Source: Stappia stellulata
GTDB lineage: Bacteria > Pseudomonadota > Alphaproteobacteria > Rhizobiales > Stappiaceae
DNA: 64,000 nucleotides
Direction of reading: 5' to 3'
Assembly (NCBI RefSeq): GCF_020176715.1
Contig: NZ_JAIVMF010000002.1
Location: 124,001-188,000 of the forward strand
Shown here: positions 1-64,000 of the stretch, piece after piece
Layout of the letters: each line of letters begins with the position of its first letter
How positions within the stretch are numbered: the stretch's first letter is position 1
Position numbers and translations under genes: made by a program
Notes under the pieces: generated by a model
Told to the model about the DNA's origin: nothing
The model's database searches: none
Seen by the model: only the letters and a program-made list of their open reading frames with translations

Positions 1-1261
1 AGCCGCCGCGAATGACGGCGAAGGCTGCCGGCCGGTTCATGAACTCGCGCGGATGGCGTCCCTTGAAGAAGGGATCCATGTCCTTGTGGTCGTAGAAGTT
101 TGTCCTGGTCCATTCCCAGGTGTTGCCGGCCAGGCCGCGCACGCCGTAGACGCTTTCGGAGCCTTTGCGGGCAGTCGCCGGCTGGACGGTGCGTGCGGGC
201 GTTTCGTCGCTGTAGGTCCGCAGCAGGTCTTCCCAGTCGGCCATGGACGCGACCGGACGGCCGAAACAGGTTTCGACGTAATTCGCCATTTCGGGCTCGA
301 ATGTATCGCCCCAGGGGTAGACGTGGCCGTCGGGGCCGCGCGCCGCCTTTTCCCATTGGGTTTCGTCGGGCAGGGCCTTGCCGGCCCAGTCGGCATAGGC
401 CCAGGCGTCGTACCAGTCGACGCCGGTCACCGGCAGGGCGGGATCGGCGAAGCGCGGGTCGCGCCAGTGGGACGGCGTATAGTCCTTGTTGGGGGGCGCG
501 TCCGGGTGACCGACCTTGTCGGGATGGGCGCGGGCGTAGTCGAGAAAGACGGCATAGTCGGCATTTGAGACGGGATCGCGGTCGATGTAGAAGGCGTCGA
601 CATGGACCTCGCGCCGGGGCAGGAAGTCCTTGTAGAAGAACGGGAAATCCTCGACGGAATCGACGCCGGTCACCGCCGGGCCTTCCGGGATGTGAACCAT
701 GGTGGAAAGATCGGGCTCGCGCGCCCGCTTGCGGTCGAGAAGCGCGCGATAGGGGGCGAGAAAGTCGTTTTCGCGCGCCTTGAGTTCCGTCGGGTCGGTG
801 CTGTCGAAAATCGTGGTCAAGGCATGTTTGGTGAGCGAGGCGCCGATGCCGACCGGCTTGCGCTTGTAGTCCTCGCGGGTGAAATAGCTCGGCCAGCCGG
901 AAATGCGCACCAGATGCGAGACGGCGCGCGGTTCGCGCAGCGCGCCGCAGTGGCGAATGGCGCGGAAGGCGACCGCGTCGACCGCGTCATGGGTGGCCTC
1001 GCAGAGGAGCTCGCGCGCCGGCAGATAGTGCGACCAGGCATGGGCAATGTCGCAACCGACGACGCGCACCTGCCAGATCGGGTGGTTGATCGCCGCCTCC
1101 AGGCGCGCCATGCCCTCTTCCGGGCTGGGCGCGGCTTCAAGCTCCGCGCGCACCGCCTCGACCTGTTTCCAGAAGGCCGTGTCATCGAGCGCGTGAAAGG
1201 CCTCGGCCGTCTCGGTGTCGGACGTCTTTTGCGGCGTTCGCGTCATGGTGGCGGTCGTCAT
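1..1261 (-). CDS. Formylglycine-generating-enzyme (SUMF1/FGE-sulfatase) family protein, C-terminus cut by window edge
   Basis: About 420 codons are visible before the reading frame leaves the left edge. Residues about 30-150 look helical and HEAT-like. From about residue 190 there is an FGE/SUMF1-type domain with hallmark strings VTGVDWYDAWAYADWAG, LPDETQWEKAARG, YPWGD and LAGNTWEW, ending at VIRGG at the edge. Known members oxidise a cysteine to formylglycine in sulfatases, or act as iron sulfoxide synthases such as EgtB and OvoA. There is no DinB domain as in EgtB/OvoA, and the region that would hold the copper-binding cysteines of true FGE lies outside the window, so the reaction cannot be assigned. 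The start ATG overlaps the stop of the metallo-beta-lactamase-fold gene by 4 bp (ATGA), so the two are translationally coupled. The family call is firm; the role as a tailoring enzyme for the adjacent peptide/NRPS locus is inference. Confidence 0.88.
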   Translation of the reverse strand, partial: MTTATMTRTPQKTSDTETAEAFHALDDTAFWKQVEAVRAELEAAPSPEEGMARLEAAINHPIWQVRVVGCDIAHAWSHYLPARELLCEATHDAVDAVAFRAIRHCGALREPRAVSHLVRISGWPSYFTREDYKRKPVGIGASLTKHALTTIFDSTDPTELKARENDFLAPYRALLDRKRAREPDLSTMVHIPEGPAVTGVDSVEDFPFFYKDFLPRREVHVDAFYIDRDPVSNADYAVFLDYARAHPDKVGHPDAPPNKDYTPSHWRDPRFADPALPVTGVDWYDAWAYADWAGKALPDETQWEKAARGPDGHVYPWGDTFEPEMANYVETCFGRPVASMADWEDLLRTYSDETPARTVQPATARKGSESVYGVRGLAGNTWEWTRTNFYDHKDMDPFFKGRHPREFMNRPAAFAVIRGG

Positions 1262-2646
1262 GCGGACATCTCCCTTTTTGCCGGCAGCGCACTGTCCGGT
1301 TCATCGCGTGACATGCTCGGGGGCACGGCGGTGTGCCGGCGCCTCAGATGGGTGACGAAGAAGGACGGATGGTGAAAGATCTCGGTCAGCAGATTGTCGT
1401 TCGAGACCCACAGTCCGAAGGCGTTCGGAAACAGGATTTCCGCGTCGAAAAGGCCTTTCAGTGTCGAGGGATGGAGCCAGCTGTAGCCGCCGGCCGGAGG
1501 TCCTTTTGCAGGACGCGTGCTGAATGAGCCGCCGGCGATGTCGAGGGCGTAGTCGACATCCAGCCCGTTGCCGTCGCTGAGCCGCAGGGTGACGGGGCGC
1601 GGGCTTGCGCAATGCCGGCTCCAGTAATAGGTGCCGACGAGGCGGGCCAGAACCGCGCGAACGAGATCGTCCGGGTCGCCTTCGAAGGCGGCTTCACCAT
1701 AGGACCCCGGCCGGAATTGCGGAATGGCGGCATCGGGATCGAGTTCCAGGTCCGCATAGCTTTCGGCCACCTCGTCCGCCCGGTGGTGTCCGGCCGGCTG
1801 GATCTCGACGGGGCGCCCGGCGGAAAGCACGAAGCGATCGCCCGGGCCGGGCAGGTGGCTGCGGTTGCCGCGCTCCTGCAGCGCCTCATGCGCCTGAAGG
1901 GGCGTGAAGGGGAAGATCTTGCGGTTGACCCAGGCGAAGCGGTCCGCGGCATCGATGCCGTCGACCCGCCAGCCGAAGGACGAGGGCACGGTGAGCTCCG
2001 CGCCGAAGAGATCGGTGTAGGTGTCGAAGGCGTCGCGGCAGCGTCTTTCGAACAGTCCGTAGTCGGCGGCCTGCTTGCGTTCCAGCAGCGGCGCGGCGGG
2101 GGACGTGGAATGGCTCGGGATGAAGGCAACGTCGATCGACGGCTCCCGGTCGCGAAAGTAGGCCTCGGTCTTTGGATGCAAGATGGCATCGCCGCCGAAA
2201 ATCGCACGCGTCCCTTGCGCTTCCAGCAGATACAGGAACTCCGGAAACATCACCTTGGAGGGCAGGGCGGTGATCGTCAGATCGCGGAAACCCACCTCCT
2301 GGAGCGGCTTGACGGCAACGAGCCGCTGAAAGCCCAACTCGCGCAGGATCCAGGGGATCGCCTTGTAGCCCATGCCCGCGCCGCTGTGGACCGGCAGTTT
2401 CTCCGCGTCGGGATGAATGACGATCGCATCGCGGTTGATGGCCGCGAGCGAGTCCACGTGGAGGTGATCGCAATGGTGGTGGCTGATGACGAGCACGTCG
2501 ATGCGCGGAAGAGAGGCAGGCCGTTCGCTGACAAGGTTGCGGCGCCAGAAGCGGTCGAGGCGGGGCGTCAGCCAGGGATCGAAGGCAAGCGTCGCGCCGT
2601 CGGTTTCGACAAGAAAAGAGGAATGGCCGAGGGAGGTGATGATCAC
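1258..2646 (-). CDS. Metallo-beta-lactamase-fold hydrolase with an extra C-terminal domain
   Basis: The protein has 462 residues. The N-terminal half is a metallo-beta-lactamase fold opening MIITSLGHSSFLVE, with FDPW as in UlaG-like proteins, and the metal motif HxHxDH at His56-x-His58-x-Asp60-His61. A further metal-ligand-like segment, FGGDAILHP, follows. Residues about 250-462 form an additional region that I do not recognise. The family includes UlaG lactonases and phospholipase-like hydrolases; the substrate here is unknown. It sits between the 40-aa peptide gene (172 bp upstream) and the FGE-like gene (ATGA overlap), so it probably acts in the same pathway, perhaps as a hydrolase releasing or maturing the product. 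Confidence 0.85.
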   Translation of the reverse strand: MIITSLGHSSFLVETDGATLAFDPWLTPRLDRFWRRNLVSERPASLPRIDVLVISHHHCDHLHVDSLAAINRDAIVIHPDAEKLPVHSGAGMGYKAIPWILRELGFQRLVAVKPLQEVGFRDLTITALPSKVMFPEFLYLLEAQGTRAIFGGDAILHPKTEAYFRDREPSIDVAFIPSHSTSPAAPLLERKQAADYGLFERRCRDAFDTYTDLFGAELTVPSSFGWRVDGIDAADRFAWVNRKIFPFTPLQAHEALQERGNRSHLPGPGDRFVLSAGRPVEIQPAGHHRADEVAESYADLELDPDAAIPQFRPGSYGEAAFEGDPDDLVRAVLARLVGTYYWSRHCASPRPVTLRLSDGNGLDVDYALDIAGGSFSTRPAKGPPAGGYSWLHPSTLKGLFDAEILFPNAFGLWVSNDNLLTEIFHHPSFFVTHLRRRHTAVPPSMSRDEPDSALPAKREMSA

Positions 2647-2780
2647 GCAGGAGCTCCCGTCGTCAAAACTGTGTTGCCGGCTTGCGGTCGCATGGCCGGT
2701 CGGCTGGAGACCATGAAGCTTGCTGCCCAGCGGTGCAGTGGCGGTAAATCCCGACCGGGCGCGCTTCCGGCCGGGGTGTC

Positions 2781-2807
2781 GACGCGCGACCTTCAGGCGC
2801 GCGCGTC
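2781..2807 (-). promoter_or_regulatory. Stem-loop between the small peptide gene and the enzyme genes
   Basis: The arms GACGCGCG and CGCGCGTC are a perfect 8-bp inverted repeat with an 11-nt loop, 11 bp after the peptide stop codon. There is no U-tract on either side, so it is not a simple terminator. A hairpin here could stabilise the peptide message or reduce read-through into the enzyme genes, as in many peptide-precursor operons. The role is inference. Confidence 0.45.
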
Positions 2808-2818
2808 AACAGGGGCGA

Positions 2819-2941
2819 TCACCACTTTTCGGCGATCTGGCTGTCTTCGTCGTTGCCGGCATCGCCGTCCTGCATCCGCACGAGGGTTTCTGCCTCGCTG
2901 AGGGTCACTTCGTCGATTTCGACCTCATATTCGTGGCTCAT
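2819..2941 (-). CDS. Small acidic peptide, 40 aa, candidate precursor or carrier peptide
   Basis: A 41-codon ORF starts MSHEYEVE and ends AEKW. It has 13 Asp/Glu against one Arg and one Lys, no Cys, and a DGDAGNDED stretch near the C-terminus. A strong ribosome binding site, AAGGAG (2949-2954), lies 7 nt before the ATG, and the upstream DNA is AT-rich with palindromes. It is the first gene of the leftward unit, followed by a stem-loop and the metallo-beta-lactamase-fold and FGE-like genes. I know of no family match. Size, acidity, RBS and position fit a ribosomally made precursor or scaffold peptide, but a small structural or regulatory protein is possible. Translation is likely; the function is inference. 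Confidence 0.6.
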   Translation of the reverse strand: MSHEYEVEIDEVTLSEAETLVRMQDGDAGNDEDSQIAEKW

Positions 2942-2968
2942 CGTTGGACTCCTTCATTGTGTCTATAA

Positions 2969-3004
2969 GTTGTTGACTCATGCCAACAACAACGTAAGAT
3001 TACG
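2969..3004. promoter_or_regulatory. Two palindromes in the divergent promoter region
   Basis: The AT-rich gap between the peptide gene and the methyltransferase (2942-3176) holds GTTGTTG-N8-CAACAAC at 2969-2990 and CGTAA-GA-TTACG at 2993-3004. Both are perfect inverted repeats. They lie just upstream of the peptide RBS and within reach of the rightward promoter, so one regulator could control both arms. No regulator gene is adjacent in the window. Confidence 0.5.
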
Positions 3005-3176
3005 TACTCTAAATATGCACGTCAAGCGGGAATATTTGTATCGTAACAAGTACTAATTGTTATTTCTTGAAGAGTTTCTGAGGCTTGCATGAGCCGGACG
3101 GCAGCGCAGGCGCGCGTTGGCTTTCGTCGAAATGCACGTATGTGTTGCAGGAGTATGCCGAATGAAGGAGGCGCCG

Positions 3177-4022
3177 ATGGCGGGTTCGGACGACGCGCGA
3201 TCCAGTGAGGGGCCGAGCGGTGCCGAAGCGCAGGGCGAGGCCTGGAAAACGGCCTTCGGCGACGCCTATCTCGATCTCTATGCGACCGAATTTTCCGAAA
3301 GTCTCGACAGGACCCAGGTCGGAGACATCCTTGAGCTGCTTGATATTGGCGCCGGCGCAAGACTGCTCGATGCCGGCTGCGGACAGGGGCGGCATCTGCG
3401 CCAGTTTCTCGCCCGCGGTCTGGAGGCGATCGGCCTCGACTTCTCCGGCGACATGCTGAGAGCCGCCCGTCGGAGCGGTCTCCCCGAAACGTCCCTCGTG
3501 CAGGGCGACATCCGGCGTCCCCCCTTTCCCGATGAAAGCTTCGATGTGGTGGCGAGCCTCTATACCGCCTTCGGGTTTTTCGATGATCCGGCCCAGGACC
3601 TCACGGCACTCACGGCCTTCCGGCGCTCGCTGCGGCCCGGCGGATGGCTCATCCTGGAGACGATCCACGCAGGGGCGGCCGCGCGCTCCTGGCCGGCCGA
3701 CAAGGCCTATCCCCTCGGGCCGTCGATCACGGTGCGCGAGCGGAACCGGCTGGACTGGGAACTGGACTGGGAAACCGGCACGCTTGATCAAGTCGTGACG
3801 GTGGAAGGGCCGGATGCGGCGCCGCGCGTCTTTGCAACGCGGCTGCGGATCTATTCGCGACAACGCCTGACGGAACTTCTGGACGCCGCCGGCTTCGTCG
3901 ATATCGCCTGCATGGAGGGGCTGCGAACCGATCCCGACGCGGCGCCGAGCTTCGGGCCGCTGCGTCCAGAGTCCTCCCGCATTGCCTGTATCGGCAGGCG
4001 CCCGGTCCATGCGGATGCGTGA
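3177..4022 (+). CDS. Class I SAM-dependent methyltransferase
   Basis: The protein has 281 residues from the chosen ATG at 3177, which has AAGGAGG 6 nt upstream; in-frame ATGs at 3162 and 3117 are less well placed. SAM-binding motif I is LLDAGCGQGRHL, followed by the acidic residue in IGLDFSGDML and the post-II region LRPGGWLILE. This is the fold of small-molecule C-, N- or O-methyltransferases of the Methyltransf_25/11 type; the acceptor cannot be read. It is the first gene of the rightward arm and overlaps the NRPS start by 14 bp, which suggests that it methylates the NRPS product or a precursor. Confidence 0.85.
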   Translation: MAGSDDARSSEGPSGAEAQGEAWKTAFGDAYLDLYATEFSESLDRTQVGDILELLDIGAGARLLDAGCGQGRHLRQFLARGLEAIGLDFSGDMLRAARRSGLPETSLVQGDIRRPPFPDESFDVVASLYTAFGFFDDPAQDLTALTAFRRSLRPGGWLILETIHAGAAARSWPADKAYPLGPSITVRERNRLDWELDWETGTLDQVVTVEGPDAAPRVFATRLRIYSRQRLTELLDAAGFVDIACMEGLRTDPDAAPSFGPLRPESSRIACIGRRPVHADA

Positions 4023-7000
4023 CGGCTTGCAGGTTTCGCCGCGCAATCCCGCGTGCGGTCCGGTTCAGGCCGTGGAGCGCCGATCGCTGGCCGCCGCGCT
4101 CGACACCACCCTGGCCCTGCATGGCGCCGGCATCGCGCTGGTCGATGCCGGCGGCGCGCGCTCCTACGCCGATCTGCGCCGGGCCGGCCATGCCGTGGCC
4201 GCCTATCTGCACGACAAGGGGATCGCTCCGGGGGACCGGATCGCGCTTGTCGGCGGCCGGTCGGCGGCGCTTGTCGCCGCGCAGATCGGCTGCCTGTTTG
4301 CCGGTGCCGTCCCCGTGCCGCTCGATCCGGCGCATCCGCGCGACCGGCTGCGGATGCTGCATGAGGAGGCAAGGCCCCGCCTTACCCTTGCAACCGATCC
4401 GGGCGTCGATCCGGTGGAGGGGACGATCCAAGCGCTTGAGCCCTTCGCCCTGCCGGCGGTGGACGGCGAGCAATGGCTTTCAGATGATCCCGACATCCCG
4501 GCGGTGGTCTATTTCACCTCCGGCTCGACCGGCCGCCCCAAGGGCGTTCTCACGGCCCAGGACGGGATCCTCAACGAAGCGACCTGGACGGCGCGGGCCT
4601 TCGCGCTGGAGCCTGGAACGCGAACGGGATGGACCGCGTCCTCTGCCTTTGCCGTCAGCCGCTGGGAGGTCTGGTCGGCGCTTCTCGCCGGTGCGGAAAT
4701 CCATGTCGCCGCCGACGCCGATCTTGCCGACGGGCCGGCCTTTGCCCGCTGGCTTGAGAGAACGGGCGTCGCGGTCACCTTTCTGGCGACGGCGCGGGCC
4801 GGCATGCTGCGGCGGGCGGATTTCACCCACCGGTGCCGGTTGCGGCTCCTGATCGTCGGGGGCGATGTGCTGCGCGCGGTGCCAGAGGTGCCCGAGACCT
4901 GCGCCCTCATAAACGCCTTCGGCATCACCGAGGCGTCCAGCGTGCGCAGCGTCGAGCCGCTGACGCAGGGGGCGGCCCCGGATGGCGCCATCGGCTTTCC
5001 CATCGCCAATACCGCATTTTACGTGGTGCGGGCCGATGGCCGTTTGGCCGGGCCGGGCGAGACCGGTGAGATCCATGTCGGCGGGACCGGGCTTGCCATT
5101 GGCTATCTCGACCGGCCGGAGGCGACGGCGGAGCGGTTCGTCCGGCCCGCTTTTTCCGGCGGCGCGCGGGTCTATCGCACCGGCGATCTCGGCCGGATCG
5201 ATCCCGAGACGGGGCGGATCTTTCTCTCCGGTCGGGCGGAAAACGATGCCAAGTTCGGCGGCGAACGCATTTCGGTGGAAGAGATCGAGCAGGCGGTTGC
5301 GGGACTTCTCCGACGGCCGGATCTCTGCGTCGTCGACCGTGGCGTTGAGGCCCGGCCCCGGCTTGTCGCCTGGCTTGCGGAGACCGCCTGGACCTTGCCC
5401 GAAGCCGCGCTGCGGCGTGCCTTGCGGGAGAAGCTTCCGGTCGCGGCCTGCCCCGATGTCTATGCCACCGCGCCGGGTCTTCCGCTCAATGCCCATGGCA
5501 AGATCGACCGAACCGCGATTGCCGCCTGGCCGCTTCCCGACTGGTCGGGAACGCGCGCCCTGACCGACGCTGAAGCCCGCGTCGGGCGGCTCTGGCAGGA
5601 GATCACCGGTCTTGCTCCGCGCGGGCCGGAGGACCGGTTTTTTGCCACTGGCGCAACCTCGCTCGATGCCATGCGCCTGCTGGGCGGCATCGCGCGGATG
5701 GTCGGCGTTTGGCTCGAACTCGGTGACCTGTTTGCCGATGACCGTCTGTGTTTTATCGCTGAGCGGATCGGTGCGGCAGGCCGGTTGGAGACGACCGTAT
5801 TCGAGGGCGCGGAGGAGGGAAGCCAGTTACCCGCCCTGCCGGAACAGGTCGGCATCTGGTTCGCCGAGCAGGGATCGCAGGGCCATCCGCGCTACAATGA
5901 AGCCTTTCTGTTCAGCTTCGACGCCGCGCTTGGGCGCGAACAGGTGGCCGGTGCCGTGCGTGCCGTTCTGGCGTCCTGCGATGCGCTGGCGCTGACGATG
6001 CGCGAGAGCGCCGGCGCACTCCGGATCGTGCCGGCCGATCCGCTCCGGGTCGAGGAGGCGCTTGCCGCGCTTGCGGTTGACGACGGGACCTTCGACCCGG
6101 ATGCCGTCGCTGCAACCCTGATGGCCGATCCGTTCGATTTGGACACCGGCCCCTTGTTCCGCGCCCGGCTTGTCGCGGCACCCGACGGCCGCAGCGTGCT
6201 CGTTCTCGTGCTTCATCATGCGATTTGCGACGGCTGGTCGCTCGCCGTCCTCGCCCGTGAATTCGCCCACCGGCTTGCGGCGGGCGATGCGGCAGATGCG
6301 TCCGCGCCACCGGCCTTCCGGGCCTGGATTGCGCGCAGGCAGGCTGCCTCTCGCGACGCGGAGGCCGACGAGGCCGGGCACGGGGCCGCCTTTGGCGCAG
6401 ATGGCTGCTATGCGGGCTTTGAAAGCGGCATGGAGCAGGCGCCGGCTCCCTTTTGCGACAACCCCGACGGGCGGCTGGTCGTCGAGACGCTGCCACTTGC
6501 GGCGGACGACCGGGCGCGGATTGTCGCCTTTGCGCGGGCGCAGACCACGACGCTTTTTCGCATCGGGCTTCTGGCTTTCGCGACGCTTCTCTGCCGGCTC
6601 GGCGACCGCGACCGCAGCCTGGTCGGTGCTTTTGTCAGCGCGCGCCGCGAGGCAGCCGACTTCGAGACGGTCGGCCTGATGACGCAGACGGCGGTGCTGC
6701 CGCTGCGCATCGACGAGGAGGCAACGGTCGCGGCAAACCTTGCAGGGACCGGTCCGGCCCTGGCTGCCGGGATCGATGCCTCGCGCGCGGGCATTGCCCG
6801 GCTCGCTACGGCCTTTGCCGAGCGTGGCATGGATGTGGCCGCCGTTGCGACCTTCAGCCACGAGCAGGATCCGGACCTGTCCGGCGCAGGGCTGGTTGCC
6901 GCCAGCCACCGTCCGTCGCCCTTCGCCAAGTTTCCGCTTTCCGTGACGCTGATGGAGGATGCGCAAGGCGCGCTCCGGCTCGTTGGCGAGGCCGCGGTTC

Positions 7001-10000
7001 CGGCCGCGGAGCTGCGCCTGTTTCTCAAGCGGTTGCGCCGTGTTCTCGACTGGATGTGCTGCTCGCCGGAGCTTGCGCTGGCGGATTGCCCTGTCCTGCT
7101 TGATGGCGAGGCGGAGCGTGTCTTTGCCGCCGGCGCCGGGGCTGTCCGGCCGCAGCCGCCGTTTCTGACCGTGTCGCACGGCATCGAGGCGGATCTTTCC
7201 GCCCGGGCGGATGCGCCGGGTCTTGTCCGGGACGAGCGGACGTTGTCGGCGGGCGAGGTTCTGACCCTTGTCGGGGGGGCGGAGGCCTTGATGCGCGCGC
7301 ATGATGTCGGACCCGGCGACCGTGTCGCGGTTCTGTCCGGGCCGTCGATCGTTTGCGTTGTCGCAATGCTTGCAATCTGGCGTCGCGGCGCGGCCTTCGT
7401 GCCGATCGACCCGGCCGCGCCCGAGGCGCTGATCCGCCAGATCGCCGGGGTGGCGGAGCCACGGCTGATCGTCGCGGCCGATGGCGCATCCTGGCCGGCC
7501 GACGGTTCTGTGCTTGCCCTCGACACCGAGACACTCGACCGCCACGCGCGGCCGCTGTCAGGCCCGAGCCTTGCCGATCCGGACGGGATTGCCTGGATCT
7601 ACTTCACCTCCGGCTCGACGGGCGTGCCGAAGGGGGTCGCCGTGGCCCATCGGGCGGCGCGCAACCATTCGCTGCTCGCCGAATTCGTCAGCGATATCCG
7701 GCCGGAGGACCGGGTTCTGCAGTTCGCCTCGCCAAGCTTCGACGCCTACATCGAGGAGGTCGTCTATGCCTGGACCCATGGCGCGGCGTTGGTCATTCGC
7801 GACGACGCCATGATGGGATCTCCGGCCCGCTTCTTCGACCGCATCCGCGAGCAGGGCGTGACCATCCTCGACCTGCCGACGGCCTGGTTCCATTTCATTG
7901 CCGCCGGCCTCGACACGAACGAGGCGCGGGCCGCCTTGCGCCCTGTCCATACGGTTATTTTCAGCGGCGAGGCCGCGCGCCCCGATGCGGTCGACGCCTG
8001 GCGCGCGGCGGTCGCGCCTTCCTGCCGGCTCGTCAATGTCTATGGCCCGACGGAGTGCACGATCTCCTGCACCTATGGCGATTTGCGCGATCCCGACCGT
8101 CCCGTCAGCGTCGGTGTTGCGGCGCCCAACACCTATTGCCGAATCCTTGATCGGCGCCGCCGGCCGCTTCCCTTCGGGACCTATGGCGAACTTTGTTTCG
8201 GCGGATTGTGTCTGGCGGAAGGCTATGTCGGCGCGCCGGAGCGGACGGCGGAGCGCTTCGTGCCGGATCCCTACGGGGAGGCCGGAAGCCGGCTCTATGT
8301 CACCGGCGACCGGGCGATGCTTTTGGCCGACGGAACCATCCATGTCAGCGGCCGTCAGGACGAGATGGTGAAGATCCGCTCGCAGCGGCTTGAACTCGGC
8401 GATGTGGAGGTCGTTGCCCGCCGTCATTCCGGCCTTGCCGATGCCGCCGCCTTCCTCCCCGGGACCGAGCCCTTCGCCGACCATCTGCTGATGGCGATTG
8501 TCCCGCGCGATCCCGAGGTGTTCGATCCGAAAGCGTTTCGCGCCCACATCGCCCGGTATCTGCCGGCCGTGGCCGTGCCGCAGCGCCTGCTGGTTCTCGA
8601 CCGCATTCCGTTGACGACCGCCAACAAGATCGACCGGCGGTCCTTGCGCGCCCTTGCCGCAAAGCAGGCGCGCGATGCCGCGGACGCCGCCACACTGGCG
8701 AGCTCCGACGCGGATCCGGAGGGCGGGTCGACGCAAGGCTGGATCCTCGCGCGCTTCCGCGCCGCGCTGGGGGATGCGGGTTTGCCGGCGGATGCCGACT
8801 TTTTCCTCGGCGGCGGCAATTCGCTGCTTGCGATGCGGTTGCTGGGCGAGATCGGGCGCCGCTTCGGGGCCGGTCTTCTCTATTCCGAGTTTCGGGCCCA
8901 TCCGACGCCGAAGCGGCTTGCCGCCCTGGTGGAGGCGCGCGGTCCGACCCGGCCGGTGCGCGATCCGGCGGCCGTGCCTGTCGCGACCGACAGCGCGCCG
9001 CCGCTGCCGATCCAGGCGGCGAAGCTCAAGGTCATGGTGGAGCAGGGCGACGGCGGCGCCTGGAACCAGCCCTATGTTGCCGCCTTCGATGACGGGATCG
9101 ACGCCGACCGCCTGCAGGCGGCACTCGAGCGTCTCGCCATCGAGCATTTCCCGCTCTCCGCCGTATGGGACGGCGACGCCGGGCTGTGGCGGCGGGGAAA
9201 GGGGTGGCCGGCGCATGTCCGCCGCGCCGTTCGCGACCAGGCGGAGGCGCAGGTGGCGATTGCCGAGGAATCCTGGCGGCCCTTCGACGTGACCCGCGAG
9301 CCGTTGTTTCGTGTTGTTCAGGTGGATCTCCCAGATGGCGCGTCCTGGCTTGCCTTCGTCTCGCACAACATCATGGTATCGGGGCAGGCGAACGACTATT
9401 TCACCGCGGTGATGGAGACGGCATCGGGCGACGCGGATATGGTTCGTCCGCGCGAGACCGATTTTCCGCATCTCGTTGCCTGGCGCGCCGGTTGGGAGCG
9501 GGATCGCAGGGCGGCCGCACGGCGGACCTGGATCGATCGCTGCGCGGCGGTCCGCGACTGGCCGGTCTATGAGGCGGCTGAGGTCAATCCGGTCGATCAT
9601 CGCGTCGCGATCCTGCCCGAAGGCGCCGAGGCCGGGTTTGTCGAGGCCATGCGGGCGGCGGGCGTGACGGTGGCGGCCGGGCTTGCCCGCATCCTGCAGG
9701 ACTTGCCGGAGGCGCGAGCCGGGCTGCTCGGCGTTCTTGTCGACGGGCGCGAGGCGGCCGGCTTCGGCGGCGTCTTCGCGCCGATGGCGGCAACCCTGCC
9801 GCTGGTGGTCGACGCCGGGCGCAGGGGAGACCTTGCCGCCATTCAGCACGGTCTCGACACGGCAATCGACGGTTATCCTTTCACGCTCAGCATGCTGGAA
9901 GAGGGGCTGCGGGAGAGCGGCCGGCTCACCGAACGGGAGCGGGCCGCCTTCGTGACGCTTTCGGTCGAACAGCCCATGGCCGTGCCGGTCATCGGCGGGC

Positions 10001-10218
10001 GACGCGGCCGCTGGCTTCGCGAGGTCAACGGCGCGCTGCGGCGGGAGGACACGAAGACCGTCTTCCCGCTCGCGCTCAATGTCGAAATCGATCCGCAAGG
10101 CTGGATCGTTGAGGTAACCTGTTCCACACAACTCCTGGGCGCATCGCGGGCCGAGGCCATTCTCGATGACGTGGTGGGCGCGCTGACCTCGGTGCAGGCC
10201 ACCCGTCGCAGCGCCTGA
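4009..10218 (+). CDS. Two-module non-ribosomal peptide synthetase, A-T-C-A-T-C
   Basis: About 2069 residues (start 4009 or 4015; the 5' end overlaps the methyltransferase). Domains in order: adenylation 1 (about 20-510; FTSGSTGRPKG near 169, YRTGDLGR, NAHGKIDR); carrier 1 with phosphopantetheine Ser551 in GATSL; condensation 1 with an intact HHxxxDG motif at His736-His737 to Asp741-Gly742; adenylation 2 (FTSGSTG near 1199, VYGPTEC, NKIDR); carrier 2 with Ser1605 in GGNSL; and a final condensation-like domain (about 1665-2069). There is no thioesterase or reductase domain. Adenylation 1 has Ala215 where the alpha-amino-binding Asp normally sits, whereas adenylation 2 keeps it (Asp1245). The last condensation domain reads SHNIMVSG (1785-1792) in place of HHxxxDG. 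The protein would load a starter that may lack an alpha-amino group, join it to an amino acid, and release by an unusual route. Confidence 0.93.
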   Translation: MRMRDGLQVSPRNPACGPVQAVERRSLAAALDTTLALHGAGIALVDAGGARSYADLRRAGHAVAAYLHDKGIAPGDRIALVGGRSAALVAAQIGCLFAGAVPVPLDPAHPRDRLRMLHEEARPRLTLATDPGVDPVEGTIQALEPFALPAVDGEQWLSDDPDIPAVVYFTSGSTGRPKGVLTAQDGILNEATWTARAFALEPGTRTGWTASSAFAVSRWEVWSALLAGAEIHVAADADLADGPAFARWLERTGVAVTFLATARAGMLRRADFTHRCRLRLLIVGGDVLRAVPEVPETCALINAFGITEASSVRSVEPLTQGAAPDGAIGFPIANTAFYVVRADGRLAGPGETGEIHVGGTGLAIGYLDRPEATAERFVRPAFSGGARVYRTGDLGRIDPETGRIFLSGRAENDAKFGGERISVEEIEQAVAGLLRRPDLCVVDRGVEARPRLVAWLAETAWTLPEAALRRALREKLPVAACPDVYATAPGLPLNAHGKIDRTAIAAWPLPDWSGTRALTDAEARVGRLWQEITGLAPRGPEDRFFATGATSLDAMRLLGGIARMVGVWLELGDLFADDRLCFIAERIGAAGRLETTVFEGAEEGSQLPALPEQVGIWFAEQGSQGHPRYNEAFLFSFDAALGREQVAGAVRAVLASCDALALTMRESAGALRIVPADPLRVEEALAALAVDDGTFDPDAVAATLMADPFDLDTGPLFRARLVAAPDGRSVLVLVLHHAICDGWSLAVLAREFAHRLAAGDAADASAPPAFRAWIARRQAASRDAEADEAGHGAAFGADGCYAGFESGMEQAPAPFCDNPDGRLVVETLPLAADDRARIVAFARAQTTTLFRIGLLAFATLLCRLGDRDRSLVGAFVSARREAADFETVGLMTQTAVLPLRIDEEATVAANLAGTGPALAAGIDASRAGIARLATAFAERGMDVAAVATFSHEQDPDLSGAGLVAASHRPSPFAKFPLSVTLMEDAQGALRLVGEAAVPAAELRLFLKRLRRVLDWMCCSPELALADCPVLLDGEAERVFAAGAGAVRPQPPFLTVSHGIEADLSARADAPGLVRDERTLSAGEVLTLVGGAEALMRAHDVGPGDRVAVLSGPSIVCVVAMLAIWRRGAAFVPIDPAAPEALIRQIAGVAEPRLIVAADGASWPADGSVLALDTETLDRHARPLSGPSLADPDGIAWIYFTSGSTGVPKGVAVAHRAARNHSLLAEFVSDIRPEDRVLQFASPSFDAYIEEVVYAWTHGAALVIRDDAMMGSPARFFDRIREQGVTILDLPTAWFHFIAAGLDTNEARAALRPVHTVIFSGEAARPDAVDAWRAAVAPSCRLVNVYGPTECTISCTYGDLRDPDRPVSVGVAAPNTYCRILDRRRRPLPFGTYGELCFGGLCLAEGYVGAPERTAERFVPDPYGEAGSRLYVTGDRAMLLADGTIHVSGRQDEMVKIRSQRLELGDVEVVARRHSGLADAAAFLPGTEPFADHLLMAIVPRDPEVFDPKAFRAHIARYLPAVAVPQRLLVLDRIPLTTANKIDRRSLRALAAKQARDAADAATLASSDADPEGGSTQGWILARFRAALGDAGLPADADFFLGGGNSLLAMRLLGEIGRRFGAGLLYSEFRAHPTPKRLAALVEARGPTRPVRDPAAVPVATDSAPPLPIQAAKLKVMVEQGDGGAWNQPYVAAFDDGIDADRLQAALERLAIEHFPLSAVWDGDAGLWRRGKGWPAHVRRAVRDQAEAQVAIAEESWRPFDVTREPLFRVVQVDLPDGASWLAFVSHNIMVSGQANDYFTAVMETASGDADMVRPRETDFPHLVAWRAGWERDRRAAARRTWIDRCAAVRDWPVYEAAEVNPVDHRVAILPEGAEAGFVEAMRAAGVTVAAGLARILQDLPEARAGLLGVLVDGREAAGFGGVFAPMAATLPLVVDAGRRGDLAAIQHGLDTAIDGYPFTLSMLEEGLRESGRLTERERAAFVTLSVEQPMAVPVIGGRRGRWLREVNGALRREDTKTVFPLALNVEIDPQGWIVEVTCSTQLLGASRAEAILDDVVGALTSVQATRRSA

Positions 10219-10251
10219 GGATCGTCGAACACGAAAGAGGGGGAGCAAGCC

Positions 10252-11316
10252 ATGTGGACTGCGACATACGAGCCTTTTGTGGTTTCGCTTGAGGACGCCG
10301 GCACCCGCATCCGGCCGGTCGCGGCCGAGGCCGCACAGCCCATGCTGAATTTCCCGGTCCTGCGGCCCCGTTACCTGCCGCCGGACACAAGGATGACCGA
10401 GGCGCTTTTGCGTGTCGAGGCGCCGCCGACGGAGGATGACGCCGTCGAGCGCGGTGCCCGCCCGCCCGACTGGACGAGCGCCAACACCTGTTCCTACCTG
10501 ATGCGGTTTGCAGGGGCGAGGCGGCGCTTCCGCCTGAAGCAGTTTTTCTATGACTGGGCGCCGCCGGCCTGCGACCATCCGCCATTGTGGGCCGGCGCCG
10601 TCCGGCCCGTGCCCTCGGTTCCGCCCTATGTGACCTGGATCGGCACGGACTTCATGGAGCGGGCCGGGGCCACGTCGCGCATCAACCGGACCTCGGTGGA
10701 GATGTCGATCGCCGAGGGCGCCTATACGGACGAGGAGATCGCCGCGATCTTCAGCGGTCTCGAGCCGGTCGACGGGCAGGCCGCCCGCGTGCTGGAGTCC
10801 CAGTCCTTCGCGAAGCTGACCTATTGGTCGCGCCACGACCTGCCGGTCGTCAACGTGCCCTACGGTCTGTTCCGCTTCGGCCGCAGCGACGACGCCGAGC
10901 GAAGCGCCTGGGCGAGCGGTGCGCTCGAGACGCCTGGCATTCGCCAGCCCCGGCTCGATCCGGCATCGGGTTTCGCGCTCGACAGCACCGGCCTGTTCGG
11001 CGACGCGGAAACCCGCGAGGTGGAACTGATTTTCACCGCACCGCCTGGACGGGGCCGCGAGGTCCGCTTCATCCTGCAGGCCGGCGACAGGGGGCGCATC
11101 GCCTGGCCGCCCGTTGCTTCCTCCCACCCTGCCAATGGCGAGACGACAACCCTGAACGGGGCGGAGGCGCATATCCGCTTTATCGACGAGGCGGTCGGCC
11201 CCTGGGCCGCGGTCTTTGAGCGCGCCGGCACCCGCGCCCTCGTCATGACGTCGTCCGCGCATGGCCATGACAGGGCATGGTTCATGGATCTTCTCGCCAA
11301 GACAGATTGGAGCTGA
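10252..11316 (+). CDS. Unrecognised protein of the NRPS operon, 354 aa
   Basis: I do not recognise a family. The sequence has no signal peptide or membrane segment. It is rich in aromatic residues (FRLKQFFYDWAPP, VTWIGTDFMERAG) and looks like a soluble globular enzyme or binding protein. It starts 33 bp after the NRPS with a GAAAGAGGGGGAGCAAGCC-type RBS and is followed 1 bp later by the exporter, so it is part of the same transcript. It could be the missing release or tailoring enzyme, but nothing in the sequence proves that. Confidence 0.8.
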   Translation: MWTATYEPFVVSLEDAGTRIRPVAAEAAQPMLNFPVLRPRYLPPDTRMTEALLRVEAPPTEDDAVERGARPPDWTSANTCSYLMRFAGARRRFRLKQFFYDWAPPACDHPPLWAGAVRPVPSVPPYVTWIGTDFMERAGATSRINRTSVEMSIAEGAYTDEEIAAIFSGLEPVDGQAARVLESQSFAKLTYWSRHDLPVVNVPYGLFRFGRSDDAERSAWASGALETPGIRQPRLDPASGFALDSTGLFGDAETREVELIFTAPPGRGREVRFILQAGDRGRIAWPPVASSHPANGETTTLNGAEAHIRFIDEAVGPWAAVFERAGTRALVMTSSAHGHDRAWFMDLLAKTDWS

Positions 11317-11317
11317 T

Positions 11318-12541
11318 GTGACGGAGGATCAGATCGCGCGCCCGGCCCGGCTGGACTGGCGGACCCGCATCCTCCTCTATGGCTACGGTTTTTTCGACGG
11401 GCTGATCCTGATCTATCCGGTCTATCTGCTGTATTTCCGCGATCAGGGCCTGAGCGAGACGGAAATCGCCACGCTGTTGATGCTGTGGCCGATTTCCTCG
11501 CTGCTGTTCGAATTGCCATCGGGCTATCTCGCCGACCGCTTCTCCAAGAAGACCATTCTCGTGGTCGGGCATGTCGCCTATCTCGGCTGTTTCGCCGTCT
11601 GGCATGTCCTGCCCACCTTCACCGGCTTCGGGATCGGACTTGCCCTTTGGGGCATGCGCGGGGCGCTTTCCTCCGGGGCCTTCCGCTCCTTCCTTTATGA
11701 GGAGATGGAGGCGCGCGGCACCCGCAACGCATTCGTCCAGGTGCTCGGGCAGATCAATGCGCTGAAATGGACGGCCATGCTGGTGGCCTATTCGGTCGGC
11801 CCGGCGCTGATGACCTTCGGCTTTACCCTGGTTCTCGCCCTGACGGCCACCGCAGCCGTCATCGCGCTCGCCGCGCTTCTTCTCGTGGAGCGCAAGGCAT
11901 CGCCTGTTGCCGATGACGACACGGCAGGCTTCGGCGGGTTTTTCCGGGCCCTGAACAGCCATGTGCTGCGCGAGCCCTCCGTCTTGCGGGTGGTCCTTTT
12001 CGGCGGAGCGCTGCTCGGCACCGGGGCGGTCGATGAATATTGGCCGCTGCTCGGGACCGATCTCGGCGTTCCGGAAACGGCGCTCGGCCTGTTTCTCGGC
12101 GCCATCATGGGCGCGCAGGCGCTTGGCGATCTGCTGGCCCACCGCCTTGCCGCGCAGAGGCCTCTCTTCGTCGGCGCGGCGGTCGCCGGCGCGGGGGCCC
12201 TGCTTCTCTTCGGCGTCGCATTCGGAACCCTCTATGTGGCCCTGCCGGCGGTTGTCGTTTTCGCCATGCTCTATCAATGCGCGGTGACCGCGAATTCCGG
12301 TCTCTTGCACGACCGGGTCGAAGGGTCCGTTCGGGCAACCGCCGCATCGATCCTGGGGTTTGCCTCCAACATCATCTCCATCCTGCTGTTTTACGCGATC
12401 GGCCAGATCTCCGAGCGCGCCGGCGTGCCGCTCGCCATCGCCTGCGCCGGCGGGGTTTTCCTGATCATCGGCCTTGCCGGCATCCGTATGGAGCAGAAAG
12501 CCGGGCGCCTAGCGGGCGAGCGTGGCGGCAAGGACGCATAG
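11318..12541 (+). CDS. MFS transporter, probable product exporter
   Basis: The protein has 407 residues from GTG 11318, which directly follows the upstream stop (11316) with GGAG about 5 nt before. An in-frame ATG at 11261 would put 56 bp inside the previous gene and is unlikely. The protein has about 12 hydrophobic segments and an MFS loop 2-3 signature (SGYLADRFSKKTILVVG). As the last gene of the NRPS arm it most likely exports the product or gives self-protection. Its 3' end overlaps the convergent TRAP gene by 33 bp. Confidence 0.85.
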   Translation: MTEDQIARPARLDWRTRILLYGYGFFDGLILIYPVYLLYFRDQGLSETEIATLLMLWPISSLLFELPSGYLADRFSKKTILVVGHVAYLGCFAVWHVLPTFTGFGIGLALWGMRGALSSGAFRSFLYEEMEARGTRNAFVQVLGQINALKWTAMLVAYSVGPALMTFGFTLVLALTATAAVIALAALLLVERKASPVADDDTAGFGGFFRALNSHVLREPSVLRVVLFGGALLGTGAVDEYWPLLGTDLGVPETALGLFLGAIMGAQALGDLLAHRLAAQRPLFVGAAVAGAGALLLFGVAFGTLYVALPAVVVFAMLYQCAVTANSGLLHDRVEGSVRATAASILGFASNIISILLFYAIGQISERAGVPLAIACAGGVFLIIGLAGIRMEQKAGRLAGERGGKDA

Positions 12542-13783
12542 ACCGCCCAGAACCACGAGTTTGGCGGCGAGAAACGGCAGCACCGCGCGAATGATCGCGG
12601 GAAGCGTCATGCGATCCTTCATGACCCCGCTTGCCACGATCAGCAACAGGCCGAAGGGCGGGGTGATCAGGCCGATTTCCATGCACAGCAGGATCACCAG
12701 ACAGGCCTGGAGCGGGGAAACGCCCGCCGTCGTCAGGACCGGCAGGACGAGCGGCACGAGGATCAGCGCCATGCTCACGCCGTCGACGAAGCAACCGAGA
12801 AGGATTGCGGCAAGGGCGCAGGCGAGAAGAAGGGCGAGCGGCGCCCCGGCGAGCACCTGCAGCATGTCGCGCACGCCTTGCGCGATGCCGAGAAAGACAA
12901 GAACCTGGGAAAAGATGCCGGCCGCGGCGATGACGAGAAGCAGGCCGGCTCCCTCGGTTGCGGCGCGTGTCGCCGCGCGCAAGATGGCCTGGCGGTCGAG
13001 TTCGCCCGATGCGCCGAGAAGCAGAACCGTGGTCAGGAGCCCGAGGGCGGCGGCTTCCGTCGGGGTGGCAATTCCAAAACCGATGCCGGCGACCATGACG
13101 GCAAAGATCGCCCCGGCGCGCAGCACGTGGGGGAGGAGCGGGGCCGGGGTGTCCGGTGGTGCATCGCTTTTACCGGGGATCGCGGGTTCGGTGAAGCGGA
13201 TCACCGTCGCATGGGCAAGGGCGAGGCAGGCGCCCAGCGGCAGGATGGCGATCAGCATCGCGCCGACGTCGACCTGGGCGATGGAGGCAACGAGCACGGC
13301 GAGTGCCGACGGCGGAACGAAGATGGCGATGCCGCCGCTGGCGAGTGCGGCGCCGGTGAGCGGGCCGGGATCGGTGCGGCCCGCGTCCGTTGCCGGCTTC
13401 AGAGTGTTGAGGATGAGGGCGGCGGCGGCGAGAGAGGAGCCGGAGACGGCGGAGAGCAGCACGCCGCTGCCAAGTGCGACGAAGCCCTGGCGGTTTCCGG
13501 CCGCTCCGAGCCGGCCGCGGACGGCGTCGATGGCCCGGGCGCCGGCGCCGCTTTCGACCAGCAGATGGCCGATCATGAGAAAGAGCGGGATCGGCAGCAG
13601 CACGAAGCGCGATAGGCCTTCCACCAGCGAGCGCGACAGCAATGTCACGCCGACCGTGCCCGGAAAGACAAAAAGCGCGGCACCGAACACCACCGCCAGA
13701 AAGGCGAAGAACACCGGCACGCCGGCAAGGATCAGTCCGATCTGGCAGGCAAGGATCAGGGCGAGGGGAACGAGCCAATCCAA
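12509..13783 (-). CDS. TRAP transporter large permease (DctM type)
   Basis: The protein has 424 residues and is a very hydrophobic DctM-type subunit with about 12 membrane segments. Typical strings are PVFFAFLAVVFGAALF near the N-terminus, AVSGSSLAAAAL and LGCFVDGVSMALILVPLVLPV. It is the sodium-coupled channel subunit of a tripartite ATP-independent importer, and follows its small permease by 6 bp. The substrate is unknown. It may serve the 36.6-41.3 kb operon, because the two promoters share a sequence element. Confidence 0.92.
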   Translation of the reverse strand: MDWLVPLALILACQIGLILAGVPVFFAFLAVVFGAALFVFPGTVGVTLLSRSLVEGLSRFVLLPIPLFLMIGHLLVESGAGARAIDAVRGRLGAAGNRQGFVALGSGVLLSAVSGSSLAAAALILNTLKPATDAGRTDPGPLTGAALASGGIAIFVPPSALAVLVASIAQVDVGAMLIAILPLGACLALAHATVIRFTEPAIPGKSDAPPDTPAPLLPHVLRAGAIFAVMVAGIGFGIATPTEAAALGLLTTVLLLGASGELDRQAILRAATRAATEGAGLLLVIAAAGIFSQVLVFLGIAQGVRDMLQVLAGAPLALLLACALAAILLGCFVDGVSMALILVPLVLPVLTTAGVSPLQACLVILLCMEIGLITPPFGLLLIVASGVMKDRMTLPAIIRAVLPFLAAKLVVLGGLCVLAATLAR

Positions 13784-13789
13784 GGCCGG

Positions 13790-14227
13790 TCAGGCCCGGT
13801 TTCGGGCAAGGGCGGCGAGGCCGGCAACCCCGAACGCGAGTGCGGCTGCCGCCCAGACCGGAGCTTCCGGCACGTCGAGACCCTGGCGAAAATGGGCGTC
13901 CTCGTGCCAGGCGTCGCGCGCGAGGCCGGCATAGCGGAGGCTGAGCGCGAGGCAGAGCCCGGCGGTGAGCGCCGCGATCGCGCGGGTCCGCAGCGGAGAT
14001 GCGCTGCCGCCCCATTGCAGCGCGATATGTCCGCCCGCCCGCGACAGGCCGGGCAGGGCGGCGAGCACCGAGGCGAGCAGCAGATATTCGATCCGCTCCA
14101 GTCCGATGACCACCGACAGTCCCAGATGGCGAAGCGCGAAATCGGCCAGGATCGCGGCAATGATCGCGAGCAGAAGGCCGGCGGAGAGAACGGTGGAGAT
14201 GCGGACGAGCGATGTGAGCAGACGCAT
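13790..14227 (-). CDS. TRAP transporter small permease (DctQ type)
   Basis: The protein has 145 residues and four predicted membrane helices. IEYLLLASVLAALPGLSRAGGHI matches the usual DctQ helix 2 region. It sits between DctP (9 bp) and DctM (6 bp) genes and bridges the binding protein to the large permease in the inner membrane. Confidence 0.88.
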   Translation of the reverse strand: MRLLTSLVRISTVLSAGLLLAIIAAILADFALRHLGLSVVIGLERIEYLLLASVLAALPGLSRAGGHIALQWGGSASPLRTRAIAALTAGLCLALSLRYAGLARDAWHEDAHFRQGLDVPEAPVWAAAALAFGVAGLAALARNRA

Positions 14228-14236
14228 GCCTCTGCC

Positions 14237-15274
14237 TCACTCGCCGGCAAGTGCCCGCAGCCGCGCGACGATCTCGGGGCTTCGGGCGGCAAGATCGGCC
14301 CAATAGGCGGATTCCGCCCGCGCCACGAGATCGGCGCCGAGATCGATCGTGGCGATGCCGGCCTCGTCCTGTTTGTCGAGTTCCTGGCGGGTCGTCTCCG
14401 CCATCCGTTCGCTCGCCCGGGGCTCGAACTGCTGCACCGCGCGTTCGAGCGCCTGGCGATCCGCCTGCGCAAGGTCGTTCCAGATGCGCGCGTTCATCAC
14501 GATGGCGATGGCCGTCTTGTAGAAGCCGGGCTCCACCCGGTGGCGCACGAAGGCATCCCAGCCGAAGGTGGTGACGTCCCACGCCGGCCAGCCGAACCCG
14601 TCGACGGCGCCGGCGCTCAGGGCCGCGTGGAGCTCGCCCGGCGGCAGGGTGAGGGTGGTCGCCCCGAGGCTTTCGTAGAAAGCGTCATAGACCGGGGTCA
14701 CCCGCAGGCGAAGGCCGGAGAAATCGAGCGTTTCGACGGGATCGACCAGATAGGTAAAAAACGGAACGGTGTCGCCATAAACCCCCAGGAGCTTCAGTCC
14801 GGCCTTTTCGTGCACCTCCTCGAGGATCTCCCATGCGGGAGTGGCGCGCATCTCGTGATAGCGACCGGGCAGAAGCTGCAGGGCTTCTGCTTCCACCGCC
14901 AGGTCGCGATAGTAGTTGACCGGGAGAACGCCGATCTCGACCGCGCCAAGGGCGACCGCCCGGCCGAGCTCGAATGGCGGCACGGCCTCGGGCCCGCCGA
15001 TCACCGTGATCCGGGGACCGGTCTCCCCGGCCGATGCATTGATCCCGGCCACCAGATCCTGGAACGGGGCGATGAAGGCGGATCCCGGCGGCAGGAAGGT
15101 CACGGCCTTGAGCGGGGAGGCCGTCTCGGCCCGGACCGCGCCCGGCAATGTGATCGACAGTGCGACCGTCACGGCACCTGAGAGGGCGACCGACAGAACA
15201 AATGGGGCGGCAAGGGCGAGGCTGCCGGTCGTCATGACCCGGACCCAGCCTCGGACGAGCGAACGCAGGGACAT
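14237..15274 (-). CDS. TRAP transporter periplasmic substrate-binding protein (DctP type)
   Basis: The protein has 345 residues, with a long hydrophobic export signal ending around PGAVRAETA (about residue 50). An internal Met15 start would give a more usual signal length. The mature part has the DctP fold: FSGLRLRVTPVYDAFYESLGA and LSAGAVDGFGWPAWDV, with the FGWPAWDV segment near the ligand pocket. It is the first gene of the minus-strand TRAP operon, with a palindromic operator about 30 bp upstream. The substrate is not deducible; the family takes organic and amino acids. Confidence 0.9.
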   Translation of the reverse strand: MSLRSLVRGWVRVMTTGSLALAAPFVLSVALSGAVTVALSITLPGAVRAETASPLKAVTFLPPGSAFIAPFQDLVAGINASAGETGPRITVIGGPEAVPPFELGRAVALGAVEIGVLPVNYYRDLAVEAEALQLLPGRYHEMRATPAWEILEEVHEKAGLKLLGVYGDTVPFFTYLVDPVETLDFSGLRLRVTPVYDAFYESLGATTLTLPPGELHAALSAGAVDGFGWPAWDVTTFGWDAFVRHRVEPGFYKTAIAIVMNARIWNDLAQADRQALERAVQQFEPRASERMAETTRQELDKQDEAGIATIDLGADLVARAESAYWADLAARSPEIVARLRALAGE

Positions 15275-15303
15275 CGGGCAACCTCACAGGTGGGATCTCG
15301 CAG

Positions 15304-15330
15304 AAATTGTAGGATCCAGATAATACAATT
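15304..15330 (-). promoter_or_regulatory. Palindromic operator upstream of the TRAP operon
   Basis: AATTGTA (15305-15311), N12, TACAATT (15324-15330) is a perfect 7-bp inverted repeat. The form TTGTA...TACAA resembles GntR/FadR-subfamily half-sites. The 13-mer at 15304-15316 recurs exactly, in reverse complement, at 41365-41377 upstream of the dioxygenase operon. No adjacent regulator gene was found. Confidence 0.6.
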
Positions 15331-15579
15331 CCTGACGCAGCGTCAAGAACTTGCAACCGGTCGGCGTCAGGCCGTTGCCGGGCGGCGCCGACGCCCCGCG
15401 GGACGACCGTCGCGAAGGGCCGTGCCGCCTGCCACGCCGCAGCCAGCTTGCGGGGCGCTGCCTGAGTCAGGTCTGGCGCCGGCCTGCGTCCGCGTTGTCC
15501 CGAATGCCCCTCGCGATCTCGACGGTCACGGTGACCGGGTGAACGGTTGCGTTCCTCCCCGATTTTGGCCCTCCAGATG

Positions 15580-15603
15580 TTGACCCTCCAGTTGCTGGAA
15601 GTG
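15580..15603 (+). promoter_or_regulatory. CueR/MerR-type promoter dyad upstream of DUF305 gene
   Basis: TTGACC (15580-15585) overlaps the dyad ACCCTCC-N7-GGAAGTG (15583-15603). This is close to the CueR consensus ACCTTCC-N7-GGAAGGT, with the dyad placed as in MerR-type promoters with long spacers. Two more such sites occur at 17375 and 18829. Confidence 0.7.
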
Positions 15604-15727
15604 TTTGCGTGCCGCGACCTCGGCGGTTCGCCGCCGCCGTCCCGTCCAGCGGGTCTGCCTCGCCAAACGCGGAACTCAGACACCGAAGTCCCGTTTGCAA
15701 TCCACAAGGTGCCACCAGGAGGGAACC

Positions 15728-16588
15728 ATGAATTACGGTCGCTTTTTTGCAATGATCGCCACATCGACGGTGGTGATGTTCGGGCTGATGTATCTGAACA
15801 CCTATCTCGTCGGCCACGCGTTCTGGTCTGAGACCCGCGCCTATATGGCACTGGTCATGGGGGCGACGATGGCGATCATCATGCTCGCCTACATGCTGTC
15901 GATGTATACGGACCGGCGTTTGAACATCGCGATCTTCACGGGGTCTGTGGTGGTCTTCGCTGTCGCGCTGTGGCTCGTCCGCAGCCAGATAACCGTCGGG
16001 GACCGCAGCTACATGAGCGCGATGATCCCGCATCACTCCATCGCGATCATGACCTCAAGCCGCGCCGATATCCGCGATGCGCGTGTTCGCACCCTGGCCG
16101 ATGACATCATTTACGCCCAGGACAAGGAGATTGCCGAGATGCGGTATCTCATCGCGGATATCGACGCCAATGGCCGAAAGACCTTCGCAGGCGAGCGCGA
16201 ACCGGCCTCGCTCGTCACTGCCGAGGAGGCGCTTGCCAGCGAGAGCGTATCGACGGTGGATCCGGAATTCCTGAGCGATGCGGAAATCGCCGCAGCCTTT
16301 CCCGACGGCAACATCGCCTGCCGCTTCACCTACACCGAGGACAGCCCTCCCGTGCTGGTCGTCGCGGAGAACACCGAGGGACCGGCCGCACTCGTCAAGA
16401 TCAGCGGGGATCTCGTCCGTCTGTCCGGTGGCGACGCTGCCGGGACGAGCGGTGCCGGTTTCGAGGCCGGGCCGCTTGCCGCCACGCTCCGCCCGACCGG
16501 AGACGGAGGCCTGTTCGACTTGGTCGTAAGTGCGGGGTCGGAGTACCGGGCCGGGTTCCGGGGCCAGTATGTCTGCGCGGGCCAATAG
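15728..16588 (+). CDS. DUF305 membrane protein with C-terminal extension
   Basis: The protein has 286 residues from ATG 15728 (RBS AGGAGGG); the longer in-frame start is rejected. There are three N-terminal membrane helices (about 7-30, 37-59, 65-84), then a DUF305 core with the signature MSAMIPHHSIAIM and a helix AQDKEIAEM. A beta-rich tail of about 120 residues carries two Cys (IACRF and QYVCAGQ) that could form a disulfide. DUF305 proteins occur in metal and copper contexts. It forms an operon with the glutaredoxin-MauE gene (9-bp gap) under a CueR-like promoter, so a role in copper handling in the envelope is likely. Confidence 0.85.
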   Translation: MNYGRFFAMIATSTVVMFGLMYLNTYLVGHAFWSETRAYMALVMGATMAIIMLAYMLSMYTDRRLNIAIFTGSVVVFAVALWLVRSQITVGDRSYMSAMIPHHSIAIMTSSRADIRDARVRTLADDIIYAQDKEIAEMRYLIADIDANGRKTFAGEREPASLVTAEEALASESVSTVDPEFLSDAEIAAAFPDGNIACRFTYTEDSPPVLVVAENTEGPAALVKISGDLVRLSGGDAAGTSGAGFEAGPLAATLRPTGDGGLFDLVVSAGSEYRAGFRGQYVCAGQ

Positions 16589-16597
16589 GAGAGCACC

Positions 16598-17359
16598 ATG
16601 ACGAAGGACACACCCCAAACCGCACGGCTTTACCGGATGGTGATGCCGGATCACCTCTGCCCGTTCGGCCTGAAAACGAAGGACCTGCTGCAACGGCAGG
16701 GGTTCAAGGTGGAGGATCACCCGCTCACCACCCGCGATGAGACCGATGCCTTTCTGGAGGCGGAGGGCGTCGAGACGACGCCCCAGGTCTTCATCGGCGA
16801 CGCGCGGATCGGCGGCTATGAGGAGTTGCGGGTGCACCTGGGGCTCGACCCGCCGCCGGAAGAGCAGAGCGATACGAGCTACCAGCCGGTCGTCGCGATC
16901 TTTTCCGTCGCGGCCCTGCTCGCGCTGGGCCTGTCGTTTCACCAGTATGGAACCGTGCTCAGCTTGCGGGCGGTCGAATGGTTCATCTCGCTGTCGATGA
17001 CGATCCTGGCGGTGCAGAAGCTGCAGGATGTGGAGAGTTTCTCCACCATGTTCCTGAACTACGACCTGCTGGCGCGCCGCTTCGTTCCTTACGCAAAGGT
17101 CTATCCCTTCGGCGAGGCGCTTGCCGGCATCCTGATGACCGCGGGTGTGTTTGTCTGGATTTCCGCGCCGGTTGCCCTGGTCATTGGCACGGTGGGGGCG
17201 GTGAGTATCTTCAAGGCGGTCTATATCGACAGGCGCGAGCTCAAGTGCGCCTGCGCCGGCGGCAATACATCGGTGCCACTTGGGTTCGTCTCGCTGACGG
17301 AAAGCCTGATGATGATGGCGATGGGGCTGTGGATGCCGGTGCGGGCATTTCTGCTTTGA
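16598..17359 (+). CDS. Glutaredoxin-MauE/DoxX-like membrane fusion protein
   Basis: The protein has 253 residues. Residues 1-90 form a glutaredoxin fold with one active-site Cys in LCPFGLK and the cis-Pro segment TTPQVFIGD. Residues about 105-250 form a MauE-like four-helix membrane domain with a paired cysteine motif, CACAGGN. MauE-family proteins pass redox equivalents for disulfide formation in the periplasm. Fused to a glutaredoxin, this one probably moves thiol redox power across the inner membrane. It is cotranscribed with the DUF305 gene. Confidence 0.85.
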   Translation: MTKDTPQTARLYRMVMPDHLCPFGLKTKDLLQRQGFKVEDHPLTTRDETDAFLEAEGVETTPQVFIGDARIGGYEELRVHLGLDPPPEEQSDTSYQPVVAIFSVAALLALGLSFHQYGTVLSLRAVEWFISLSMTILAVQKLQDVESFSTMFLNYDLLARRFVPYAKVYPFGEALAGILMTAGVFVWISAPVALVIGTVGAVSIFKAVYIDRRELKCACAGGNTSVPLGFVSLTESLMMMAMGLWMPVRAFLL

Positions 17360-17374
17360 ACCCGGCCTCCGGGC

Positions 17375-17398
17375 TTGACCTTCCCCCTGCTGGACGTC
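17375..17398 (+). promoter_or_regulatory. CueR-like promoter dyad upstream of APC permease
   Basis: TTGACC (17375-17380) overlaps ACCTTCC (17378-17384), followed after N7 by GGACGTC (17392-17398). The left arm is perfect; the right arm matches GGAAGGT at four of seven positions. This is weaker than the sites at 15580 and 18829 but has the same geometry. Confidence 0.5.
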
Positions 17399-17481
17399 GC
17401 CAGGGTGCATGGAAGGGCGGCGCCTCCTTCCAGCAACAGGTTTCATGAGGAAATCCGCAGCCGTCGTCGTTTGGAGCAGGC

Positions 17482-18786
17482 ATGACGGAGTACCGGAAAG
17501 ACAGCATCACCCTGCCGGGTGCCGTGGCGATGGGAACGGGCGTGATGATCGGCGCCGGCATTCTCGCCCTCACCGGGCAGATGGCGGAACTGGCGGGGCC
17601 GCTGTTTCCGCTGTCCTTCCTCGCCGGCGCGTTCGTTACGGCCTTCAGCGCTTATAGCTACATCAAGGTGTCGAACGCCTTTCCGTCCGCCGGCGGCATC
17701 GCGATGATCCTCGTCAAGGCCTATGGGCCGACGACGGTCGCGGCCGGGGCCGCGCTGCTGATGGCGCTGTCGATGGTCATCAACGAAAGCCTGGTGGCGC
17801 GGACCTTCGCGTCCTACACGCTGCGGGGGTTCGGTGTGGAGCCCGGCGGCTGGCCGGCGGCCGCGCTCGGCGTCGCGGTGATCGTTTTCGCCTGGCTGGT
17901 CAATGTTTCGGGCAACCGCTCGGTCAGCATCTTCTCCGTGCTGATGGCGGTCCTGAAGGTCGGCGGCATCGCCCTGTTCGGCGTGGCGGCGCTCTGGGCC
18001 GGCGGTTTGAGCTTCGAGCCAGCGGGAGGGGACGCGGGGGCCGGCGGATTTCTCGCCTCGGTCGCGCTTGCGGTTCTGGCGTTCAAGGGGTTCACCACGA
18101 TCACCAACAGCGGCGCGGAGATCACCCGGCCGCACCGCAACGTCGGGCGCGCGATCATCCTTTCCATCGCGATCTGCGTGGTGGTCTACCTGCTTGTCGC
18201 CCTTGCGGTCGGTGCAAGCCTGCCGCTGGAGCGCATCATTGCCGCCAAGGATTATGCGCTGGCCGAAGCGGCGGAACCGGCGCTCGGCCGGACCGGCTTT
18301 TATCTCACGGTCGCGCTGGCCGTCGTCGCCACGGCTTCCGGGCTCATCGCCAGCGTCTTCGCCGTATCGCGCATGCTGGCGATGCTCACCGACATGGAGC
18401 TGATCCCGCACCGCCACTTCAAGATGCCCGGCGGCGTCCAGGACCACACGCTGGTCTATACGGTCGTGATTGCCGGGCTGCTGACGGTCTTCTTCGACCT
18501 CAGCCGGATCGCGTCGCTCGGCGTGTTCTTCTATCTGGTGATGGACATGCTGGTTCACTGGGGCGTTTTCCGCAGCCTGCGCGAAGAGATCGGTGCGCGG
18601 GCGGAAATCCTGCTGACGGCGATCGCGCTCGATGTGCTCGTGCTGTCGGCCTTCGCCGCGCTGAAATGGCAGACGGATCCGGTGATCGTCGCGATTGCGG
18701 TCGGCGGCATGGCGGCGGTTTTCCTGTTCGTGGGAGTGTTCCTGCGGCTCCATCCGCCGTCCGGGGAGCATCACGGCCACCGGTAG
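17482..18786 (+). CDS. APC-superfamily amino acid/polyamine-type permease
   Basis: The protein has 434 residues and about 12 membrane helices. The APC helix-1 signature GTGVMIGAGILAL is present, with FKGFTTITNSGAEITRP in the helix 5-6 region. The family imports or exchanges amino acids and amines by cation symport. The C-terminus ends in a His-rich tail, HHGHR. It lies between copper-responsive-looking genes and has its own CueR-like site. This placement suggests a role under metal stress, such as import of a thiol amino acid, but the substrate is not readable. Confidence 0.85.
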   Translation: MTEYRKDSITLPGAVAMGTGVMIGAGILALTGQMAELAGPLFPLSFLAGAFVTAFSAYSYIKVSNAFPSAGGIAMILVKAYGPTTVAAGAALLMALSMVINESLVARTFASYTLRGFGVEPGGWPAAALGVAVIVFAWLVNVSGNRSVSIFSVLMAVLKVGGIALFGVAALWAGGLSFEPAGGDAGAGGFLASVALAVLAFKGFTTITNSGAEITRPHRNVGRAIILSIAICVVVYLLVALAVGASLPLERIIAAKDYALAEAAEPALGRTGFYLTVALAVVATASGLIASVFAVSRMLAMLTDMELIPHRHFKMPGGVQDHTLVYTVVIAGLLTVFFDLSRIASLGVFFYLVMDMLVHWGVFRSLREEIGARAEILLTAIALDVLVLSAFAALKWQTDPVIVAIAVGGMAAVFLFVGVFLRLHPPSGEHHGHR

Positions 18787-18828
18787 ACGTCGGGCGCTTG
18801 CGTCTCGCGATGGAGAGCGGGGCGAGCC

Positions 18829-18852
18829 TTGACCTTCCTGTGACTGGAGGGT
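18829..18852 (+). promoter_or_regulatory. CueR-type promoter of copA
   Basis: TTGACC (18829-18834) overlaps the dyad ACCTTCC-N7-GGAGGGT (18832-18852), a near-consensus CueR operator, 35 bp before the copA ATG. Copper-bound CueR-type regulators twist such promoters to activate them. Confidence 0.78.
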
Positions 18853-18886
18853 GCAGCGTGGCCGTCAAATCAGCTAGGAGCCTGAA

Positions 18887-21265
18887 ATGACGCAAGATGC
18901 CCATACCCACCATCACCACGGCGACCACGCCGATGGGAATTGCGGGCACACGCAGACGCACGCGGAATCGGGCGAGGGCAGCGTGACGGACCCGGTCTGC
19001 GGCATGTCGGTCACCCCCGGGCCGCAGGCCCGCTCGCGCGACTATGATAGCCAGACCTTTTACTTCTGTTCCCACGGCTGCCAGACCAAGTTCGACGCGG
19101 ATCCGTATTTCTATGCCTCCGGCAATGCTGGAAAGGTAGAGAAGGCGGCCGCTCCGGGATCGCAATGGACCTGCCCGATGCATCCGGAGATTATCCGCGA
19201 CGAACCCGGGTCCTGCCCGATCTGCGGCATGGCGCTGGAGCCGATGGTTCCCACCGACGAGCCGAGCGAGGAACTGACGGATTTCACGAGGCGGATGTGG
19301 ATCAGCTCCGTTGCCGCCGTGCCGCTGGTGATCCTGACGATGGGCGAGACTTTCGGACTGCCCGTGCGCGACTGGATCGGCCATCAGTTCTCCGTCTATC
19401 TGGAATTCGTGCTTGCCACGCCCATCGTGCTGTGGGCGGCCCTGCCGTTCTTCCAGCGCGGGGTGAGCTCCATCGTCAACCGCTCGCCCAACATGTGGAC
19501 GCTGATTTCGCTCGGCGTCGGCGCGGCCTATCTCTATTCGCTGGTCGCCACCTTCCTGCCCGGCGTGTTTCCGGACCAGTACCGGATGACCGGAGGGATG
19601 GTCGGCACCTATTTCGAGGCCGCGGTGGTGATCATCGCGCTGGTCTTTGTCGGCCAGGTCCTGGAGCTGCGCGCCCGCGAGCGCACCGGGGACGCGATCA
19701 AGGCGCTGATGGATCTGGCGCCCAAGACCGCCCGACGCATCCTGCCCGACGGGTCGGAATATGATGCCCCGCTGGAGAACATCGTCGCCGGCGATCTCTT
19801 GCGGGTGCGTCCTGGCGACAGCGTGCCGGTGGACGGGGAGGTCGTGGAGGGACGCTCCGCAATCGACGAGAGCATGATCACCGGCGAATCCGTCCCGATC
19901 GAGAAAACCGAGGGCGACCGGGTCACCGGTGGCACGATCAACAAGAACGGGACGCTTGCGATCCGCGCGACCGACGTCGGCGCCGACACCGTGTTGGCGC
20001 AGATCGTCGAGATGGTTGCCGGCGCGCGGCGCTCCAAGGCGCCGATCCAGGGTCTCGCCGACCGCGTTTCCGAAGTCTTCGTTCCCACCGTCGTTGTCAT
20101 CGCCATCGTCTCCTTCGTGACCTGGCTTGTCGTCGGTCCGGATCCGGCCTTCGTCTTCGCGATTGCCGCCGCCGTTTCGGTGCTGATCATCGCCTGTCCC
20201 TGCGCGCTCGGACTGGCCACGCCGATCTCGATCACCACCGCGGCCGGTCGCGGCGCCCAGGCCGGCGTCCTGATCAAGGATGCGGAGGCGCTCGAACGCA
20301 TGGCCCGCGTCGACACGCTCGTCGTCGACAAGACCGGGACGCTGACGGAGGGCAAGCCGAAGCTGACCGACGTGGTGGCGCTTGCTGGCTTTTCGCAAGA
20401 GGAGGTTCTCGCCAATGCGGCGGCGCTCGAGCGTGGCTCGGAGCACCCTCTGGCCGATGCGATCATCGAGGGCGCGCGTCACCGCGGCGTGCCGATGGCC
20501 AAGACATCCGACTTCGAGGCGGTGACCGGCAAGGGCGTCACCGGCCAGGTGGAGGAGCGCGAGGTGGCCCTCGGCAACGCCGCGCTGATGCAGGCGCTGG
20601 GGATCGACACGGCCGCAGCCGACGACCAGGCCGATGCGTTGCGCACGGAGGGAAAGACCGCGATGTATATCGCGCTGGACGGTCAACTGGCCGGACTGGT
20701 CGCGGTTGCCGATCCGATCAAGGAGACGACGGAGGCGGCGATCCGCGAGCTGCACCGTCAGGGCCTGCGTGTCATCATGGCGACCGGCGACAACCAGCGC
20801 ACCGCCGAGGCTGTGGCCTCCCGGCTCGGCATCGACGAGGTGCGCGCTGGCGTCTTGCCGGAGGACAAGAAGACGCTGGTGGACGAATTGCGCGCGAAGG
20901 GCGCGCGCATTGCCATGGCCGGTGACGGTGTGAACGACGCGCCCGCCCTGGCGGCGGCGGATGTCGGGATCGCTATGGGAACCGGCGCGGATGTCGCCGT
21001 CGAAAGTGCCGGGCTGACGCTGCTCGGCGGCGATCTGTCGGGCATCGTGCGCGCCCGCGTTCTGGCGAAGGCAACGCTCAGGAACATCAAGCAGAACCTG
21101 TTCTTCGCCTTCATCTACAATGCCGCCGGCGTTCCGATCGCGGCCGGCGTGCTCTATCCCGTCTTCGGTCTGGTGCTGTCGCCGATGATCGCGGCCGCCG
21201 CCATGTCGCTCTCCTCCGTGTCGGTGATCACCAATGCGCTGCGGCTGCGGCGCCTGAAGCTGTGA
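18887..21265 (+). CDS. copA: Copper-translocating P1B-type ATPase with YHS and heavy-metal-binding N-terminal domains
   Basis: The protein has 792 residues. A His-rich N-terminus (HTHHHHGDH) is followed by a YHS-like domain (DPVCGM...YFCSHGC) and a heavy-metal-binding domain with CPMHPEI and CPICGM. The P-type core follows: actuator TGES, membrane metal site CPC at Cys437-Pro438-Cys439, phosphorylation site Asp481 in DKTGTLTEGKP, an HP motif in SEHPLA and the hinge GDGVNDAP. There is no classical CXXC MerA-type domain. It exports Cu(I) from the cytoplasm at ATP cost. It has its own CueR-like promoter and is followed by a cytochrome c gene. Confidence 0.95.
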   Translation: MTQDAHTHHHHGDHADGNCGHTQTHAESGEGSVTDPVCGMSVTPGPQARSRDYDSQTFYFCSHGCQTKFDADPYFYASGNAGKVEKAAAPGSQWTCPMHPEIIRDEPGSCPICGMALEPMVPTDEPSEELTDFTRRMWISSVAAVPLVILTMGETFGLPVRDWIGHQFSVYLEFVLATPIVLWAALPFFQRGVSSIVNRSPNMWTLISLGVGAAYLYSLVATFLPGVFPDQYRMTGGMVGTYFEAAVVIIALVFVGQVLELRARERTGDAIKALMDLAPKTARRILPDGSEYDAPLENIVAGDLLRVRPGDSVPVDGEVVEGRSAIDESMITGESVPIEKTEGDRVTGGTINKNGTLAIRATDVGADTVLAQIVEMVAGARRSKAPIQGLADRVSEVFVPTVVVIAIVSFVTWLVVGPDPAFVFAIAAAVSVLIIACPCALGLATPISITTAAGRGAQAGVLIKDAEALERMARVDTLVVDKTGTLTEGKPKLTDVVALAGFSQEEVLANAAALERGSEHPLADAIIEGARHRGVPMAKTSDFEAVTGKGVTGQVEEREVALGNAALMQALGIDTAAADDQADALRTEGKTAMYIALDGQLAGLVAVADPIKETTEAAIRELHRQGLRVIMATGDNQRTAEAVASRLGIDEVRAGVLPEDKKTLVDELRAKGARIAMAGDGVNDAPALAAADVGIAMGTGADVAVESAGLTLLGGDLSGIVRARVLAKATLRNIKQNLFFAFIYNAAGVPIAAGVLYPVFGLVLSPMIAAAAMSLSSVSVITNALRLRRLKL

Positions 21266-21329
21266 GTGAGTCGCATCCGCCCGAGAGCGGTCTCCGCCGA
21301 AGCCGTTTCAGAGAGGAGGGGGCACACAG

Positions 21330-21797
21330 ATGATCTCCGGCAAGGGCGGCCTTGTTGCCGGTGCGGCTGTTCTTGGCGGGACAGCCCTTGTCGTCGCGGG
21401 GTTGGGAGCGGGATGGTACGGCGATGCGGCGTCGGGCGAGGGGCGCGATCTGTCGCGCGGGGCGGCGATCTATGCCGAGGCTTGCACGTCCTGCCATGGG
21501 GCGAGCCTCCAAGGGCAGGGGGACTGGCAGACGCCGGGTCCGGACGGTCGGCTTCCCGCGCCGCCGCACGACGAGACCGGGCACACCTGGCATCATTCCG
21601 ATCGTCTGCTTCTCGACATCATGCGACGGGGCACCGCGGCCGTTGTCGGCGGTGGATACGCAAGCGACATGCCGGGGTTCGGCGACGTTTACTCGGATGA
21701 GGAATTGCGGGACGTGCTCGCCTGGATCAAGACGCATTGGCCGGAGCGGGAGCGCGCCTTTCAGGCGGAGGCGTCGGCGCGCGATTCCGCCAGTTGA
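21330..21797 (+). CDS. Class I c-type cytochrome, membrane-anchored
   Basis: The protein has 155 residues with an N-terminal hydrophobic segment (about 7-28), acting as signal or anchor. A single haem site CTSCH is followed by a distal Met in SDMPGFGD. This is the small monohaem fold that carries electrons in the periplasm. It lies 64 bp after copA and shares its direction, so it may be cotranscribed and linked to copper oxidation or detoxification. A hairpin terminator follows. Confidence 0.88.
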   Translation: MISGKGGLVAGAAVLGGTALVVAGLGAGWYGDAASGEGRDLSRGAAIYAEACTSCHGASLQGQGDWQTPGPDGRLPAPPHDETGHTWHHSDRLLLDIMRRGTAAVVGGGYASDMPGFGDVYSDEELRDVLAWIKTHWPERERAFQAEASARDSAS

Positions 21798-21804
21798 TAG
21801 GCAG

Positions 21805-21835
21805 CGGCCGCCGGGAGCGATCCCGGCGGCCGTTT
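21805..21835 (+). terminator. Intrinsic terminator after the copper island
   Basis: A perfect 12-bp stem (21805-21816 with 21821-21832) with a GCGA loop is followed by TTTCTCC. It lies between the stops of the cytochrome c and RND pump genes. Confidence 0.8.
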
Positions 21836-21863
21836 CTCCGTCTTGGCGTTTTCGAGCAGGTGA

Positions 21864-24800
21864 CTATTCCGCCGGCGTCTTGGCCGGAGCCTCGTCGACG
21901 CTTACGTCCGCATCCTTGGCCGGTCGCTTGCCGTCAAGCGGGACGCGGGCGAAGGCGCGCATCACGAAGACGTAGAACACCGGAACGAAGAAGATCGCGA
22001 GCACCGTGCCGGAGATCATGCCGCCCATCACGCCGGTGCCGATGGCGTTCTGGCTGCCGGCACTGGCGCCGTTGGCGATTGCCAGCGGGGTGACGCCGAG
22101 AGTGAAGGCGAGCGAGGTCATCAGGATCGGCCGGAAGCGCAGATGCGCGGCCTCCACGGTCGCCTCGTACATGGTCTTGCCTTCCGCCATCAGGTCCTTG
22201 GCGAACTCGATGATCAGGATCGCGTTCTTGGCCGAAAGGCCGACAATGGCGATCAGGCCGACGGTGAAATAGACGTCGTTCGGCATGCCCCTGAGCGTCA
22301 CCGCAGCCACCGAGCCGATGACGCCGAGCGGTACGACCAGCATGACCGCAAAGGGGATCGACCAGCTCTCGTAAAGCGCCGCGAGCAAAAGGAACACGAA
22401 CAGGATGCTGAGGCCGATCAGGAAGGGCGCCTGAGAGCCCGACTGGATCTCCTGCAGCGACTGGCCGGTCCATTCGTAACCGAAACCGGCGGGCAGCGAG
22501 GCCGCGATCCGCTCCATCTCGGCGATCGCGTCGCCCGAGGAATAGCCGGGCGCTGCCTGACCGGAGATGCGGATCGAGGGATAGCCGTTGTAGCCGACGA
22601 TCTGCGACGGGCCCTTCACCCAGTTCACCGTGGCAAAGGCCGACAGCGGAACCATGCCGCCATTGGTGTTGCGCACGGTCAGGTCCAGCAGGTCGTCCGT
22701 CTGCATCCGGGCGTCCTGATCGGCCTGTACGGTGACCCGCTGCATGCGGCCCGAGTTGGGGAAGTCGTTGACATAGCTCGAGCCGAGATGGGCCGAGACG
22801 GTGGCGTTGATGTCGGCGAAGGCGACGCCGAAGGCATTGGCCTTCTCGCGGTCGACCTCAAGGTCCACCTGCGCGGCATCCGGCAGGCCGTCGATGCGAA
22901 GGCCGGTCAGGACCGGATTCTCGCGCGCCGCCGCCATCAACTGGTCGCGGGCAGCGGCAAGCGCGTCGGTGCCGCGTCCGCCCCGGTCCTGGAGACGGAA
23001 CGAAAAGCCGTTGGACGTGCCGAGCCCCTGGATCGCTGGCGGCGACAGGGCAAAGGAGATCGCGTCCTTCAATCCGAAGAGCTGGCCGTTCGCCCGCCCT
23101 GCGATCGCGCTTGCGGAATCCTCGGGACCGCGTTCCGCCCAGTCCTTCAGGGTCACGAAGGCGAGGCCGGCGTTCTGGCCGGTTCCCGAGAAGCTGAAGC
23201 CGAGAATGCCGACGATGCGCGACACCGCGCTTTCCTTGCCGAAAATCTCCTCGACCTGCTGGATCACCTCCAGCGTCCGGTTGGCGCTCGCCTCGGGCGG
23301 CGCCTGGATATTGACCAGCAGGTAGCCCTGGTCCTCGTTCGGCAGGAAGGACGACGGAAGGCGGGTGTAGGCCCAGCCGAGACCGACCAGCAGGGCCAGA
23401 TAGATGACCATCATCCGCCCGGCGCGGCGTGACAGCCAGCCCACGGATGCGCTGTAGCCGCTTGTGGTGCGGGCAAAGCCCCGGTTGAACCAGCCGAAGA
23501 AGCCCTTCTTCTCGTGGTGTCCCTCGGGAATCGGTTTCAGCATGCTGGCGCAAAGCGCCGGCGTGAAGGAGAGCGCCAGGAAGCCGGAGAACAGGATCGA
23601 CACGACCATGGTCAGGCTGAACTGCTGGTAGATGATGCCGACGGCGCCGGGGAAAAAGGCCATCGGCACGAAGACGGCGGTCAGCACCAGGGTGATGCCG
23701 ATGATCGCGCCGGAAATTTGCGTCATCGCCTTGCGGGTGGCCGCGCGCGGGGAGAGGCCTTCCTCGGCCATGATGCGCTCGACGTTTTCGACCACGACGA
23801 TGGCGTCGTCCACCAGAATGCCGATGGCGAGCACCATGGCAAACATCGTCAGCACGTTGATCGAGAACCCGGCGGCGAGCATCACCGCGCAGGTGCCGAG
23901 CAGGGCGACCGGAACCACCAGGGTCGGAATCACCGTGTAGCGGAAACTCTGCAGGAAGAGGAACATCACCACGAAGACAAGGGCGACCGCCTCGAGCAGC
24001 GTGTAGATCACCTTCTCGATCGACGCCTCGACAAAGGGCGAGGTGTCATAGGGGATCTCGTAGGCGATGCCGGGCGGGAAGAACTGCGCGAGTTCCTCCA
24101 TCTTGGCGCGGACCGCTTCCGAGGTCGCCAGCGCGTTGCCGGTCGACGACAGCTGGACGCCGATGGCGGCGCTCGGCCGGCCGTTCAGCCGGGTGGAGAA
24201 ATTGTAGCTCTCGCCGCCGATCTCGACCCTTGCGACATCCGAGAGCCGCACGGTGGAGCCGTCCGGATTGGCGCGCAGCACCACGGCGCCGAACTCCTCG
24301 GCCGAGGTCAGCTGCCCCTTGACCAGAACCGTGGCGGAGATCTGCTGGGTCACCGGATTGGGCTGGGCGCCGATACGTCCGGCGGCGACCTGCGCATTCT
24401 GGGACTGGATCGCCGCGATCACGTCGCTCGCCGTCAGATTGAGGCCGAGCATCTTGTCCGGATCCATCCAGACCCGCATCGAGCGCTGGGTGGCGAAGAG
24501 CTGGGCGCTGCCGACGCCGTCGACGCGGCGGATCTCGCCGACCACGTTCCGGCTGAGGTAGTCGCCGAGGTCGACCACGTCGAGGCTGCCGTCCGTCGAG
24601 GTGACGGAGACCACCATCAGGAAGCCGGCGCCGGCCTGTTCGATGCGGATGCCCTGCTGCGTCACCGTCCGCGGCAGGCGCGGCTCGACGCGGCGGATGC
24701 TGTTCTGCACGTCGACGGCCGCCTGCGAAATCTCCGTGCCGGGCGCGAAGGTGGCGGTGATCGAGATCCGCCCCGAGCTCTCGGAGGTGGATTCGAAATA

Positions 24801-25028
24801 GATCAGCCCCTCGACGCCGTTGAGCTCCTCCTCGATCGGCCGGGTGACGCTCAGATAGGCGTCTTCGGGCGACACGCCCGGATAGTTGGTCTGGATCGAG
24901 ATCTGCGGCGGGGCGACGGTCGGATATTGGGCCACCGGCATGAAGGGGATCGCGATCACGCCGGCGAGCGTGATGAAAATCGCGATAACCCAGGCGAAGA
25001 CCGGCCGGTCGATGAAAAAGGACGGCAT
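21864..25028 (-). CDS. RND multidrug efflux pump inner-membrane transporter (AcrB/MexB type, HAE1)
   Basis: About 1054 residues from Met at 25028 (MPSFFIDRPVFAWVI, the usual HAE1 start); an ATG 11 codons earlier is possible. Twelve membrane helices and two large periplasmic loops are present. Helix 4 carries the proton-relay pair in GILVDDAIVVVENVER. The GSS..NDFPN and final repeat (GLIAIVGLSAKNAILIIEFAKD) match AcrB. It forms the proton-driven core of a tripartite drug pump with the adjacent lipoprotein adaptor; no outer-membrane TolC-type gene lies nearby, so it would borrow one. Confidence 0.95.
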   Translation of the reverse strand: MPSFFIDRPVFAWVIAIFITLAGVIAIPFMPVAQYPTVAPPQISIQTNYPGVSPEDAYLSVTRPIEEELNGVEGLIYFESTSESSGRISITATFAPGTEISQAAVDVQNSIRRVEPRLPRTVTQQGIRIEQAGAGFLMVVSVTSTDGSLDVVDLGDYLSRNVVGEIRRVDGVGSAQLFATQRSMRVWMDPDKMLGLNLTASDVIAAIQSQNAQVAAGRIGAQPNPVTQQISATVLVKGQLTSAEEFGAVVLRANPDGSTVRLSDVARVEIGGESYNFSTRLNGRPSAAIGVQLSSTGNALATSEAVRAKMEELAQFFPPGIAYEIPYDTSPFVEASIEKVIYTLLEAVALVFVVMFLFLQSFRYTVIPTLVVPVALLGTCAVMLAAGFSINVLTMFAMVLAIGILVDDAIVVVENVERIMAEEGLSPRAATRKAMTQISGAIIGITLVLTAVFVPMAFFPGAVGIIYQQFSLTMVVSILFSGFLALSFTPALCASMLKPIPEGHHEKKGFFGWFNRGFARTTSGYSASVGWLSRRAGRMMVIYLALLVGLGWAYTRLPSSFLPNEDQGYLLVNIQAPPEASANRTLEVIQQVEEIFGKESAVSRIVGILGFSFSGTGQNAGLAFVTLKDWAERGPEDSASAIAGRANGQLFGLKDAISFALSPPAIQGLGTSNGFSFRLQDRGGRGTDALAAARDQLMAAARENPVLTGLRIDGLPDAAQVDLEVDREKANAFGVAFADINATVSAHLGSSYVNDFPNSGRMQRVTVQADQDARMQTDDLLDLTVRNTNGGMVPLSAFATVNWVKGPSQIVGYNGYPSIRISGQAAPGYSSGDAIAEMERIAASLPAGFGYEWTGQSLQEIQSGSQAPFLIGLSILFVFLLLAALYESWSIPFAVMLVVPLGVIGSVAAVTLRGMPNDVYFTVGLIAIVGLSAKNAILIIEFAKDLMAEGKTMYEATVEAAHLRFRPILMTSLAFTLGVTPLAIANGASAGSQNAIGTGVMGGMISGTVLAIFFVPVFYVFVMRAFARVPLDGKRPAKDADVSVDEAPAKTPAE

Positions 25029-25142
25029 GCGATCACATCCTGCTGGACCGGGGGCAGACATGGCGCCGATGCGCCGTCATCCGGTCCGTGTGTCATGGTG
25101 GAAGGGAGCTGCCGGGGAAACTGGCGCGGTCCCGTCCGGGGT

Positions 25143-26309
25143 TCACTTTGCGGCGAGATCCGCCGTTTCCGCCTCGGCCTTCCAGGGGGTCGGGGCCAGC
25201 GGCGCGCCGGGCCTCAGCTTCTGGAAGCCCTCGACGATTACCTTGTCGCCGGGCGCGAGGCCTTTCGAGATGATCCAGCGTGTTCCGACAACCCGCCCGG
25301 TTTCCACGGAACGCAGTTCCGCCTTGTCGTCGGCGCCGACCAGATAGATCTGCGCCTGTCCGCCGGCATTGCGCTGCACCGCCTGCTGAGGAACGGCGAT
25401 CGCGTTCTTCTCCTCGCCCTGTTCGATCAGGACGCGCACATACATCCCCGGCAGAAGATCGCCGTCGGGGTTGGGGAACTGGCCGCGCAGGGTGATCTGC
25501 CCGGTGGTCGTATCGACCGTCGCTTCGGAAAACAGCAGCAGGCCGGGATGCGAATATTTCTGACCGTCGTCGAGAAGCAGGCGCACCGTCGCCTGACCGG
25601 ACCGCGGTCCGTTCAGGGCGCCGACATCAAGCGCGCGGCGCAGGCGCAGCGTCTGGTTGGCCGACTGGGTGAAGTCCGCATAGACCGGATCGAGCTGCTG
25701 GATCGTCGCCAGCACCTCGCCGGAGGGGTCGACCAGGGCGCCCTCGGTGAGCAGCGCCCGGCCGATGCGGCCTGAAATCGGGGCGCGCACTTCGGAAAAC
25801 TGCAGGTTCAGCTCGGCCGCGTCGAGACCGGCCCGCGCCAGCGCCACGTCGGCATCGGCCTGGGCAAGCTGCGCGGTGGCGCTTTCGAAGGCCTGTGCGC
25901 TGGTCACCTTGCGATTGCGCAGCTCTTCCTGCCGCTCCGCCTGCTGGCGGGCCTGAAGCTGTGTGGCCTCGGCGCGTTGCAGCGTCGCCTTGGCACTTGC
26001 CACCTGCACGCGGAAGGTGCGGGGGTCGATGCGATAGAGAACGTCTCCCTCCTTCACCACCGATCCTTGCTCGAAGACGCGTTCGACCAGGATGCCGGAG
26101 ACGCGCGGGCGCACCTCGGCGATCCGCGTCGGTGCAATGCGACCCGGCAGCTCGTTGGTGATCGGGATGGTCTCGGCCGCGACTTCCACGAAGCTCACGG
26201 CGGTGGGCGGCATCGCCCTGGGAGCGCTCGAGGCGCTCTTGTCGGAGGCATCATTGCAACCGGCGAGAAAGGCTGCGCTGAGGAAAATGGCTGTCAGTTT
26301 CCGGTACAT
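25143..26309 (-). CDS. RND efflux periplasmic adaptor lipoprotein (AcrA type)
   Basis: The protein has 388 residues from Met at 26309. The lipobox FLAGC places the lipidated Cys at residue 18. A lipoyl-like hairpin domain (RVSGILVERVFEQGSVVKEGDVLYRID), a long coiled coil (about 95-165), and beta-barrel and membrane-proximal domains follow. The chosen start overlaps the TetR stop by 16 bp, consistent with coupling. It links the RND pump to an outer-membrane channel. Confidence 0.93.
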   Translation of the reverse strand: MYRKLTAIFLSAAFLAGCNDASDKSASSAPRAMPPTAVSFVEVAAETIPITNELPGRIAPTRIAEVRPRVSGILVERVFEQGSVVKEGDVLYRIDPRTFRVQVASAKATLQRAEATQLQARQQAERQEELRNRKVTSAQAFESATAQLAQADADVALARAGLDAAELNLQFSEVRAPISGRIGRALLTEGALVDPSGEVLATIQQLDPVYADFTQSANQTLRLRRALDVGALNGPRSGQATVRLLLDDGQKYSHPGLLLFSEATVDTTTGQITLRGQFPNPDGDLLPGMYVRVLIEQGEEKNAIAVPQQAVQRNAGGQAQIYLVGADDKAELRSVETGRVVGTRWIISKGLAPGDKVIVEGFQKLRPGAPLAPTPWKAEAETADLAAK

Positions 26310-26890
26310 GTCGTCGACCTTTCGGGGGGAGAGGCAGGGGCCGGATCCTGATCCACCAGCCAGCCAATCTCCGCAATGAAACGGGCGCGCTCCTCGGGCG
26401 CCCAGGTGTGCAGACCGAGCCACTCCAGGGACATCAGTCCCTCAAGGGCGAGAAAGGCGAGCAGCGCGCCGCGCGGCTTGCGCGACGTCTCCTCCACCTC
26501 GGCAATGCGTTCGCGATAGGCCAGGGCAACGGGTTTGCGCAGGTCCGCGTCCTGGGCAAGCGACGCGAGAAGGCCGAGCGCAATGGCGCGATCCTCGTCG
26601 GTGAGCGAGTGGGAGGCGACGGAAATGCGCGCGCGGATCGCCGCATCCGCCTCTTCACCAAACTCTTTCGCCGCCTCGCTCTCACAAGTGCGATGGGCCG
26701 CCAGGCGCCGTTCGAGAACCGCTTTGATCAGGGCCTGTTTGGTCTTGTAGTCGTAGAGGACGCTCGCCTTGCTGATTCCGGCAGCGCAGGCGACCGCATC
26801 CAGCGTCAGCCGGGCGGCGCCGTCGCGCATCACAACCTGCTCGGCTGCATCGAGAACCGCATCGGGTTCGATGGTGCGTTTGCGTCCCAT
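26294..26890 (-). CDS. TetR-family repressor of the efflux operon
   Basis: The protein has 198 residues from ATG 26890 (MGRKRTIEPDAVLDAAEQVV). The helix-turn-helix is at about 25-47 (LTLDAVACAAGISKASVLYDYKTK), with a variable helical ligand domain after it. It is the first gene of the TetR-adaptor-pump operon and probably represses it from the 288-bp divergent region (26891-27178). That region is AT-rich near 26900-26960, but I see no clear palindrome in it. Confidence 0.9.
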   Translation of the reverse strand: MGRKRTIEPDAVLDAAEQVVMRDGAARLTLDAVACAAGISKASVLYDYKTKQALIKAVLERRLAAHRTCESEAAKEFGEEADAAIRARISVASHSLTDEDRAIALGLLASLAQDADLRKPVALAYRERIAEVEETSRKPRGALLAFLALEGLMSLEWLGLHTWAPEERARFIAEIGWLVDQDPAPASPPERSTTCTGN

Positions 26891-27178
26891 TGGTTTCCAG
26901 GAATTATTTCCGACCGGATGGTTATATATGCGGTTCCAAACCTCCGGCAATTCTTTTTTGCAGTGCAGCAGGATTGCAGCTAGCGGGCGTCCGGTGTGCG
27001 CGCCCTTGCTGTCGGCGGCAACCGTTCCAGTTTCACAAAGGGTTGTTTTTCCACGGATCGGAGTTTCAAAGGTGTGGTAACGCCTTTCGCGGACGCAAGC
27101 CGGGATATTGAGAGTGCGACAGATCGAAGGAAGACGAGACATGTGCGAGCGCATCGCGGCAACGGGAGAGACGCCATC

Positions 27179-28411
27179 ATGAAGGCCGGGCCGCTTTCGA
27201 CCCTGAACAGGCAGATCGGCGTGCATGTCAGCGCGCTGACGGCGACCAAGACGGCGGACGGCCTGATCGACCCGAAGCTTGTGCTTGCCTGGTTGATGAG
27301 TTCGCTCGGCGCGCCGGGCTTTCTGATCGGCCTGCTCGTTCCCATCCGCGAGGCAGGCTCGTTGCTCCCGCAGCTCCTCATTGCGAAGAGCGTTCAGCGC
27401 ACGGCACGGAAAAAATACTGGTGGGCGGCGGGATCGGCCGTGCAGGGCCTGGCCGCCTTCGCGATCGCGGCGAGCGCGTTGCTGCTGACCGGCAGCGCCG
27501 CGGGCTGGGCCATTGTCGCCTCGCTCGCGCTCCTCGCGGTGGCGCGCTCCGCCTGCTCCGTCAGCTACAAGGACGTTCTGGCGCGCACCGTCGAGAAGGG
27601 GCAGCGCGGCCGTGTCTCCGGCCTCGCCGGCACGGCCTCGGCAATTGCCGTTTTCGCATTCGCGATCCTGTTGTCGACCGGACTGCTTCCGCGCGAGCCT
27701 CGGGTGATCGCGGGAGCCATCGCGCTTGCCGGGGGGCTTTGGGTGTTTGCTGCCGCCGTGTTCTGCCTGCTGGAGGAAACGCCGAATGGCGAGGACAAAG
27801 CGTCCGGCGACGCGCTGGCTGCCATGCTGCGGCCGTTGCGCGAGGACGGGGAACTGCGGACCTATATCGCCACGCGCGGGCTTTTGATCTCGACCGCGCT
27901 CGCCCCGCCGTTCCTGGTCATGCTGGGGAACGCCGGCGAGGCCGCATTCGGCAACCTCGGGCTGTTGATTCTGGCGTCCTCCATCGCCGCAATCGTGTCG
28001 TCCTATGTGTGGGGCGCGCTTTCCGACCGGTCGAGCCGGCAGACGCTGATGCTGGCGGGCTTGCTGTCGGGCCTGACCCTGGCGGCCGCGTCGCTGACCG
28101 CCTTTGCTTCCTCGTCCACGGTCGCAGGCCTGGCGGTCGCCGGCTTCGTCTTCCTGGCCCAGATCGCCTATCAGGGCGCGCGTGGCGGTCGAAAGACGCA
28201 TCTCACGGACATGGATACCCGCGACCGCAAGTCGATCTATACCGCCTTGTCGAATTCGGTGATCGGGCTGCTCTTGCTCGCGGGCGGGGCGTTTGGCCTG
28301 CTCGCCGACTGGGCCGGACCGGAGACCGTCCTCGCCGTGCTCGCCGCCATGAGCCTGCTGTCGTGCGCCACCGCCTTCGGATTGTCGGAGGTCCAGCGCG
28401 ACACGGACTGA
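27179..28411 (+). CDS. MFS transporter, divergent from the efflux operon
   Basis: The protein has 410 residues from ATG 27179 (GGGAGA upstream; the longer in-frame start is less likely). About 10-12 membrane helices are seen, with a cytosolic loop WGALSDRSSRQTLM. The substrate is unknown. It shares the intergenic region with the tetR gene of the efflux operon and may share its control. Confidence 0.83.
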   Translation: MKAGPLSTLNRQIGVHVSALTATKTADGLIDPKLVLAWLMSSLGAPGFLIGLLVPIREAGSLLPQLLIAKSVQRTARKKYWWAAGSAVQGLAAFAIAASALLLTGSAAGWAIVASLALLAVARSACSVSYKDVLARTVEKGQRGRVSGLAGTASAIAVFAFAILLSTGLLPREPRVIAGAIALAGGLWVFAAAVFCLLEETPNGEDKASGDALAAMLRPLREDGELRTYIATRGLLISTALAPPFLVMLGNAGEAAFGNLGLLILASSIAAIVSSYVWGALSDRSSRQTLMLAGLLSGLTLAAASLTAFASSSTVAGLAVAGFVFLAQIAYQGARGGRKTHLTDMDTRDRKSIYTALSNSVIGLLLLAGGAFGLLADWAGPETVLAVLAAMSLLSCATAFGLSEVQRDTD

Positions 28412-28435
28412 CGGGGCGCGCCGGCGCTTGGCGTC

Positions 28436-29113
28436 CTACGTCTTCGGGTCCTGGAAGCCCGCCTTTCGGTGGGCGGCCTCGACGCCGTTGAAAAAGACCT
28501 CCACGGCGTTTTCCGCGGCCGCGCCAAGATCGATGTCCGTCGTCACGTTGTACACGAAGCGGCGGATCGCGATGTAGAAGATGCCGCCGTGAAGGCCCCA
28601 GAGCAGCTCCAGTTCCTGATCGCTCGGCGGGCTTTTCGCGATGTCCTGGCCAAGATCGTGACGCAGCTCCAGCGCGGCCGGCAGGATCACCTTGTCGCGG
28701 ATCAGGGACAGGTAGCGCTGGGTGAGGTCGTAGGATTTCAGGCCGGACGACACGAAAATGCGGACCCAGTCGTAATCGAACACCCGCTCCGCATACTCGC
28801 GATAGAACTGGGTCAGCCGGTCCTTCAGGGGGCGCTCGCGATTGACGATCAGCGTTTCCCAGGCCGGGTTCCAGCGGCGCAGGTAGATGTGCTCGTAGAC
28901 CCGCTCGATCAGGGCGTCCTTGCTGTCGAAATGCTTGTAGATCACCGCATGAGAGATCCCCATCCGCTTCGCCAGTTCGCGGGTCTGGCCCTCGAACCCG
29001 CATTCGGCGAAAAACCGGACGGCTTCCTCGACAATCAGTTTTTCGCGATCTTGCGCGCGCATGTTCTTGCGGCGCGGTGCGGCGGGCGGGCGGTCGTCTT
29101 TGGCAGGCGGCAT
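28436..29113 (-). CDS. TetR/AcrR-family regulator of the molybdenum hydroxylase cluster
   Basis: About 225 residues from ATG 29113 (AAGAGAG upstream; an ATG at 29191 would read through one operator). The helix-turn-helix is GQTRELAKRMGISHAVIYKHFDSK, with a basic stretch APRRKNMRAQDREK before it, and an all-helical ligand-binding domain. It is divergent from the hydroxylase operon. Two palindromes in the gap are its probable binding sites, so it likely represses both itself and the operon until the substrate binds. Confidence 0.9.
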   Translation of the reverse strand: MPPAKDDRPPAAPRRKNMRAQDREKLIVEEAVRFFAECGFEGQTRELAKRMGISHAVIYKHFDSKDALIERVYEHIYLRRWNPAWETLIVNRERPLKDRLTQFYREYAERVFDYDWVRIFVSSGLKSYDLTQRYLSLIRDKVILPAALELRHDLGQDIAKSPPSDQELELLWGLHGGIFYIAIRRFVYNVTTDIDLGAAAENAVEVFFNGVEAAHRKAGFQDPKT

Positions 29114-29158
29114 CGGTCTCTCTTGCGGTTGGCCGTGTTTTAGCAAGTCCACAGGAAG

Positions 29159-29226
29159 TGACCAAGTGGTCATTTTTTGCTTGATCCGCAAGCCGATGTG
29201 GGACTACAAAAGTGACCAGTTGGTTA
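29159..29226. promoter_or_regulatory. Two TetR-type operators in the divergent gap
   Basis: TGACCA-AG-TGGTCA (29159-29172) is a perfect palindrome, and TGACCA-GT-TGGTTA (29213-29226) is a one-mismatch copy. Their centres are 54 bp apart and flank the likely promoters of both directions. Confidence 0.78.
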
Positions 29227-29263
29227 CTAATGCGGCCACAAGACCGCACCCGGGGGGATTTGC

Positions 29264-30124
29264 ATGAAATCACCGGCTTTCGATTACATTCGGGCCAGGT
29301 CCGTTGCCCATGCGCTGGAGACCTATCGCTCGCTGGACGGCGAGGGGGTCTATCTCGCTGGCGGCCACAGCGTCGTGCCCTCGCTGACGCTGCGCCTGCA
29401 GGCGCCGGCGGCGCTGATCGATCTGTCCGGCATCGACGCGCTCACAGGGATCTCTCTCGACGACGGCTGGTTGCGCATCGGCGCGATGACCCGCCATGCC
29501 GAGGTCGCTGCCGACCCGATGATCCGCGACCATGCGCATCTCTTCCATCTGGCGGCCCCTCATGTCGCGCATCCCGCGATCCGCAACCGGGGCACCATCG
29601 GCGGCAGTCTCTCGCTCGCCGACCCGGCGTCGGAGTTTCCCGCCGTCGCGCTGGCGCTGCGTGCGGAGATGGAGGTCGCGGGCCATGACGGTGTCCGCCG
29701 GGTCAAGGCGGATGACTTCTTTCTCGATATCTACGAGACGGCGATGGATCCTGGCGAAATCCTCCAGGCCATTCTTGTCCCGCCGGTGCGGGCGGGGGAC
29801 GTCGCGGTCTTCGATGAACTGGCACGCCGCCGGGGCGATTACGCGATGGTCGGCGCCGCGGTGCAGGCCATGGTCGACGCGGGGCGCGTCGCGGACATCA
29901 GCATTGCGTTCTTCTCCGTCGGCAACAAACCGACCCGCGCGGGCGCGGCGGAAAGCGCGTTGCGCGGCGCCCGGCTGGACGATGCCACCATCGCGGCGGC
30001 GCAGTCCGCGCTGGACGCGGACCTCGATCCGTCCGACGAGCCGCAGATGCCGGCCTCGGTGCGGCGACATCTGGCGCGTGTGCTGCTCGGGCGGCTTTTG
30101 GGACATCTGGGAACGACGGCATGA
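29264..30124 (+). CDS. Molybdenum hydroxylase FAD-binding subunit (CoxM type)
   Basis: The protein has 286 residues. The FAD-binding strings YLAGGHSVVPSL and RNRGTIGGSLSLADPASE match the CoxM/XdhB middle subunit. The C-terminal part has a CO dehydrogenase flavoprotein-like domain. It passes electrons from the 2Fe-2S subunit through FAD. It is the first gene of the operon and overlaps the 2Fe-2S gene by ATGA. Confidence 0.93.
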   Translation: MKSPAFDYIRARSVAHALETYRSLDGEGVYLAGGHSVVPSLTLRLQAPAALIDLSGIDALTGISLDDGWLRIGAMTRHAEVAADPMIRDHAHLFHLAAPHVAHPAIRNRGTIGGSLSLADPASEFPAVALALRAEMEVAGHDGVRRVKADDFFLDIYETAMDPGEILQAILVPPVRAGDVAVFDELARRRGDYAMVGAAVQAMVDAGRVADISIAFFSVGNKPTRAGAAESALRGARLDDATIAAAQSALDADLDPSDEPQMPASVRRHLARVLLGRLLGHLGTTA

Positions 30125-30609
30125 CCATGGACATCGAACTCACCGTCAACGGCGAGCATGTGCGCGAGAGCGTCGAGCCGCGCATGAGCCTTGCGGATTT
30201 CCTGCGCGAGCGGCTGCAGCTGACCGGCACCCATCTGGGCTGTGAAATGGGCGCTTGCGGGGCCTGTCTCGTTCTGCTCGGCGGCAAGCCGGTGCACGCC
30301 TGCCTCGTTCTGGCGGTCCAGGCGGCGGGCGAGACGGTGGAGACCATCGAGGGCCTGAGCGAAAGCGGCGCGATTGCCGATCTCCAGGCAGCCTTTCACG
30401 ACCGCAACGCGCTGCAATGCGGCTTCTGCACCACCGGCATGATGGTCAACGCCCACGCGTTGCTCGGCGACAATCCGGCACCCGAGCGCGCGGAGATCCG
30501 CGATGCGCTCTCGGGGAACTACTGCCGCTGCACCGGCTATGAGGCGATTGTCGATGCCATCGACGCGACGGCGCGCAAACGTGCAAGCGACGTGGAGGCG
30601 CCGGCATGA
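30121..30609 (+). CDS. Molybdenum hydroxylase 2Fe-2S subunit (CoxS type)
   Basis: The protein has 162 residues with the N-terminal plant-type cluster motif [10 protein letters not shown] and the C-terminal cluster CGFCTTGM...CRCTGY. It carries electrons from the molybdenum centre to FAD. ATGA overlaps join it to the genes on both sides. Confidence 0.95.
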
Positions 30610-32984
30610 CGCTGCAGGACACGAATACCGCAGCCGCGCGCGCGCCGCATATCGGTCAGGCGCACCGACGCCAGACCGCACGCCGCCACCTTGCCGGGCG
30701 GGGGCGGTTCGTCAGCGACATCGTGCTGCCGCGGATGCTTCATGCCGCCTTCGTGCGCTCGCCGATGGCACGCGGACGGATCGTCGAGATCGACACGCGC
30801 GACGCCGAGCAATCGCCGGGTGTCGTGCGCGTGTTCACGGCCCGCGATCTCAATCCGTCGTGCAAGCCCTGGACGGGCACGCTCGATCACTTCGCCTCGA
30901 TGGTGAGTGCACCGCAGAACATCCTCGCCGAGGAGGAGGTGCTGTGGGCTGGTCATCCGGTCGCGATGGTGCTGGCGCGCACGCGTGCGGAGGCGGAAGA
31001 CGCCTGCGAGCTGGTGATGCTCGACATCGAGGAGGGCGAGGCCTGCGTCGACGGTCACGCGGCGCTTTCCGGCGATGCTCCGCGCGCGGCTCCGGGTCTC
31101 GACAGCAACCTGTGTTTTCAAACGGTGCTGGAAACCATGGCGGTGGACGCCGCCTTCGCGGGTGCCGCTCATGTGGTCGAGGGCGATTTCACCTTCGGAC
31201 GCCATACCGCCGTGACGCTCGAGCCGCGCTCGGTCGTCGCCGATTTCGATGCGGCGAGCGAGCAACTGACCGTTCATCATGGCACCCAGACGCCCTATCA
31301 GTTCCAGGACATCTATGCCCGCCACTTCGGGCTTTCCGAAAGCCGCGTCCGGGTGATCGCGCCCGATGTCGGCGGCTCCTTCGGCATGAAGCTGCATCTC
31401 TACAACGAGGAAATGGCGGCGGTTGCGGCGAGCCTGAAGCTTGGCCGGCCGGTGAAATTCGTGGCGGACCGGCTGGAAAGCTTCGTCTCCGACATCCATG
31501 CCCGCGACCACAAGGTCTCCGCCCGCATGGCGCTCGACGCGGAGGGCACCATCCTGGCGATGGAGGTCGACGACATGACGCAGATCGGCGCCTTTTCGAC
31601 CTATCCCCGCACCAGTGTCGCGGAGGGCAATCAGGTCGTGCGCCTGATGGGCGCGCCCTACAGGATGCCCGACTATCGCGGGCGCCTGTCCGTCGTCTTC
31701 CAGAACAAGGTGCAGACCAGCCAGTACCGCGCCGTCGGTCACCCGATTGCCTGCGCGGTCACCGAGGCGCTGGTCGACAAGGCCGCCGCCAGGCTCGGCG
31801 TCGATCCCTTCGAGATCCGCGCCCGGAACGTGGTTCCGGACGATGCCTATCCGTTTGTCTCCGCGACTGGCTACAGCTTCGAGAAACTGTCGCATGAAGC
31901 TTGCCTCGCCAAGCTGCGCGACCTGATGGACTATGACGCGCTGCGCGCCGAGCAGGCCGCGCTTCGCGAGCGGGGCATTTATCGCGGCATCGGCATTGCC
32001 CCGTTCGTCGAGATCACCAATCCGGGTGCCGCCTTTTATGGCGTCGGCGGCGCGCGGATTTCCGCGCAGGACGGCGCGGTCGTGCGCCTGACGCCCTCCG
32101 GCGAGGTGCAATGCGCGATCTCTGTCACCGAGCAGGGGCAGGGGACGGAGACGATCATCTCCCAGATCGTGGCAGACCAGCTCGGTGTGGCGCCCGAGCA
32201 GGTGAAGGTCACGACCGGAGATACCGACACCACACCGAGCGGCGGCGCGACCTGGGCATGCCGGGGAGCGGGCATCGGCGGCGAGACGGCCCTGCGTGCC
32301 GGACGCAAGCTTCAGGGCCAGATCCTTGCGCTCGCCGGGCAGATCCTGCAAAGCGACCCGGCCGACCTGGCGCTGGCGGACGGCCATGTGGTCGATGCGC
32401 AAAGCGGAACCCGCCGCATGCCGCTTGCCGAGATCGGGCGGATTGCGACCTACCGTCCGGACACGCTGCCGGAGGCCGCGGACAACTCCCTGACGGCGGC
32501 GGAGCATTTCGCGCCCTCCGGCTATCCGTTCGATTTCACCAACGGCATCCAGGCGAGCCTTGTCGAGGTCGACGTCGAGACCGGCATCGTGCGTTTGCTC
32601 AAGCACTGGGTGGTGGAGGATTGCGGCCGGATCATCAATCCGCTGTTGGTCGACGAACAGATCCGCGGCGGTGTCGTGCAGGGGCTGGGTCCGGCTCTCT
32701 TCGAGGAATGTCTCTACGACGAGACCGGCCAGATGACCAATGCCTCGCTCGCCGACTATCTCGTGCCGATGGCCTGCGAGATGCCCGACATCGTGATCGG
32801 CCATGTGGAGACGCCGACCAACGACACGATTCTCGGCGCGAAAGGCGTCGGCGAGGCGGGAACGGCGGCAGCCGGTGTGGCCGCACTCAATGCCGTCAAT
32901 GATGCGCTCAGCCCGTTCAAGGCCGAGATCCGCCAGACCCCGATGACGCCCTTGCGCATTCTCGCCGCGCTTGGCCACGTCTGA
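30606..32984 (+). CDS. Molybdenum hydroxylase large catalytic subunit (xanthine dehydrogenase family)
   Basis: The protein has 792 residues with the aldehyde oxidase/xanthine dehydrogenase a/b hammerhead (about 25-135) and molybdopterin-binding domains. The glycine-rich DVGGSFGMK and the catalytic Glu in GAKGVGEAGT are present. The CO dehydrogenase active-site loop with a Cys (AYRCSFR) is absent; the corresponding stretch reads QYRAVGHPI. So this is not form I CO dehydrogenase but a hydroxylase of an unknown organic substrate such as an N-heterocycle or aldehyde. A TRAP importer downstream probably brings in that substrate. Confidence 0.92.
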   Translation: MTLQDTNTAAARAPHIGQAHRRQTARRHLAGRGRFVSDIVLPRMLHAAFVRSPMARGRIVEIDTRDAEQSPGVVRVFTARDLNPSCKPWTGTLDHFASMVSAPQNILAEEEVLWAGHPVAMVLARTRAEAEDACELVMLDIEEGEACVDGHAALSGDAPRAAPGLDSNLCFQTVLETMAVDAAFAGAAHVVEGDFTFGRHTAVTLEPRSVVADFDAASEQLTVHHGTQTPYQFQDIYARHFGLSESRVRVIAPDVGGSFGMKLHLYNEEMAAVAASLKLGRPVKFVADRLESFVSDIHARDHKVSARMALDAEGTILAMEVDDMTQIGAFSTYPRTSVAEGNQVVRLMGAPYRMPDYRGRLSVVFQNKVQTSQYRAVGHPIACAVTEALVDKAAARLGVDPFEIRARNVVPDDAYPFVSATGYSFEKLSHEACLAKLRDLMDYDALRAEQAALRERGIYRGIGIAPFVEITNPGAAFYGVGGARISAQDGAVVRLTPSGEVQCAISVTEQGQGTETIISQIVADQLGVAPEQVKVTTGDTDTTPSGGATWACRGAGIGGETALRAGRKLQGQILALAGQILQSDPADLALADGHVVDAQSGTRRMPLAEIGRIATYRPDTLPEAADNSLTAAEHFAPSGYPFDFTNGIQASLVEVDVETGIVRLLKHWVVEDCGRIINPLLVDEQIRGGVVQGLGPALFEECLYDETGQMTNASLADYLVPMACEMPDIVIGHVETPTNDTILGAKGVGEAGTAAAGVAALNAVNDALSPFKAEIRQTPMTPLRILAALGHV

Positions 32985-33010
32985 TCATCCGTTTCAAGAA
33001 GGAACCCGAG

Positions 33011-33487
33011 ATGGAGCTTGAGGGCACACAGGAATTGCAGGCCGATCCGCAAACCGTCTGGGCGGCGCTCTTCGACCGCGACGTGCTGGAACGCGCGATC
33101 CCGGGCTGCGAGACGCTGGAGCAGACGGCCGAGACGGAATTCGCGGCGACCGTGAAGCTCAAGGTCGGGCCGGTGTCGGCCCGGTTCAAGGGCGGCGTCG
33201 AACTCAGCGACATCGTTCCGCTCGTCTCCTGCACGCTGTCCGGCAAGGGGTCCGGCGGCATTGCCGGCTTCGCCAAGGGCGCGGCGCGGGTCACGCTCGA
33301 GGATCTGGGGGAAACGACGCGTCTCACCTACAGCGCGGATGCCGCGGTCGGCGGCAAGCTCGCCTCGCTCGGCAACCGACTGATCAAGTCGACGGCGCAA
33401 AAGCTCGCCGGGGAATTCTTCGCCAATTTCGAGGCGATCCTGGCGGAGCAGGCGGAACCGGCGCCGGTTCCCGAGCCGGCGGAGTGA
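33011..33487 (+). CDS. CoxG-like SRPBCC protein
   Basis: The protein has 158 residues of a START/SRPBCC fold with the CoxG pattern: DPQTVWAALFDRDVLERAIPGCETLE and the C-terminal helix LIKSTAQKLAGEFFANFE. CoxG proteins accompany Mo hydroxylases and help with assembly or membrane attachment. It lies 26 bp after the large subunit. Confidence 0.9.
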   Translation: MELEGTQELQADPQTVWAALFDRDVLERAIPGCETLEQTAETEFAATVKLKVGPVSARFKGGVELSDIVPLVSCTLSGKGSGGIAGFAKGAARVTLEDLGETTRLTYSADAAVGGKLASLGNRLIKSTAQKLAGEFFANFEAILAEQAEPAPVPEPAE

Positions 33488-33499
33488 CGCGATAACGCC

Positions 33500-33524
33500 C
33501 CGGCGGGGCAACCGCCGGTGTTTT
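33500..33524 (+). terminator. Hairpin attenuator between coxG and TRAP genes
   Basis: CCGGCGG (33500-33506) pairs with CCGCCGG (33512-33518) over a 5-nt loop, followed by TGTTTT. The next gene starts only 57 bp later, so partial read-through is likely. Confidence 0.6.
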
Positions 33525-33581
33525 GTGACTGTGCAACGAAAAACCCGTGCAAGGCGCGGGACATACCTGGGAGGAACTCAC

Positions 33582-34655
33582 ATGAACCCGACACGCAGAC
33601 ATTTTCTGGCCGGCACATCCGCGCTTCTCGCCATGCCCTATCTCAACACCCGTTCGATCGCGGCGGAGACCATCAGCATCCAGATCGGCTCGAGCCATCC
33701 GACCAACAACATCTGGGTCTATGCGATGCAGACCGCATTGCAGCCGGCGCTCGACAAGCTCCTGGCGGATGCCGGCGGCAACTATGTCGTCAACTGGGGC
33801 GAGAACTACGGCGGCACGCTGTACAAGTTCAAGGACACGCGCGCGGCCGTGCGCGACGGCATCGTCGATATCGGCATGGTTGGCACCGTCTGGGAGGGAT
33901 CGTCCATGCCCTTGCAGAACGTGACCTATTTCACGCCCTTCGCCAATTCCGACCACAACGTCGTCATCGACGTCTTCGACCGGTTGACCGAGGAACTGCC
34001 GGAGCTCAAGGCCGGATGGACCGACCAGAACATGGTGCATCTGTCGTCGCTGGTGACCGACAACTACGATGTCTACGCCAATTTCGACATCAATTCGGTC
34101 GACGACATCAAGAACCGTCGGCTGAACGCGCCGGGCACCTCGGCCAACTGGCTGGCCGGCACTGGCGCCACGCCTGTCGACGGGGCGCTGACCACTTACT
34201 ACACGGACATCCAGACCGGCGTTTCGGAAGGAACGCTGTCCTTTGCCAGCGGCATCCAGCCGACGCGGGTCTATGAGGTCGCGCCGAAGCTCGCGCGGGT
34301 CGGTTTCGGCTCGATGTATTTCGGCGGCATCGCGGTCAACAAGACCTTCTTCGATGCGCTTCCGGCCGAGGTGCAGACGGCGCTTCGCGAGGCCGGCCGC
34401 ATCACGTCGCGCAGCCACGGCGACTATGTAACCGAGCGGGCGACCAGCGCGATGAAGGAGATGGTCGCGGCCGGTCTCCAGGTCAATGAGATGGCGCAGG
34501 CCGAGCGCGAACGCTGGGCGGCAACCTTGCCGAATGTCGCCAAGCCCTGGCTCGACGCCAACGGCCCGGCTGCGGCGAAGGTGCTGAAGGCCTATTTCGC
34601 GGCGCTCAAGGAGCGTGGCATCACGCCGGCCCGCGACTGGGCGGCGGAAGCCTGA
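33582..34655 (+). CDS. TRAP transporter substrate-binding protein (DctP type), Tat-like signal
   Basis: The protein has 357 residues from ATG 33582 (RBS GGGAGGAA). The signal peptide MNPTRRHFLAG has a twin-arginine motif and ends near IAAE (about 29). The mature DctP fold has ANFDINSVDDIKNRRLNAPG and FASGIQPTRVYEVAPKLARVG. It captures the ligand in the periplasm for the DctQM pair that follows. Its position behind the Mo hydroxylase suggests that it supplies that enzyme. Confidence 0.92.
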   Translation: MNPTRRHFLAGTSALLAMPYLNTRSIAAETISIQIGSSHPTNNIWVYAMQTALQPALDKLLADAGGNYVVNWGENYGGTLYKFKDTRAAVRDGIVDIGMVGTVWEGSSMPLQNVTYFTPFANSDHNVVIDVFDRLTEELPELKAGWTDQNMVHLSSLVTDNYDVYANFDINSVDDIKNRRLNAPGTSANWLAGTGATPVDGALTTYYTDIQTGVSEGTLSFASGIQPTRVYEVAPKLARVGFGSMYFGGIAVNKTFFDALPAEVQTALREAGRITSRSHGDYVTERATSAMKEMVAAGLQVNEMAQAERERWAATLPNVAKPWLDANGPAAAKVLKAYFAALKERGITPARDWAAEA

Positions 34656-34700
34656 GCCACCGGTACATTTGTGTCCAATAGCGCGACGACGGGGTGAAAC

Positions 34701-35246
34701 ATGCAGCAGGGCAAGTCTATGTCATCTGACCGAGGCTGGGCGTGGCGGTCCCTGCAGGGCGTGCTGAACGCCGTCGCCGCGGTGGGGACGCTCTGGATTG
34801 TCGCGATCATGCTGTTGATCGTGGCCGACGTCGTCGGCCGCAATTTCTTCGCGATGCCGATCATCGGTGTCGCGGAAATCGCGGCCCGCTCCGTGGTCGC
34901 GATTGTCTTCCTGATGCTCCCGGCGGCCGCGCTCAACGGCACGCTGATCCGCGCCGATTTTCTGCAGCGCGGTCTCAACCGGCTCGCACCGAAGTCCGTC
35001 GTGACGCTTGAGGTGCTGTTCGGGCTGACCGGCGCCGTCCTGTTTGCGCTCGTCGCGCTCGCGTCCTGGCCCGACACCCTACGGGCCTGGACCAGCGACG
35101 AGTTCTTCGGCGTTCGCGGCGTGTGGACCCTCCCGACGCTGCCGTTCCGGTTGATCGTCGTCGGCGGCTCCGCCGCAACGGCGCTTGCATTCCTCGTCGA
35201 GGCCCTCGGCAGGCTGACGACCCTTCCACCCGACAGGGCGCTTTGA
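34701..35246 (+). CDS. TRAP transporter small permease (DctQ type)
   Basis: The protein has 181 residues and four membrane helices; ADVVGRNFFAMPIIGVAEIAARS is the typical DctQ first-loop region. The start may be ATG 34701 or 34719. It is followed by the large permease after 1 bp. Confidence 0.9.
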   Translation: MQQGKSMSSDRGWAWRSLQGVLNAVAAVGTLWIVAIMLLIVADVVGRNFFAMPIIGVAEIAARSVVAIVFLMLPAAALNGTLIRADFLQRGLNRLAPKSVVTLEVLFGLTGAVLFALVALASWPDTLRAWTSDEFFGVRGVWTLPTLPFRLIVVGGSAATALAFLVEALGRLTTLPPDRAL

Positions 35247-35247
35247 C

Positions 35248-36570
35248 ATGAGCAATATTTCAATCGGACTGATGCTGATCGGCGTCCTGTTCGTGCTTGT
35301 CGTTATGGGCATGCGCATCGCCGTCGCGCTTCTTGCCGTCGGCTTTGCCGGCGTGTGGATCATTCGCGGCAATTTCGATCTGGCGATGAAACTCATGTCG
35401 ATCGCCGCCTACAATGGCGTTGCCAACTATCTGTTCGCGACCATTCCGCTGTTCGTGCTGATGGGCCATCTCGTCAGCATCTCCAATGTCGGCAAGGACA
35501 CGTTCGACGTGGCCGAAACGCTGTTGCGCAAGCTGCTCGGCGGACTGGGGATCGCCACCGTCACGGCCAACACCGTGTTTGCCGCGGTCACGGGCGTGTC
35601 CATCGCGTCTGCCGCCGTTTTCACCAAGGTGGCAGTGCCGGAAATGACGCGCCACGGCTACCGGCCGTCGTTCTCCGCTGGCACCGTTGCCGGCAGTTCG
35701 GTCCTTGGCATGCTGGTGCCGCCAAGTCTGCTCTTGATCATCTACGGCGTGCTCGCCGAACAGTCGATCGGGCGCATGTTCATCGCCGGGCTGGTGCCGG
35801 GCGCGCTTCTTGCCGGCGGCTTCGTGGTGATGATCCTGATGCTGGCGAAATTCGCGCCGGGCTTCGTCTTCACCCGCGAGCACCTGGAACAAAAAAGCCG
35901 CCGGACGGAAGACGCGCCGAAACTGTCCGGCCGGGAGATCCTTCTCAAGTCGTTGCCGATCGTCATCCTCGTCGCCTTTGTGCTCGGCGGGCTCTACTCG
36001 GGCTTCTTCACCCCGACCGAGGCCGGGGGTGTCGGCGCCTTCGCCGCGCTGGTGATCGCGGTCCTGCGCCGGAGCCTGAACCTGCGGCGGACCTGGAGCG
36101 TGCTCACGCAGACCGGGTCGATTTCCGTCGGCATCCTGGTGCTTCTTGTCGCCGCCGGCTTCTACAGCCAGATGCTGGCCGTTGCCGGCATCCCCAATGC
36201 GATCGGGTCCTTCGTCCAGAACAGCGGGTTCGGGGCGACGGGCTTCCTGGTGGTCTATGTCCTGCTGGTGCTGCTGCTCGGCATGATCCTCGACAGCAGT
36301 TCCATCCTGCTGATCGTCGTGCCGATCGCAGCCCCCATCGCCCAGGGGCTCGGCTTCGATCTCGTGCACTTCGGCATCATCACCGTGATCGCGGTGGAGG
36401 TCGGCCTGCTGACGCCTCCGTTCGGGATCTCGATCTTCACCGTGCATTCCACGCTGGGAGACCGTCGCACCTCGCTGGAATCGATCTTTGCCGGTGCGCT
36501 GCCCTTCGTCGGGGTGATGCTCGGCGTGCTGGTGCTGATCGCCCTCTTTCCGCAACTGGTGATCGGATAG
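35248..36570 (+). CDS. TRAP transporter large permease (DctM type)
   Basis: The protein has 440 residues and about 12 membrane helices. DctM strings include SIASAAVFTKVAVPEMTRHGYRPSF, GSSVLGMLVPPSLLLIIYG and LGMILDSSSILLIVVPI. It is the membrane channel of the second TRAP system. The convergent LysE gene ends 16 bp downstream and no terminator was seen between them. Confidence 0.94.
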   Translation: MSNISIGLMLIGVLFVLVVMGMRIAVALLAVGFAGVWIIRGNFDLAMKLMSIAAYNGVANYLFATIPLFVLMGHLVSISNVGKDTFDVAETLLRKLLGGLGIATVTANTVFAAVTGVSIASAAVFTKVAVPEMTRHGYRPSFSAGTVAGSSVLGMLVPPSLLLIIYGVLAEQSIGRMFIAGLVPGALLAGGFVVMILMLAKFAPGFVFTREHLEQKSRRTEDAPKLSGREILLKSLPIVILVAFVLGGLYSGFFTPTEAGGVGAFAALVIAVLRRSLNLRRTWSVLTQTGSISVGILVLLVAAGFYSQMLAVAGIPNAIGSFVQNSGFGATGFLVVYVLLVLLLGMILDSSSILLIVVPIAAPIAQGLGFDLVHFGIITVIAVEVGLLTPPFGISIFTVHSTLGDRRTSLESIFAGALPFVGVMLGVLVLIALFPQLVIG

Positions 36571-36586
36571 CGAGCGCGGGCGGCGC

Positions 36587-37240
36587 TTACCGGGCGATCG
36601 TGACGGCGACATGGACGAGCGTCGCCATGCCGAAGGCGAGGAACACCAGCGCGGAGCTTGCGGCAATCAGCCGGCGCCGCACCCGCATGATGTGCTGGAG
36701 GCCGGGCAGCGCGAAAGCTTCGGAGACCGCGCCGTGAACAATCACGGAGTTCACGAAGAACAGCAGGACCACGAGCACATAGTCCGGCGGGGTCATTGAC
36801 GCGAGCGGCAGGGTGGTCGCAAACACCGAGCCGAAAAAGACGGCCGATTTCGGATTGGCGATGTTGACGAGGAAGCCGCTCGGAAACGCCTGCCAGCGAT
36901 CGGCGGGCACGGCGTCCGGCCGGGGGGCATCGCCTGGCTCGCCTGCGCCGGCGGCCATGCCGAACAAGATCCTTGCACCCAGATAGATCAAAAACAGGCT
37001 GCCCAGGACATTCAGCAGCAGGAAGGAGCGCTCGCTCGTGGCTTCTCCGGCGAAATAGATCGCCGCGCAGGCGCCGGAGGAAAACACCAGCCCCGCCGTG
37101 GCGATGCCGACGACGGCGGACATCCGGGTTGCCGGGCTTCCTTGCGACAGTGTGAGCAGCAGGAACTGGTTGGGTCCGGGGACGAGCATTGCGACGGCCT
37201 GAATGGCGAGGGCGGTCGCAAGTTCGACTGAGGGAACCAT
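36587..37240 (-). CDS. LysE/RhtB-family exporter
   Basis: The protein has 217 residues and six membrane helices. The N-terminal LysE signature MLVPGPNQFLLLTLSQG and the central NIANPKSAVFFGSVF are present. This family exports amino acids and close derivatives. It is the last gene of the five-gene minus-strand operon, directly abutting the ligase gene, and probably exports the pathway product. Confidence 0.9.
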   Translation of the reverse strand: MVPSVELATALAIQAVAMLVPGPNQFLLLTLSQGSPATRMSAVVGIATAGLVFSSGACAAIYFAGEATSERSFLLLNVLGSLFLIYLGARILFGMAAGAGEPGDAPRPDAVPADRWQAFPSGFLVNIANPKSAVFFGSVFATTLPLASMTPPDYVLVVLLFFVNSVIVHGAVSEAFALPGLQHIMRVRRRLIAASSALVFLAFGMATLVHVAVTIAR

Positions 37241-38461
37241 TCAAAGGACCTTCAGCAAGGCGCCGCGTTCTGCGTCGAAGGTGGCGAATTCGGTGGCCTT
37301 TTGCGCTTCGTGGCGTTTCATCGACGCGAAAAGCGAGATCGTCTCCTGCGGCAGCGCGGCGCGGGCAAGCCGGCTTTCCTCGAAGTCCGCGATGCTGTTG
37401 GCGAAGACGAAGTCGAGCGGCCGGGGCGCGGGGATCTCGTCGCCTTCGGAGGCCATGCTCATGCCGGCAAGGATCATCAGGATCGCGAGATAGGGATTGG
37501 CGTCCGCCGTCGGCGTGCGCAGTTCCACGCGCGGCGTGCCGTCTTCCTCCAGACGGCGCAGGGCGGAGAAACGGCCGCCGTCGCTGATGTCGTTCATGCC
37601 GGAGCGAAAGGAGGCGATGTGCCGCGCATAGCGGCTGTTGCAGGTCGGGCTGATCGCGAGGAGCGCCTCGTCGAGCACGCGCACCATCCCGCTCGCGATC
37701 CGCTTTGACCCTGTCGCCGCGTCTGCCCCGTCAGAGCGTGCGGACACATGAAGGTGCAGGTTGCTCGGCGAGCGGTTCTGGTCCTCAACGGCGATAAAGG
37801 TGCAGCGAAGGCCGTGCGACGCGGCGACCGTGCGGCAGATCAGGCGCGCGAGGAAGATCCGGTCGGCCTGCTCCAGAGGGTCGCTGTGGTCGAGGGCGAT
37901 TTCATACTGGTCGCGCTCGTTTTCCTGGGAGACGTCGCGCCAGCCGAGCCCGGCGTGATCGAGTGCTTTCAGCATCTCCCTCAGGCAGTGCTGCCGAATG
38001 CCGATCCCGCCGAAGGCATAGGCCTGGCCGTCGGGGGCCAGATGTGCCCGGTTGGCGCCGTCGATGAGATAGAATTCAAGCTCAGCTCCAATCCGCACGC
38101 CACGAAGGTCGCTCGTGCGGTTGAGAAAGCTCCGGAGATGCATGCGAAAGTCGAGAGGATGCGGATCACCGCGCGGGTCGGTAACCGCACCGATGGCGAT
38201 TTCCGAGGCGCCGAGCACGCCGGCCGTGCCCCCCTCCAGCGGCCGCGCATCCTGTTCCGTGACCGCGACTTTGATATCGGCAGCGCCAAACGGTTTCGCC
38301 AGGACCGGGAAGAGGACCGGGTGGCCGTAGACGTCCTTTGAAAAGACGCCTGACGAGAAACCCACCCTCTGCATCTCGTCAAGACCCCGGTTGAGCAGCT
38401 TGCCGCGGGCAATGCCGTGGGCATCGGGAAACAGAACGAGGGTTCGCCGTGCGTCCGTCAT
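37241..38461 (-). CDS. Glutamine-synthetase-family ligase (PuuA/FluG-like)
   Basis: The protein has 406 residues, shorter than PuuA (about 470) because the N-terminal beta-grasp region is reduced. The catalytic domain has RIGAELEFYLID, YEIALDHSDPLEQADR, SNLHLHVSA and the C-terminal VELRTPTADANPYLA. Such enzymes join the gamma-carboxyl of glutamate (or a similar acid) to ammonia or an amine through an acyl phosphate. After a decarboxylase, gamma-glutamylation of the resulting amine is the natural guess. The start overlaps the sulfotransferase stop by 4 bp (ATGA). Confidence 0.87.
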   Translation of the reverse strand: MTDARRTLVLFPDAHGIARGKLLNRGLDEMQRVGFSSGVFSKDVYGHPVLFPVLAKPFGAADIKVAVTEQDARPLEGGTAGVLGASEIAIGAVTDPRGDPHPLDFRMHLRSFLNRTSDLRGVRIGAELEFYLIDGANRAHLAPDGQAYAFGGIGIRQHCLREMLKALDHAGLGWRDVSQENERDQYEIALDHSDPLEQADRIFLARLICRTVAASHGLRCTFIAVEDQNRSPSNLHLHVSARSDGADAATGSKRIASGMVRVLDEALLAISPTCNSRYARHIASFRSGMNDISDGGRFSALRRLEEDGTPRVELRTPTADANPYLAILMILAGMSMASEGDEIPAPRPLDFVFANSIADFEESRLARAALPQETISLFASMKRHEAQKATEFATFDAERGALLKVL

Positions 38462-39264
38462 ATCGGGTCAGGCCTTATCCTGTCGGCCGTCAACCGGCGG
38501 TAGATCTCTTGCGCCCGTGTCACCATCTCGCGGTGGGCCGGGTCGACCCGCACCGGGGTTTCTGCCGCAGGCGGCAGAATCCTGCGGCTTTTCTCCAGGG
38601 TCTCATGCCATTTCGCCTGGGACAGTTCCTCGTGAGGCGCCCAATCCCGGATGCGACCGTCTTCCCACGTCAACATGTCGGTAGAATAGCGGATATCGCT
38701 CCACACGCAAAGCTTGTATGCGATTGCATGCGGGTCGGCGCGAAATTCCTCCCCGTCGAGGGCGATTGCAGCGCCTTGCAGGGCGTGGACGCGGTTCCAT
38801 ATCCGTTCCAGCGCCGTGAAGCCGAACTCGTCCTCGGTGAAGTCCGGCTTGATGCGGATGAGAGAGGCATAGACCTTGAGCGGGTCGCGGGTCAGGAAGA
38901 TGTTCCGGGCGGTCGCCAGCAATGCGTCGGTGACATAGGGCTCGGCCTGAAACGCCAGATCCTTGATGAAAACCGGTCCACGCCGGCCGGCCTCTTCCAG
39001 CCGGGCGTTGACTGCATCCGCCTCGACGGGATCCTGTGCCGGGACGGCCGGATCGCCATAGCGCCGCGAGCGGCGCTTGGAGCTGAAATAGTAGGTGTCG
39101 GTGAAGGGCTCGTGCAGGACGTCGAGGCCATCGGCATTCTTCATCACCCGTTCCAGTGCCGTGGAGATCGAGCGGGGGGTGGCCCACAGGAAGATGCGCG
39201 CGTCCGTCTCGCGCTTGTCCCCGGCAAGGGGGCGCGTCTCAATCCGAAAAGCAGAAGACGTCAT
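38458..39264 (-). CDS. Sulfotransferase-like protein
   Basis: The protein has 268 residues from ATG 39264, 26 bp inside the decarboxylase gene; a longer upstream frame starts at 39405 but overlaps far more. The N-terminal PAPS-binding-type loop reads FLWATPRSISTALERVM, and the later FLTRDPLKVYASLIR matches the 3'-phosphate-binding region. The fold transfers sulfate from PAPS to a hydroxyl or amine. With a hydroxylase in the operon, O-sulfation of a new hydroxyl group is plausible. Confidence 0.82.
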   Translation of the reverse strand: MTSSAFRIETRPLAGDKRETDARIFLWATPRSISTALERVMKNADGLDVLHEPFTDTYYFSSKRRSRRYGDPAVPAQDPVEADAVNARLEEAGRRGPVFIKDLAFQAEPYVTDALLATARNIFLTRDPLKVYASLIRIKPDFTEDEFGFTALERIWNRVHALQGAAIALDGEEFRADPHAIAYKLCVWSDIRYSTDMLTWEDGRIRDWAPHEELSQAKWHETLEKSRRILPPAAETPVRVDPAHREMVTRAQEIYRRLTADRIRPDPI

Positions 39265-40588
39265 CGTAGGTTTCCCTTCGCCAGACGAGGGTCCCGTCGC
39301 GGCCGTCGCGCATGGCGACCGCAGCGCGCAACTGGTTGAAATTGGTGGAGCGTGAAACCGTGTAGGCACCGGCATCGGAGAGGACGACGAGATCCCCGGC
39401 CGCAAGCGAGGCCGGCACCCTTGCGTGGTCCATCACGATGTCGCCTTCGAAGCAGAGCGGCCCGCCGATGGTGCAGTCGGGATCGCCGTCCCTGACCGGC
39501 AATTCCTCGCCGGCGCGAAAGAAGCGCAGCCGACGGCGCTCGCCGAAGGCCGCCGTGGGGAGGATGTTCAGGCCGGCGTCGATCACCACCCATCGTTTCT
39601 CCGGCAAGACCTTCAAGCCGGCAACGCGGGCAACGAGCACCATGCCGGCCGACATCAGGTAGCGGCCGGGCTCGCAGCCGATGCAAAGGTCGTCCAGGCC
39701 GTGTTCGTGAAGACGCCGGGCAAGCCCCTGGGTGAAGGCGGCCATGTCGAAGGTCTCGTCGGGGGCGTCTTCGAGACGTTCGCCCATCGTGGCCTTGAGC
39801 GCGCTCCACCAGCCGCGCTTGCTGCGCTGCATGCCGGGAACGCCGAACCCGCCGCCGACATTGAGTTCGCGGATTTGCGTGCCGGATGCGCGCAAGCCGG
39901 CCACGAAGCCGAGCACCGGGTCCAGTGCCGCAAGAAAGAGCGTCGCGTCGGTGATCTGGGAGTTCAGATGCGCGTGCACGGTCTCGAAGGAAAAGCCGGA
40001 GGCGGATATCCGCTCGGCCATGTGCCCGGCCAGACCGTCGTCGAGCGGCCAGCCGAATTTCGCCGACCGCTGTTTCGCGGCATGCGCCTGGACGAAGCTC
40101 CGGTCGTGTGCCGCGAAGACGGGCAGGCCCGGATTGACCCGAAGTCCGAGGCGTGCCGTCGTGATCCGTCCGCTCGAACGCAGGGCCTCAAGCGTTTCGA
40201 GCTCTTCCGCCAGGTCGATGTTGATGGTGATGCCGTCGCGGGCGGCCCGCTCGAGTTCCCCGGCGCGTTTCAGCGGACCGTTGAAGACGATGTCGCGGGC
40301 GGCGCACAGACGTAGGGCGTGCTCCATCTCGAAGCCGGAGACCACATCCGCGCCCATGCCGAGCGCATGGGCGGAGCGGCAGAGCGCGGGCATATAGTTG
40401 GTCTTGTAGGAGAGATAGGCCTTCGGGTGCGCGAAGGCGGATTGCCATGTCTTCAGGAAGGCGGAAACGCTCGCGCGAAAATAGGCGTCGTCATAGACGA
40501 ACAGCGGCGTTCCGTGGCGCTCGGCCAGCGCCTCAATCTCCTCCGCGCCAAGGTCGGTGAACGGTTCGGGAGACGTCAGCGCGAGCAT
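39239..40588 (-). CDS. PLP-dependent amino acid decarboxylase, ornithine/diaminopimelate fold type III
   Basis: The protein has 449 residues. The alanine-racemase-like barrel begins GTPLFVYDD, with the PLP lysine Lys62 in LSYKTNYMP, the phosphate-binding glycine region ELNVGGGFGVPG, and GCEPGRYLMSAG in the second domain. It resembles LysA/ornithine decarboxylases, which remove a carboxyl from basic or diacid amino acids. Its place after the dioxygenase gene (19-bp gap) suggests that it acts on a hydroxylated amino acid. Confidence 0.88.
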   Translation of the reverse strand: MLALTSPEPFTDLGAEEIEALAERHGTPLFVYDDAYFRASVSAFLKTWQSAFAHPKAYLSYKTNYMPALCRSAHALGMGADVVSGFEMEHALRLCAARDIVFNGPLKRAGELERAARDGITINIDLAEELETLEALRSSGRITTARLGLRVNPGLPVFAAHDRSFVQAHAAKQRSAKFGWPLDDGLAGHMAERISASGFSFETVHAHLNSQITDATLFLAALDPVLGFVAGLRASGTQIRELNVGGGFGVPGMQRSKRGWWSALKATMGERLEDAPDETFDMAAFTQGLARRLHEHGLDDLCIGCEPGRYLMSAGMVLVARVAGLKVLPEKRWVVIDAGLNILPTAAFGERRRLRFFRAGEELPVRDGDPDCTIGGPLCFEGDIVMDHARVPASLAAGDLVVLSDAGAYTVSRSTNFNQLRAAVAMRDGRDGTLVWRRETYDDVFCFSD

Positions 40589-40607
40589 GGTCTGGCGTCC
40601 CGCGCTG

Positions 40608-41330
40608 TCATTCGGCGGCCACGGAATTCGCCGGCGAGGCGTCGGCCGTCGCGAATTCCTCGAACTCCTGCCCGTAGCGCCGGTCGGCCCAGGGGTTGAT
40701 GGAGATCACCCAGATGTCGCGATACCCGCCGTCTGAGGAGGCGGCGCGAATGTCGCGGGCGCCGTGAACCATGTCCTCGTCGCGCATGATCAGACATTGC
40801 CCCGGCTCCAGCACCTGCTCGAAGAAGGGTTCGGTCTTGCCGATCTGGTAGAGGGTGGATTCTCCTCCGGTGACGTTGGAACGTGCCCAGACCGTCACGC
40901 TGGTGATGTGGTGACCGTCGCGATGCGGGCCTTCCGGGATGGTCTTGCCCTGAAACACCTCGTCAACGCGGGTGCGCCACTGGTGGAGATTGACCTGGAA
41001 CACCGCACGCGTGTCGAAGCGCAGCGCCTCTGCAATCGTCGCGAACTGCGGGGTCGGGTCGACGCCCGCGATCGGTTCGAACGCCCGGCGCACGCCGCCG
41101 ACCTTCTGGTTGTAGGCTTTGGCCTGGATGAAGGGGCGGTGGGTCAGGACGCGACAGGCCCAGCGGTCGTGTTCGTGAAACAGGATGTACTGGGAGAACT
41201 GGCGCCAGCGCTCCTTGTAGTAGGGATCCTCCGGCAGCCGGTCGAAATTGGCGCGGGCCTCCTGGGAAAGCGGCGGCATTTCCAGGATCCGGTAGCCGAG
41301 CGGCCCGAGATGAAATCCGATGTGATCCAT
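40608..41330 (-). CDS. 2-oxoglutarate/Fe(II) dioxygenase, free amino acid hydroxylase type
   Basis: The protein has 240 residues. The iron facial triad is visible as His136-x-Asp138 (PHRDGHH) and His189 (DMVHGARD), with a likely 2OG-binding Arg204 (YRDIWVIS). It resembles the 2OG-Fe dioxygenase family that includes isoleucine hydroxylase. The intact HxD argues for hydroxylation rather than halogenation, which needs HxG/A. It is the first gene of the five-gene operon, with an operator-like region just upstream. Confidence 0.87.
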   Translation of the reverse strand: MDHIGFHLGPLGYRILEMPPLSQEARANFDRLPEDPYYKERWRQFSQYILFHEHDRWACRVLTHRPFIQAKAYNQKVGGVRRAFEPIAGVDPTPQFATIAEALRFDTRAVFQVNLHQWRTRVDEVFQGKTIPEGPHRDGHHITSVTVWARSNVTGGESTLYQIGKTEPFFEQVLEPGQCLIMRDEDMVHGARDIRAASSDGGYRDIWVISINPWADRRYGQEFEEFATADASPANSVAAE

Positions 41331-41364
41331 GATCGCGCATCCTTTGCCATTGGGCTGGTTGTGC

Positions 41365-41411
41365 GATCCTACAATTTACACTCAGGATTGCAATTGTCCG
41401 TTGTAGCAATC
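41365..41411 (-). promoter_or_regulatory. Operator region upstream of the dioxygenase operon
   Basis: GATCCTACAATTT (41365-41377) is the exact reverse complement of 15304-15316. Further half-sites are AATTGT (41392-41397) and TTGTAGCAATC (41401-41411), giving an inverted arrangement with 41365-41374. The sites lie 35-80 bp before the dioxygenase start and also upstream of the divergent glycosylase gene. Confidence 0.6.
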
Positions 41412-41553
41412 GTGCCTTTTGAACCGCCCGACGGTGGCGGCGAGGGCCAATCCCGGACCGCTCATCGCGCCACTGATCCGGTTTCCGTTCCGTGTGCGTA
41501 GAGGTTCGGGCGCGGCACGCGCGCATCTTTCCTCTATTTTGCAAGGAGATACC

Positions 41554-42336
41554 ATGCCCGAGGGGCATACGATCCACCGCGCGGCGCGCGACCACCGGCG
41601 CATCCTTGCTGGGCGGTCCTTGCGGGTTTCCTCGCCGCAGGGACGGTTCGCCGCCGGCGCGGACCATCTCGACGGGCGCGTCTGTCTCGACGTCGAGGCC
41701 TATGGCAAGCATCTGGTCTACCGGTTCGACGGGGAGAGCTATCTGCATGTCCACCTCGGGCTCTTCGGGCGGATCAAAAAGCGCAAGCTCCCCGCGCCCG
41801 AACCGGTCGGCGCGGTGCGCGTGAGACTTGAGGGCGACACGCATCTGGTCGACATCAACGGGCCGGCGATCTGCGAGACCCTCGACGGCAACGGCTTTCA
41901 GGCCCTCACGGGCCGCATTGGTCCGGATGTGCTGCGCGACGATGCCGATCCCGAACGCGCCTTTCACCGGATTTCGCGCAGCCGGACCAGCATCGGCCGG
42001 CTGATCATGAACCAGGCGGTGATGGCCGGGATCGGCAACATCTATCGCACCGAAATCCTCTGGCGGCAGGGGATCCACCCCGACCGGCCCGGACGCGAGA
42101 TTTCGCGCGCGGAGTTCGACGCGATCTGGACCGACGCGGTGCATCTGCTCCAGATCGGCGTCCGCAAGAATGCGATTGTCACCGTCGACAATGCGCCGCC
42201 GGGCCGCAGCCGCTACCGCGAGCGGGTCAATATCTTCAACAAGGATCGCTGCCCCAAATGCGACGGGGCGATTGTCCGCATGGAGATCGACACGCGGCGG
42301 GCCTTTGCCTGCGAGGTCTGCCAGCCGGCGTGCTGA
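41554..42336 (+). CDS. Fpg/Nei-family DNA glycosylase (endonuclease VIII-like)
   Basis: The protein has 260 residues from ATG 41554 (RBS AAGGAG). The N-terminus MPEGHTIHR gives the catalytic Pro-Glu. The H2TH region NQAVMAGIGNIYRTEILW and a C-terminal C4 zinc finger (CPKC...CEVC) complete the fold. It excises oxidised bases and cleaves the abasic site. It is upstream of the eut-like trio (94-bp gap) but seems unrelated to it. Confidence 0.93.
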   Translation: MPEGHTIHRAARDHRRILAGRSLRVSSPQGRFAAGADHLDGRVCLDVEAYGKHLVYRFDGESYLHVHLGLFGRIKKRKLPAPEPVGAVRVRLEGDTHLVDINGPAICETLDGNGFQALTGRIGPDVLRDDADPERAFHRISRSRTSIGRLIMNQAVMAGIGNIYRTEILWRQGIHPDRPGREISRAEFDAIWTDAVHLLQIGVRKNAIVTVDNAPPGRSRYRERVNIFNKDRCPKCDGAIVRMEIDTRRAFACEVCQPAC

Positions 42337-42430
42337 GGCGCGGTGCCGCCGTTCCAAGGCTCGACATTCGCGCCCGGACGCGCGACCGTACCCTCCTCGA
42401 TTGCGAAACCATGCGAAGGGGGAGGCGCTG

Positions 42431-43501
42431 GTGGAGATCCTGACGAATGCGGGGCGGGGCCGCGAGGATGCGATTGCCGGGCTGGAGGACGTGCCCGCAC
42501 CGAGCGTCGATGTCGACGCGGTGCTTTCGCTTCTCGGCCAGTGCCCGGCGGCTGAACCCACGCCCCTGCGCGAGGCGACCGGTCTCGCCCGTAGCGCGGG
42601 TGTACAGAGCCTTCACGTCAAGGACGAGCGGACGCGTATGGGGCTTGGCAGCTTCAAGGCGCTGGGCGCGGCCTATGTGGTTGCCCGCGAGGCCATGGAG
42701 ACCGGCAGCGACGAGCCGGCACGGGCGCTTGAGGGCGTGACCTATGTCACCGCAAGCGCCGGCAATCACGGCCTGTCGGTCGCCGCCGGCGCCAGGATCT
42801 TCGGCGCGCGGGCCGCGGTCTATATCGCCGAGACGGTGCCGGAAGGGTTTGCCGACCGCTTGCGTGCCAAGGGCGCGGAGGTGATGCGCGCGGGCGCGGA
42901 TTACGAGGCGAGCATGGCAGCCGCACAGGCGGCGGCGGAGGCCAACGGCTGGCGGTTGCTGTCCGACAGTTCCTGGTCCGGCTACATGGTGCGTCCGTGG
43001 CGCTTGATGGAAGGCTATCTGGCGTTGATGGAAGAAGTCTTCGCGCAGATGCCGGCCCCTCCGACCCATGTCTTCCTGCAGGCCGGTGTCGGCGGGCTCG
43101 CGGCCGCCGCTGCCGCGCTTGCCCGCAGCGTCTGGCGCGACGGGCCGGCGATTGTCGTCGTCGAACCGTCGCAGGCCGCCGCCCTTCAGGGATCCATTCG
43201 CGCCGGAGCGGCAGTGCAGGCACGCGGTGGCGTGTCCTCAATGGGGCGGCTCGATTGCAAGATGCCCTCGCTGATCGCGCTGAAGGGGCTGTCGCGCGAT
43301 GCGGATGTCTTCGTCACCATCGACGACGGCGATGTCGAAGCCGTCCTACCGCGCCTCGCCGATGCGGGGCTGGCGACGACGCCGTCCGGCGCCGCCGGAC
43401 TGGCGGTTCCGCTTACGGCAAGCGCGGCGCAGAAATCGGCGCTCGGCCTTGGTCCGCAAAGCCGGATCCTTGCCATTCTCAGCGAGGAGGCCGAGGCATG
43501 A
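42431..43501 (+). CDS. PLP-dependent diaminopropionate ammonia-lyase/threonine dehydratase-like (EutB-like)
   Basis: The protein has 356 residues from GTG 42431, preceded by GGGGGAGG; the earlier in-frame ATG lies inside the glycosylase gene. The PLP lysine is Lys76 in GLGSFKALGAAY, followed by TASAGNHGLSVA and the phosphate loop QAGVGGLAAA. The fold-type II enzyme eliminates water or ammonia from amino acids. The gene next to it is M24 and then maleate-isomerase-like, an order that recalls eutB-eutD-eutA of hydroxyectoine use, though eutC and eutE are missing. Confidence 0.85.
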   Translation: MEILTNAGRGREDAIAGLEDVPAPSVDVDAVLSLLGQCPAAEPTPLREATGLARSAGVQSLHVKDERTRMGLGSFKALGAAYVVAREAMETGSDEPARALEGVTYVTASAGNHGLSVAAGARIFGARAAVYIAETVPEGFADRLRAKGAEVMRAGADYEASMAAAQAAAEANGWRLLSDSSWSGYMVRPWRLMEGYLALMEEVFAQMPAPPTHVFLQAGVGGLAAAAAALARSVWRDGPAIVVVEPSQAAALQGSIRAGAAVQARGGVSSMGRLDCKMPSLIALKGLSRDADVFVTIDDGDVEAVLPRLADAGLATTPSGAAGLAVPLTASAAQKSALGLGPQSRILAILSEEAEA

Positions 43502-44670
43502 GCGCGGGTACGCGCGGCTTTCCCTTGCAGGAATACCGCACTCGCGTCGCGCGGGCGCAGACGGCGATGGCCGCTGCCGGACTGGATGCGCTGCTTCTCA
43601 CCAGCGAACCGGACGTGCGCTATTTCTCAGGTTTTCTGACGCGCTTCTGGGAAAGCCCGACGCGGCCCTGGTTCCTGGTGGTCCCGGCAAGCGGCGATCC
43701 GGTTGCCGTGATCCCCTCCATCGGCGCCAGCCTGATGGCGCAAACCTGGATCCAGGATATCCGAAGCTGGCGTTCGCCCGACCTGGAGGACGACGGCGTC
43801 TCGCTGCTGGCCGACACCCTGCGCGAGGTGGCGGGGGAAAGGGCGCGGATCGGACTGCCGATGGGGGCGGAGACCTCGCTGCGTATGCCTTTGGCCGACT
43901 TCAAGCGGCTGGAAGCGGCGCTCTCGCCGGTCGCGCTTGTCGGCGACGCCGGCATCCTGCGCGCGCTTCGCATCGTCAAGTCGCCGGCGGAGATCGCAAA
44001 GATCGAGACTGCCTGCCGGATCGCGGACCGCGCCTTTGCCCGGGTCGGAGAGATCGCCGGTGCGGGCGCGCGGCTCGACGAGGTGGCGCGGCGTTTCCAG
44101 ATGCTCTGTCTGGAAGAGGGGGCCGACTGGGTGCCCTATCTTGCCTGCCCCTGCGGGCCGGACGGATATTTCGACGTGATCTCGCCGGCCGACGGCCACG
44201 TCTTCGCGCCGGGCGATGTGCTGATGCTCGACACCGGCCTGGTGCACGACGGCTATTTCTGCGATTTCGACCGCAACTTCTCCATCAGCGCGCCGTCTCG
44301 CGACGTGCGCGCCGCGCATCGTCGGCTTCTCGAGGCCGTCGATGCCGCGATGGAGATCGCCCGTCCGGGTGTGAGCGCTGCGGATCTCTTCCACGCGATG
44401 GACGCGATCGTCACCGGCGGGCAGGGCGGCAGCGACACCGGGCGGCTCGGCCATGGTCTCGGGACCCAGCTCACCGAATGGCCCTCGCTGATCCCGCAGG
44501 ATCGCACGCGGATCGAGGCCGGCATGGTGCTGACGCTGGAACCCGGCATCGAGGTCTCGCCGGGACGCATCCTCGTCCATGAGGAAAACATCGTGATCGA
44601 GGCCGACGGCGCACGGTTTCTGTCCACCCGCGCCGATCCGGAGATTCTCTGCCTGGAGAGATCGGCGTGA
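43498..44670 (+). CDS. M24-family metallopeptidase-like hydrolase (Xaa-Pro/ectoine hydrolase fold)
   Basis: The protein has 390 residues. The C-terminal pita-bread domain keeps all metal ligands: the Asp of MLDTG, the Asp of CDFDRNF, the His of GHGLG, the Glu of TLEPG and the Glu of HEENIVI. The N-terminal creatinase-like domain is LLLTSEPDVRYFSGF. The family includes prolidases and ectoine hydrolase DoeA/EutD; the substrate is not fixed by sequence. ATGA overlaps the previous gene and GTGA the next. Confidence 0.87.
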   Translation: MSAGTRGFPLQEYRTRVARAQTAMAAAGLDALLLTSEPDVRYFSGFLTRFWESPTRPWFLVVPASGDPVAVIPSIGASLMAQTWIQDIRSWRSPDLEDDGVSLLADTLREVAGERARIGLPMGAETSLRMPLADFKRLEAALSPVALVGDAGILRALRIVKSPAEIAKIETACRIADRAFARVGEIAGAGARLDEVARRFQMLCLEEGADWVPYLACPCGPDGYFDVISPADGHVFAPGDVLMLDTGLVHDGYFCDFDRNFSISAPSRDVRAAHRRLLEAVDAAMEIARPGVSAADLFHAMDAIVTGGQGGSDTGRLGHGLGTQLTEWPSLIPQDRTRIEAGMVLTLEPGIEVSPGRILVHEENIVIEADGARFLSTRADPEILCLERSA

Positions 44671-45404
44671 CCGTGTTTTCCTTCGAGCTAGAGACGCCCG
44701 ATCCGGTGCGGCTGGGGCTGATCATCCTTCAGGCCGACGAGACCATCGAGCGCGATTTCCGGCGGCTCCTGCCCGTGGAGACTGCATGCCACGTCTCGCG
44801 GGTGCCGAGTGGACTTGAGGTGACGCAGGAGACGCTGCTTGCCATGCGGGCGCATCTGCCGAGCGCGGCGCGTCTCTTCCCCGACGCGCTTCGCTTCGAC
44901 GCGATCGGCTACGCCTGCACCTCCGGCGCCTCGGTGATCGGCAGCGCGCGTGTCGCCGAACTGGTGCGTGAGGGCGCGCAGGCGGAGGCGATCACCGATC
45001 CGGTGCAGGCGCTGATCGCCGCCTGCCGGGCCTGCGGCGTCACGCGGCTCGCCCTGCTGTCTCCCTACGTCGAGGACGTCTCCGACATGTTGCGTCAACG
45101 GCTTGCGGAGGGCGGGGTTGAGACGCCCGTCTTCGGCTCCTTCAACGTGGCGGAAGAGGCCAAGGTCGCGCGCATCGCGCCGGCCTCGGTGATCGATGCG
45201 GCCACCCTGCTTGGCGCCGATCCGTCGGTGGAGGCGGTGTTCCTGTCCTGCACCAACCTGCGCACGCTCGGTCTGCTGGAAGAGGTGGAGACGCGGATCG
45301 CAAAGCCGGTCTTCTCCAGCAATCTGGTGCTGGCCTGGCACTTGTGCCGGCTTTCCGGCGCACGGATGGTGCCGGGGTTCGGGCGGCTGTCAGAGGTTGC
45401 GTGA
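44667..45404 (+). CDS. Asp/Glu racemase-superfamily protein (maleate isomerase/EutA-like)
   Basis: The protein has 245 residues starting from GTG in a GTGA overlap. The two catalytic cysteine regions ACTSGASVIG and LSCTNLRTL are intact, as in maleate cis-trans isomerase, arylmalonate decarboxylase and EutA. It completes the three-gene unit with the lyase and M24 genes. Its 3' end overlaps the convergent methyltransferase by 15 bp. Confidence 0.86.
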   Translation: MTVFSFELETPDPVRLGLIILQADETIERDFRRLLPVETACHVSRVPSGLEVTQETLLAMRAHLPSAARLFPDALRFDAIGYACTSGASVIGSARVAELVREGAQAEAITDPVQALIAACRACGVTRLALLSPYVEDVSDMLRQRLAEGGVETPVFGSFNVAEEAKVARIAPASVIDAATLLGADPSVEAVFLSCTNLRTLGLLEEVETRIAKPVFSSNLVLAWHLCRLSGARMVPGFGRLSEVA

Positions 45405-46064
45405 GGCGGGCGCCGGAAGCTGCATCAGCGCGATGTCCTTGTCCGGGATGTCGCAGGACCAGCCGCGCGTGGCGGCGATGTGGCGCAGGGTCGTCTCCCG
45501 GTAGAAGACCACATGGGTCGGGTCGCGCCGGTAGCGCCAGCCGGCAAACTTCGCGTCGTCGGTTTGAAACAGCGTCATGACGCCAAGCAGCCCGTCCGGA
45601 CGCAGGAGTTTGCCCATGCGGTCGAATTCCGCGAAGGGCGCGTGGAAGTGTTCCGCCGTTTCCGTGCAGGTCACGAAATCATAGGTCGTTTGCAGGACCG
45701 CCGGATCGTCGTGAAAGAAGGGATCGTAGAGCGCCACCTCATGTCCCGCCTCGCGCAGGATTGCCGCCAGCGCCGACCCCGGCCCGCTGCCGTAGTCGAG
45801 GCCGCTGGAGCCGGGCGAAAGCCGCGCCATCAGCGGGGCTGCGAGCCGCATCATGAACCGCCGGTAGCCCGGATCGTCGGGGGCGTTTTCATGGGTCAGG
45901 TAGTGGGCGCGTTCCGCGTCTGCCGACAAGAAGTGCCGGGGATCGAGAAAGGTCGCCTCGCAGGTGGCGCAGCGCCAATAGGTCAGTCCGTCGATGGGGG
46001 CGAGCGCGTGAACGGCGGCGTTCCGGCACACCGGGCAGGCGTCAGGCTGCATGTGTGCTGTCAT
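45390..46064 (-). CDS. SAM methyltransferase with N-terminal zinc ribbon
   Basis: The protein has 224 residues from ATG 46064 (ATGA with the upstream gene). An N-terminal zinc-ribbon pair (CPVC...CATC) precedes a class I methyltransferase core: LDYGSGPGSALAAIL, ALYDPFF and CTETAEHF. The C-methyltransferase-like layout is seen in sugar- and small-molecule-modifying enzymes. The substrate is unknown. It is the last gene of the long minus-strand operon. Confidence 0.85.
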   Translation of the reverse strand: MTAHMQPDACPVCRNAAVHALAPIDGLTYWRCATCEATFLDPRHFLSADAERAHYLTHENAPDDPGYRRFMMRLAAPLMARLSPGSSGLDYGSGPGSALAAILREAGHEVALYDPFFHDDPAVLQTTYDFVTCTETAEHFHAPFAEFDRMGKLLRPDGLLGVMTLFQTDDAKFAGWRYRRDPTHVVFYRETTLRHIAATRGWSCDIPDKDIALMQLPAPASRNL

Positions 46065-46780
46065 CCGCCTTTGCGCGCCAGATAGACGGTCTGGGTGAAG
46101 GGCTTGTCCTGCAGCGGGTTGTGGAAGGTCACCGGCTCCGCCCAGGCCTCGGCGAAGACGCTCTTCAGCCGCTCCGTGAAGCCATCGTCCTCGCGCGCGT
46201 CCGACCACAGGCCGAAGATGCCGCCGGGCTTCAAATGGCCGGCGAGGGCGGTGAGGCCGGGCGTCGCGTAGAAGGAGGTGCTGCGCTCGTCGAGCAAGGC
46301 ATCGGGCGTGTGATCGATGTCGACCAGGATCGCGTCGAGTTGGCGGGCAGGGCGTTCGCCCTCGAACCCGGTCGCTCCCTGTGCAAGGGCGAAGAAATCG
46401 CCCTGCACCAGCCGGCAGCGGGCGTCAGCGGTCAACTCCGCGCCGAGCGGCAGCAGCCCTTCGCGGTGCCAGTCGAGCACGGGTTCGAGCATTTCCACGA
46501 CGGCGAGCGAGCCGAGGCGCGGATGGTCGAGGGCGGCCTTGGCGGTGTAGCCGAGGCCCAAGCCGCCGACCACGACATCGAGCGCCTCGCCGGTGCAGGC
46601 GTCGAGCCCCAGTTGCGCCAGCGCGATCTCCGACGCGGTGAACAGGCTCGACATCAGGTGCTCGTCGCCGAGGATGATCTCGAAGACGTCGACGTCGAGC
46701 GCAAGCAGGCGCCGCCGGCGCAGCGCCAGCGCGCCGATGGGGGTGGGCCGGTAATCCAGTTCTTCAAACAATGCGCTCAC
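46061..46780 (-). CDS. Spermidine-synthase-like protein
   Basis: The protein has 239 residues from GTG 46780 (GGGAG upstream); an ATG at 46813 gives 11 more residues. The core has the spermidine synthase fold: LGDEHLMSSLFTASEIALAQLGLDACTG, DVVVGGLGLGYTAKAAL, LVVEMLEPVLDWHR and LDAILVDIDHTPD. The usual GGGDG loop reads GGLGL, so it may be a methyltransferase-like relative rather than a true aminopropyltransferase. Confidence 0.75.
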   Translation of the reverse strand: MSALFEELDYRPTPIGALALRRRRLLALDVDVFEIILGDEHLMSSLFTASEIALAQLGLDACTGEALDVVVGGLGLGYTAKAALDHPRLGSLAVVEMLEPVLDWHREGLLPLGAELTADARCRLVQGDFFALAQGATGFEGERPARQLDAILVDIDHTPDALLDERSTSFYATPGLTALAGHLKPGGIFGLWSDAREDDGFTERLKSVFAEAWAEPVTFHNPLQDKPFTQTVYLARKGG

Positions 46781-46883
46781 GCTTGGGCTCCCTGACGGTC
46801 TCGACCCATGCATGCTGTGCGCGCAGGCCGTCCCCCTTATCGGCGCTTCGACGGAGGGGAGCAACCCGTGGGAGAGGACGCCG

Positions 46884-47657
46884 TCAGCGCGCCAGCCAGC
46901 CGCCATCGACGATCAATGTGGTGCCGTGGATGAACCGTGCGGCGCGACTTGCAAGAAACACGACCGGGTCGGCGATCTCTTCCGGCGTGCCCCAACGCCC
47001 GGCCGGCACGCGGGCAAGGATCGCGGCTTCGCGGTCCCGGTCGTCCCTGAGGGCTGCGGTGTTGTCGGTCTGGACATAGCCCGGCGCGACGGCATTGACG
47101 TTGACGCCGGAGGCCGCCCATTCGTTGGCGAAGGACCTCACCAGATTGGCGACCGCGCCCTTGGTGGCGGCATAGCCCGGAACGGTGAGCCCGCCCTGAA
47201 AGCTGAGCACGGAGCCGAGAAAGACGATCTTGCCGTGCCCGCGCGCCACCATCTTTGCGCCGAGGTCCCGGGCGAGCTGGAACGGGGCGGTGAGATTGAC
47301 GGCGAGCACGTCGTCCCAGTCGGCGTCGGAGTGATCGCCAAGCGGGGCGCGGCGGATGATGCCGGCGTTGTTCACCAGAATGTCGATTTTCTCGCCCGCC
47401 TCATCCAGTCTGGCAATCAGGCCCGCAACGGCATCGTGCTCCGCGAGATCCGCGCGGTAGTGGCGAAAGCGTCGTCCGTGCGCGCGCACGGCTTCGCCCG
47501 TTTCGCCGCCGTCGTCTGGAAGACTGGTGCTGACACCGACGACATCCGATCCGGCTCGCGCGAGCGCCACGGAAATGGCGCGCCCGATCCCCCGGCTGCA
47601 CCCGGTGACAAGCGCGGTGCGTCCCGAAAGGTCGAAGGCAGCGGCTGGGTCCGTCAT
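46884..47657 (-). CDS. kduD: SDR oxidoreductase, KduD-like
   Basis: The protein has 257 residues. The NAD motif is TGCSRGIG, with NNAGI and the catalytic YAATK. The C-terminal pattern NEWAASGVNVNAVAPGYVQT, RVPAGRWGTPEEI and VDGGWLAR closely matches 2-dehydro-3-deoxy-D-gluconate 5-dehydrogenase. That enzyme reduces a keto sugar acid from uronate breakdown. The gene name is by family likeness; the substrate may differ here. Confidence 0.8.
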   Translation of the reverse strand: MTDPAAAFDLSGRTALVTGCSRGIGRAISVALARAGSDVVGVSTSLPDDGGETGEAVRAHGRRFRHYRADLAEHDAVAGLIARLDEAGEKIDILVNNAGIIRRAPLGDHSDADWDDVLAVNLTAPFQLARDLGAKMVARGHGKIVFLGSVLSFQGGLTVPGYAATKGAVANLVRSFANEWAASGVNVNAVAPGYVQTDNTAALRDDRDREAAILARVPAGRWGTPEEIADPVVFLASRAARFIHGTTLIVDGGWLAR

Positions 47658-47659
47658 GA

Positions 47660-48568
47660 TCAGCTTGCCCCGGCGAGAAGGCTTGCCAGCACCAGCCGGC
47701 GCGGATCGCCGAGTAGGGCCGCATAACGGGTCAGGAAACGGGCTGCGTCCGCGCCGTTGAGCACGCGGTGATCGTAGCTCAGATCAAGCGGGACCATGGC
47801 AACGGGCGTCCAGTCGCCGTCTTCCCAGACCGGCACCGTCTCCATCCGCGTCAGGCCGAGGATCGCGAGTTCCGGCGGGTTGACGATCGGGGTGAAGGCC
47901 GTGCCGCCGATCCCGCCGAGGCTGGAGATCGACATCGACGCGCCCCCCATTTCCTCCGAGCGGATCTTTCGCGCCTGCGCACGTGCCGCGAGATCGGAGA
48001 TCTCCTCCGCGATCCGCCACAGGCCCTTGCGGTCGGCATCGCGGATGACGGGGACCATCAGCCCGTGCGGCGTGTCGACGGCGATGCCGATATGCACGAA
48101 GTGCTTGGAAATCAGCGTTTCGCCGTCTGCCGAGAGCGATGCGTTGAAACGCGGGAATTCCCGCAGGCAGTGCGCCAGCGCCTTGACGTGGAAGGCTAGT
48201 GCGGTGAGCCGGGTGCCGCGCTCCTGCGCCTCCGCCTTGAGGCTTGAGCGGAAGGCCTCGAGCGCGCGCATGTCGGCACGGTCGTGATGGGTCACCTGCG
48301 GGATCATCGCGTTGGCGGCACCCAGGTTTCCGGCGGCCACCTGCGCCATGCGCGAAAGCGGTTCCTCGCTCACCGGGCCATAGGCCGCGTGGTCGACGTT
48401 CCAATATCGGCTGTGGTCGGTCGCGGGTGCAGCGGTCTCGCCGCTCAGATGCCAGTCGACATCCTCGCGTGCGAGCGTGTTGCGGCCGGTCGCGGCCCCC
48501 AGGGCGTCGAGATCGACCCCCTGCTGGCGGGCGTAGGCGCGGGTCGAGGGAGAGGCATTGACGGACAT
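47660..48568 (-). CDS. 2-oxoacid dehydrogenase E2 catalytic half (subunit-binding plus acyltransferase domains)
   Basis: The protein has 302 residues. A peripheral subunit-binding domain at the start (PSTRAYARQQGVDLDAL) is followed by a linker and an acyltransferase domain with the active-site motif DHRVLNG (His267, Asn271), as in E2 of pyruvate dehydrogenase. There is no lipoyl domain. The lipoyl domains are in a separate gene at 50037-51356, with the aldehyde dehydrogenase gene in between. Confidence 0.87.
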   Translation of the reverse strand: MSVNASPSTRAYARQQGVDLDALGAATGRNTLAREDVDWHLSGETAAPATDHSRYWNVDHAAYGPVSEEPLSRMAQVAAGNLGAANAMIPQVTHHDRADMRALEAFRSSLKAEAQERGTRLTALAFHVKALAHCLREFPRFNASLSADGETLISKHFVHIGIAVDTPHGLMVPVIRDADRKGLWRIAEEISDLAARAQARKIRSEEMGGASMSISSLGGIGGTAFTPIVNPPELAILGLTRMETVPVWEDGDWTPVAMVPLDLSYDHRVLNGADAARFLTRYAALLGDPRRLVLASLLAGAS

Positions 48569-48577
48569 TTGGGCCTC

Positions 48578-50008
48578 CTACCAGCTTGCGGAAATATATT
48601 GGGTTTCCATGAACTCCAGCATGCCCTCGTGGCCGCCCTCGCGGCCGAGACCGGATTGCTTCACGCCGCCAAAGGGGGCGGCCGGGTCGGAGACCAGCCC
48701 GCGGTTGAGGCCGACCATGCCGTATTCCAGCCGTTCGCAGACCTGCAGCGCCCGCTTCATGTCTTCTGAGAACACATAGGCGACAAGGCCGTATTCGGTC
48801 GCATTGGCGCGTCGGATGACATCCTCCTGGTCGGTGAAAGTCTGGATCGCCGCCACGGGACCGAAGATCTCGTCATGCACGCAGTCGGCGGTTTCAGGCA
48901 CATTGGACAGGACCGTCGGCGGATAGAAGAAGCCCTTGCCCTCCGGCGCCTTGCCGCCAAGCTCGAGCGTTGCGCCCTTCCTCACCGCGTCCTCGACGAA
49001 TTCCGCCACCTTGTCGCGGGTTTCCGCGTTGACCAGCGGGCCGACATCCACGCCGTCCTCGATGCCGTTGCCGAGCTTCAGCTTGCGCATGGCCGCGACG
49101 TATTTGTCGGTGAAGGCCTTGGCGACACTCTCGTGAACGTAGAAGCGGTTTGCGGCCGTGCAGGCCTCGCCGAGATTGCGCATCTTGGCGAGCATCGCGC
49201 CTTCCACCGCAACGTCGAGATCGGCATCCTCGAAGACGATGAGCGGGGCGTTTCCGCCAAGCTCCATCGCCGGCTTCAGCACCTGGTCGGCGGCGGAATG
49301 CAGCAGCTTGCGCCCGACCTGAGTCGAACCGGTGAAGGAGATCACCCGCACGCGCGGGTCGTGCAGCATGTGGTCGACCAGCGCGCCGGTGCGGCGCGAG
49401 GGCAGCACGTTCACGAGCCCCTTGGGCACGCCGGCCTCCTCCAGAAGCGGCATCAGCGCCAGCATCGTCAGCGGCGTTTCGGAGGCCGGCTTGATGATCA
49501 CCGGGCAGCCGGCGGCAAGTGCCGGGGCGATCTTGCGGGTCCCCATCGCGGCCGGGTAGTTCCATGGCGTGACCAGCACAGCGATTCCGGCCGGCTTGTG
49601 CTGCACGAGAATGCGCGCGCCGGACGCCGGCGCATGGGTGATCATCCCGTCGGCGCGCACGGCTTCTTCCGCGAACCAGCGGAAGAACTCCGCCGCATAG
49701 GTCGCCTCGCCGATGGCGTCGCCGCGCGCTTTGCCGTTTTCCAGCGTGATCAGCCGCGCGAAATCCTCGATGCGCGCGGTCATCAGCTCCCAGGCCTTGC
49801 GCAGGACTTCGGAGCGCTGGCGCGGCGTGTAGCCGGCCCATTCCGCGAAAGCGGCTTCGGCTGCATCGAGCGCGGCATCCGCATCCGCGATCTCGGCCGA
49901 GGCAACGGAGGCCAGAACCTCCTCGGTCGCCGGATTGATGACGTCGAAACGGACGTTTTCGGCGCCGGGGCGCCAGTCGCCGTTGATGTAGAGATCGGTG
50001 TAGTCCAT
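48578..50008 (-). CDS. NAD(P)-dependent aldehyde dehydrogenase (succinate-semialdehyde-type)
   Basis: The protein has 476 residues from Met at 50008 (GGAGG 5 nt before). Key motifs: PWNYPAAMGTRKIAPALAAG, FTGSTQVGR, the general-base Glu in MELGGNAP and the catalytic Cys in GEACTAANR. It oxidises an aldehyde to an acid. It sits between the two E2 genes of the dehydrogenase complex, so it may act on an aldehyde made in this pathway. Confidence 0.9.
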   Translation of the reverse strand: MDYTDLYINGDWRPGAENVRFDVINPATEEVLASVASAEIADADAALDAAEAAFAEWAGYTPRQRSEVLRKAWELMTARIEDFARLITLENGKARGDAIGEATYAAEFFRWFAEEAVRADGMITHAPASGARILVQHKPAGIAVLVTPWNYPAAMGTRKIAPALAAGCPVIIKPASETPLTMLALMPLLEEAGVPKGLVNVLPSRRTGALVDHMLHDPRVRVISFTGSTQVGRKLLHSAADQVLKPAMELGGNAPLIVFEDADLDVAVEGAMLAKMRNLGEACTAANRFYVHESVAKAFTDKYVAAMRKLKLGNGIEDGVDVGPLVNAETRDKVAEFVEDAVRKGATLELGGKAPEGKGFFYPPTVLSNVPETADCVHDEIFGPVAAIQTFTDQEDVIRRANATEYGLVAYVFSEDMKRALQVCERLEYGMVGLNRGLVSDPAAPFGGVKQSGLGREGGHEGMLEFMETQYISASW

Positions 50009-50036
50009 CGGGACCTCCAAAGGTCGGAACCAGAAA

Positions 50037-51356
50037 TCAGAGAAGGTGACGCAAGGGATCCTCAAGCCGCCCGGCAAAACCGGAGACGAGCAGGATCGCC
50101 GCGCGTGCGTCGAGGTGGCCGGCGGCGCATTCGAGCGTCAGCGTCAGCGTTTCATCCGCCTGCACAAGCGTGAGAACGGGTGCCGCCTCCGCGCCCATGC
50201 GCAATCCGCTGAGCGACGAACTGCGGAGATCGCGAAGGATCAGGTCCGGTTCGCCGGTCGTCGCATCGTCCTCAGCCGCCTCGGGGAAGCGTTTCAGGCC
50301 GTGGAGCGTTTCCACATCGACGACGGGCGCTGCCGGGCCTCCGGTTGCGCGCAGGCTTGCGCCGGCGAAACCCGCCAGCAGCGCCGATTGATCGAGCGCC
50401 CCGTCCGCTTCCTCTCGCGCCCATGCGAGGAAACGGGAAAGCCCCTCGGCGGGCAGGCGTGCCGACAGATGCCGGGCCGCCGCCGCTTCGGGGGAGGCCG
50501 CCGCTTGCGTCCCGCGCGCCGGCATTGCCCGGAGCGTCTCGAGATCGCGGACATGATAGGGCTGCTGGTGTCCCGCGTCCGCCAGTCGGGTCAGGTCGAG
50601 ACCTTCCGCCAGTGCCAGCCGCCGCGCCTTCGGCGAGGCGAGAATGACGCCCTCGACGGAGGCCGCCTTGACCGGTGCGGGCGCAGGTTTGGCGGGTGCC
50701 GCGGCCTCTGTCTTCGGAGCCTGGTCCTTTGACGCTGTCGCGGGCTTTGCGTTTGTCGGGGCGCTTCGGCGTTGCGGGTCGGCGGGCTTTCCCGCCGAAA
50801 TGATCGCCACGCTCTCGCCAACCGGCACAGTGTCGCCGGCTTCCGCCAGAAGCGCCGCGACGAAGCCGTCGTGCCCGGCGGGAACCTCCATCGTGCTCTT
50901 GTCGGTCTCCACCTCGAAGAGCACGTCGTCGGCTGCAACCGTATCGCCGGGCGCCTTGGCCCATGCGACAAGCAGGCCGGTGTCCTGGGCCATGCCAAGT
51001 GCCGGCATGATCACCGATTTTCCTTCGGGTATATCCGCCGGCGCAGGCTCGTCTTCGGCCTGCGACGGGCTTTCGGCTGCCGTAGCCGGCGCCGGCGCGT
51101 CTTCCTCGGCCGCATCGGCGGTCTCGGCGATCACCGCGACCACATTGCCGACCGGCACATTGTCGCCGGCAGCGGCCGTGACCCTGGTCAGAAAGCCGTC
51201 GGCCTGCGCCTCGACCTCCATGGTCGCCTTGTCGGTCTCCACCTCCATCAGCGCATCGCCGGCCTTGATGGCGTCGCCGGGGCTCTTCAGCCAGGAGACG
51301 ATCAGGCCTGAGTCCTGCGCCATGCCGAGAGCCGGCATGATGACGTCATGCGGCAT
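50037..51356 (-). CDS. Lipoyl-bearing E2 component with two lipoyl domains and a degenerate C-terminus
   Basis: The protein has 439 residues. Two lipoyl domains carry Lys43 (ETDKATME) and Lys153 (ETDKSTME). A Pro/Ala linker and a subunit-binding domain (SPKARRLALAEGLDLTRL) follow. The remaining 170 residues resemble a shrunken acyltransferase domain without HRxxxG. It would swing acyl groups for the E1 proteins encoded upstream, with the acyl transfer done by the separate E2 at 47660. Confidence 0.87.
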   Translation of the reverse strand: MPHDVIMPALGMAQDSGLIVSWLKSPGDAIKAGDALMEVETDKATMEVEAQADGFLTRVTAAAGDNVPVGNVVAVIAETADAAEEDAPAPATAAESPSQAEDEPAPADIPEGKSVIMPALGMAQDTGLLVAWAKAPGDTVAADDVLFEVETDKSTMEVPAGHDGFVAALLAEAGDTVPVGESVAIISAGKPADPQRRSAPTNAKPATASKDQAPKTEAAAPAKPAPAPVKAASVEGVILASPKARRLALAEGLDLTRLADAGHQQPYHVRDLETLRAMPARGTQAAASPEAAAARHLSARLPAEGLSRFLAWAREEADGALDQSALLAGFAGASLRATGGPAAPVVDVETLHGLKRFPEAAEDDATTGEPDLILRDLRSSSLSGLRMGAEAAPVLTLVQADETLTLTLECAAGHLDARAAILLVSGFAGRLEDPLRHLL

Positions 51357-52341
51357 GGATCATCTCCCCGGCGACCAGCCTGCGGGCCATGGCCGTCACC
51401 TTTTCCACCGTCGGGACGGTGAGATCCTCAAGCGCCGGCGAGAAGGGCACCGGCACATCCATCGCGCCCATGCGCACCACCGGCGCGTCGAGATGATAGA
51501 AGGCCTTTTCGTTCAGCCGGCTGGCGATCTCGCCGGTGATCCCGTAGCTCTGGTGGCCCTCGTCGATGACGATCGCGCGCGAGGTCTTCTTGACCGAGCG
51601 CAGCAGCGTCTCCTCGTCGAGCGGCACGATGGTGCGCGGGTCGATCACCTCCGCCTCGATGCCCTCTTTTGCCAGCGCTTCGGCGGCGGCCTCGGCAACC
51701 TGCACCATGGAGGAGGTGCCGATCAGCGTGATGTCCTTGCCCTGGCGCTTCACGTTGGCCTCGCCGAAGGGGATCAGATACTCCTCCTCCGGCACGGGCG
51801 CCTTGTCCTGGTACATCAGCTTGTCTTCGAAGATGACGACCGGGTTGTTGTCGCGGATCGCGGTCTTCATCAGCCCCTTGGCCTCATAGGCGGAGGAGGG
51901 GAGCGCGACCTTCAGGCCCGGGATATGCGCGACCAGCGCATGGAGCGACTGCGAGTGCTGGGCGGCGGAGCGGCGCGTTGCGCCAAGGTTGGTGCGCAGC
52001 ACCATCGGCACGTTCAGCTTGCCGCCGGACATGTAATAGGCCTTGGCTGCCTGGTTGCAGAGCTGGTCCATGATCAGGAACAGGAAGTCGCCGAACATCA
52101 GGTCGACGATCGGGCGCGAGCCGGTCAATGCCGCGCCCACCGCAATGCCGGTGAAGCCCGGCTCGGAAATCGGCGTGTCGATCACGCGCTCGGTGCCGAA
52201 TTCCTCCACGAGGCCCGACAGCACCTTGAAGGGCGTGCCCGCTTCCGCGACATCCTCGCCGAGCAGGAAAATGGTCTCGTCGCGGCGCATTTCCTCGGCG
52301 ATGGCTTCGTTCACCGCCTTCGACAGGGTGATCTCTCTCAT
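51346..52341 (-). CDS. 2-oxoacid/acetoin dehydrogenase E1 beta subunit
   Basis: The protein has 331 residues from ATG 52341. The transketolase-like fold has FLLGEDVAEAGTPFKV, RVIDTPISEPGFTGIAVGAAL, and a C-terminal transketolase domain (VIDPRTIVPLDEETLL). With the alpha subunit it decarboxylates a 2-oxoacid or cleaves acetoin and passes the acyl group to lipoyl-E2. Confidence 0.92.
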   Translation of the reverse strand: MREITLSKAVNEAIAEEMRRDETIFLLGEDVAEAGTPFKVLSGLVEEFGTERVIDTPISEPGFTGIAVGAALTGSRPIVDLMFGDFLFLIMDQLCNQAAKAYYMSGGKLNVPMVLRTNLGATRRSAAQHSQSLHALVAHIPGLKVALPSSAYEAKGLMKTAIRDNNPVVIFEDKLMYQDKAPVPEEEYLIPFGEANVKRQGKDITLIGTSSMVQVAEAAAEALAKEGIEAEVIDPRTIVPLDEETLLRSVKKTSRAIVIDEGHQSYGITGEIASRLNEKAFYHLDAPVVRMGAMDVPVPFSPALEDLTVPTVEKVTAMARRLVAGEMIHAA

Positions 52342-52352
52342 CTCGCGCCTCC

Positions 52353-53348
52353 TCAAGCAGCACTGGGCGCGTAGACATGCATGTCCACTTCGCGCGTATC
52401 GGGATAGGGGGCGGCTTCCGCATAGGCGACGGCCGCATCGGCGTCCGTTTCGACCTCGCTCTTCACCTTGTCGAGGTCGTCGGAGGACGAGATGCCCTGG
52501 TCGACCAGCCACTTGCCGAAATTGACGATCGGGTCGCGCTCGGACTTCCACAGCGCCTCCTCGTCCTTGGAGCGGTAGTATTCGCGATTGATGTCGCCGA
52601 CGTGGTGGCCGTGGTAGCGGTAGGTGTCGAGCTGGATGAAGAAGGGGCCTTCGCCCTTGCGCGCCCGCGCCACCAGTTTCTGCGTCAGGTCGTTGACGGC
52701 AAGCACGTCCTGTCCGTCGACGACATGCGCCTCGATGCCGAAGGCCTCGGCGCGCGCGGTGAGCGAGCCGGCGGCGATCTCGTCGGTCTTTGTGTATTCG
52801 GAGTAGCCGTTGTTCTCGCAGGCGTAGATGACCGGCAGGCCCCACAGGGCGGCCATGTTCATCACCTCGTACCAGAGCCCCTGCGCGGTCGCGCCGTCAC
52901 CGAAGAAGCAGACCGCGACGTCGTCGGTGCCGAGCCGCTTGGCGCTGAGCGCAGCACCCGTGGCGATCCCCATGGAGCCGCCGACGATGGCGTTTGCGCC
53001 GAGGTTGCCGTTGCTCTGGTCGGCGATATGCATCGACCCGCCCTTGCCGCGGCAGTAGCCTTCCTCCTTGCCCAGAAGCTCGCAGAACATCTCCTTGAAG
53101 TTCGCGCCCTTGGCCACGCAGTGTCCGTGGCCGCGATGGGTTGAGGTGATCCTGTCGGTCGCCGTCAGGGCCTCGCAAATGCCCACCGCCACGGCCTCCT
53201 GGCCGGAATACATGTGGGTCAGGCCGGGCATCTTGGCGGAGAGATAGAGCTGGTTGGCCCTGTCCTCGAAGGCGCGAATGCGCACCATCTGCCGGTACAT
53301 GCGCAGATAATCCTCGGCATTCGTCTTCTTCTTTCGTGCGGCACTCAT
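52353..53348 (-). CDS. 2-oxoacid/acetoin dehydrogenase E1 alpha subunit (TPP-binding)
   Basis: The protein has 331 residues. The TPP motif is GDGATAQG...CENNGYSEYT, with HRGHGHCVAKG and the loop YRYHGHHVGD. It resembles E1 alpha of acetoin or pyruvate dehydrogenase. It is 11 bp before the beta gene. No E3 lipoamide dehydrogenase gene is in the window, so E3 must come from elsewhere. Confidence 0.92.
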   Translation of the reverse strand: MSAARKKKTNAEDYLRMYRQMVRIRAFEDRANQLYLSAKMPGLTHMYSGQEAVAVGICEALTATDRITSTHRGHGHCVAKGANFKEMFCELLGKEEGYCRGKGGSMHIADQSNGNLGANAIVGGSMGIATGAALSAKRLGTDDVAVCFFGDGATAQGLWYEVMNMAALWGLPVIYACENNGYSEYTKTDEIAAGSLTARAEAFGIEAHVVDGQDVLAVNDLTQKLVARARKGEGPFFIQLDTYRYHGHHVGDINREYYRSKDEEALWKSERDPIVNFGKWLVDQGISSSDDLDKVKSEVETDADAAVAYAEAAPYPDTREVDMHVYAPSAA

Positions 53349-53399
53349 GTCTGGCCTCCTCCCTGGCCGGCGCCGGCACGGGGCCGGCGCCTGTGGTCG

Positions 53400-54698
53400 T
53401 CAGTAGCGGTTGGCGATCGGAAGATCCTCGGCCGGGAACAGGCTGATCACCGTGCAGCCCTTGTCGGTGACGACGACCTCTTCCTCGATGCGGGCGGCCG
53501 AATAGCCGTCGGCCGCCGGGCAGTAGGTCTCCAGCGCGAAGACCATGCCGGTCTGAATTTCCATCGGATTGTCGAGCGAGACCGCACGGCTGATGATCGG
53601 ACGCTCGTGCAGGGCAAGGCCGAGGCCGTGGCCGAACTGCAGGCCGAAGGCCGAGAGCTCGTCCGGGAAGCCGAATTCCTCTGCCTTGGGAAAGGCCTTG
53701 GCGACCGTATCGGTGGAGACGCCCGGCTTGATCAGCGCAATGGCATTGTCGAGCCACTCGCGGCAGCGGACGTAGGCGTCATTCTGCGCCGGTGTCGCCC
53801 GGCCGATGTTGAACGTGCGGTAGTAGCAGGTGCGGTAGCCCTGATAGCTCTGCAGGATGTCGAAGAAGGCCTGGTCGCCAGGGCGGAACAGCCGGTCCGT
53901 GAAGTTGTGCGGGTGCGGATTGCAGCGCTCGCCGGCAATCGCGTTGATCGCCTCCACATCGTCGGAGCCCATTTCGTAGAGCATCTTGTTGGCCATGGCG
54001 ACGATGTCGTTCTCGCGGATGCCGGGCCTGAGTTCGTGCCAGATCATGTCGTAGACGCCGTCCACCATGCTGGCGGCCTGGTTGAGCAGCTGGATCTCGT
54101 CGATGTTTTTGATCTCGCGCGCGCCCAGCATCACCTGCTGGCCGTCGACGACGTTCAAGCCTGCCTCCTGAAGCGCAAAGAACATCGCGGTCTCGGCATA
54201 ATCGACGCCGACCGGCATGCCGGCCATGCCGGCCTTCTTGATCAGCGATGCGATCTCTTCCGCATAGCGCTTCATCAGTCCGAAGCTCGGCGGGATGGTG
54301 CCGCGCATGCCGACGACGCCGGCGCGGCAGCGCTCCGGGTCGAGCCAGTCGCAATATTCCTTGTGGTGGACGGCGGCCGATCCGAAGTCCCAGACGTAGG
54401 GCTCCTCGTCGCCGGTGAGCAGCGCGAAGCGGCACATCTTGTCACGCTCCCATTCGCCGATCTTGGTGCCGGTGATGTAGCGGATGTTGTTGACGTCGAA
54501 GGTCAGCAGCGAGCCGAGGCCGGACTTCTTTAGCGCGTCCTTGGTGCGCGACAGCCGGTAGCGGCGCAGCCGGTCGTGGTCGACGCGGCGCTCGAAGTCG
54601 ACGGCGGTGTGGCCAAGGGCCGGGATATGCTTGTCCCAGCGCCAGTTGGGGTCGATGTCGCCCGGCTGCAGGATGCGCGGGTTGAGGGCATTGGTCAT
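53400..54698 (-). CDS. M24-fold protein with an altered metal site
   Basis: The protein has 432 residues from Met at 54698 (GGGAGG upstream). The creatinase/prolidase fold has an N-terminal domain and a pita-bread domain. Metal ligands kept: the Asp of FFDIL, the His of FGHGLGL, the Glu of FALETY and the Glu of RIEEEVVVT. The second Asp, normally in a DITRTF-like stretch, is replaced (CYYRTF, aligned to Cys). So it may use one metal or act as a non-peptidase, like creatinase or the DMSP lyase DddP. It is cotranscribed with dehydrogenase-complex genes. Confidence 0.8.
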   Translation of the reverse strand: MTNALNPRILQPGDIDPNWRWDKHIPALGHTAVDFERRVDHDRLRRYRLSRTKDALKKSGLGSLLTFDVNNIRYITGTKIGEWERDKMCRFALLTGDEEPYVWDFGSAAVHHKEYCDWLDPERCRAGVVGMRGTIPPSFGLMKRYAEEIASLIKKAGMAGMPVGVDYAETAMFFALQEAGLNVVDGQQVMLGAREIKNIDEIQLLNQAASMVDGVYDMIWHELRPGIRENDIVAMANKMLYEMGSDDVEAINAIAGERCNPHPHNFTDRLFRPGDQAFFDILQSYQGYRTCYYRTFNIGRATPAQNDAYVRCREWLDNAIALIKPGVSTDTVAKAFPKAEEFGFPDELSAFGLQFGHGLGLALHERPIISRAVSLDNPMEIQTGMVFALETYCPAADGYSAARIEEEVVVTDKGCTVISLFPAEDLPIANRY

Positions 54699-54813
54699 GG
54701 TTTGAAGCCTCCCTTGGCGGCGCACGCGATGACGCGCGGGCCGGCCGGTCTGTCCTTGGAAAGAAAATCGAGCGGATGCGCGGGCGATACGGGGTGCCCG
54801 GTCGCGCCAGGCG

Positions 54814-55620
54814 TCACTGCATGATCATGCCGCCGTCGATCATGATGAGCTGGCCGGTCATGTAGTCGCTCTCGTCAGAGCACAGGAACGCGGCGGTTCC
54901 CTTGACGTCGTCGGGATAGGAATAGCGCTTCATCGTGATCATGGTCTTGGCGAGATGGTCCATCGACTGGCCCTCTTCCTCGAACATGCCGATCTCGACG
55001 AGGTCCTTGTCGAGCTGCTCCCACAGCTCGGTGCGCACCACGCCCGGCCCGTAGCCGTTCACGGTGATATTGTGCTCCGCCAGCGCCTTGGCGCCGCCGA
55101 TGATCAGCGCGAGCGTGCAGTATTTGGAGCAGGAATAGGGGATCACATCGAGAAAGGCGGTGCGCGAGACGATGCTGCCGACGTTGACGATCTTGTAGGG
55201 GCCGTGCTCCTTGCCCTGGGCGATCATCTGCTTTGCGGCTTCCTGCATGCCGAAGAGCTGGCCCTTGGCATTGATGTTCATGATCATGTCCCAGTTTTCC
55301 TCGTCGATATCGAGGAACATCTTGGGCTTGTTCACGCCGGCATTCAGAAGCGCCACGTTGATCGAGCCGAAGGCCTCGACCGTCTTCGCCACGGCGGCGG
55401 TGTTGTCCTCGCGTTTCGTCACGTCGAGTTTCACTGCCACGGCCTTGCCGTTGCCGGCGGCGTTGATGCGCTCCGCGACCTCGCGGACCCCGTCGACATT
55501 GATGTCACCGATGCAGACATTCGCACCCTGGGCTGCGAAATATTCCGCATTGGCCGCACCCATGCCCTGGGCCGCACCGGTGATCATGATGTTCTTTCCC
55601 TTGAGACGATTGGGGTCCAT
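54814..55620 (-). CDS. SDR oxidoreductase
   Basis: The protein has 268 residues with the NAD motif TGAAQGMG, an acidic residue after beta-2 (GDIN, NAD preference) and the catalytic Tyr/Lys in YSCSK. It resembles acetoin/butanediol and sugar-alcohol dehydrogenases. Stretches such as EENW, GMQEAAKQMIAQG and SDYMTGQ are shared with the SDR at 58690, so the two are paralogues on opposite sides of the regulator. Confidence 0.88.
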   Translation of the reverse strand: MDPNRLKGKNIMITGAAQGMGAANAEYFAAQGANVCIGDINVDGVREVAERINAAGNGKAVAVKLDVTKREDNTAAVAKTVEAFGSINVALLNAGVNKPKMFLDIDEENWDMIMNINAKGQLFGMQEAAKQMIAQGKEHGPYKIVNVGSIVSRTAFLDVIPYSCSKYCTLALIIGGAKALAEHNITVNGYGPGVVRTELWEQLDKDLVEIGMFEEEGQSMDHLAKTMITMKRYSYPDDVKGTAAFLCSDESDYMTGQLIMIDGGMIMQ

Positions 55621-55640
55621 TTTTCCCTCCCTTGAGTGGC

Positions 55641-57452
55641 TTATTGTCTCATCACCTGGGCGGCCCGTGCCTGGGCCCGCTCCAGCGCGTCGCGCGGGGG
55701 AATGACCCCTCGCAGCATGTCGTGCATCTCCTGTCCGCAGATGCTGATGATCTTCGAGATTTCCGGGATCGGCGGGCGCGGCCAGAACTGCAGCTCGTCG
55801 CGCCAGGACATGGCGTCCACGGCTTCGAAGATGGTCGAGAGCCGCCGGACCTCCGGGTCCGCGCCGACCGAATAGCGCGGTGCGGTGCGGCTGCCGTTGA
55901 CGACATAGAGTTTCTGCGCTTCCGGCGAGGTGAAGGCGATCAGGGCCTCTCCCGCCGCCGCCCGGCGCTCCTCGGGAAGGTTCGCGGGCACGGCAAGCAC
56001 ATAGCCGCCGACCGGTGCGACCGGAGATCCCTTCGGTCCGGGCGGGTGGGGCAGATAGCCGGTCTGCCCGCAGGCGGGCGAACTCGGATCCTGCTCAAAA
56101 TAGGGGGCGAGCAGCGTGTAGCCATAGGCCATGGCAACCCGGCCCGACGCATAGGGCCGGACGCGCTCGTACCAGGACATCGACAGGATGTCGGGCGGCG
56201 AGAAGTCCAGCAGCGCCTTGAGATATTCCGCGGCCTCGAGCGCCCGGGGCGTGTCGATGGTGGGTTCGAGATCGCTCCGGTCGAGATGGTCGGCGTCATA
56301 GCCGCCGGCGATCCGCTTCATGTTGATGATCGGCTGGCCGAAGTCGGCGCAGGTCATGATGAAGGTGTGGCCAAGCGCTGTGCCACGCGCGGCGTTCCAG
56401 GCGATGCCGTATCGCCCTTGCGTCGGGTCGTGCAGGGCGCGCGCCGCGTCCAGAACCGCGTCGGTCGTCGTCGGCGGTTCCAGGCCGGCCTCGGCGAAGA
56501 GGTCGCGGCGGTAGAAGAACAGCTCCGGCGTGGTCTGGCTCGGAACGCCGTAGGGGCGCCCGTTCCAGTGGGCGGCGCGCCAGCCGGCGGTGTGGAAGTC
56601 GCTCGGATCGAGGCGCTCGACGTCCAGCACCTCGTCGAGCGGAAGCAGGACGCCCTTTTTCACGAACTCGCCGATCCAGGGCAGGTCGACGGCGATCAGA
56701 TCGTAGCGGCTGGTTGCCCTTTCGGCGTTGCGCAGGGCTTCCTCGTGCAGCCGGTCGATGGAGAAGGCGCGCTGGTTGATCTTGCTGCCGACCAGTTGCT
56801 CGAACTGGCGCTTCAGGTTCTCCATGACCATGAAGGTCGGATCGCCGTGAACCAGGATCCGCAATCCGCCGGGAAGCGCCAGCGGTTCGGGCAGGACCTG
56901 CGGCGGCTGGATCGAATGGCCGGCCATGTAGGACCCGCCGAAATAATAGTCGGCCTCCGCGGTCGTTGCGGGGCCGCCGCCGAAGGTCTGTTGCGCGATG
57001 CGCTGGAGGCGGTCGGACAACTGGCTCCACTTCTGGATCAGCTCGGCGCTTGGATGGAGCGAGAAGCTGCGCCCGCTGCGGGTGCGCGGGCGCTGTTCGA
57101 TCAGGCCGCTCTTCTGCATCTCGCCGAGCTTGCGCATGGCGGTGGCATAGGGCACGCCGGAGGCGGCCACGAGCGCCGAGGCGGTGACGATCCGTCCCTC
57201 GAGATGGCTGCGCATCAGATGCATCGCCATGTTGAAATAGGGGTTTGGCGCGCTCGGCTCTATGCTGGTCTCCACCTCGCCCGCAAAGGCTTCGAGGAAC
57301 CCGATCACGTCCAGCATTTCGGCACGGTTGTCGCCCGGCTGCCCCGCCGCGAGGGCGTCAGCTGAATATCCGCTTTGGATGTTCGTGGCAGGCTGGGCGG
57401 TCACTTTGAGGTCCGTTGTCGCGTTGGAGCCAGTGCGTGAACGTCTGGTCAT
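55641..57452 (-). CDS. Winged-helix regulator fused to an ABC-type solute-binding protein domain
   Basis: The protein has 603 residues and no signal peptide, so it stays in the cytoplasm. Residues about 68-130 form a winged helix (TASALVAASGVPYATAMRKLGEMQKSGLIEQRP). Residues about 190-590 form a family-1 extracellular solute-binding protein fold (GLRILVHGDPTF, TTPELFFYRRDLFAEAGLEPP, GRVAMAYGYTLL, FTSPEAQKLYVV). The ligand would thus be sensed in the cytoplasm by a domain normally used for import. It is divergent from the ribose-type ABC operon, and two palindromes in the gap are likely its binding sites. Confidence 0.88.
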   Translation of the reverse strand: MTRRSRTGSNATTDLKVTAQPATNIQSGYSADALAAGQPGDNRAEMLDVIGFLEAFAGEVETSIEPSAPNPYFNMAMHLMRSHLEGRIVTASALVAASGVPYATAMRKLGEMQKSGLIEQRPRTRSGRSFSLHPSAELIQKWSQLSDRLQRIAQQTFGGGPATTAEADYYFGGSYMAGHSIQPPQVLPEPLALPGGLRILVHGDPTFMVMENLKRQFEQLVGSKINQRAFSIDRLHEEALRNAERATSRYDLIAVDLPWIGEFVKKGVLLPLDEVLDVERLDPSDFHTAGWRAAHWNGRPYGVPSQTTPELFFYRRDLFAEAGLEPPTTTDAVLDAARALHDPTQGRYGIAWNAARGTALGHTFIMTCADFGQPIINMKRIAGGYDADHLDRSDLEPTIDTPRALEAAEYLKALLDFSPPDILSMSWYERVRPYASGRVAMAYGYTLLAPYFEQDPSSPACGQTGYLPHPPGPKGSPVAPVGGYVLAVPANLPEERRAAAGEALIAFTSPEAQKLYVVNGSRTAPRYSVGADPEVRRLSTIFEAVDAMSWRDELQFWPRPPIPEISKIISICGQEMHDMLRGVIPPRDALERAQARAAQVMRQ

Positions 57453-57507
57453 CTTGAGGTTCCTTCAAAATGGTCATTTCGAGGGAGGGGGCGTTACCGC
57501 CAATCCA

Positions 57508-57540
57508 TCCATTTTGGACATAAAAACATCCATAATGGAC
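57508..57540. promoter_or_regulatory. Tandem palindromic operators in the divergent gap
   Basis: TCCATAATGGA (57529-57539) is a perfect inverted repeat about one base, and TCCATTTTGGA (57508-57518) is a one-mismatch copy. Their centres are 21 bp apart, two helical turns, so dimers would bind on one face. A further half-site, AAAATGG, lies near 57467-57473. Confidence 0.72.
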
Positions 57541-57670
57541 AAAAATTGTGCGGTATGAGAACGACGTCGGGAGAATGATCTTGGTATCTGATTGCACGGG
57601 ACGAAAATCCCTGGCCCTGGAGGACGAGGCGCAATCAGCACGACAGATTTTCCAAGGGAGGAAACACCTT

Positions 57671-58615
57671 ATGACGCTCAAGCTCGCAGCCGCGCTCGTC
57701 GCGACCACCGCTCTCATCGGCGCTTCCGGTGTCGCACAGGCCGAGACCTACAAGATCGGCATCACGCAGAACAACGTCGGGGTCGACAGCTATCAGACGA
57801 CCTACGAGAAGGCGTTCATCGCCGCCGCCGATGAAAACGAGAACGTCGAGGCGGTCGTGCTCGATGCCGGCGGCGACGTCGCCCGCCAGATCGCCCAGAT
57901 TCAGGACCTGATCCAGCAGAACGTCGACGCCATCATCATCTGGCCGACCAACGGCAAGGCCGTCGTCCCGGCGGTCCGCAAGGCGCATCAGGCCGGCATT
58001 CCGGTGATCGTCACCAACTCCAACATCGCCGAGGAAGGCCTTCAGTTCATCGCCTCCTTCTCCGGTCCCGACAACATCACGCAGGGCGCCCGGTCGGCCG
58101 AACTGATGTGCGAGGGGCTCGACGGCAAGGGCAAGATCGTCCAGATCTCCGGCCAGCCGGGCTATACGACCGCCATCGAGCGGGCCAAGGGTTTCGAGGA
58201 CCGTCTTCCGGAGGTCTGCCCGGATGTCGAACTGATGGAAACCCAGCCGGGCGACTGGAACCGCGAGAAGTCCCAGCGCGTGATGGAAAGCTTCCTCGTG
58301 AAGTACGACGAGATCGACGGCGTCTATGCCGGCGACGACAACATGGGCGTCGGCGCGCTGAATGCGGCCAAGGCGGCCGGACGGGCCGGCGACATCGCCT
58401 TCGTGGGCGCGACCAACTTCGCCGTCGGCTACGAGGCGATGGCCCGTGGCGAATATTACGGCTCGATCTACCAGTCCCCGGTCGATGATGCCGAAGCCGC
58501 GCTGAAGACCGCGCTCGACGTGCTCGCCGGCAAAGACGTTCCGGCCCTCAACTACTTCGACACGCCGAAGATCACCAAGGCGAACATGGACGAGTTCGAC
58601 AAGCCCGTCTTCTGA
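57671..58615 (+). CDS. Ribose-type ABC transporter substrate-binding protein
   Basis: The protein has 314 residues from ATG 57671 (GGGAGG upstream). The signal peptide cuts after AQA at about residue 24. The periplasmic-binding-protein fold type I matches RbsB: IQDLIQQNVDAIIIWP, GIPVIVTNSNI and VDGVYAGDDNMGVGAL-like segments. It binds a sugar, polyol or related solute. A hairpin after the gene probably keeps its level above that of the permeases. Confidence 0.93.
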   Translation: MTLKLAAALVATTALIGASGVAQAETYKIGITQNNVGVDSYQTTYEKAFIAAADENENVEAVVLDAGGDVARQIAQIQDLIQQNVDAIIIWPTNGKAVVPAVRKAHQAGIPVIVTNSNIAEEGLQFIASFSGPDNITQGARSAELMCEGLDGKGKIVQISGQPGYTTAIERAKGFEDRLPEVCPDVELMETQPGDWNREKSQRVMESFLVKYDEIDGVYAGDDNMGVGALNAAKAAGRAGDIAFVGATNFAVGYEAMARGEYYGSIYQSPVDDAEAALKTALDVLAGKDVPALNYFDTPKITKANMDEFDKPVF

Positions 58616-58628
58616 CCCTCCCACCTTT

Positions 58629-58659
58629 GGCGCGGGCCCCGTTCGGGTCCGCGCCTTTT
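58629..58659 (+). terminator. Hairpin with T-tract after the binding-protein gene
   Basis: An 11-bp stem with one G-T pair (58629-58639 with 58645-58655) and a 5-nt loop is followed by TTTTC. The next gene starts 30 bp later, so it likely works as a partial terminator. Confidence 0.75.
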
Positions 58660-58689
58660 CCTTTCGAGCGAACAAACGGGGGAGGCGTC

Positions 58690-59487
58690 ATGGGACGTGT
58701 CTCGGGGCGCGCCTGTCTGGTGACGGGCGCAGCGCAGGGCATCGGCCGGGCGATCGGCGAGGCGCTGCTGGACGAAGGGGCGGACGTCTGTTTCGCCGAC
58801 ATCAACGGCGAAAAGGCCGCGCATGTGGCGGGGGAAAACGCCGAACGGGCGGCTGCAGGCGGTGGCAAGGTTATGGCCGCCGTAGTCGACGTGTCGAAGC
58901 GCGACCAGGTGCGCGACATGATCGCGCGCGTCGCCGATGCGTTCGGCCGCGTCGATGTGAAGTTCAACAATGCCGGCGTCAACCGGCCGATGAACTTCCT
59001 GGATGTGACCGAGGAGAACTGGCGGTTCATCATGGATGTGAACGGTCTCGGCGTTCTCATCGGCATGCAGGAGGCCGCGCGGCAGATGATCGCCCAGGGC
59101 GGGGGCGGCAAGATCGTCAACACCGCCTCGATCGCCAGCCGCCAGGGGTTCGACAATGTGGCGCCCTACTGCGCGTCCAAATGGGCGGTGGTCTCGCTGA
59201 CCCAGTCGGGGGCCCGGGATCTTGCGCGACACGATATTACGGTGACGGGGTTTGCCCCCGGCGTGGTCGCGACCGAGATGTGGGAGGAGGTCGACCGCGA
59301 TCTCATGGCGATCGGCGCATCGGAGCGCCCCGGCCAGGCGATGGAGGAGTTTTCCTCCGAGATCCTCAAGGGGCGGGTCGCGACCCCGGCCGACATCACC
59401 GGAACGACGACATTTCTGGCGTCGCGCGACAGCGACTATATGACGGGCCAAATCGTCATGATTGACGGCGGCATGACATTGGTCTGA
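58690..59487 (+). CDS. SDR oxidoreductase of the ABC operon
   Basis: The protein has 265 residues from ATG 58690 (GGGGGAGG upstream). The NAD motif is TGAAQGIG, FADIN gives NAD preference, and NNAGVN and the catalytic YCASK follow. It likely oxidises the imported sugar alcohol or sugar. It is similar along its length to the SDR at 54814. Confidence 0.9.
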   Translation: MGRVSGRACLVTGAAQGIGRAIGEALLDEGADVCFADINGEKAAHVAGENAERAAAGGGKVMAAVVDVSKRDQVRDMIARVADAFGRVDVKFNNAGVNRPMNFLDVTEENWRFIMDVNGLGVLIGMQEAARQMIAQGGGGKIVNTASIASRQGFDNVAPYCASKWAVVSLTQSGARDLARHDITVTGFAPGVVATEMWEEVDRDLMAIGASERPGQAMEEFSSEILKGRVATPADITGTTTFLASRDSDYMTGQIVMIDGGMTLV

Positions 59488-59536
59488 CGCCGAAACCGCC
59501 GCAAAGACCGGCGGGACCTATGGGGAGGAAAACCGG

Positions 59537-60511
59537 ATGGCGGACCCACGCCTGAAATCCATCGGCGATCTGCTCGCCCGGCAGGGCATCCTGATCGCCT
59601 TTGCCATATTCCTTGTCGGCTTCGCGGTGTTCAGCGATCGTTTCCTGACACCTGAGAATCTCGAGACCGTCATCCGTCAGGCGGCCATCATCGGCGTCAT
59701 GGCCATCGGCGTCACGGTGGTGGTGATCGGGGGAAACCTCGACCTGTCGGTCGGATCGATGCTGTCGTTCTCGACCGTTCTGGTCGTCGACCTGCACGAC
59801 AAGATCGGCCCGGAACTGGCCATTGTCGTGATGCTGGCCGCGACGCTCGTGCTCGGGGCGATCAACGGGTTTCTCGTCGGGGTGGCGCGGCTCAACTCGC
59901 TGATCGTCACGCTCGGCATGCTGTCGGCGATCCAGGGGCTCACCCTGATCTACACCGGCGGCAAGAACGTCGACATTCTCGATCAGGAAACGACGTGGTT
60001 CGCCATTTTCGGGCGCGGCCACATCCTCGGCATCGCAACCCCCATCCTGATGTTCCTGGGCCTTGCGCTCTTCATGCATGTGGTGATGGCCTATACGCCC
60101 TTCGGGCGCCGGGTCTATGCCGTCGGCGGCAATCCCACGGCCGCCGTCTTCTCCGGTATCCGCCGCTCCCGACTGGTGTTTTCCACCTATCTGATTTCCG
60201 CCTTCACCACCGGACTTGCCGCGCTGATCCTGGGCAGCCGGGTGATGGGCAGCCAGAACAACGTCGGCCAGGGCTATGAGCTGCTGGTGCTCGCCGGCGT
60301 GATTCTCGGCGGCACCTCGCTTCTCGGCGGGTCGGGCAACATCCTGAAGACCGTGATCGGCGTGCTCATTCTCGGTTTCATCCAGAATGGACTTCTGCTC
60401 ATGGGCTTTCCCTACTACGCCCAGTGGCTCGTGACCTGGGTGGTCATCATTCTTGCGGTCTGGCTCGACATCGCGGCGAAACGCGGCCGGCTGCTGTCGC
60501 CGATCGCCTGA
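59537..60511 (+). CDS. Ribose-type ABC transporter permease 1
   Basis: The protein has 324 residues and about 8-10 membrane helices. The RbsC-family strings GGNLDLSVGSMLS, GAINGFLVG, AVGGNPTAAVFSGI and GVILGGTSLLGGSG are present. It pairs with the second permease to form a heterodimeric channel. Confidence 0.94.
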   Translation: MADPRLKSIGDLLARQGILIAFAIFLVGFAVFSDRFLTPENLETVIRQAAIIGVMAIGVTVVVIGGNLDLSVGSMLSFSTVLVVDLHDKIGPELAIVVMLAATLVLGAINGFLVGVARLNSLIVTLGMLSAIQGLTLIYTGGKNVDILDQETTWFAIFGRGHILGIATPILMFLGLALFMHVVMAYTPFGRRVYAVGGNPTAAVFSGIRRSRLVFSTYLISAFTTGLAALILGSRVMGSQNNVGQGYELLVLAGVILGGTSLLGGSGNILKTVIGVLILGFIQNGLLLMGFPYYAQWLVTWVVIILAVWLDIAAKRGRLLSPIA

Positions 60512-60521
60512 GGAGGAACCC

Positions 60522-61511
60522 ATGGCCGATACCTCGAAAAACGCTTTCGCGACATGGCTGATGCGCAATCCGATCTGGGGGTTCATCGTCATCATCTTCG
60601 TGTTCTTCAGTGTCTCGAACGAGTACTTCTTCGACCTGCAGAACTTCCGGAACATCCTCGTCCAGACGTCGACCATCGGGCTGATCGCGCTGGGCATGAC
60701 GCTCGTCATGATCAACGGCAACATCGACCTGAGCGTCGGGGCCGTCGTCGCGCTGGCCGCGAGCCTCGCCGTCGACCTGCAAAGCTGGGGTGTTTTCGCG
60801 ACCTGGGGCAACTGGGCGATCCTTCCCGCCGTGGCGACGGCCCTGGCGGCCGGCATCGCGCTCGGCGCGCTCAACGGCTTCATCGTCTGGAAGACGGGCG
60901 TCGATGCCTTCATCGTCACGCTGGGGGCGATGATCGGCGTGCGCGGGCTGGTCTTCATCTACACCCGCGAGGAATCCTTCTTCGCCTCGAATTTCGCCTA
61001 TTCCGACTTCGGCTCAAGCTCGGTCGGCCCGTTGCCGACGCTCGCCGTGCTCTTTTTGGTCTTTACCGTGGTGACCCACCTGCTGCTGTCGCGCACGGTG
61101 CACGGGCGCAACACTTATGCGGTCGGCGGCAACCGGGAAGCGGCGGTCAATGCCGGCATTCGCGTCGGGCCGCACATGATGATCAACTTCATGATCGTCG
61201 GCTTCTTCGCCGCCCTTGCCGGGGTCACGCTGTCGTCGCAGATGGGCGCGGCGACGCCCAATCTCGGGCGCGACTACGAGCTTTGGGTGATCACCGCGAC
61301 CGTGCTCGGCGGCACCAAACTCACCGGCGGCGCCGGCAATATCATCGGCACCTTCGGCGGCGTGCTTGCCATCGGCATCCTGCGCAACGGCATGAACCTG
61401 ATGCAGGTGCCGGCCTTCTACGTTCTCGTCATTCTCGGCGTGATCCTGATCGCGGTGCTGTTCCTCGACAAGCAGCTCAACCGTCGCGGCAAACAGGAGT
61501 TGAAGATATGA
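60522..61511 (+). CDS. Ribose-type ABC transporter permease 2
   Basis: The protein has 329 residues from ATG 60522 (AGGAGGAA upstream). The RbsC-family strings INGNIDLSVGAVVA, LNGFIVWKTGVDAFIVTLG, AVGGNREAAVNAGI and VLGGTKLTGGAGN are present. It overlaps the ATPase start by ATGA. Confidence 0.94.
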   Translation: MADTSKNAFATWLMRNPIWGFIVIIFVFFSVSNEYFFDLQNFRNILVQTSTIGLIALGMTLVMINGNIDLSVGAVVALAASLAVDLQSWGVFATWGNWAILPAVATALAAGIALGALNGFIVWKTGVDAFIVTLGAMIGVRGLVFIYTREESFFASNFAYSDFGSSSVGPLPTLAVLFLVFTVVTHLLLSRTVHGRNTYAVGGNREAAVNAGIRVGPHMMINFMIVGFFAALAGVTLSSQMGAATPNLGRDYELWVITATVLGGTKLTGGAGNIIGTFGGVLAIGILRNGMNLMQVPAFYVLVILGVILIAVLFLDKQLNRRGKQELKI

Positions 61512-63019
61512 TGGCGCCGATCCCGGCCCTGCGGCTCGAGGGCATCGTCAAGACGTTTCCCGGCGTGCGCGCGCTCGATGGCGTCAGCTTCGAGGTGCTG
61601 CCCGGCGAGGTTCACGCGCTTCTCGGCGAGAACGGCGCCGGCAAGTCGACCCTGATGAAAACGCTCGCCGGCATGCATCAGCCGAACGAGGGGCGCATCT
61701 TCATCGAGGAAAACGAGGTGGTGATGCGCACGCCGCTGGAGGCCAAGGCCAAGGGCGTGGTGCTGATCCACCAGGAGCTCAGCCTGGCGGAGGAAATGTC
61801 GGCGGCGGAAAACATCTACCTCGGCGAGTTGCCGACCAAGAGTTTCGGTCGCGTCGACTGGAAGACACTCTACGCCAAGGCCGGCGAGATCCTGAAACGG
61901 CTCAATTGCAAGTTCGGTCCGCAAACCCGCGTCAGCGACCTGTCGATCGCCAACAAGCAGATGGTGGAGATCGCCCGCGCGCTGACCGTCAATGCCAAGG
62001 CGGTGATCTTCGACGAGCCGACGGCCTCGCTCACGGATGCGGAAAAGGTGGTGCTCTTCGACATCATCCGCGACCTCAAGGCGCGCGGCGTCGGCATTGT
62101 CTACATCTCGCACCGGATGGAGGAGATCTTCACGATCTCCGACCGCATCAGCGTGCTGCGCGACGGCACCTATCGCGGAACGCTGGTGACGGCGGAAACC
62201 AGTGAGGACGAGGTCACCCAGCTGATGATCGGGCGCAGCCTCGATCTCTCCCGCAATGAAGCGCAGGTCGAGTTCGGCGATGTGGCGCTGGAGGTGCGCG
62301 GACTGTCCTGCGGGTCGCTCTACCGTGACATCACCTTCAACGTTCGCTCCGGGGAGGTGGTCGGCTTCTACGGCCTTGTCGGCGCGGGGCGGACGGAGAT
62401 CGCCGAAACGCTGTTCGGCCTGCGCACGCCAAGTGCCGGAACGATCCTGCTGGAAGGCAAGGAGGTGCGCATTTCCTCGCCCGTCGATGCGATCGCCAAC
62501 GGCATTTCGCTGGTCCCGGAAAGCCGCAAGGAGCAGGGGCTGGTGCTCGGCATGAACTGCCGCGACAACATCACCCTGCCGCAGGTCGATGATCTCACCG
62601 CCGGACCGTTCGTGTCGGACGGCGCGGAACTGGCGATCTTCGAACAGTACCGTGACCGGCTGGAGATCAAGACGCCGAGCTGGCGCCAGGCGGTGGGCAA
62701 TCTCTCCGGCGGCAACCAGCAGAAGATCGTCATCGGCAAGTGGCTGGCGATGCGGCCCAATGTGCTGATTGTCGACGAACCGACGCGCGGCATCGATGTC
62801 GGCTCCAAGGCGGAGATCCACAACCTGATCCGCGAGCTTGCCCGCAGTGGCTATGCGGTGATCGTGATCTCGTCGGAAATGCCGGAGGTGCTGCATGTCT
62901 CCGACCGGGTGATCGCCATGTACAGCGGCGAGATCATCCGTGAATTTACCGCGGCCGAAGTGACGGAAGACAATCTCGTCCAGGCGATCTCGGGCATTCG
63001 CGCCGACAAGGTGGCGTGA
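61508..63019 (+). CDS. Ribose-type ABC transporter ATPase, duplicated nucleotide-binding domains
   Basis: The protein has 503 residues from ATG 61508. Domain 1 has Walker A GENGAGKST and Walker B FDEPTASL; domain 2 has a weaker P-loop GLVGAGRTEI, signature LSGGNQQK and Walker B VDEPTRGID. The first-domain signature is divergent (DLSIANKQMVEIARAL). This is the normal RbsA/MglA layout. It powers the importer. Confidence 0.95.
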   Translation: MMAPIPALRLEGIVKTFPGVRALDGVSFEVLPGEVHALLGENGAGKSTLMKTLAGMHQPNEGRIFIEENEVVMRTPLEAKAKGVVLIHQELSLAEEMSAAENIYLGELPTKSFGRVDWKTLYAKAGEILKRLNCKFGPQTRVSDLSIANKQMVEIARALTVNAKAVIFDEPTASLTDAEKVVLFDIIRDLKARGVGIVYISHRMEEIFTISDRISVLRDGTYRGTLVTAETSEDEVTQLMIGRSLDLSRNEAQVEFGDVALEVRGLSCGSLYRDITFNVRSGEVVGFYGLVGAGRTEIAETLFGLRTPSAGTILLEGKEVRISSPVDAIANGISLVPESRKEQGLVLGMNCRDNITLPQVDDLTAGPFVSDGAELAIFEQYRDRLEIKTPSWRQAVGNLSGGNQQKIVIGKWLAMRPNVLIVDEPTRGIDVGSKAEIHNLIRELARSGYAVIVISSEMPEVLHVSDRVIAMYSGEIIREFTAAEVTEDNLVQAISGIRADKVA

Positions 63020-63888
63020 TGCGCGTCGGGATTGCCGGCCTCGGCCGAATGGGGGCGCATATGGCGCGCAATCTCGCGCGCGCCGGCCATGACGTGACGC
63101 TGTGGAACCGCTCGCGCGACAAGGCGGAGGCACTGGCAGCTGAGATCGGATGCGCGGTTGCGGCGACCCCGCGCGAGCTTGCAGAAGTGGTGGAGGTCGT
63201 CGTGACGATGCTGGCCGACGATGCGGCCTCGCTGGCCGTGCATGCGGCGCCGGACGGGCTTTTCGCTGGGCGCGGCGCACGCTGGTTCGTGGAAATGGGC
63301 ACGATGAGCCCGGCGCATATCGAAGCGCTGGGCGCGGCGGCGCCGGCGGGGACACGCGTGATCGATGCGCCGGTGTCCGGTGCGACGCAGGCCGCCGCCG
63401 ATGCCACGCTGATGATCATGGCGGGATGCCGTGAGGCGGAGGCCGGCGATCTTCAGCCGCTGTTCGACGTGCTCGGCCGCAAGACCGTCTGGCTGGGTCG
63501 GCCGGGGGCGGGGGCGGTGATGAAGCTTGCCGTCAATTCGCTCATTCACGGCCTCAACCAGACCCTTGCCGAGGCGCTGAGCCTCACGGGAGCCTCCGGC
63601 ATCGCGCCGGAGCTTGCCTTCGACGCCATCGAGGCCTCGGCCGCCTGCGCACCGATGCTCACCTACCGCCGGCCGCTCTATCTCGACGAGGCGGCCCATG
63701 CTGTCACCTTCACCGTAGCACTGGCGCGCAAGGACATGGAGGTGACGGCGACGCTCGCCGAGACGCTTGGCGTCGCCATGCCGCAGGGACGGGTCACGCT
63801 CGAGAAGCTGCGCGCGGCGGAGACGCAAGGCTATTCGGGTCGCGACATGGCGGCAATGGTGAGTTTCATGCGGGGGGAAAAATCATGA
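63019..63888 (+). CDS. 3-hydroxyisobutyrate dehydrogenase-family NAD-binding enzyme
   Basis: The protein has 289 residues from ATG 63019 (a GTG at 63016 is also possible). The N-terminal Rossmann motif is GIAGLGRMGAHMARNLARAGHDVTLWNR. The substrate motif DAPVSGATQAA and the catalytic Lys in AVMKLAVNSL are kept. It oxidises or reduces a beta-hydroxyacid. It follows the ABC ATPase with a 1-bp overlap and overlaps the ThuA-like gene by ATGA. Confidence 0.9.
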   Translation: MRVGIAGLGRMGAHMARNLARAGHDVTLWNRSRDKAEALAAEIGCAVAATPRELAEVVEVVVTMLADDAASLAVHAAPDGLFAGRGARWFVEMGTMSPAHIEALGAAAPAGTRVIDAPVSGATQAAADATLMIMAGCREAEAGDLQPLFDVLGRKTVWLGRPGAGAVMKLAVNSLIHGLNQTLAEALSLTGASGIAPELAFDAIEASAACAPMLTYRRPLYLDEAAHAVTFTVALARKDMEVTATLAETLGVAMPQGRVTLEKLRAAETQGYSGRDMAAMVSFMRGEKS

Positions 63889-64000
63889 AGGCGGTTTTGT
63901 TCGTCGGCGGTTGGGAAGGGCATGCGCCCACCACATTTTCCGACTGGTGCGAGGACCTGTTGCGCAAGGAGGGGTTCGAGGTCGCGGTCCACCAGACGCT
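63885..64000 (+). CDS. ThuA-like protein, partial at window end
   Basis: Only 38 codons are visible: MKAVLFVGGWEGHAP and a following helix up to GFEVAVHQT. The VGGWEGH start is typical of the ThuA domain (glutamine-amidotransferase-like fold) found in sugar-utilisation operons. The rest is beyond the right edge. Confidence 0.7.
   Translation, partial: MKAVLFVGGWEGHAPTTFSDWCEDLLRKEGFEVAVHQT

Follow-up and report, generated by a model that had tools for sequence, protein, structure and literature searches.

Divergent operons around a short peptide gene

The window, that is, the whole stretch of 64,000 nucleotides of Stappia stellulata DNA analysed here, holds in its first part an ATG-started open reading frame on the minus strand, encoding a peptide of 40 residues plus stop, MSHEYEVEIDEVTLSEAETLVRMQDGDAGNDEDSQIAEKW. 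This frame heads an operon in which it is followed by a metallo-beta-lactamase (MBL)-fold gene and by a gene with a formylglycine-generating enzyme (FGE) domain, the two overlapping by 4 nt, and then, outside the window, by genes for a CobW-like GTPase, a protein named here Unk and a PNPOx-like protein. A divergent operon carries a methyltransferase, a non-ribosomal peptide synthetase (NRPS), a second Unk protein and an MFS exporter (Table 1).

Table 1. Features of the Stappia locus, in window coordinates unless another sequence is named
Feature	Position	Strand	Basis
Putative precursor/carrier peptide gene, C-terminal Lys-Trp	2819..2941	-	ORF translation; identity in L003 and L004; KW family
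Ribosome-binding site AAGGAG, 7 nt before ATG	2949..2954	-	Sequence; kept in three Stappia loci
Operator-like palindrome GTTGTTG-N8-CAACAAC	2969..2990		Single genome site; conserved in Stappia
Promoter-like TTGACG-17-TAATCT, upstream of palindrome	2997..3025	-	Own reading; absent from the list of a consensus promoter scan
Hairpin 1, 3' of peptide gene	2777..2811	-	Inverted repeat and folding
Hairpin 2, 9 bp, CCCGGCCGG / CCGGTCGGG, arms 2750-2758 and 2767-2775	2750..2775	-	Strongest in L004
MBL-fold enzyme, 462 aa; best matches among solved structures are CmlA-type non-heme diiron monooxygenases	1258..2646	-	Profile searches
HEAT-like + FGE-domain enzyme, 458 aa, running past the window edge; complete at L002:13886-15262	1..1261	-	Domain search
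Methyltransferase, first gene of divergent operon; start codon uncertain	3117..4022	+	Domain search
NRPS, two adenylation, two condensation and two carrier domains; start codon uncertain	3982..10218	+	Domain search
Unk protein, no family; paralogue of Unk at L002:11731-12840; homologous to Streptomyces MBL-locus proteins	10252..11316	+
MFS exporter	11261..12541	+	Domain search

An earlier note, made from the letters of this DNA, had described most of this arrangement. Its short frame with a well-spaced ribosome-binding site is real, the peptide being identical in three genomes; the palindrome upstream of it was found, and the order of an MBL gene and then an FGE-like gene downstream was confirmed. 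After the frame, where the note placed a stem-loop, there are two hairpins, but they fold just mildly better than shuffles of this GC-rich window (z -1.4, with z -2.0 for the whole leader), and the scan found no T-run terminator at the locus. The palindrome, with arms at 2969-2975 and 2984-2990, is the sole match to its pattern in the genome at up to one mismatch, a reversed control pattern also giving one match, and the idea of a regulon operator was rejected, the genome having no second site. A second frame on the minus strand (2925-2981, MSQQLIDTMKESNDEPRI, read by eye) starts inside the palindrome and ends within the peptide gene; it is open in L004 too, without a clear ribosome-binding site.

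The Unk proteins, present as two paralogues in Stappia and as one copy in each of 8 Streptomyces loci with MBL, belong to no Pfam or NCBIfam family, and their predicted structure (pLDDT 56) gave no fold match at E 0.001 or better. The gene for the CobW-like GTPase (L002:12858-13897) lies between those for FGE and Unk in the Stappia operon, and tblastn found no copy of it in the Streptomyces stretches searched. Read by eye, the terminal condensation domain of the NRPS (9000-10218) has a degenerate HHxxxDG motif, SHNIMVSG, and, of its adenylation codes, the first is without the usual Asp235, while the second shows an acidic pocket, which suggests a basic substrate. Of the cluster genes that were scanned, none was recognised as a dedicated protease or a radical SAM enzyme. 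Farther along the plus strand, at 15605-21265, a probable copper island comprises DUF305, MauE/glutaredoxin, an amino acid permease and a P-type ATPase with YHS and HMBD domains.

Conservation within Stappia

The peptide is present in 3 of 87 genomes of the family (14 of them in the genus, the source genome included), with all 40 residues identical. The two other carriers, L003 and L004, are other species of the Stappia group, and against the S. stellulata gene there are four synonymous changes and no others, so that selection on amino acids, a point raised by the earlier note, is visible in substitutions that are synonymous throughout. The neighbouring proteins are less alike (identities of 78% for MBL, 67% for the methyltransferase and 88% for FGE), and per 40 codons their genes show on average 15.8, 16.8 and 12.8 synonymous changes (minima 9, 12 and 6) against the 4 of the peptide gene. 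So few synonymous changes indicate an additional constraint in Stappia at the level of DNA or expression, and about 100 bp upstream, together with the frame itself, are nearly identical DNA among the Stappia genomes. The gene could therefore also have a nucleotide-level role alongside its coding one.

The window peptide matched no Pfam or NCBIfam model, four relatives described below matched no NCBIfam model, and a PDB sequence search with the window peptide returned two chance matches only (E 0.07). The frame is nevertheless more than a product of chance, because just one of 1500 versions of the upstream region at the window locus, shuffled by dinucleotide, yielded a KW-ending frame with a Shine-Dalgarno (SD)-like site, and because an identical peptide occurs in two other species.

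A Lys-Trp peptide at every HEAT-FGE locus opened

In samples of 397 genomes of the order and 398 of the phylum, MBL homologues at E 1e-40 were confined to the source genome. FGE homologues were confined to the same genome among 115 genomes of the class; an FGE profile matched 3 of 346 phylum genomes. An MBL search led to one Streptomyces locus (L005) and two Streptomyces plasmids, all three sharing FGE, MBL and Unk. At L005, a weak tblastn match to the peptide (E 0.083) turned out to be a frame ending AEKW-stop, and on the two plasmids MSDRDFIETRDAKQECSKW is the next frame before FGE. Between peptide and FGE stands an MFS gene in L005 and the MBL gene in Stappia. The MBL profile then matched 6 of 392 genomes of the Streptomyces group, all five new loci having a KW frame before FGE. 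A further FGE search matched 12 of 246 genomes, 11 of them with the peptide; in the twelfth (G1033), which has no KW peptide, the FGE match is limited to model positions 215-389. Finally, tblastn with the FGE of the window's genome found 23 plasmid records, all from Streptomyces, and the nine that were opened all carry the peptide. A plasmid search with the Stappia peptide gave no match, since members of the family have little in common besides KW.

Altogether, a peptide frame of 19-40 residues, with an SD-like site and an end of Lys-Trp plus zero to two residues, was found at all 24 opened loci that encode a HEAT-like + FGE-domain enzyme (HEAT-FGE). These loci, 3 from Stappia and 21 from the unrelated Streptomyces (2 of them S. 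clavuligerus), hold 14 distinct peptide sequences; they include 11 of the 12 genomes of the further FGE search, 6/6 MBL-profile matches and 9/9 of the opened plasmid records. L078, the same plasmid as L031, was counted once with it, and 14 S. clavuligerus plasmid matches were left out of the count. When the 14 sequences are aligned on KW, K and W are the sole common residues, with lengths of 19 to 40 residues and net charges from -11 to +8, and the amino acid sequences of the relatives are conserved within close groups. The peptides are missing from the gene tables examined, those of PLSDB being incomplete.

The MBL gene is present in 11 of the 24 loci, and searching with MBL found no match in nine longer stretches among the other 13, the remaining four being short stretches outside that search. 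Loci in which neither MBL nor Unk was found still have KW peptides, namely MTAEDFLGSREAGEAATKW (S. clavuligerus), MTYGSQWEKAASARSLKKRLPDADKW (S. xanthophaeus) and MKTLRQWNALRSQRKGGVRPAG-KYFKWAA or -SHFKWAA. In a tree of 21 FGEs, all four deep clades have the peptide, and the distribution of MBL and Unk needs at least two changes. Ligases recur nearby, as the NRPS of Stappia, condensation and adenylation-carrier proteins (L052), ATP-grasp and AsnB-like proteins (L010-type loci) or an ATP-grasp protein with an L-amino acid ligase domain (L053), and two loci contain little beyond peptide, FGE and MFS.

These results refine what the earlier note had proposed. A peptide precursor accompanied by tailoring enzymes is supported by the frame at each HEAT-FGE locus, its modification being presumed, and enzyme loci without such a frame were sought but none appeared among the 24. 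As to the enzyme pair named as partner, the FGE-like member is constant (24/24) but the MBL member is not (11/24). Acidity and the 40-residue length, given as features of the peptide, are peculiar to Stappia, the peptides of its relatives having 19-29 residues and net charges from -6 to +8. The conserved features are the C-terminal Lys-Trp and the FGE-like enzyme; acidity, length and the MBL partner are not conserved.

Several family members lie in settings of their own. A sister system of Streptomyces (L030, L031, L033 and L051), partly on plasmids, combines a 29-residue peptide ending KWAA with HEAT-FGE, and in the annotated L033 the cluster also has a phytanoyl-CoA dioxygenase, a second FGE, an MFS protein and a PNPOx protein. 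In S. clavuligerus, MTAEDFLGSREAGEAATKW is encoded at L032 13724-13783, where the gene table lacks it, and at L081 2224-2283, in both cases before an FGE-like gene, with LLM, PLP and P450 enzymes nearby; we take the surrounding genes to resemble those for tunicamycin. Streptomyces clavuligerus ATCC 27064, a strain in standard laboratory use, has one member of the family on pSCL4.

Chance controls and downstream hairpins

Since the KW end was one of the marks by which the peptides of the relatives were recognised, its conservation depends in part on the search, and controls by genome scan and shuffling therefore matter. Across both strands of 464,014 bases in 22 long sequences, some of which overlap (for example the window and L002), every ATG frame of 12-60 residues with an SD-like site and an end of KW plus zero to two residues was a family peptide or one of its alternative starts. 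Allowing GTG and TTG starts as well added one unrelated antisense frame, in L023. Within 1.5 kb on each side, none of 12 other FGE-domain loci of the same genomes had a KW frame, and the same test at HEAT-FGE places returned the peptide in 5 of 9; of the four misses of this short window, three (L062, L065 and L066) have an intervening MBL or MFS gene with the peptide just past it, and the fourth (L064) is a second copy of FGE within its cluster. Shuffled upstream regions of eight loci gave a KW frame in 0 or 1 of 1500 cases each.

In each of the 15 Streptomyces loci tested, a hairpin within 110 nt after the peptide gene is stronger than shuffles (z -2.8 to -8.7), and the hairpin sequences differ. 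The same test in Stappia gave the z -1.4 of the window, z -1.2 in L003 and z -3.0 in L004, and the three members of the sister system that were tested have a long hairpin after the peptide. Such a hairpin would probably let the output of peptide exceed that of the enzymes.

Features of the two enzymes

The FGE protein matches PF03781 and, below the cut-off, HEAT_2 (E 0.025), has no DinB domain by Pfam and scores far below the cut-offs of the EgtB and SenA models (98 vs 360 and 84 vs 420 bits). Among 21 sequences 61 residues are invariant, including H60, H252, D268, D282, D437, D441, H443 and E445. At the positions that we take, from an alignment by eye, to be those of the copper cysteines of FGE (424 and 429 here), there is an invariant S424 and L or V, respectively. 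The predicted structure of the protein was poor (pLDDT 41) and was left unused. The charge of the HEAT-like part is inverse to that of the peptide, strongly so only in the clade whose peptides are the most basic, a hint, from few lineages, that the two may bind directly.

The MBL-fold protein has its best solved-structure matches in 8a90 and CmlA, both non-heme diiron monooxygenases (E 6e-10 to 4e-9), with NAPE-PLD (1.3e-7) and then a UPF0173 hydrolase (7e-6) close behind. The diiron ligand set of CmlA-type MBL-fold enzymes includes a Glu where a third His is usual. Here H56, H58, D60, H61, E136, D153 and H179 are invariant in 11 of 11 sequences, E136 not falling exactly on the CmlA Glu in the profile alignment. 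We read the protein as an oxygenase rather than a hydrolase, with a candidate diiron site.

A probable precursor or carrier peptide, and other readings

In our view the peptide is likely to be a ribosomally made precursor or carrier on which HEAT-FGE oxidises the Lys-Trp end, with the MBL-fold enzyme of Stappia acting further and the product feeding the NRPS. In the peptide, a short N-terminal part would serve for recognition, and the C-terminal Lys-Trp would be the core. The co-occurrence and conservation of peptide and enzyme are observed, and HEAT-FGE would probably bind the recognition part and oxidise the Lys-Trp end. In Stappia, further changes to these residues would probably be made by the CmlA-like MBL-fold enzyme and the Unk proteins. 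After cleavage from the peptide, the modified residue or residues would be built by the NRPS into a small molecule, which the MFS protein may export. Two features of ribosomally synthesised and post-translationally modified peptides are seen at these loci: the peptide frame lies beside its presumed modifying enzyme at all 24 of them, and the leader is variable in front of a conserved core, K and W alone being common to the 14 sequences.

A Trp codon at most two residues from the end at all 24 loci, a hairpin after it in most loci tested and the constrained synonymous sites of Stappia would also fit an attenuation leader, in which ribosomes stalled at the Trp codon beside the stop codon sense tryptophan and the hairpin tunes the downstream enzymes; tnaC and the trp leader are precedents for such stalling. 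However, the amino acids are conserved within close groups, with synonymous changes only in Stappia, the Lys before the Trp is kept, up to two residues may come after the Trp, and the window locus has no T-run terminator, all of which makes regulation by stalling unlikely. The tight pairing with one enzyme could equally be that of a small unmodified protein partner that, for example, activates the FGE-like enzyme or helps it to assemble, but sequences that share only K and W when aligned suit a variable leader and a fixed core better than a folded subunit, and we regard such a partner as quite improbable. A structured 5' RNA element with an incidental frame, to which the near-identical DNA of the upstream region and frame in Stappia and the leader fold (z -2.0) might point, is very hard to reconcile with differences confined to synonymous positions of the frame and with Streptomyces peptide genes that vary in sequence and length while retaining the KW end.

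For the precursor or carrier peptide, we lean on balance, with less assurance, towards a new class in which encoded Lys-Trp carriers serve HEAT-FGE, together in some loci with a CmlA-like MBL-fold enzyme, to make an unusual amino acid for NRPS, ATP-grasp or AsnB-like ligases. A literature search over titles and the beginnings of abstracts, mostly outside subscription papers, found no report that pairs a KW peptide with an FGE-like enzyme. In the available part of one source FGE domains appear only as fusions to bufferins (PMC12452194), and in that of another the mention of FGE is limited to FGE inhibitors (PMC13192320). The proposal names a likely substrate for a family of SUMF1/EgtB/PvdO-like enzymes. 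If it is true, peptide tailoring would gain a further enzyme fold, and ribosomal peptides would be connected with NRPS or ligase chemistry.

Comparison with known systems

The HEAT-FGE proteins share their C-terminal PF03781 domain with FGE/SUMF1, EgtB, SenA and PvdO, but they differ from this family in an N-terminal HEAT-like part, in having no DinB domain by Pfam and in not keeping what we take to be the copper cysteines. Formylglycine formation takes place at a CxPxR motif; Cys is absent from the window peptide and present in 1 of the 14 peptide sequences. A formylglycine system, which the earlier note had excluded for want of a Cys, was likewise rejected here, because the window peptide has none and the copper cysteines are also missing from the enzyme. 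As for the MBL-fold protein, the CmlA-type diiron beta-hydroxylases provide its best solved-structure profile matches, and a Glu is invariant among the 11 sequences.

PqqA and the mycofactocin precursor are tiny, a few of their residues becoming a small molecule, and PqqB has the MBL fold. A tiny precursor and, with PqqB, the MBL fold are thus shared with the PQQ and mycofactocin systems, which differ in the residues used, whereas here no radical SAM enzyme was seen in the genes scanned and the distribution is sporadic. Amino-group carrier proteins of the LysW type have a C-terminal Glu, and this assignment was rejected for the window peptide, which ends in Trp.

A close analogy is that with the pearlins, in which, according to the available parts of the sources, a residue is added to the C-terminus of a carrier peptide by a PEARL enzyme, modified and released (PMC9850906, PMC12715798, PMC9303977). 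The pearlins of ammosamide and 3-thiaglutamate (AmmA, BhaA, TglA) are likewise small carriers, AmmA and BhaA being acid-rich, and as those parts describe it the amino acid at the C-terminus (Trp in the case of ammosamide) is oxidised on the peptide and then released, much as would happen here. The TPR domain of a pearlin-modifying enzyme has been modelled, in the same parts, as holding the peptide. In pearlins, however, the Trp is appended by PEARL, whereas here Lys-Trp is genetically encoded. PF04738, the PEARL family, had no match in 5 of 7 genomes searched, that of the window included, and in the other 2 its matches lie on contigs other than that of the cluster. Membership among canonical pearlins was rejected because PEARL is absent, the Trp being encoded, and the pearlins were kept as an analogy. 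If the proposal is true, these peptides would be a tRNA-independent, encoded counterpart of pearlins, and HEAT-FGE would be, to our knowledge, the first FGE-fold family with a dedicated encoded peptide substrate beyond the sulfatase-type Cys.
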